From positions 1 through 21,485 of the IMG/VR virus record IMGVR_UViG_3300005617_000721: DNA of 21,485 nucleotides. One strand, written 5' to 3'. The stretch is from a virus. The notes beneath the pieces are model-generated. The model did no database searches. It was not told the origin of the DNA and worked only from the letters and a program-made list of their open reading frames with translations. Both the position numbers and the translations under genes were made by a program. Positions 1 to 21,485 of the stretch are shown in pieces (the first letter of the stretch is position 1; each line of letters starts with the position of its first letter).

Positions 1-2
1 AG

Positions 3-284
3 AAGAGCTATGAGCGGTACCGCGAAGAGCAGCGATTGATTGGTGCGCGTAGCAGAGAACTGCTCACACAGGCCGAGGCGTGGAAGCTGTCGTGTGAGGA
101 TCAGACCTTCCGGGACGTGGTGGTGAAGCACTTGCGCGAAACGATCGAGTCGAACGAGCCGGTCACGGCCATTGCCGGCAAGATTCTGCCGGACGGCCGT
201 GAGTTGGCCGTGATTCCCCGGATCTACAACACGATCATTACGATCGGTCCCGCGGGCTCTGGATTCTACGATGACCATTGGTGA
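3..284 (+). CDS. small phage hypothetical protein, 5'-partial, ends at a suspicious TGA
   Basis: The frame is open from the window edge, so the gene starts upstream; the TTG at 36 is only the first possible start inside the window. The N-terminal part is charged and helical (YERYREEQRL, then RSRELLTQAEAW). It is followed by VTAIAGKILPDGRELAVIPR and YNTIITIGPAGSGFYDDHW. I know no function. The frame stops at TGA 282-284, but the same frame stays open and protein-like to 428. The true gene is therefore probably 3-428, interrupted by one substitution, a sequencing error or recoding (see the next entry). I am confident it is coding and have no functional assignment. Confidence 0.7.
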   Translation, partial: KSYERYREEQRLIGARSRELLTQAEAWKLSCEDQTFRDVVVKHLRETIESNEPVTAIAGKILPDGRELAVIPRIYNTIITIGPAGSGFYDDHW

Positions 285-428
285 TACGAGACGCCGGGCC
301 ACGCGTTGATAGCCTACGCCCAATGGAATCCGGCCGAGACGCCGGAGCCTGAAGGGTGGTTTCGCCACGCGCGCACAGGCAGACGTCGCCCGGGCGGCGA
401 TGCAAGCAAGCAATACATCTACTTTTGA
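285..428 (+). pseudogene. in-frame continuation of the 3-284 gene beyond TGA 282-284
   Basis: After the TGA the same frame reads YETPGHALIAYAQWNPAE, then EPEGWFRHARTGRRRPGGD and SKQYIYF, ending at TGA 426-428. A GWxRHxxTGRRRPxGD tail is, from memory, a recurring C-terminus of small phage proteins, usually preceded by a YDDxWCY-like stretch. The stop therefore sits where a Cys (TGC/TGT) would be expected, one base away. No start codon or ribosome site supports an independent gene here. The best reading is a nonsense-interrupted C-terminus; UGA readthrough or selenocysteine cannot be excluded. Confidence 0.6.
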
Positions 429-443
429 GAAAGGAATGAAACC

Positions 444-905
444 GTGAGCATGACAGAGTCCCAAGGCCCGTTGCCCACCGCCGAGGCCATTGCCGAGCGG
501 CTTTCCGCGCGAAACAAAGGGGACTTCCTCGGCTTCGAAGTCAATGAGTACGCTGGATGCCTCCCCTACGAACTCGTAAAACCTTATCTCAAGGAAAGTG
601 TTACCGCTGAAGAATGGAACACGATTCGCGCTCCCCGTGATCGAGAGTCAGTCCTGAAACGAATGCAAGAATACATGCCCTTCGCGTTCGAGAAGGCCAA
701 CAGCCAACGGGGAATTAGCGCCAATCGCTCCATCCTGCACTACGTCGCGTGGACCTGGCTCGCAGGCGACGGAGCGCTTTCGGAAGAGATCGAGAACATG
801 GAACACGAGTTCTATGGCAAGCCTGTGCTACGCAAGATCTGCGAACACTACGGATGGGACTGGAAGCAGTGGGACAACGGCGAGCTGACCAACGGAGAGG
901 GATAA
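444..905 (+). CDS. hypothetical phage protein (153 aa)
   Basis: The GTG start at 444 lies about 8 nt after an AAAGGA ribosome site (430-435); an ATG at 450 is the alternative. The product is acidic and soluble, with no membrane segment. The N-terminal half includes PTAEAIAERLSARNKGDFLG, and the C-terminal half is aromatic-rich (LHYVAWTWLAGDG, HYGWDWKQWDNGE). I do not recognise a family with a known function. The stop TAA directly abuts the next GTG with no gap, so it is probably translated together with 906-1271. Confidence 0.75.
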   Translation: MSMTESQGPLPTAEAIAERLSARNKGDFLGFEVNEYAGCLPYELVKPYLKESVTAEEWNTIRAPRDRESVLKRMQEYMPFAFEKANSQRGISANRSILHYVAWTWLAGDGALSEEIENMEHEFYGKPVLRKICEHYGWDWKQWDNGELTNGEG

Positions 906-1271
906 GTGGACATCAAGCTCGACACTGCCAGCATCAAGGAACTCATCGGCGAGTCCATCATGGTCTCGCTGAACACCGAGAAGCGTGACGCGCTCATTCA
1001 GGGTGCGCTGAGCTACCTGCTCACGAAAACCACGAACACGTACAACAATCGTCAGGAAGACAGTCCACTTGAAAGCGCGTTCAAACACGCCCTTGGAAAC
1101 ATCGCGCGTGAGATCGCAACCGAAGCTCTGGAGAAAGACGAACGCGTTCGAGAGACCATCCGAAAACTCATCGTGGAGGCTGTCGAAAGTCTTTTGGACG
1201 ACAAGAGCTACAACAACCTGGTTGGGCAGATCAGTGCCGCGATCACCAAGGGACTCGTGCGGGATTATTGA
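906..1271 (+). CDS. hypothetical helical phage protein (121 aa)
   Basis: The GTG at 906 follows the preceding TAA immediately, and GGAGAGGG just upstream inside the previous gene serves as ribosome site. The product reads as mostly helical and charged: an N-terminal helix (LDTASIKELIGESIMVSL), then REIATEALEKDERVRETI, RKLIVEAVESLLDD and a C-terminal LVGQISAAITKGLVRDY. There are no cysteines and no membrane segment. The look is that of a small structural or DNA-associated phage protein, but I cannot name it. Its stop overlaps the Nudix start (TGATG). Confidence 0.75.
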   Translation: MDIKLDTASIKELIGESIMVSLNTEKRDALIQGALSYLLTKTTNTYNNRQEDSPLESAFKHALGNIAREIATEALEKDERVRETIRKLIVEAVESLLDDKSYNNLVGQISAAITKGLVRDY

Positions 1272-1666
1272 TGAACGTCGCGGTCGCTATCATCGCCGTC
1301 CAGGATAGCCAGGTGCTCTTGGTGCGCAATCGCAAGCGGCAAGGATCCGTGGAAATCCCCGGCGGCATGGTGATCTCGGGCGAGGGAATCTTCAGCGCGG
1401 CCGTTCGAGAGCTACGCGAAGAAACAGGCCTGACCATTGCCACGCCTGTCGGCTGGCGTGACCTCATTCCGTTCGATCAAAAGACGGTCGACAACTGGCA
1501 CGTGCACATCTTTCGAGCGCTACGATGGACCGGAAAACTCACGGCGGGCGATGATGCAGAGAACGTCTTTTGGGGATTGCCTGGCTTACTGCTCGCCGGC
1601 GCACACCCCGAGGATTATCCGATTGTCTGCAGGGCAATCGATCAACACAAGGCAGCGTTTGGATGA
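1271..1666 (+). CDS. Nudix hydrolase
   Basis: Nudix enzymes hydrolyse nucleoside diphosphates linked to another moiety, such as modified dNTPs, NADH, ADP-ribose or RNA caps. A complete Nudix box (Gx5Ex7REUxEExGU) is visible at about residues 37-59: GMVISGE, seven residues, then RELREETGL. The N-terminal strand MNVAVAIIAVQDSQVLLVRN fits the start of the fold. Length is 131 aa, normal for a single domain. I chose ATG 1271, which overlaps the previous stop (TGATG); a TTG three bases earlier is possible. The substrate cannot be read from sequence. Phages often carry Nudix enzymes for nucleotide-pool cleaning or NAD-linked metabolism. The stop overlaps the next ATG (ATGA at 1663). Confidence 0.9.
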   Translation: MNVAVAIIAVQDSQVLLVRNRKRQGSVEIPGGMVISGEGIFSAAVRELREETGLTIATPVGWRDLIPFDQKTVDNWHVHIFRALRWTGKLTAGDDAENVFWGLPGLLLAGAHPEDYPIVCRAIDQHKAAFG

Positions 1667-1875
1667 GCGAGACAAGTAACCCGGTACCAGTGAACATTCG
1701 TTATCGTGACCGCAATGGTGAAATCGCTTGGAAACGCATCATGCCCGGACGAACGTGGTGCAAGGAAACAGAGGGCGGGCGCAAGGAATGGGTGCTTCAT
1801 GCGCGGGACTTGGGCGATCAGGTCGATCGTGACTTCTCACAGGCAAACATTCTGGAATGGAAGAACGGCACGTGA
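1663..1875 (+). CDS. hypothetical small protein (70 aa)
   Basis: The ATG at 1663 overlaps the Nudix stop by 4 nt (ATGA). The product begins MSETSNPVPVNIRYRDRNGE and continues IAWKRIMPGRTWCKETEGG, then VLHARDLGDQVDRDFSQANI and EWKNGT. It looks like a small beta-rich protein, with strands around VNIRYRD and EWVLHARDL. No motif is recognised. It sits in the coupled cassette 1271-3008. Confidence 0.6.
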   Translation: MSETSNPVPVNIRYRDRNGEIAWKRIMPGRTWCKETEGGRKEWVLHARDLGDQVDRDFSQANILEWKNGT

Positions 1876-2111
1876 CCGATCCCGACGACAAGGTCCGCGA
1901 ACTGCAAGCCAAGTACGGCGCCCTTGCTCTTGCCGCCACACGTCTGGTGGTCACGCTGCCGAAGTGCACCTACTGCATCAGGCCAGCTACCCGTGCTTGG
2001 AAACGCGGTGAGGCTAGGTTCTGCGATGGGTGTGGCCCCGACGTGCCGGAGTATCCGCGTGCCCAGCCGTTGCGGGATATGATCGAAGCATTGAAAGCAC
2101 TAGGGATATGA
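1872..2111 (+). CDS. small zinc-knuckle protein (79 aa)
   Basis: The GTG at 1872 overlaps the previous stop (GTGA). A helical N-terminus is followed by two pairs of cysteines, CTYC (Cys32, Cys35) and CDGC (Cys51, Cys54), a classic spacing for one structural zinc ion. The text around them (LPKCTYCIRPATRAWKRGEA, then RFCDGCG) is a pattern I have met in small phage proteins of unknown function. Such ribbons usually bind nucleic acid or protein; the actual role is unknown. First of six neighbouring genes with zinc-type cysteines. Confidence 0.7.
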   Translation: MTDPDDKVRELQAKYGALALAATRLVVTLPKCTYCIRPATRAWKRGEARFCDGCGPDVPEYPRAQPLRDMIEALKALGI

Positions 2112-2467
2112 GCAGGCAATACCTCGGGTGGCCATGTCCACATTGCGGTGAGCGCAAGCTGGATCTTGGATGCGTTACCATCGACACGAATCCAGCGGTG
2201 CTTGGGATTGAATGCAAGGCTTGCGGCAAGAGCGGCGGGATCTACGAAAATGATCCGGCGCTACTGCTCGACAGGGAGAACCGTGAACTCGAAGCAATCG
2301 TGCGAACGTTGGCGGAAGAGGATCCGATCCGAACGCGTCAGGGCCTACGCTGGGACACCTACGAATGCAGGTTTTGTAACGGAGGGTCACGTGAATATGA
2401 TGACGCTGAGCACGAGATAGACCATTGCCTGTGGCTCAGGGCCCGTAAGGCGATGGAGAAAGCGTGA
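2108..2467 (+). CDS. zinc-ribbon protein with LEAIVR/RARKAME module (119 aa)
   Basis: The ATG at 2108 overlaps the previous stop (ATGA). An N-terminal ribbon (CPHC at 10-13, CKAC at 36-39) resembles the Lar-like restriction-alleviation layout of small phage proteins. A second unit follows: ELEAIVRTLAEEDP (60-73), CRFC (87-90), then HEIDHC (102-107) and RARKAME (111-117). The second unit recurs in the next two genes. Two zinc sites are likely. Function unknown; nucleic-acid or protein contact is inferred only from the ribbon type. Confidence 0.7.
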   Translation: MSRQYLGWPCPHCGERKLDLGCVTIDTNPAVLGIECKACGKSGGIYENDPALLLDRENRELEAIVRTLAEEDPIRTRQGLRWDTYECRFCNGGSREYDDAEHEIDHCLWLRARKAMEKA

Positions 2468-2724
2468 GAGCTGCAATCATGCACCCGATCCAAGCGGCAG
2501 AGCTAGAGGCGATCGCACGGATGGCTGCTGAGCTCGAATCCCATTGGCGAGATGGGCCTTGCCCGTTCTGCATGGAATGCCTTGGTAAGGTTGTCGAGAA
2601 GGACGACGTCGAGCTTTACGGATCAGACCCGGCGAGAATCGGCAAGCGTGAATGGGATCATAAACCGGACTGTCCGCTTGATGCCCTAACACAGCGGGCC
2701 CGCAGAGCATTGGAGGGAACGTGA
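2464..2724 (+). CDS. small zinc-binding protein, same module (86 aa)
   Basis: The GTG at 2464 overlaps the previous stop; an ATG at 2479 would trim five residues. The protein is almost only the shared module: AAELEAIARMAAELES (11-26), CPFCMEC (33-39), DHKPDC (65-70), then TQRARRALEGT. The Cys/His set (C33, C36, C39, H66, C70) suits one zinc ion. It is a paralogue of the C-terminal halves of its two neighbours. Role unknown. Confidence 0.7.
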   Translation: MRAAIMHPIQAAELEAIARMAAELESHWRDGPCPFCMECLGKVVEKDDVELYGSDPARIGKREWDHKPDCPLDALTQRARRALEGT

Positions 2725-3008
2725 GCACCGTTCCAAGTCTTCGATGTGGCGTCTGTGGACATGGTCTACCTGGCGTCGCAGCGCCCCACAACTGCAGCGA
2801 CCCCGTGCCCTATAAGATACACGATGACGCTCGAATCGAGCTGGAAGCGATCGTGCGCGCGGTGGCAGAGCTACCAATCCGCGACGTCAGAGGCCGGAAC
2901 GTATGCCCTTGCTGCGATCTAGAGACACGTGGCGATCGTGATGAATGCTGTGACGAATGCCCACGAACTCGGGCCCGTACGGCCCTGGGACTGGACGGCG
3001 CCGGCTAG
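2721..3008 (+). CDS. small zinc-binding protein, two Cys clusters (95 aa)
   Basis: The GTG at 2721 overlaps the previous stop (GTGA). The first knuckle is CGVCGH (9-14) with HNC (23-25). Then comes the repeated module: IELEAIVRAVAELPI (39-53), CPCC (62-65), CCDEC (76-80) and RTRARTALG. It ends the + strand cassette. Its TAG shares bases with the TAG of the convergent gene 3005-3211 (sequence CTAG). Function unknown. Confidence 0.7.
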   Translation: MSTVPSLRCGVCGHGLPGVAAPHNCSDPVPYKIHDDARIELEAIVRAVAELPIRDVRGRNVCPCCDLETRGDRDECCDECPRTRARTALGLDGAG

Positions 3009-3211
3009 ATCCTTTTCGTTGGCACAAGCTCAGCGCCGCACTGATCACACACAATCCCTTGAGCTTCGTTGGCGCTTAGGGGTGACCATGGGTTACAGGG
3101 ATCGTCCGAATGCGATGCACAGGCCGGACAACGGTACTCCTGGGACACTTCAGTCAGCCGAAACGGCACACATGCGAACCGCGAATATCCAACTGGCTTT
3201 TTCTCGCTCAT
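3005..3211 (-). CDS. small zinc-ribbon protein (68 aa)
   Basis: The ATG at 3211 overlaps the stop of the upstream minus-strand gene (ATGA), which is why I prefer it to the GTG at 3220. The product has two Cys pairs, CPAC (28-31) and CDQC (55-58), separated by a Pro/Asp-rich linker, i.e. one probable zinc site. It ends with GAELVPTKRI. It is last in the three-gene minus-strand unit 4031-3005. Role unknown. Confidence 0.65.
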   Translation of the reverse strand: MSEKKPVGYSRFACVPFRLTEVSQEYRCPACASHSDDPCNPWSPLSANEAQGIVCDQCGAELVPTKRI

Positions 3212-3738
3212 AGCACACACCGCCCTTTCTCGGATTCAATCGCCACGCCTGCGGGAACCTTGGCGCGCAACGCGTCCCACAGCGCGCGCTTCTGGCTGAC
3301 GGGCACCGTGTTGACCTTGCGGTCGCGCTCCCAGCGTCGGCCCGGGATGCTCCGAAGCACGGCCAGCAAGGCGCCGAATGCGTCGTCTGACAGGCCCTCT
3401 TGGTCGATCGTGAGCCGGTCGCCTTCGTAGGCCATACGGATCGTGCTCATGTCAGCCATCAGCCGTTCGGCGATCCGGTCGGCCACACGAACGTAGCCCA
3501 GTGTGCGCAAGGCGGATACCTTGGCCGGCACGTCGCTGGCCGCAGGTTTTGCAGCAATTTCCCAGATCAGCCGGTTGGCTACGACGCGGTTCTCCGAGGG
3601 GCCTACCTCGGCGCCGTACTTGTCCGCGCACACCGGGCCGATGCCACGTTCGACGGATTCGGCATCGACCAGGGGACGCCCGCACAAGGCGCAGTGGGTG
3701 GCTACAAGGGCCGTTGCAGGTGCGCCTTCGTGGCTCAT
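3208..3738 (-). CDS. DUF6011-type zinc protein with HARP-like C-terminus (176 aa)
   Basis: The N-terminus carries CALCGRPLVDAESVERGIGP followed by VC (Cys16, Cys19, Cys37). This CxxCGRxLxxxxSxxxGxGPxC signature is what I know as DUF6011, common in phage and actinobacterial proteins. The C-terminal part (about 121-165: LRSIPGRRWERDRKVNTVPV, then SQKRALWDALRA) resembles the HARP-type domain seen in SMARCAL1-like annealing helicases, although no helicase domain is present. A role in DNA metabolism is inferred. The start ATG overlaps the upstream TAA by one base. Confidence 0.7.
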   Translation of the reverse strand: MSHEGAPATALVATHCALCGRPLVDAESVERGIGPVCADKYGAEVGPSENRVVANRLIWEIAAKPAASDVPAKVSALRTLGYVRVADRIAERLMADMSTIRMAYEGDRLTIDQEGLSDDAFGALLAVLRSIPGRRWERDRKVNTVPVSQKRALWDALRAKVPAGVAIESEKGRCVL

Positions 3739-4031
3739 TAGGAAGCCCTCGCAACCGGGCGAACCGTAACCGTCACATCATCGCTCTTGGCTGCATATCG
3801 ATCGCTAGGGGTGATTGCGACGGCTAGCAGGGCTATGTACTCGCTCTCACGCAGGGCGGCTTCTAGGGAGCTCCAGGGCGCTGCAGGAGGGGGAGGGATC
3901 TCGTCGCTTGCGAGGCCGTCGAGAATCTCTTCCCAGTGGGCCGCGGTGCGGTCTGCCATCTCTTCGAAGGCCTCGACCAACGAATCGCTCTCGATCTCCC
4001 AGAACTCACTGCCCGTCGTCGTGATGTCCAT
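3738..4031 (-). CDS. hypothetical acidic protein, first gene of minus unit (97 aa)
   Basis: Begins MDITTTGSEFWEIESDSLVE and continues with an acidic helical stretch (AFEEMADRTAAHWEEILDGL), a Pro-rich linker (IPPPPAAPW), another helix (SSLEAALRESEYIALLAVAI) and a C-terminal strand (DDVTVTVRPVARAS). No family recognised. The ATG is preceded by TATTAT exactly 6 nt upstream and has no Shine-Dalgarno sequence, suggesting a leaderless mRNA (see 4029-4043). It would head the unit that includes the DUF6011 protein. Confidence 0.65.
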   Translation of the reverse strand: MDITTTGSEFWEIESDSLVEAFEEMADRTAAHWEEILDGLASDEIPPPPAAPWSSLEAALRESEYIALLAVAITPSDRYAAKSDDVTVTVRPVARAS

Positions 4032-4043
4032 GTCCTAATAATA
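4029..4043 (-). promoter_or_regulatory. leaderless-type promoter for 4031 gene
   Basis: On the minus strand TATTAT (4043-4038) is followed by TAGGAC and then ATG (4031-4029). A start site 7 nt after the hexamer falls on the A of ATG. No good -35 is seen; its position lies inside the 14-bp palindrome 4059-4072. Confidence 0.5.
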
Positions 4044-4090
4044 CGGCGTACGACGCAATTACCTCGAGGTAAAAGAGATGTACGCCGCAT
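4041..4090. promoter_or_regulatory. nested 50-bp dyad, candidate operator
   Basis: A perfect 14-bp palindrome, TTACCTCGAGGTAA (4059-4072), is flanked by an outer inverted repeat, ATACGGCGTAC (4041-4051) and GTACGCCGCAT (4080-4090), matching at 10 of 11 positions. Both share exactly the same centre (4065.5). The 7-nt spacers between them are not symmetric. It lies between two divergent genes and covers the -35 region of the minus-strand promoter. This is the layout expected for a dimer or tetramer repressor site; the bound protein is unknown, with the adjacent HTH proteins as candidates. Confidence 0.6.
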
Positions 4091-4121
4091 TTCTGTGGCA
4101 TAAGGAAGGCATGTGTGGGGC

Positions 4122-4159
4122 TTTGGTATCTGCGGCGAATGCCGTAATATAGAGACATG
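4122..4159 (+). promoter_or_regulatory. leaderless-type promoter for HTH gene 4157
   Basis: TAATAT (4145-4150), then AGAGAC, then ATG (4157). A weak -35, TTTGGT (4122-4127), lies 17 nt upstream. No ribosome site can fit between the predicted start site and the ATG. Confidence 0.5.
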
Positions 4160-4390
4160 AGTGCAGCGAGCACCCCGAAAGGGGCCAAACTCATCTGGCA
4201 GCGTGAGAACGACCCTGCAGCGTGGCGAAAGGCGATCCGTGAGGCACTGGTGAAAGCTGGAACCATTCCCGGTGCGGCCGAGAGGCTAGGTATCCATCGG
4301 CGCAATCTAGAGAAGTGGCTATCGAAAGAACCATCCTTGCGCGAAGGGATTGAACTACGGTTGCGGGGCAGGCCGCTAGACGGTCAGTAG
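4157..4390 (+). CDS. small Fis/HTH-type DNA-binding protein 1 (77 aa)
   Basis: A helix-turn-helix is visible at about residues 43-57 (AAERLGIHRRNLEKWL), with the alanine-rich first helix, LGI turn and recognition helix typical of Fis/NtrC C-terminal-like HTHs. The tail EGIELRLRGRPLDGQ is short and basic. The upstream part (WQRENDPAAWRKAIREALVK) is helical. It is related to 5033-5302, sharing AAxxLGxxxRxLxxWLxKxPxLxxGI. It probably acts as a local transcription regulator, perhaps at the dyad 4041-4090 (inference). Its TAG abuts the TAG of the convergent HNH gene with no base between. Confidence 0.75.
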   Translation: MSAASTPKGAKLIWQRENDPAAWRKAIREALVKAGTIPGAAERLGIHRRNLEKWLSKEPSLREGIELRLRGRPLDGQ

Positions 4391-4978
4391 CTACAGCCAT
4401 GAGAGCCACTCTTCTCTCTGCCACCTGTGGAACTCCGCTGCTTCCTCTTCATTCAGCATCGAAAAGTAAGTCCAGCGACGCAAGACCTCTTCAACGGGTC
4501 GTCGGACGAAGTAGATTTCGTGGATATTAGACATCCATCGAACTTCCCTGGCCAGATTCTCCCTGAATCGGATCACATCCTGCGGGGGTCTGCCGGTATC
4601 GGCGCCCGTCGAGCGGCGCGAAAGATATGCTTCAAGATCCCCGGCCACCTCGGGGAAGACTTCCCGAATAGGCCTATTCCCTTTCTTGGCATTGCAGTTG
4701 TTGCATGCGGGTAGACAGTTGCCAGGCGTAGTACCGCCACCGCTTAAAATAGGAACAACGTGTTCCAGCACAAGAAATGGCCTTGTTTTGCAGTAGGCAC
4801 ACAAGCCGCCAAAGTGATCAATTGTGATGATCCACTCTTCGAACGTCAGAGTGGCTGGCAGCAGAATGCATCGTGCTCTGCTAATCGCGCCACCGAGCTG
4901 CGTTCTAAGCCGCCGGCGAGTCCAGCTTGAATCGATTCGCCATGGACCATGAAGCCCAAAAGACGGAATGCGACGCAC
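4391..4978 (-). CDS. HNH endonuclease (195 aa)
   Basis: HNH nucleases cut DNA through a beta-beta-alpha-metal fold. The zinc-bound form is visible: CAYC (60-63), LEHVVPILSGGG (71-82) with His73 as the first catalytic His, NCLPACNNCNAKKGN (87-101) giving Asn87, Cys92, Cys95 and the final Asn/Lys region. The N-terminal 55 residues are basic and the C-terminal 90 residues are helical (EVLRRWTYFSMLNEEEAA). The GTG at 4978 has TAAATT exactly 6 nt upstream, fitting the leaderless pattern of its neighbours. It may be a free-standing homing nuclease or a phage-encoded nuclease; it sits between two related HTH genes. Confidence 0.85.
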   Translation of the reverse strand: MRRIPSFGLHGPWRIDSSWTRRRLRTQLGGAISRARCILLPATLTFEEWIITIDHFGGLCAYCKTRPFLVLEHVVPILSGGGTTPGNCLPACNNCNAKKGNRPIREVFPEVAGDLEAYLSRRSTGADTGRPPQDVIRFRENLAREVRWMSNIHEIYFVRRPVEEVLRRWTYFSMLNEEEAAEFHRWQREEWLSWL

Positions 4979-4990
4979 GTTAGCAATTTA
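4976..4990 (-). promoter_or_regulatory. leaderless-type promoter for HNH gene
   Basis: On the minus strand TAAATT (4990-4985) is followed by GCTAAC and GTG (4978-4976). Same 6-nt spacing as the three neighbouring promoters; no clear -35. Confidence 0.4.
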
Positions 4991-4998
4991 CCACCGCT

Positions 4999-5035
4999 TT
5001 GCATTCTAAGCCAGCTGTCATAGAATTCTGACATG
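4999..5035 (+). promoter_or_regulatory. leaderless-type promoter for HTH gene 5033
   Basis: TTGCAT (4999-5004), a 16-nt spacer, TAGAAT (5021-5026), TCTGAC, then ATG (5033). This is the best of the four, with a recognisable -35. AGAATTCT (5022-5029) inside it is palindromic. No Shine-Dalgarno sequence. Confidence 0.55.
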
Positions 5036-5302
5036 GGGTTGATCGACCCAAAAGTTGCCGACCTTGCCCGTCGACTTCACTCCGGCGATCCGAGCGCAAT
5101 CGATGAGATTCGAAGTGCCTTGGAGGCAGAGCGGACGGTTACTTATGCCGCGATTGTTCTCGGGGTCTCAATTCGCTGCTTGCAGCGATGGCTACAGAAA
5201 TACCCAAGGCTGACACGCGGAATCACAATGCAGGGAGGAGGGTGGCCCAAAGGGAAGCCGCGAAAAACACCCACGAGACTCAAACAGGGAGCGCGAACGT
5301 GA
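5033..5302 (+). CDS. small HTH-type DNA-binding protein 2 (89 aa)
   Basis: Paralogue of 4157-4390. Its HTH is AAIVLGVSIRCLQRWLQKYP (about 39-58), followed by RLTRGITMQGGGWPKGKPRK and a basic tail (TPTRLKQGART) that could contact the DNA backbone. The N-terminal part (LARRLHSGDPSAIDEIRSAL) is helical. It heads the second + strand cassette and its stop overlaps the GTG at 5299. Probable regulator; the target is unknown. Confidence 0.75.
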   Translation: MGLIDPKVADLARRLHSGDPSAIDEIRSALEAERTVTYAAIVLGVSIRCLQRWLQKYPRLTRGITMQGGGWPKGKPRKTPTRLKQGART

Positions 5303-5541
5303 CCACGAATCAATCCGCCAAGCTACAGGAACTCCGTGACGCAGTCGTGATCGGCGTGAACCAGTTCGCCCCGAAGACCATTACGCTGATCGGCGATCTG
5401 CATTACGGCAACAACCACTATCGCCTCACCAGGGACGTGTCAGTGACCGAGCTTGTGTCGGCACAGGAGGTGATCGTTCCGGCGTTGCGCGAACAGATGC
5501 GCACCGAATTGGCCGAGCACGCGCTCAAGGAAGCGGGGTGA
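5299..5541 (+). CDS. hypothetical small protein (80 aa)
   Basis: The GTG at 5299 overlaps the HTH stop (GTGA). It reads MTTNQSAKLQELRDAVVIGV, FAPKTITLIGDLHYGNNHYR, then SVTELVSAQEVIVPALREQM and a C-terminal helix ending EHALKEAG. An alpha-beta-alpha small protein is likely. No known motif; GDLHYGN recalls a phosphoesterase motif, but the protein is far too short for that fold. Confidence 0.6.
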   Translation: MTTNQSAKLQELRDAVVIGVNQFAPKTITLIGDLHYGNNHYRLTRDVSVTELVSAQEVIVPALREQMRTELAEHALKEAG

Positions 5542-5777
5542 CCATGGACACGGTGGAGTGGCTCGAGAATCGTCCCGACTCGTACCAGGCTGCTATTGGC
5601 GGCCGACTGGTGTTCGCGTCGCTAGCCGAAGCCAATGGAGCCTGGCAGATCCTGATCTTCCCTGGAGACAGCGCATTCGTTGAGCCGCTCGCGAAAATCC
5701 GACTCGCCGGGACTGCGACACGGTCGTGGAAACGGATCGCTGAAGACATGGTGCGGGCGTTGGGCGAGGCGCAATGA
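5538..5777 (+). CDS. hypothetical small protein, tandem duplicate A (79 aa)
   Basis: The GTG at 5538 overlaps the previous stop; an ATG at 5544 is possible. The pattern is YQAAIGGRLVFAS (23-35), then GAWQILIFPGD, LAKIRLAGT and a terminal helix (RIAEDMVRALGEAQ). The same order, with an AxxxG start, a beta middle and AExMxRAL near the end, occurs in the next gene. The two look like diverged duplicates. Function unknown. Confidence 0.6.
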   Translation: MTMDTVEWLENRPDSYQAAIGGRLVFASLAEANGAWQILIFPGDSAFVEPLAKIRLAGTATRSWKRIAEDMVRALGEAQ

Positions 5778-6022
5778 AGGTCGACTGGCACGAGTACAAA
5801 TTGGGCAGCACGTCGGTTGCCGAGGCGGTGATTAGCGGCCACGAGGTGACGGTGAACGATGCTGGCCACATCGAAGTGCTAATCCGAAAGGACGGCATCG
5901 GCATCGGCGAGGCAAAACTATGGGGCGATGGCATTCGCAATATGGAGCACGGCAAGCGTGCGGCTGAAGCCATGGCGCGAGCATTGGCCGTGGATGCCCA
6001 AACGGACCACGGTGACACATGA
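5774..6022 (+). CDS. hypothetical small protein, tandem duplicate B (82 aa)
   Basis: The ATG at 5774 overlaps the previous stop (ATGA). It runs MKVDWHEYKLGSTSVAEAVI, SGHEVTVNDAGHIEVLIRKD, then EAKLWGDGI and a helix (KRAAEAMARALAVDAQ). The layout matches 5538-5777 closely, most clearly at the C-terminal helix. Small alpha/beta protein of unknown role. Confidence 0.6.
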   Translation: MKVDWHEYKLGSTSVAEAVISGHEVTVNDAGHIEVLIRKDGIGIGEAKLWGDGIRNMEHGKRAAEAMARALAVDAQTDHGDT

Positions 6023-6282
6023 TCATCACGATGACCGCACTGCGTGAAATCCGCGCGGGCGAACTGGTCACGACGATAGACGTGGTGCCGTACAAGCCCA
6101 CGATGGCGGAACACCTTGCTCGCAGAGAGTGGGCGCTGGATTTACGAGCAAGGTGGCGCCAACTAGGGGACGAAGCAACTCCGCGAGAGTGTTTGGACGA
6201 AGCGTCGACCAGGATAACACTTAAGAAAGACGATATATGGAAACCGCCCCCTCGCAACAAGACACCATTGCCGTTGCCGTAG
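6019..6282 (+). CDS. hypothetical small protein (87 aa)
   Basis: The ATG at 6019 overlaps the previous stop (ATGA). It begins MIITMTALREIRAGELVTTI, continues DVVPYKPTMAEHLARREWAL with a basic helix, and ends in a Lys/Pro-rich tail (KPPPRNKTPLPLP). No recognised domain. It closes the coupled unit 5033-6282; 36 nt separate it from the next gene. Confidence 0.5.
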   Translation: MIITMTALREIRAGELVTTIDVVPYKPTMAEHLARREWALDLRARWRQLGDEATPRECLDEASTRITLKKDDIWKPPPRNKTPLPLP

Positions 6283-6318
6283 ACACAGAGTGAAGGCTTC
6301 GGCAGGCTCGGTGATACG

Positions 6319-6540
6319 ATGACCGTAAAAGAACTCCGCGAACTGCTCGCAGCCTTCCCCGATGACACCCTGATCGTCCTAGGCAAGGACCGCGAGGGCA
6401 ATGGCCATAGCCCCTGCGACGGGGTCGACGCACGCCGGTACCGCGCGGAGAACACGTGGTCAGGCGAGATCGATCACCCCGAGGAGCCGATGCCCCATGG
6501 ATGGGGCGTGCCGGCTGCGGTGCTGTATCCGGTCAACTAA
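6319..6540 (+). CDS. small conserved phage protein, MTVKELRELL type (73 aa)
   Basis: It starts MTVKELRELLAAFPDDTLIV, followed by LGKDREGNGHSPCDGVDARR and, near the end, WGVPAAVLYPVN. This is a pattern I know from many phage and prophage genomes: an N-terminal helix, the pDaxVvl strand, a 'D-xEGNG-S' loop and a C-terminal aVxLyP. No biochemical role is known to me. No clear Shine-Dalgarno sequence. It is the last + strand gene before the hairpin array. Confidence 0.75.
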   Translation: MTVKELRELLAAFPDDTLIVLGKDREGNGHSPCDGVDARRYRAENTWSGEIDHPEEPMPHGWGVPAAVLYPVN

Positions 6541-6660
6541 GCACGCCGGCCCGAGTTTCTGTGCCTCGAGCCGTCGTGCCCTTAGGTAAACGGCTCGTAA
6601 CCCCGGGGTGTATCCCAGCGTGGCGACTCCGCTCGCGGCGAGTATGCCACAATGCAAACT

Positions 6661-6686
6661 GCCCCGGCTGGTGCGACAACCGGGGC
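6661..6686 (-). terminator. hairpin, weak terminator (fourth in array)
   Basis: GCCCCGG (6661-6667) pairs with CCGGGGC (6680-6686), with two further pairs past a mismatch. On the minus strand it is followed by AGTTTGCATTG, a poor U-tract. Confidence 0.4.
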
Positions 6687-6765
6687 AGCCATGAAAGGGG
6701 GTATTGCGAGAAGCTTGCAGTTCCAAGCCTGCCACGTCGGCCGGGTAAGGCAATGACGCGAGGCA

Positions 6766-6800
6766 CAAAAGCGAAAAGCCCCGGCACCATGCCAAGGCTT
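6766..6800 (-). terminator. intrinsic terminator (third in array)
   Basis: The minus-strand RNA forms a 10-bp stem, AAGCCUUGGC with GCCGGGGCUU, around AUGGU, then UUUUCGCUUUU. Two pairs are G-U and would be C-A mismatches on the other strand, so the minus strand is the working one. Confidence 0.7.
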
Positions 6801-6860
6801 CGCAGTACCCCAAGTGAAAGCGGCCGTAGTGTTACAGCGCGCGGGGATGGCGTCTACGCC

Positions 6861-6892
6861 AAAAACAAAAGCCCCGGCATCACTGCCAGGGC
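6861..6892 (-). terminator. intrinsic terminator (second in array)
   Basis: The minus strand reads GCCCUGGCA, loop GUGA (GNRA type), UGCCGGGGC, then UUUUGUUUUU. A nine-pair stem including one G-U pair. Confidence 0.8.
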
Positions 6893-6969
6893 CTGTTGCG
6901 CGGTAGTTCCTCGTGCGAGAAACGCTTCAAAGGGGACTTTGCCCATGTTGCAACGGAGTGTCTAGCGCA

Positions 6970-7005
6970 AAAAGCAAAACGGCCCAGTCCGTAAGGACCG
7001 GGCCG
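6970..7005 (-). terminator. intrinsic terminator after endolysin (first in array)
   Basis: The minus strand reads CGGCCCGGUCC, loop UUAC, GGACUGGGCCG, then UUUUGCUUUUU. An eleven-pair stem with one G-U pair, about 40 nt past the endolysin stop. Confidence 0.9.
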
Positions 7006-7047
7006 TCTTCCAAGGATATCTCTGCCGGAACCGTCGTGTCGGTGCGC

Positions 7048-7821
7048 TTATGGCATAGGAGCGGGCGGGGCGTCTACCCTGCGAGCGAGCGTCTCGATCG
7101 TCACGTCATCCGGGTATCCAGTCACCGCGAGCCCATGAAGCGACTGATACGCTGCGCAGGCGGTTTTGCTGATCTTGCCCCATGCCGCATCCACAGGGAC
7201 CTTGAGCGCCCGCTGTGCCCACGCTTCGCGAACATCTCGCGCAATGGACGCGTTGTCAGCGATCGCTTGGTCCGGATGCGCAGCGGTTACGTCACCGCGG
7301 TAGTGAGCTGCAAGCAGGGCCGCGAACCAGTTGCGCCCTAGCCAGAATCGCTCGCCGGCAAGGCGATAGTCTGCGACGTGGACCACCTCGCCCTCGCGAG
7401 ACGATGCGCTGGGCTTGGGCTTCGGAACGAACTGCGAGAGCCACTCGCCAAAGAAGTCCGCAGGGCTCTGGTAGCCTCGATAGATCACGGTCTGAGCATC
7501 GCCGGTGCCCTTGTTGCCATGGGCACGATAGAACGGCGCCGATCGGCCCGTTCGCATGCGATACGCCACGGCCCAGCCCGGTGTGGCTTTCACGCCACCG
7601 AGATTGTTTGCGCGAAATGCCTTGCCGCGACCGGTCTCGGTCATAAAGTGCGCCGCGACCTCGAACGCTCGCAGCAGTGGCGCGCCTGCTGCAACCAAGC
7701 CGTCGACACAGAAGAGCGCAAACGGGTAGGGCTCGAGATGAATCGTCGGCGGTTCGTGGATCTCGGCGACCGGGTCAAGCCACGATGGGATGGGCGCAAG
7801 CGGGCTATCAAACTTGTCCAT
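7048..7821 (-). CDS. endolysin: glucosaminidase-like domain plus peptidoglycan-binding domain (257 aa)
   Basis: Probably cleaves host peptidoglycan glycan strands for lysis. Residues about 45-205 resemble phage and bacterial glucosaminidase (FlgJ-like) domains: a helix ending AAHFMTETGRGKAF, with Glu62 as candidate catalytic acid, NNLGGVKA (72-79), YRGYQSPADFFGEWLSQF (114-131) and WFAALLAAHYRGD. Residues about 211-249 fit a PG_binding_1 repeat (AAWGKISKTACAAYQSLHG, VTGYPDDVTIETLARR). The N-terminal 35 residues are Pro-rich, with no signal peptide, so export would need a holin. ATG 7821 is the start; the ribosome site is poor. Four hairpins follow it. Confidence 0.75.
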   Translation of the reverse strand: MDKFDSPLAPIPSWLDPVAEIHEPPTIHLEPYPFALFCVDGLVAAGAPLLRAFEVAAHFMTETGRGKAFRANNLGGVKATPGWAVAYRMRTGRSAPFYRAHGNKGTGDAQTVIYRGYQSPADFFGEWLSQFVPKPKPSASSREGEVVHVADYRLAGERFWLGRNWFAALLAAHYRGDVTAAHPDQAIADNASIARDVREAWAQRALKVPVDAAWGKISKTACAAYQSLHGLAVTGYPDDVTIETLARRVDAPPAPMP

Positions 7822-7895
7822 GTTTCGACTCGCTTGAATAGAATGCCGTGGGCGGGAACTGTATTAAAGGATCGGGCTGTTTCCCTGAACAAGCG

Positions 7896-7967
7896 TCACG
7901 CCGGATCATCTTCCCGACGCGCGCGGAAGTAGCGCCGGATATTGGCCTGAATCGAAGCTTTATTCAT
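7896..7967 (-). CDS. possible 23-residue peptide between HNH protein and endolysin
   Basis: The ATG at 7967 overlaps the end of the HNH-family gene by 8 nt. The product is MNKASIQANIRRYFRARRED plus DPA, basic and helical. The frame extends upstream to 8087, but that part lies wholly inside the HNH gene. There is only a weak GGAA ribosome site. It may be a real coupled micro-gene or chance. Confidence 0.25.
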   Translation of the reverse strand: MNKASIQANIRRYFRARREDDPA

Positions 7968-8694
7968 CGGTTCCGGTTCTGGGATAGGTTCTAACCGGCG
8001 TCGCGAGAGATCGATCGACAGACCATCCCATTCGGATTCGTTCGCGAATCGTGGTCTTGCTAATGCCCGTTTTCTCGGCCCACTCACTCAGACAGAGCGT
8101 TTGCCCTTGATGAGTTAGCGTCCTACGAGAAGACCTGTTTCTTGCCTGCTCGATCTCGGTTGCCCATCGACAGTTGGCATCCCAGCCGTTCGTTGTGCAT
8201 TCATCACACTTGCCACAGCTGTAGTGACCTTCATTGTTCCTGCGGTCGAGAGAGTGTTCGTCGGACGGACGAAGGCCCATGTCCGTAAAAAATGCCTCAA
8301 AGTCCTTTCGCCATCGCCCGCAGACCCGAATGCCGCGACCGCCATAACGACGATAGGCGCGATTGCTTTTGGTCTCGCATCGATCAATCATTGCGGCCCA
8401 GGCCGTGTATTCGATCGTGGGAGCTTTCGCTCCGTGAATCTTGGCTTGTCCATGCTTTCTGAATCTCTGTGAGATGAGTTCGCTACGCAGGCAACCGCAG
8501 GATTCGCTGATTGAGTTTCTTAGACTGGCGCCAACAACATCTAGCTCTGTGCCGCAATCACATCGGCACCGCCAAATTAGCGAACCGCTCGACGGCTGCC
8601 TCTTGCCGAACCAACCGAGAACGGTCCATCTCCCGAATTTCTGTCCGGTGAGATCCTTTGCCCTCTTGGGGAGGACGTGTTTCTTTCTTGGCAT
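7960..8694 (-). CDS. HNH/AP2-type homing endonuclease-like protein (244 aa)
   Basis: The start is fixed by a strong AGGAGGT ribosome site 7 nt before ATG 8694 (another ATG is at 8697). Layout: DLTGQKFGRWTVLGWFG (14-30), a zinc ribbon (CRCDCG and SCGCLR at about 43-69), EYTAWAAMIDRC (95-106), RYGGRGIRVCGRW (116-128), SLDRRNNEGHY (148-158), an inserted CGKCDEC cluster, and NCRWATEIEQARN (174-186). The C-terminus (190-235) is a NUMOD-like HTH: LTHQGQTLCLSEWAEKTGIS, then GWSVDRSLATPV. I know this order from phage mobile-endonuclease-like proteins. It sits as a guest between the glycosyltransferase and endolysin genes. DNA cleavage is inferred. Confidence 0.8.
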   Translation of the reverse strand: MPRKKHVLPKRAKDLTGQKFGRWTVLGWFGKRQPSSGSLIWRCRCDCGTELDVVGASLRNSISESCGCLRSELISQRFRKHGQAKIHGAKAPTIEYTAWAAMIDRCETKSNRAYRRYGGRGIRVCGRWRKDFEAFFTDMGLRPSDEHSLDRRNNEGHYSCGKCDECTTNGWDANCRWATEIEQARNRSSRRTLTHQGQTLCLSEWAEKTGISKTTIRERIRMGWSVDRSLATPVRTYPRTGTDE

Positions 8695-8720
8695 CATCGC
8701 ACCTCCTAGTGCGCTGATCA

Positions 8721-8759
8721 CGCCCCCGGCTGTTACCGCAGCGCGGGGGTTTCTTGTTT
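8721..8759 (+). terminator. hairpin with + strand T-run upstream of the HNH gene
   Basis: CCCCCG (8723-8728) pairs with CGGGGG (8744-8749), extended by GC/GC past a bulge, followed on the + strand by TTTCTTGTTT. It faces against the local genes, so it may block antisense transcripts or be a leftover of the inserted element. On the minus strand it would lie in the HNH leader. Confidence 0.5.
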
Positions 8760-8775
8760 CAAGCGATCACTAATT

Positions 8776-9762
8776 CTACCATCCATCCGCCTCGCATCGA
8801 CTGCGGAAGTACTCCCGAATCTCGTTCTTGAGCCGATGGGATCGATCGGTGAGCTGCCAAACACCCTGTGCATCCACTTTGAGATCTAGATCGGGCCGGT
8901 ACTGGTTGCGCACCAGGATCTCGTCACGCACGCCGTAGCCACGCTTGGTCTTGGCGCCGTGGAAGTAGTGTAGCGCGAGGCCTTTCATCAGACCCACGTT
9001 GCGGCGAATGTACCGCTCGGCACGGTCTTGGTAGACCAGCACGGACTCTCGGTAGCGCGGGTGAAAATCCTTGCGTAGAACCTTGTCCAGCGTGCCCACC
9101 AGGGCATTCGCAAGGTAGTAGTCACCCGAACCCAGAATCCCCGTATCGGGAATGCCACCAAGAGCATCCCAGGCCTCTCGGGTGCAAGCCCACGCGAGGC
9201 CGGGCGTGCCATGCGGGCCGTAGCCATAGGGATAGACGCCGTGCGGCGACGCCCCGCCATTGAGATGACAGCTCATGAAACTTCGATGCAGCGGACCATT
9301 GACCTCGCAGTCTGCGTTGAGGTCCTGAAACTGCGAATAGATCTGTAGAATTGGGTAGTCCTGCAGCTGGTGAATGACTTCGTTGGCCCAGTCATCCCGA
9401 GCGAGCATCATGTCAGCATCGCACCAGGCCACATAACCCCATCCAAGCGGTAGCCGAGAAACACCGATACGGATGAGGTTTTCTTTCAGCCAGAGGATAT
9501 GGCGTGTCCGGACTTGGATATCGAATGGGTCATCGGCCTGAGTAACGGCGAAGTCACGATCTCCAAACGCACACTCGACTGTAATGAGCGTGGCGCCCGC
9601 TTCATATACACGCTTGCGAAAGTCCTGGTAGAGCGACCAGAGCTTCCTGGAGCGCATGGCATTGAAGATCGGGGTTATGACAAACAGCTTGTCATGGATG
9701 CGATCAGGACGACTGAAGAAGGTCTTCAGTTCAGACGAAGGCGCTACATCGACAGGATGCAT
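8776..9762 (-). CDS. glycosyltransferase-like protein, GT-A type (328 aa)
   Basis: Features of a GT-A nucleotide-sugar transferase are visible: an early strand KLFVITPIFNAM (25-36), a DxD metal site in VAWCDADMMLARDDW (111-125; Asp115, Asp117) and an acceptor-side motif GILGSGDYYLANAL (208-221; Asp214). There are no membrane segments and no signal peptide, so it acts in the cytosol or on the assembling particle. Donor and acceptor are unknown. A role in modifying host surface sugar, phage DNA or virion protein is inference. It lies directly downstream of the GH9 gene behind a terminator-like hairpin. ATG 9762 has only a weak GAG ribosome site. Confidence 0.75.
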   Translation of the reverse strand: MHPVDVAPSSELKTFFSRPDRIHDKLFVITPIFNAMRSRKLWSLYQDFRKRVYEAGATLITVECAFGDRDFAVTQADDPFDIQVRTRHILWLKENLIRIGVSRLPLGWGYVAWCDADMMLARDDWANEVIHQLQDYPILQIYSQFQDLNADCEVNGPLHRSFMSCHLNGGASPHGVYPYGYGPHGTPGLAWACTREAWDALGGIPDTGILGSGDYYLANALVGTLDKVLRKDFHPRYRESVLVYQDRAERYIRRNVGLMKGLALHYFHGAKTKRGYGVRDEILVRNQYRPDLDLKVDAQGVWQLTDRSHRLKNEIREYFRSRCEADGW

Positions 9763-9778
9763 TCAGTGCTCGTATGTG

Positions 9779-9815
9779 AAAAAGGGGACATGGCCTTGCG
9801 ACGCGTGCCCCCTTT
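9779..9815 (-). terminator. terminator-like hairpin between GH9 and glycosyltransferase genes
   Basis: The minus strand reads AAAGGGGGCA, a 15-nt loop, TGTCCCCTTT, TT. Arms match at 9 of 10. Being T-rich at the end and A-rich at the start, it could work in both directions. It would lower expression of the downstream glycosyltransferase, HNH and endolysin genes unless read through. Confidence 0.65.
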
Positions 9816-9865
9816 GGTTCCCCTTTTTCGACCACGAATGTGGTGGAAGATCGTTGGGTTACATC

Positions 9866-12136
9866 TTATCCAGCCGGGATCGCGCTTTTGAGGATCTCTA
9901 GATCCGCAATGATGCGTTTGAGCGCGTCGGTCTGGGCTGCCGTGAGCTGAACCCCGGTGCCGGGCTGTGGCGCGGGCGTGGGCGGCGGAGTCATGGACGC
10001 GGGATCTTTGCTCGCGTCATGAAGGAAGCCGAGCATCATCACGTTCCATGCGATCGTCTCCCACGTGCTGAACTCGTTGGAGTTCAGCAGTGACCAGCCG
10101 TCACCGTAACGCCGTTGAATCGGCAGAGCGTCCCAGTCGGGGGAAAGCTTTTTGGATACAGCCGTCTGGTAGGACTGGCCACTAGCCCCTGCAGTCGGAC
10201 CGAAGACAAGGATACCGGGCGCGTTGCCAATGGGCTTGCCGACGTGATCACTGGTCACACCATCAGAAAGGCCGTACTTGGTAAAGTACGAGTCGCAGTG
10301 TCCTGGGCTGTTGGGCGAATCGGTTCCCAGGCCCGTGTAGAATGACCTGCCAAGCGGATTGAGACCGAGAGCGTAGTCTGCAAGCTGCGAGACGGTGTTG
10401 GTATACTTTTGACGCTTGGTCGCGTCCGTCTCGAAGAGCGTGGCAAAGGCACAGACTTCCGCGTATCGCCCCTGGGCCGTCATCGCGCCCCATGAATAGA
10501 ACTTGTTGACCCCTTGGCTGTAGGGGCTGTTCTCGGTGTCCACATTCATGTAGCCACCGCTCGCAGCGCCCTGCAGGATCTTGCTCTTCAGCGCCGTGGC
10601 CAGCGTGGCATCCACCGCACGATCGGTGGGCAGCAGGTAGCTCACGAAGTGAACGGTGAGGCAGTTGGCTGCTGTATTGCCCGGGAGGTATTGCTCGGGC
10701 CAAGCGCCCACCACCACGACGGCTTGCGCAGCTGCCTTGAACAGATCGTGAAACGGCTGTTCCCCTGTGGCTAGATAGAGCTGTAGCGCGGGGTACAGAA
10801 ACCGCGTGGCAGCCTGGTTGACGTTCGTGGTTCGCTGAAGATACGCCCATGCCATCCGCGCACGATTGAGCAGCGCGTCGGCATGGGCCGAGTCAAACGG
10901 GCGAACCAAGCGCGAAGCTTGCGCGAACATCCCGCAGGCAAACGCGGTAGTCTCCTCGAGCGGGGCCCACGTGCCATACATGCCCGGATCGCTCGCAGCA
11001 CTATGGACTCCGTAGGTGGGCTCTGCGTCGCGCTGCGTGCCGGCTCGCACGCCACCTTGCAGCGGATCTCCCGCCGTGGTGATCTGTAAGTTTTCCCAAA
11101 GCAAAAGGCCCCATAGGGCCTCGTCGAGAAAGTCAGGAATGCCGTTTCCGGATTCCGGGAGGTTGTACTGCCGGTCAATGAAGTGTGACGGCCACGCTTC
11201 GTAGGTGCTCAGCATGAGCAGCGGGATGAGCGTATGCGTAGGCCGGCGTTGGAAGTCGCCTGCGTCGTGGTAGCCGCCCCGAATCGGCGCCATTGCCGCG
11301 CCCGAAGGAACGTTGATAAACCCGTTGCCAGGATACTGTGCACGCGTGTCAGCAATCTTCGCGTGACAGATCCCGCGCGTGAATTCCGTATACGGACTTT
11401 CCAGGGCAATACCGCAGCGCTGGTGATAGAGCCCCCGCGTTGCGACGTAGGCAGCCTTTCGGGTGTACTCCTGGCCAATCCCGAATGATCGCGATCGGCC
11501 GCACCCTGGCACCGAGACAAAGTACGGGCCACCGGCAGGCACCGTATCCAAAGGCAGGCGATACACCCACTCACCCGACGTCGGGGCCGTGGCGCTCACC
11601 GCGGTGTCATCGAACTCCCGGGCGACGGTGCCCGAAAAGACTACGTTGCCAGTCTTCTCATCGATGACTTGATAGCCCGGGAACGGGCTGAAACGAAGTG
11701 AACCGCCGTTGCCGAGGTATACACCGAACACGGCCCAACGGGACGTTGCTCGATCCGAGTAACCGACTTGGTTGACCTTGATTGATTCGCAAGGCGTTGT
11801 ACGACTGCCGAACACGATGCTTTGGCTGCCGTAGGGGCCCGTTACCGCATAGGTTGTGCCGTCCTGCAGAAGCGCCGCCAAATGCAAGTAGATGCGATGG
11901 CGTACCGTCACAGGATACGTGTTGGGCTGCGTTGCGGTCTTCGCCTTGCCCTCATCCCACGGCATCGAGTCGCGATGAATCGCAACGGGCGGCTGTCCGT
12001 TCACCTGCCAATGGGCAGGGTCAAGGTCGAGCGTGTCGGGAGCTGTCCCAATCCCGCTTTCGTCCTGGCTACTCTCGGCGACCGCGACGAGAACGGAAGG
12101 CGCTGCAGCGTGAATCTCGACGATCTTCGGTATCAT
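9866..12136 (-). CDS. GH9 family glycoside hydrolase (cellulase-type) (756 aa)
   Basis: GH9 enzymes are inverting hydrolases of beta-1,4-glucans and related polymers or oligosaccharides. An Ig-like/CelD_N region spans about 10-215 (IKVNQVGYSDRATSRWAVFG at 119-138, VIDEKTGNVVFSGTV). The (alpha/alpha)6 catalytic domain spans about 225-708. It has GGYHDAGDF (287-295; Asp291 and Asp294 as nucleophile-water bases), PESGNGIPDFLDEALWGL (327-344), DYALGLNPLGRSFYTGLG (587-604) and a terminal NEFSTWETIAWN (687-698; Glu688 as general acid). The usual HHR-type motif is altered to PGHCDS (611-616). A Pro-rich linker (715-725) and a helix (LTAAQTDALKRIIADLEILK) end it. No signal peptide. ATG 12136 overlaps the receiver gene stop (ATGA), so 756 aa is preferred over the longer 776-aa frame. 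Probable target: a host or habitat polysaccharide. Confidence 0.9.
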   Translation of the reverse strand: MIPKIVEIHAAAPSVLVAVAESSQDESGIGTAPDTLDLDPAHWQVNGQPPVAIHRDSMPWDEGKAKTATQPNTYPVTVRHRIYLHLAALLQDGTTYAVTGPYGSQSIVFGSRTTPCESIKVNQVGYSDRATSRWAVFGVYLGNGGSLRFSPFPGYQVIDEKTGNVVFSGTVAREFDDTAVSATAPTSGEWVYRLPLDTVPAGGPYFVSVPGCGRSRSFGIGQEYTRKAAYVATRGLYHQRCGIALESPYTEFTRGICHAKIADTRAQYPGNGFINVPSGAAMAPIRGGYHDAGDFQRRPTHTLIPLLMLSTYEAWPSHFIDRQYNLPESGNGIPDFLDEALWGLLLWENLQITTAGDPLQGGVRAGTQRDAEPTYGVHSAASDPGMYGTWAPLEETTAFACGMFAQASRLVRPFDSAHADALLNRARMAWAYLQRTTNVNQAATRFLYPALQLYLATGEQPFHDLFKAAAQAVVVVGAWPEQYLPGNTAANCLTVHFVSYLLPTDRAVDATLATALKSKILQGAASGGYMNVDTENSPYSQGVNKFYSWGAMTAQGRYAEVCAFATLFETDATKRQKYTNTVSQLADYALGLNPLGRSFYTGLGTDSPNSPGHCDSYFTKYGLSDGVTSDHVGKPIGNAPGILVFGPTAGASGQSYQTAVSKKLSPDWDALPIQRRYGDGWSLLNSNEFSTWETIAWNVMMLGFLHDASKDPASMTPPPTPAPQPGTGVQLTAAQTDALKRIIADLEILKSAIPAG

Positions 12137-12510
12137 GGTGATAGCTCCCGAATCTTCCTTAGCAAGGCGGACAAGTCTGGTGATCCCGGCAGACAAGCAT
12201 CGGCACCCGCGGCCTTGGCTTGTTCAAGCCGTTCCTTTGACATGTCCAAGTTTGAAAAGAGAATCACCGGGATTTTGGACGTGATCTCGGTCGCACGAAT
12301 GCACTTGCACAGCTCAAAGCCGTTCAGCACATCCATCCAAATGTCACTCACCACGACATCCGGAAGATATCCACGAGCAAGCCTGAAGGCCTCCATGCCG
12401 TCGTGAGCCGGGATGACCGTAAAGCCCATGCTGGTCAGCATCTCTCTCAAAACTCTGAGCCAGCGCGGGTTGTCATTCACCAGCAGGATGGTTTTGTTGC
12501 GGTCTGCCAC
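12133..12510 (-). CDS. single-domain response regulator (receiver), degenerate (125 aa)
   Basis: A CheY-like receiver covers the whole protein: strand ILLVNDNP (8-15), phosphoacceptor-type Asp56 in VVVSDIWMDVLNG (52-64), strand PVILFSN (81-87, Ser86) and AKAAGADACLPGSPDLSALL (98-117). The acidic pair, normally DD, is N12-D13. The invariant Lys of a KP motif is missing (LPGSPD). Phosphorylation may still occur at Asp56, but signalling is probably altered. No output domain. The GTG start at 12510 lies 38 nt inside the upstream membrane-protein gene. Receivers are rare in phages; it may bind a host kinase or partner (inference). Confidence 0.85.
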   Translation of the reverse strand: MADRNKTILLVNDNPRWLRVLREMLTSMGFTVIPAHDGMEAFRLARGYLPDVVVSDIWMDVLNGFELCKCIRATEITSKIPVILFSNLDMSKERLEQAKAAGADACLPGSPDLSALLRKIRELSP

Positions 12511-12904
12511 CTGTCGAGTGTAGCGCTTGCACCAAGACCATCATGTCTTGGTGGTACTTCTCGAAGCGTCCCTCCAGCCGCTCCATCCACTCCGTGACCT
12601 GACTGGCCGTGGTCTCGTTCTGATGAACGACGCGCAGGTTTTCCTTGGCGGCCTCAAGCGTCTTGTTCGCGTATTCATTGGCCTCTCGAACGCGAAGATC
12701 CTGCAGCTCTTTGAGTTCCTTCAGGGCCCCTTGGTAGAGTTGTAAGCTGTCCTGAAGTTGCTTCTCTCTGGCTTCCTGACGCTTGTCATCTCGACCGTAC
12801 AGCGTCTTGATGGCGTACAGGGCAACCAGCAGAAAGATCCCAAGCGCTCCATAGTCAACAAGGCGATCCAGGTGCGTCGCGTCCGCCAAAGCTACGTAGA
12901 TCAC
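12473..12904 (-). CDS. membrane-anchored coiled-coil protein, i-spanin-like (143 aa)
   Basis: One N-terminal transmembrane helix (YGALGIFLLVALYAIKTLYG, 18-37) is followed by a long charged coiled coil (about 40-130: KRQEAREKQLQDSLQLYQGA, LKELKELQDL, TEWMERLEGRFEKYHQDM). This is the shape of an inner-membrane spanin subunit, but also of other phage lysis-region membrane proteins. GTG 12904 overlaps the previous stop (GTGA). Its 3' end overlaps the receiver gene by 38 nt in another frame. A role in lysis is inferred from shape and neighbourhood. Confidence 0.65.
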   Translation of the reverse strand: MIYVALADATHLDRLVDYGALGIFLLVALYAIKTLYGRDDKRQEAREKQLQDSLQLYQGALKELKELQDLRVREANEYANKTLEAAKENLRVVHQNETTASQVTEWMERLEGRFEKYHQDMMVLVQALHSTGGRPQQNHPAGE

Positions 12905-13476
12905 GTGGCGAGCAGTTCAGGGAAGTGCTGGTGTAGCAATTCGATCCCGTATCGCGCTTCCTCGCTACTCACGATCCCGCTACTGATGGACGTTGCAGCG
13001 CTTTCGAGCATGTCCCGTGCAAGCAACAGATCTGCCGCCCCCAGCGCATAGCCGTGATTTAGCTGGCCTGCGAGATCATCCAGCGAGGGCAGTCTCCCTG
13101 TCATCGCGTATTCAATCTCAGCGGCCGCATAGAACCCAGGCACTTCGTACCCTACGCGCTTGTGGCCCGAGGTCGCATAGAAGTAGGCAAACTTCAGCTT
13201 GTCTTTCGACCACTGGCGCGCGTGCACAAGCTCGTGGCAGACGGTTCTAATCTTGCGGTTGGGCGGCAGGCCCGGCGTCAGATAGATCCAGCTACCTGCC
13301 GTGAAACTCCGACCGTCGAGCAGTTGGGTCAGATCGGGGATCCCCGCAGCCTTGAGCGCTCCCTGAAAAACCTGGAACTCCCATGCATCGTCACGGTCTA
13401 CAATCCGCGCACCGAAGTGCTCGGCCATTAGATCCGTGAATGCCTGCGCTTCGCTCTCGGTCGCAAGTCGCGTCAT
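12901..13476 (-). CDS. HExxH zinc metallopeptidase-like protein (191 aa)
   Basis: A HExxH site occurs as CHELVHARQW (80-89; His81, Glu82, His85), preceded by a strand (GSWIYLTPGLPPNRKIRTVC). Glu120 in GFYAAAEIEYAMTGRLP is a plausible third zinc ligand, giving a gluzincin-like arrangement. The later part is helical. ATG 13476 is chosen because GGAGG lies 6 nt before it and the ATG overlaps the previous stop (ATGA); the longer 206-residue frame would cut into the lipoprotein gene. No signal peptide. The substrate is unknown; host envelope or virion protein processing is conceivable. Confidence 0.7.
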   Translation of the reverse strand: MTRLATESEAQAFTDLMAEHFGARIVDRDDAWEFQVFQGALKAAGIPDLTQLLDGRSFTAGSWIYLTPGLPPNRKIRTVCHELVHARQWSKDKLKFAYFYATSGHKRVGYEVPGFYAAAEIEYAMTGRLPSLDDLAGQLNHGYALGAADLLLARDMLESAATSISSGIVSSEEARYGIELLHQHFPELLAT

Positions 13477-13757
13477 GGCAAACCTCCGTCTCGGGCAAGG
13501 CATCGGTCCATCGGGACACACGCAAAGATCTTGCGGCTAGGGTCATAGACGGACGGTACTTCGCAGCAGACGGCCGAGATCTCTCGGCATGGACGATTCA
13601 TATCCACCCAGCTTGTCGGCGCGGAGACACCGCAAACCTGCGGAGCGCCCGCAGGGGAACAGCGTTGCGCGCGTGGCGGGCAGTTGTCCGGGGGTGGAAG
13701 GGATGGACACGCCGTAAACAGCGGCACCAGTGCGATCAAAGCGAGTTTGAGCAGCAT
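13473..13757 (-). CDS. Cys-rich lipoprotein (94 aa)
   Basis: A type II signal peptide is clear: MLLKLALIALVPLFTAC with the lipid-bearing Cys17. The mature part is short and Pro/Cys-rich (eight further cysteines, including VCCEVP), suggesting a disulfide-linked envelope domain. It could be the outer-membrane spanin partner of 12473-12904, since small Pro-rich lipoproteins serve so, but the many cysteines are unusual for that. Superinfection exclusion is another possibility. It overlaps the metallopeptidase gene by 4 nt. Confidence 0.7.
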   Translation of the reverse strand: MLLKLALIALVPLFTACPSLPPPDNCPPRAQRCSPAGAPQVCGVSAPTSWVDMNRPCREISAVCCEVPSVYDPSRKIFACVPMDRCLARDGGLP

Positions 13758-13761
13758 CGCT

Positions 13762-13950
13762 TTATCTCACCCGAATCTCTGACAGACCCAGGCCCGGGAT
13801 AAAGATCGCGAGCAGCCAGAGCACCACCGCAATAATCACGACCGCGTTGAGAATCTGCCGGATCTTGGCATCCATCGGGATGATGGAATTGACCAGCCAC
13901 AGAAGCACGCCGATCACAATGAGCACGAGGATCACGTGAAGTAACGTCAC
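13762..13950 (-). CDS. Thivi_2564-type small membrane protein, possible holin (62 aa)
   Basis: Two transmembrane helices: LLHVILVLIVIGVLLWLVNS (3-22) and LNAVVIIAVVLWLLAIFIPG (34-53), joined by the signature IIPMDAKIRQI. This matches what I know as the Thivi_2564 family, small membrane proteins frequent in Proteobacteria and their phages. Position next to another holin-like gene supports a lysis role, which is inference. GTG 13950 overlaps the upstream stop (GTGA). Confidence 0.75.
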   Translation of the reverse strand: MTLLHVILVLIVIGVLLWLVNSIIPMDAKIRQILNAVVIIAVVLWLLAIFIPGLGLSEIRVR

Positions 13951-14387
13951 GGTTCACTCCCTTCTGTCTCGATGACGGACGCGGGTTTGGGTTGCACAAC
14001 GGCCACGGCCGCAGTTGCCGGTGTCTGCGTGGCCTTCCAGGTCGAGACTTCGCGCTCGATCATCTGCGCAATCAGATATTCGGGGCGCTCGATGCCAAGC
14101 GCTCGGAGCGTGTCGATTGCTCGCTGCCCTTGCACCACGACGTCATCCATCGCAGATTGCTTGGTCGACAGCGCGGCAGCGGCGGACCAGTAACCTGGCT
14201 TGGCAGGATCCTTGAGGTCCTGAACTCGCTGCACACGACTGCCTACCGCAACATCCGCGAGCTTCTCGAGGGCTTCTAGAGCTTTTGCGTAGCGTGCATC
14301 TTTGACGTAGGGCCGCACGATCGGAATGACCGCCAGCGCCACACCGCCGATTGCCGTGAGCAGGGCAATGAACTGCGAGAAGGTCAT
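13947..14387 (-). CDS. holin-like membrane protein (146 aa)
   Basis: A single N-terminal transmembrane helix (FIALLTAIGGVALAVIPIV, 6-24) is followed by a soluble helical part (RYAKALEALEKLADVAVGSR) and a Pro/Ala-rich tail. The layout recalls LL-H type phage holins, with one TM and a helical cytosolic domain, but I cannot confirm the family. ATG 14387 overlaps the previous stop. The next gene, with two TMs, may act as its partner. Confidence 0.6.
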   Translation of the reverse strand: MTFSQFIALLTAIGGVALAVIPIVRPYVKDARYAKALEALEKLADVAVGSRVQRVQDLKDPAKPGYWSAAAALSTKQSAMDDVVVQGQRAIDTLRALGIERPEYLIAQMIEREVSTWKATQTPATAAVAVVQPKPASVIETEGSEP

Positions 14388-14950
14388 GGTCGTAGCGCTC
14401 GGTCGATCAGCTGTCGGTCTGCGTCGGTCACGCGATACTCTGGTACCGTGGACAATGAAAACGCTTCCTGGTCGCCATCCCAGTCATGCGGACCGCTCGG
14501 TGACATCAGGGCGCGTTTGGCGCTGATCCCGGGAGCGCAGCCGGGCGGGTAGGCCATGCCGTATGCAACATCACATACGTGCCACGTTGCCATCTCCGGG
14601 TGCGGGCCACGGTAGATCCGAAGATGAATCAGCTCATGACCCGGTATCGAGCGGCCCGAAAAGGAATCGGTAAGGCTGCTTGTGTTCACCCGTACTCGAC
14701 TCTCGCCGAGTCTGTACTCACCTGCTGCACCAGCTTCGAGATCGGCGCACTGCACATCAACTTCGCCCGTTTCGGAGACGTGCCAGCCGAAGTACCGAAT
14801 CTCTTCGGCGATCCACTCTCGCTGGGGCGATACGCAGTCCACGATGCTTACCGCTACATCTCGACCGCCCAAAGGGGACGATGCGGATGGTTCCGGAGAT
14901 GGTCCGCAAGCCACGAGCAGAAGGCCGAGGATCGCTAGAAGGGTGCGCAT
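14384..14950 (-). CDS. lipoprotein with HELIH metallopeptidase motif (188 aa)
   Basis: The ATG at 14950 gives a proper lipoprotein signal, MRTLLAILGLLLVACGPSPE (Cys15); the longer frame would hide it. The mature part carries SIPGHELIHLRIYRGPH (101-117; His105, Glu106, His109; His117 as possible third ligand), then RALMSPSGPHDW (146-157), where the Met could be a metzincin-like Met-turn. The HExxH-to-His spacing is not the canonical HExxHxxGxxH, so the clan is uncertain. It is probably membrane-anchored and acts in the periplasm or at the cell surface. It overlaps the previous gene by 16 nt. Confidence 0.7.
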   Translation of the reverse strand: MRTLLAILGLLLVACGPSPEPSASSPLGGRDVAVSIVDCVSPQREWIAEEIRYFGWHVSETGEVDVQCADLEAGAAGEYRLGESRVRVNTSSLTDSFSGRSIPGHELIHLRIYRGPHPEMATWHVCDVAYGMAYPPGCAPGISAKRALMSPSGPHDWDGDQEAFSLSTVPEYRVTDADRQLIDRALRP

Positions 14951-15207
14951 GGCGCCTCGTTGGGGCGATTGGGATCGTCTTCGCATCGGTTCAGCGCGTC
15001 GGGTCCGGTGAAGCAGAAGATCTCGGTCGTGTGGACGTAGCACCAGAAGTCAGTCGGCATCGCGTCGGCAACTTCCGCGACAACCGGAACATCAGCGGGT
15101 GCGGCGAAGGCTGGAACATGCTGAAGGCCAGCATCGTAAGACAGCACGCGCTGGCGACAGCTCAACGCGAAGACCAGGAGCCACAAGTCAAGCGCGCGGC
15201 GCATCAT
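14935..15207 (-). CDS. small lipoprotein (90 aa)
   Basis: MMRRALDLWLLVFALSC shows a lipoprotein signal with lipobox ALSC. The mature part has a Cys cluster near the end (FWCYVHTTEIFCF, LNRCEDDPNRP, APC), likely forming disulfides outside the cytoplasm. The start ATG at 15207 overlaps the previous TGA; a second ATG follows at once. No known family. It is one of three lipoproteins in this block. Confidence 0.65.
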   Translation of the reverse strand: MMRRALDLWLLVFALSCRQRVLSYDAGLQHVPAFAAPADVPVVAEVADAMPTDFWCYVHTTEIFCFTGPDALNRCEDDPNRPNEAPCAPF

Positions 15208-15569
15208 CAGGCCGGTGGTACGCCTGCGAATCCGTCCCAGGTTACGCCGATCACGTACTTGACCAGATAGTTCAAGTCGCCTGGGGTGTTGGCATCTCCC
15301 TCGCTCGCCATGGTCAAGACGACGGGGCTGCCGTTCTGTATGCCAAAGGTGAACTTGGCCTGAACGTCCCCGTTCAAGGCGCACTGCTTGGCGAACCGGT
15401 CGTTGAATTGGTACGTAGCGTCCCGCACAGCCTTCGCGAACATCAGGCTTTCTGCGGGAGGACTAGGCAACGAGAGCACGTAATTGGCCTGCTCGAGCAA
15501 GGCAACTTGCACCTGCTCAATGAGCGGCGTGTAGGAACTCAGCGCGTAAATCTGACGGAGTGTAGGCAT
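15207..15569 (-). CDS. putative small tail/virion-associated protein (120 aa)
   Basis: Starts MPTLRQIYALSSYTPLIEQV, then a helix (QVALLEQANYVLSL), FAKAVRDATYQFNDRFAKQC and a beta-rich end (YVIGVTWDGFAGVPPA). The opening xLRQIYALxxxxPLxxxVxVA resembles small phage proteins found near fibre genes. Function unknown. It is the last structural gene before the lysis/lipoprotein block. Confidence 0.6.
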   Translation of the reverse strand: MPTLRQIYALSSYTPLIEQVQVALLEQANYVLSLPSPPAESLMFAKAVRDATYQFNDRFAKQCALNGDVQAKFTFGIQNGSPVVLTMASEGDANTPGDLNYLVKYVIGVTWDGFAGVPPA

Positions 15570-15622
15570 AGCTTAACCGATCGGGCTCAATGCCCGTTGT
15601 GTGCGGTTGGTCTTTTGGGGTG

Positions 15623-15640
15623 CCGACTACGGGTAGTCGG
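15623..15640 (-). other. perfect stem-loop across a stop codon
   Basis: CCGACTAC (15623-15630) and GTAGTCGG (15633-15640) are perfect inverted arms. The stem contains the TAG stop of gene 15627-15992. No U-tract follows, so it is not a standard terminator; it may protect the 3' end or separate the two coding regions. Confidence 0.45.
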
Positions 15641-15992
15641 TAACGGCGTCTTTGACGGTCAGCGTCCCGCTCATTGCGAGAATCCTGCGACCGCCCGCGA
15701 GCTGGATGAACAGGTCAAACACGTACGTGCCTGCGGCAATGAGCGCGGTAGCGGCTTCATCGACGTTGAGCCGAAACGAGTTGTCGGCATCATCGAGCTC
15801 AACGCCGGTGCTCTCGGTCCAATCCACTGCAGCCGACGAGGCAGACGCGCTTGCGCGTGCTTGCATGTGGGCTGTGGCATCCGTGAGATCGAAGGCAACG
15901 TTGTCTTCATCGACGGGAAAGTACTTTTTGGTAACGAACGTCTCGCCCTGCGTGAAGGCGAGCGGCGTTTGAATGGGAATGCGGTTTGCCAT
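15627..15992 (-). CDS. BppU-like / fibre-associated structural protein (121 aa)
   Basis: It reads LAFTQGETFVTKKYFPVDED, FDLTDATAHMQARASASASS, then FRLNVDEAATALIAAGTYVF, DLFIQLAGGRRILAMSGTLT and VKDAVT. A strand-rich Ig-like fold with DLTGA, 'aGtYvyDl' and 'G.ltV.d.vT' is typical of small phage baseplate or fibre-adaptor proteins related to the BppU N-terminus. It probably joins or decorates the distal tail. Confidence 0.65.
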   Translation of the reverse strand: MANRIPIQTPLAFTQGETFVTKKYFPVDEDNVAFDLTDATAHMQARASASASSAAVDWTESTGVELDDADNSFRLNVDEAATALIAAGTYVFDLFIQLAGGRRILAMSGTLTVKDAVTDYP

Positions 15993-15995
15993 GAC

Positions 15996-16817
15996 TTACT
16001 CGTAGTAACCGACAGCTTGGATGGCGAAGACTGGTGAGCTGGCGCCCTCGAGCTTGTACTCAATTACCTGAGAACCATCGGTCTCAATATTAAACTCCTG
16101 GACCGACCCGGCTCCTACCGCTTTGGTTAGGTTTGTGGTGTCGCCATTCGTTCTAAACTTCGCAGTGCCTGCGCTGTCAACGTAGATGCATTCGAGAGTA
16201 GCCATGTACGAGTGTGAGGGCATCCAAGCGGATAGACTCTGGTCGGTGTAAGTGCTGGGCGTCGCAGTGGCGATGACATAATCGCTAATCTTCGATCGCC
16301 GCCACGTGACCTTGTTCGCGTGTTTGAAGAACGGCCGAATATTCCCGCTACCATCGACGTAGTAACTGCAGATATACACTCGCGTGGCGTCGCCTGACTT
16401 GAACGTCCGGCTGGCATCAGGGCCCGTGGTCGAGCGCTCGTAGGCGATCAGGCCGAGACTCTCGTATCCGTAGAGATAGTGCCAGGTGTCGTTGGAATCA
16501 GACCCAGGCGCAACCGTGGCTGCAGCCTGCGCGTCGAAAGGGACGTTACCGATGTACATCTTCTGAAAGCCCTCAACGGTGATATGTGTACCGTCGGAGC
16601 TAGCTGCGTTCCTGGCGCCAATCAGAAGTCCCGCGAACCCGTTTTTGAGCGTCGTGACCGCGAGGTTTGTGAGGTTCTTTTGGTCGTTCAGATAGACGGT
16701 TCGGTTCGTCACCGCCTGGAATGCATCGTCGACGCCCCCAGCGTCGAGAGCGTCACCGTTGTCGGGTACCGTGACGTCTGCGGTGAACTCGTTGACCGGA
16801 GTAATGTCGTGCGACAT
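15996..16817 (-). CDS. putative tail fibre / receptor-binding protein (273 aa)
   Basis: Start MSHDITPVNEFTADVTVPDN then GDALDAGGVDDAFQAVTNRT: the opening with 'GDxxxAGxVxxxFQxLtNRT' is common in phage tail proteins that begin at a baseplate. The remainder is beta-rich, with YIGNVPFDAQAA, YLYGYESLGLIAYE and a C-terminal IEYKLEGASSPVFAIQAVGY. An AGAGG ribosome site lies 8 nt before ATG 16817. It probably forms a trimeric fibre or decoration protein; the receptor is unknown. Confidence 0.65.
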   Translation of the reverse strand: MSHDITPVNEFTADVTVPDNGDALDAGGVDDAFQAVTNRTVYLNDQKNLTNLAVTTLKNGFAGLLIGARNAASSDGTHITVEGFQKMYIGNVPFDAQAAATVAPGSDSNDTWHYLYGYESLGLIAYERSTTGPDASRTFKSGDATRVYICSYYVDGSGNIRPFFKHANKVTWRRSKISDYVIATATPSTYTDQSLSAWMPSHSYMATLECIYVDSAGTAKFRTNGDTTNLTKAVGAGSVQEFNIETDGSQVIEYKLEGASSPVFAIQAVGYYE

Positions 16818-16828
16818 AAGATGAACCT

Positions 16829-18034
16829 CTAGAAGTCAGAAGGTTTCTTGTTGTACTTGTAGAAACGCAATCGCTGGATTCGAGCCGAGAAGACCTTCGC
16901 CTTGTTCGACTGCAAAAAGTCTAGCGTGCCCGGAATCATCAGGGCTCCAAACGTGGGCGGGCTGCCGGTGCTAATGCGGACCGGTGAGCTGGCGTTCACG
17001 GCATACTGCACGCTTGTGACTTGCCCACCGCCGACACAGACAAAGATCCGCAAGCGATCCTCGCGTGCCCAGCTCATCGTATTGGGTGTCGTATAGAGCG
17101 TGCCGCCGATCGTGATCTTGACCGCTTGGGTGGCATTGTCGATGACGCAGTTGTTGCTGGCATCGATGTACCACAGCGTCATATCCGCGCTGTATTCATT
17201 GAATGCGCCCTTGGGCTCACATTCGATGTAGCAGCGAAGGCTTCCGTCTTCAGCCAAGCAGGTGTTGCCGACGTTGCGATACCAGCGAGGAGCAGCGCGA
17301 GTAACAGCACCGAGAATGGTTTCAGTGGGGAAAAACGCACTTGCTGCGCTACCCTGGATGTCAAGGAGATCTAGATACGTATCCCTGGCACCAGCCCCCA
17401 GTCCGCCGCTACTCGTTCGGTTGTTACCATCCGCACCACGTAGAATAGGGCCCGTGCTGCCTGCGCCACCTGTATTGACGTACGTGGCTCGCGTCCAGTT
17501 GGTAGGCGCGGTTCCAGCAAACAGAATCTGAAACGTGACGCCGCCCGTGTCATTTGTGATCTGAGACGTCGCGCCAACTGAACCCGCTTTATGCCAAATC
17601 GAGATCGTTTGCGTGATCCCGCCTGGGCGCCCATAGCCTAGGTGATAACCGGGGTTGCCGCTCGTTGTCTGAGAGCGGTCTGCGAGAATGCTGCCATCTG
17701 GTCCCGCTGTAGCATTGGCCGTAACCGTGCCGCCGCCGCCATTGGTCCACGCGGAAACGTCTCGGTTGTTTGAGACGACGGACGTTCTCGCTTCATCGAT
17801 CACCAGCCCGGGTGACGTGTTGTTCTTGCCAACCGGAACACTGCTCGAGCTCGAAAGTCCGGAATCAGTCGAGACGGTCGTGGGGCTGGTTTGTACCGTG
17901 TATTGCGAGGATAGCCGCTCATACAGCGTGCCGGTTCCAGTCATCGAACCGACACCCGGAGCCTTGTTCGTCCAGTCGACCTCGAAAACGGTCTCGACCC
18001 GTCTCCAGCCGTTTGCGGCGATTACCGGGATCAT
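16829..18034 (-). CDS. tail fibre protein with carbohydrate-binding-like domains (401 aa)
   Basis: A Ser/Thr/Gly-rich N-terminal region (41-70) is followed by SPGLVIDEARTSVV (74-87) and DVSAWTNGGGGTVTANATAG then PDG, a pattern of phage spike/fibre domains (lectin-like jelly roll). Later segments (SISIWHKAGSV-type strand, MTLWYIDASNN, then ALMIPGTLDFLQ and RIQRLRFYKYNKKP) look like a concanavalin/LamG-like fold. It probably contacts host surface glycans. No enzyme motif is seen. Confidence 0.7.
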   Translation of the reverse strand: MIPVIAANGWRRVETVFEVDWTNKAPGVGSMTGTGTLYERLSSQYTVQTSPTTVSTDSGLSSSSSVPVGKNNTSPGLVIDEARTSVVSNNRDVSAWTNGGGGTVTANATAGPDGSILADRSQTTSGNPGYHLGYGRPGGITQTISIWHKAGSVGATSQITNDTGGVTFQILFAGTAPTNWTRATYVNTGGAGSTGPILRGADGNNRTSSGGLGAGARDTYLDLLDIQGSAASAFFPTETILGAVTRAAPRWYRNVGNTCLAEDGSLRCYIECEPKGAFNEYSADMTLWYIDASNNCVIDNATQAVKITIGGTLYTTPNTMSWAREDRLRIFVCVGGGQVTSVQYAVNASSPVRISTGSPPTFGALMIPGTLDFLQSNKAKVFSARIQRLRFYKYNKKPSDF

Positions 18035-18037
18035 GAG

Positions 18038-19489
18038 CTAACCGGCAAGAGTCCACTGAGCCGGCGAAAGAGAGACCTTGGTGAACATGCGTACGTAACG
18101 ATTGTCTGCAATGACGGCCGTGGAGTTGCCATCAATCGTTCCAGAGGACTGCACGTCAAACGTACTCGGATGCGTCCCTGCTGAGTTCGTAATGTCTTGA
18201 AACACGTGCACGTGATACAGGCCCGAGGCGGCAGGCAGTGTGATTGCGCGGTCTGCCGTGGAGTTTACGAAGTGCCAGGTCTTCGTCGGGTCTGCGATCA
18301 CATTGCCGGCGATCGTCTCGTAATCACCGATGGCCGTCGCGCCAAAGTAGTTTGTAGTGCTGCCAGCGACGCCGATGTTTAACGGGTTGTCGCCGATAAA
18401 GACCCACGCTCCGCCTGCGCGGATATACGTCTTGTTCAGCGTCGAGTCGTAGACGATTAGGCCGTCTGGCGGCGTCGAGATCGCATTGCGCTGTGTGGTC
18501 GTCGGCCGTGGGAGTAGTAGTCCCTTGGTCGTGGTGTTGAGCTCGAGGATGGCTGCGGCCGCGGGATCTGCCAGCGCACCATCCGTGAGGTACATCGGGA
18601 CCTTGATGCCGTGCCGGACATCATCAAGGTCCGCGAGAATCGTCGATGATCCGGACTGCCACGTATGCTTGCCAGAGTTCGCGCGTGAGCCAGACTGATA
18701 CTTCGCCGTCAGGTTCCCGGTGAGGTTGCCGAGCGTGAAGTTGTTGCCCGTCGCGGTACTGAAGTCTAGCGTGAGGATGGGAATCGAGGTGTTGTTTGCC
18801 TCGTTGCGACCGTACAGGGATAGGTTGTAACGGAAGTACAAACCCGCCGCGCCGAACGTCGTGCCAACGCTTGGCTCGATGCCGAAGTGGGCTTCGTCGC
18901 CGGCGCCAAGTCCGGTAACACCAACGTCCTCCCAGCTGGTCCCGTTAAACTGTGAGATCTTGCCGGTCGTGAGGTTGTAGACAATGAGACCGGTAAGCGG
19001 GGACGCAATGGCATTGCGCTGTGTCGAGCTCATCCGCGGCGGCGCAATGCCGCGCGTGGTGCTGTCGATCTGCAGCTTTGCGCTTGGGTCTGGAGAGAGC
19101 GTGCCGATCGCAAGCGCTCCCTTGCTCGTGAGCCGCATACGCTCGGCAAGTGGAGTGCCTGTATCTCGGGTGCGCCACGCGATCGCGCTGGAAACAAATC
19201 CGGACGTCGCACTTTCCCACAGCGCATCCATTGCTGCGGCGTCCGCGATGATGTTCAGCGAATCATCGAGCCGGAATAGGATCGACTCACCGAAACCCGT
19301 CCCGGGACTCGTGCGACGCGCTGTGAGAGTGGCAAGGGTATTGAGCCCAGCGTTGCCCGCGTCGGTGACCGTGACGGTGATCGGGTTGATAAACGACCCG
19401 CCCGACACGATCGTGAGAATCTCGGGGTTGATCTTGAGAACTTCCCCCTCGACCACGAAGTGTGCTGGCCAGTATTGCCTTAAGCCCAT
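18038..19489 (-). CDS. tail fibre protein with internal repeat (483 aa)
   Basis: The N-terminus MGLRQYWPAHFVVEGEVLKI is followed by beta-strand and Ser/Thr/Asn-rich text. Two copies of a stem module occur: residues 136-190 (LQIDSTTRGIAPPRMSSTQR, then NAIASPLTGLIVYN) and 311-366 (LELNTTTKGLLLPRPTTTQR, then NAISTPPDGLIVYD). This 'L-ST-GLLLPRMTTAQRNAI...GLIVYD' unit is common in trimeric fibres. The C-terminus (AITLPAASGLYHVHVFQDIT, then RMFTKVSLSPAQWTLAG) looks like a tip domain. Confidence 0.75.
   Translation of the reverse strand: MGLRQYWPAHFVVEGEVLKINPEILTIVSGGSFINPITVTVTDAGNAGLNTLATLTARRTSPGTGFGESILFRLDDSLNIIADAAAMDALWESATSGFVSSAIAWRTRDTGTPLAERMRLTSKGALAIGTLSPDPSAKLQIDSTTRGIAPPRMSSTQRNAIASPLTGLIVYNLTTGKISQFNGTSWEDVGVTGLGAGDEAHFGIEPSVGTTFGAAGLYFRYNLSLYGRNEANNTSIPILTLDFSTATGNNFTLGNLTGNLTAKYQSGSRANSGKHTWQSGSSTILADLDDVRHGIKVPMYLTDGALADPAAAAILELNTTTKGLLLPRPTTTQRNAISTPPDGLIVYDSTLNKTYIRAGGAWVFIGDNPLNIGVAGSTTNYFGATAIGDYETIAGNVIADPTKTWHFVNSTADRAITLPAASGLYHVHVFQDITNSAGTHPSTFDVQSSGTIDGNSTAVIADNRYVRMFTKVSLSPAQWTLAG
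18392..18559 (-). repeat. fibre stem repeat, copy 2
   Basis: Encodes residues 311-366 of the fibre; about half of the positions match copy 1 at protein level, and the DNA shares GCATTGCGCTGTGT (+ strand text). Confidence 0.7.
18920..19084 (-). repeat. fibre stem repeat, copy 1
   Basis: Encodes residues 136-190 of the fibre (GIAPPRMSSTQRNAIASPLT core). Paired with 18392-18559. Confidence 0.7.
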
Positions 19490-19505
19490 GCTAGTTTGTT
19501 CTCGA

Positions 19506-20219
19506 CTACGGAATTCCGCGGAGCCTTACCGACTCAGTTCCGCCCCATACGCCGTCGCCCCATGCCGGGACGGGCTCCCAGATCCGTCCGCTGCAGAAGA
19601 CAACCTCTGCGCAGATCTCGTGGGTGACCTTCCATTTGCGAATCGCTTTGCGGAACTGCTCGACTTCATACGAGTTGATCCCGCTTGCGCCCCAGACGCG
19701 TGGACCGTCCGGCGCGCCATGGTGCCCCGGTACTGTTCCGCCCCACGTCCCTGTGCCCCAGACGCCTGGTGCGGTGACATCGGTTGGGGGGCCTACGAAA
19801 ACCCAGAACGCGCTGAACCAGCCGGCCCAGGGATCGGGAACGTTGCCGCCCAGGTCGTTGTAGGAATACACGCGAACGTTCTCGAAGCCCTGTTCGAGCA
19901 TGCAGTCAATCAAGCGTTGTTTCGATCCGGCTTCGAACCACAGATCCCATGCGGCCTTGACGCGCTCTCGGTAGGTCGCATCCGTGTCGGCAAAGTATCG
20001 ATCAATGGATCGACCGTCTCCCACGTAGGGCAACACATCGCTCGGTGCGTAGCTGGGCATCCGATATGTGACGGCCGCGCGCGTGTATCTCGTGAGAAGA
20101 TCCAGCGAGAAGCCGATCACAGACAAAAAGGCCTTGCTGAACTTCTGCCGCAGCCAACCCGGAACAAGCGGAACCGTTCCGGGAGACACTTTCCCGGCGA
20201 ACCACTCTTCAAAGGTCAT
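19506..20219 (-). CDS. tail protein I-like baseplate protein with Trp-Gly-rich loops (237 aa)
   Basis: Follows baseplate J as gpI does in P2/Mu-like phages. The middle part RYFADTDATYRERVKAAWDL (74-93), WFEAGSKQRLIDCMLEQGF and VRVYSYND fits the gpI-like core, where short tail proteins join the baseplate edge. The C-terminal third has WG repeats (GVWGTGTWGG 152-161, RVWGASG, WGDGVWGG 220-227) around KWKVTHEICAEVVF. ATG 20219 overlaps the J stop (ATGA). Confidence 0.7.
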   Translation of the reverse strand: MTFEEWFAGKVSPGTVPLVPGWLRQKFSKAFLSVIGFSLDLLTRYTRAAVTYRMPSYAPSDVLPYVGDGRSIDRYFADTDATYRERVKAAWDLWFEAGSKQRLIDCMLEQGFENVRVYSYNDLGGNVPDPWAGWFSAFWVFVGPPTDVTAPGVWGTGTWGGTVPGHHGAPDGPRVWGASGINSYEVEQFRKAIRKWKVTHEICAEVVFCSGRIWEPVPAWGDGVWGGTESVRLRGIP

Positions 20220-21385
20220 TGCTGAACCACTACGCCGGTAATGGCAATCGTGCCCACCACTGCGACTTCATTGTCCCCGATCGTGAGATCGTCATTGATC
20301 CCGTTGATCAGCACCGAGGGAATCGGCACCTTGATCTGACCGGGCGTGTCCTTCAGGACTTTGATCACGTCGTCGAGGCCCAACGTGCCGCCGATGGCCA
20401 TAAACTGAATGAGCCCCACGATGCCATCGGTTGCCGTGGCCACGGCCGTAGAGAACGCGCTGCCGTAATACAGCGTGGCAGACACGTTGACGGTCACACC
20501 GGTGGCGTTCTGAACCTGCAGATCGGCCGTTGGATTGGCAAGCGAGAGTAAGTAGTTGCGAACAAGCGTCTCGTCGGCTGTCGGAATCGGCCCGTCACCC
20601 GCCGCAAGCCAGATATCGACCGTACCGGGACCGCGCGGGTTGTCATCTCGAACGACCGTCTTGGTGGGCTTGGTGCCAACGCCTGGCGTGTTGATGGCCA
20701 GAAACAGGTAGCCGTCTGCGGGCTTGAGAAACCCGACGGTTCCCCACTTGGCGCGGCAACGAGTCTGCAGTGACGCGTCAGTTTCTTCGTCGGTACCTTG
20801 GGTCATGAGCCAAGAATTGCTGCCCGAAGGTACGTAAAACGAAGCAGTCACGCCGGGTAGTGGCGTGACCAGGGTAAGCCCGGTATCAGGACTGACGTTG
20901 AATGCAGAGCCCGGATTCTCGGCAATGAACGGAACGATCGTGTTGCTGGGGCCAGCGGGCAGGGTAACGCTGATGGGATTGATGCTGAGGTATCGATGCT
21001 TCGCAACCGACTCCTGCACAATCACTTGACCCGGATCGAGCGGGTACGGACCGTTGCCGATTGAGACGTTGAGCAGAATCTGACCTTGCGCAAAGGTCGC
21101 AGGGAATCGAGCAACCGGGGCGGCGGGCGAGCTATACCAGTCCGCAAGGAGCGTGAGCCATCCACTCGTGGAGAGCTTGAGCAGCCCACCGGCCGTGATA
21201 TCGCGCAGAAGGCCACTGCCCACCGCAAGGGCTCGTGAAAAAGCCTTGAGCAGGGTGTGGATGACACGCCCGGATTGCCAATTGACGGTCGGAAACCCAA
21301 TGCTGGCTAGCTGCGTCAGAAGGAAGGTGAGCGCATCATCTTCATTGTCAGACCCGAGTAGGTCACGAAGGGTCGGATCAGCCAC
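20216..21385 (-). CDS. baseplate J-like protein (389 aa)
   Basis: Baseplate J forms the wedge that joins the tail hub to the fibre-bearing edge. Supporting text: FIAENPGSAFNVSPDTGLTL (153-172), then PGVTAS; GTDEETDASLQTRCRAKWGT (197-216), the classic 'GtDeEtdeaLr.R' of the family; and DIWLAAGDGPIPTADETLV followed by the C-terminal VNVSATLYYG strand domain. Length is normal. GTG 21385 overlaps the upstream stop by 8 nt. It fixes the phage as contractile-tailed. Confidence 0.9.
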   Translation of the reverse strand: MADPTLRDLLGSDNEDDALTFLLTQLASIGFPTVNWQSGRVIHTLLKAFSRALAVGSGLLRDITAGGLLKLSTSGWLTLLADWYSSPAAPVARFPATFAQGQILLNVSIGNGPYPLDPGQVIVQESVAKHRYLSINPISVTLPAGPSNTIVPFIAENPGSAFNVSPDTGLTLVTPLPGVTASFYVPSGSNSWLMTQGTDEETDASLQTRCRAKWGTVGFLKPADGYLFLAINTPGVGTKPTKTVVRDDNPRGPGTVDIWLAAGDGPIPTADETLVRNYLLSLANPTADLQVQNATGVTVNVSATLYYGSAFSTAVATATDGIVGLIQFMAIGGTLGLDDVIKVLKDTPGQIKVPIPSVLINGINDDLTIGDNEVAVVGTIAITGVVVQQ

Positions 21386-21485
21386 TGAACGCCTGCAACA
21401 CTTTCACGGACACGTTGTTGATCTCGAGAGTCATCGAGAAAGGCCCCAATGCAGTCCGAATCAGAATGTCGACGTTCATTGACTC
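21378..21485 (-). CDS. 3' end of an upstream gene (partial)
   Basis: An open minus-strand frame runs off the right edge and ends at TGA 21380-21378, overlapping the baseplate J start by 8 nt. Visible residues are ESMNVDILIRTALGPFSMTL then EINNVSVKVLQAFSG. An ATG at 21479 could start a 33-residue peptide, but a longer baseplate gene continuing to the right is more likely. The family cannot be told from this fragment. Confidence 0.5.
   Translation of the reverse strand, partial: ESMNVDILIRTALGPFSMTLEINNVSVKVLQAFSG

Follow-up and report, generated by a model that had tools for sequence, protein, structure and literature searches.

A divergent GH9 enzyme without an export signal in the tail and lysis region of an uncultured myophage

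We found that an uncultured myophage carries, in a tail and lysis setting, an intact gene for a GH9 (cellulase-family) enzyme. What is new is a divergent, domesticated viral GH9 from an uncharacterised subfamily. The window, that is the whole stretch of DNA analysed (IMG/VR virus record IMGVR_UViG_3300005617_000721, 21,485 nt), is a contig of this phage. We think it probable, with some reserve, that the protein is a phage-domesticated beta-glycanase, predicted to be inverting, that would be released at lysis and cut host exopolysaccharide.

The GH9 open reading frame runs uninterrupted on the minus strand from an ATG at 12136 to 9866 and encodes 756 aa; the original prediction gave no strand, and the plus strand at 9866-12136 holds many stops. 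Read directly, this ATG lies eight bases past a GGGAG Shine-Dalgarno-like box, and an ATGA joins it to the stop of the upstream receiver-domain gene. The features of the region, all on the minus strand, are the following:

7048..7821, minus strand: endolysin-like protein with a C-terminal peptidoglycan-binding domain (PG_binding_1, 1.1e-4; endolysin PHROGs weak)
7960..8721, minus strand: phage HNH endonuclease (PHROG 374, 1.9e-60)
8776..9762, minus strand: putative glycosyltransferase-like protein downstream of GH9 (C-D-A-D motif)
9866..12136, minus strand: GH9 enzyme, 756 aa (Pfam, AlphaFold2, Foldseek and VIA-align)
10073..10075, minus strand: codon 688 (Glu), catalytic acid, in S-N-E-F-S-T-W-E (87 of 88 aligned sequences)
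10289..10306, minus strand: codons 611-616 (PGHCDS), where classical GH9 enzymes have P-H-x-R (alignment)
11255..11266, minus strand: codons 291-294 (D-A-G-D), catalytic base motif with D291 and D294 (88 of 88 aligned sequences; coordinates computed from the ORF start)
12133..12510, minus strand: stand-alone response-regulator receiver domain, 125 aa (Pfam PF00072, 2.3e-17)
12473..12904, minus strand: small membrane/coiled-coil protein overlapping both neighbours (ORF list; PHROG match weak)
12901..13521, minus strand: M78/IrrE-like metallopeptidase of a phage family (PHROG 13834, 7.6e-13; Pfam M78, 0.0039)
13947..14387, minus strand: possible holin (PHROG 2609 holin, weak, E=0.016)
15627..21385, minus strand: tail module overall (Pfam/PHROG matches and identity to contig L002)
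15627..15992, minus strand: tail-fibre assembly-like gene of the tail module
15996..19489, minus strand: fibre genes of the tail module
19506..20219, minus strand: tail-I like gene of the tail module
20216..21385, minus strand: baseplate J gene of the tail module

The GH9 gene is the last of an overlapping same-strand run and is flanked within one contig by phage genes, with the holin-like gene and the tail module on its right and the HNH and endolysin-like genes on its left. The frames of the M78-like peptidase, the small membrane protein, the receiver domain and GH9 overlap in succession, and the GC3 of GH9 (0.71) falls within the range of the tail-module genes (0.66-0.75). These observations support the proposal that the gene is phage-borne and speak against its belonging to an adjacent chromosomal region. 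In addition, the last 2.7 kb of the window (18757-21485) recur at 100% identity in another contig, L002, which goes on upstream to more tail genes; by position and sequence these look like those for sheath, tube, tape-measure and spike. This overlap covers the tail end only and the GH9 junctions are covered by a single contig; a chimeric assembly across them is unlikely.

Several neighbouring genes have features of their own. In the receiver domain the phospho-acceptor Asp (V-V-S-D) is present, but the usual near-end Lys and one acidic-pocket residue are missing; a degenerate response regulator is unusual in a late phage run, and this one is translationally coupled to GH9. Among GenBank phages, the glycosyltransferase-like protein, for which a Pfam search gave no match, has a sole relative in the 349-kb Xanthomonas phage XaC1 (39% identity), and the endolysin-like protein has one in the 485-kb uncultured phage record LR745208 (41%). 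The left part of the window also encodes a NUDIX hydrolase (1268-1666, plus strand), a DUF6011 protein (3208-3738, minus strand) and a second HNH endonuclease (4391-4978, minus strand).

As for the host, relatives of the baseplate J protein turned up in Myxococcota (9 of 284 genomes) but not in Acidobacteriota (0/297), Bacteroidota (0/247) or Armatimonadota (0/151). Myxococcus phage Mx4 was among the best phage matches, behind Meiothermus and Thermus phages. Our best guess from the tail module, among the four phyla covered, is thus a Myxococcota-like host. Tail modules move between phages, which limits this host inference to a lead. In our tree, the GH9 gene lies outside the Myxococcota branch of its subfamily.

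The assignment to GH9 was then supported at the level of both family and fold. Pfam matched GH9 (PF00759) at residues 228-701 with E=3.5e-28 and 99.5 bits, against a curated cut-off of 27.7. An AlphaFold2 model built on 73 related sequences reached a pLDDT of 91.5 and a pTM of 0.92, superseding a poor model from 9 sequences (pLDDT 66.6). All its top structural matches by Foldseek and VIA-align were GH9 enzymes: CelD of Clostridium thermocellum (1clc; Z 34.0, 508 residues aligned, rmsd 2.7 A), which places the catalytic domain among (alpha/alpha)6 barrels, the metagenomic endoglucanase 3x17 (Z 32.5) and xanthanase 6fhn (Z 25.3), with exo-glucosaminidases at Z ~21. No match to the model was found in the BFVD viral-structure library at E<=0.001. 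The GH9 identity made from the letters alone therefore stands, and the open reading frame, the family match and the residues are far beyond chance. The protein is divided as follows:

residues 1-~110: N-terminal beta-sandwich
residues 117-213: CelD_N Ig-like domain (Pfam, E=1.2e-8)
residues ~220-710: (alpha/alpha)6 catalytic domain
residues ~713-756: Pro-rich linker and C-terminal amphipathic helix

CelD and 3x17 share with the phage enzyme the fold, the layout of an Ig-like domain plus (alpha/alpha)6 barrel and the DAGD and Glu residues, at 23-30% identity, but have P-H-x-R where the phage protein has P-G-H-C-D-S. They also lack the extra beta-sandwich of ~110 residues ahead of CelD_N, which is common to the bacterial relatives. 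In contrast, the C-terminal linker and helix are absent from these relatives, and searches of 50,697 phage records and of the remaining proteins of this phage gave no match to them.

Enzymes of family GH9 are inverting hydrolases of beta-linked glycans, in which an Asp is the base and a Glu the acid. Asp291, Asp294 and Glu688 had been called from the sequence with exact numbering, and none of the three varies across the 73-sequence alignment. In a set of 88 aligned sequences the two Asp are present in 88 and Glu688 in 87, the remaining row being a gap. C241, C257 and H258 align with the R-C-G and C-H stretches of CelD, which shares these C and C-H residues; together with H290 we take them to be a putative structural zinc site. 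Residues 611-616 are PGHCDS and so do not contain the canonical H-x-R. P-H-x-R is a mark of classical cellulases and not of GH9 membership itself. The predicted change of this motif is therefore real, but it is not specific to the phage: H613 and D615 each occur in 65 of the 88 sequences, close kin have the consensus P-L-H-L-D-S, and the entire H-x-D-S subfamily is without P-H-x-R. Since PGHCDS is a variant of a motif common to a broad bacterial subfamily, this type of motif predates the capture, and only G612 and C614, replacing L and L of the consensus, are particular to the phage protein. Judging from the motif, a specificity other than cellulose may apply to the phage enzyme and equally to the whole subfamily.

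A small alignment, used to search the genomes of 84,980 species, retrieved 80 relatives. Aquimarina, Bizionia, Sphaerochaeta-like Spirochaetes, KSB1 and Chthonomonas supplied the nearest kin, which are 44-48% identical to the phage protein over its full length. Members of the H-x-D-S subfamily from these groups (Aquimarina L016/L017/L019, Bizionia L018, Sphaerochaetaceae and other Spirochaetes L020-L024, KSB1 L025/L027 and Chthonomonas L028) have the same three domains as the phage protein and share with it the YHDAGDFDRR, HLDS and NEFT-WET motifs. However, they are exported and are without the C-terminal linker and helix, the phage protein being the opposite on both counts. In the alignment, the nearest bacterial relatives extend further at the N-terminus, by residues that include a signal peptide or lipobox, whereas the phage protein begins where their mature domain begins and has no signal peptide, as had been noted. 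Thus, as read from this comparison, the phage protein has lost the export signal of its nearest kin. The tree grouped the window protein with Flavobacteria and Spirochaetes (SH-aLRT 98), as sister to neither with certainty; the grouping with enzymes of one host phylum that a GH9 phylogeny was suggested to reveal did not emerge. We found no biochemical studies of this subfamily in the literature.

GH9 was also expected to be rare in phages, and this held. We identified three further IMG/VR phage loci with GH9: L013, with PhoH, RecA and volactin genes, L014, with look-alikes of those, and L015, with an SU10-type portal. L013 carries two tandem diverged GH9 genes (L013:9656-12007 and L013:12353-14671). 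Two phage lineages that are not related to each other have an M78/DUF6782-like metallopeptidase gene close to GH9, one in the window (12901-13521) and the other in L015 (L015:12462-12803). The GH9s of the three loci belong to the same broad assemblage as the window protein and are likewise on phage contigs, but they are only 25-30% identical to it, that of L015 keeps a lipobox-like start, and they form part of another clade, together with relatives from Chlamydiae and Planctomycetes (support 97-100). Because the window enzyme and these proteins sit in different clades, there were at least two captures by phages, and the tree supports repeated acquisition of GH9. Among 50,697 GenBank phage records there was no genuine GH9 relative at the search sensitivity used. 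The sole match, MT837902.1 (L008, 'Bacteriophage sp.'), was rejected as a phage GH9, because its genes, read from the sequences as tryptophan-halogenase-like, GH9 and GH1-like, point to a piece of bacterial DNA. Single-protein scans of viral and genome contigs gave no GH9 match and only degenerate-motif alignments gave relatives; these scans require short exact motif matches, and their absences are weak evidence.

Viral GH9 genes were known before the window gene. One from the rumen, which like ours has viral genes on its flanks, was cloned, showed CMCase activity and was described as an auxiliary gene; compared by description only, it is 79.5% identical to a Ruminococcus GH9 and so a recent capture, whereas the window protein is divergent (PMC10465536). 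GH9 was also listed among viral genes of Mariana sediment (PMC8725595), and a soil-virus chitosanase has been crystallised (PMC9485262). An Erwinia jumbo-phage paper (PMC6690015) was discarded as a report of viral GH9, 'GH9' being a strain name there.

How might the phage use this enzyme? We propose that a myophage acquired a secreted bacterial GH9 of the H-x-D-S subfamily, whose signal peptide would have been lost and whose gene would have come to close a translationally coupled run of the late tail/lysis region. Catalysis would be by single displacement (inverting), in the (alpha/alpha)6 barrel D294, aided by D291, would activate water, and E688 would give a proton to the leaving group as a beta-1,4-type backbone is cut. 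Because there is no export signal, the protein would build up in the cytoplasm and be freed once the endolysin bursts the cell, and progeny could then leave and spread by the cutting of matrix or capsule polysaccharide. The substrate is most likely such a polysaccharide of the host or its neighbours. Three observations lead us to favour exopolysaccharide. Two Sphaerochaetaceae subfamily loci lie in exopolysaccharide clusters with glycosyltransferases, WecG and Wzx-type genes, and an Aminobacter member lies in another, beside an export protein and an O-antigen ligase. The GH9 xanthanase PspXan9 of Paenibacillus (6fhn), which has the same fold at 17% identity and is larger and multi-modular, acts on the bacterial exopolysaccharide xanthan (PMC10881899). 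Finally, Erwinia phage S6 needs passage through a cellulose matrix and encodes cellulases, gp094 and gp095, which are beta-1,4-glucan hydrolases tied to the host matrix polysaccharide like the role proposed here, although they are GH48 and GH5 enzymes of a Schitoviridae phage (PMC9544554). Exopolysaccharide is nevertheless not the unique reading, since the neighbourhoods of the other bacterial relatives were mixed, both biosynthetic and catabolic (GH94, GH38, GH31, SusD), with no single theme. Also counting against our explanation, G612 and C614 depart even from the subfamily consensus L-H-L.

Other explanations have to be weighed against release at lysis. The enzyme could instead be attached to the tail or baseplate, perhaps via its C-terminal linker and helix, and clear polysaccharide at entry, as S6 and other phages employ enzymes (PMC9544554). 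The gene lies downstream of the tail-fibre genes and is transcribed the same way as they are, and residues 713-756 set the protein apart from its bacterial relatives. However, it stands outside the fibre block, past the holin-like and metallopeptidase genes, its C-terminal tail has no counterpart in the phage records searched or elsewhere in this phage, no known attachment domain was found in the protein, and the N-terminal sandwich is common to bacterial secreted relatives. We regard a place on the virion as possible but rather doubtful. That GH9 acts as an auxiliary metabolic gene, helping the infected host to feed on plant or algal beta-glucan, has been proposed for viral GH9s of rumen and trench sediments (PMC10465536, PMC8725595) and fits the bacterial relatives found near catabolic genes. 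It seems improbable here: polymeric glucan is extracellular, and a cytoplasmic endoglucanase, lacking the export signal that the bacterial relatives have, would not meet the polymer until lysis.

We give even less credence to two further possibilities. If the altered substrate-site motif (G612, C614) marked a catalytically dead GH9 retained as a carbohydrate-binding or structural protein, the retention of all catalytic carboxylates together with C241, C257 and H258 would be hard to explain, which makes this very improbable. A host gene beside a prophage, or a chimeric assembly, deserves hardly any weight: GH9 is on one contig only, L002 overlapping just its tail end, and the adjoining receiver domain belongs to a family common in cells, but the same-strand phage genes on both sides, the frames overlapping from a PHROG-family peptidase into GH9, the phage-like GC3 and the presence of GH9 on other phage contigs all speak against it, as do the closest cellular relatives, which bear signals that the window enzyme does not.

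It is possible, though less likely than not, that tailed phages have made at least two independent captures from the uncharacterised H-x-D-S assemblage, giving rise in this phage, with the signal cut and a C-terminal tail added, to a receiver-coupled (alpha/alpha)6-barrel class of depolymerase. Beta-helical tailspikes dominate the known phage depolymerases, and such a class would be distinct from them. The signal loss is a clear mark of phage re-use and counts against the usual label of carbon-metabolism auxiliary gene. If our reading is true, a structurally different enzyme class would be added to the tools of phages against matrix polysaccharides, and the window enzyme would be a well-defined starting point for tests on a large GH9 subfamily, one whose biochemistry we did not find described.
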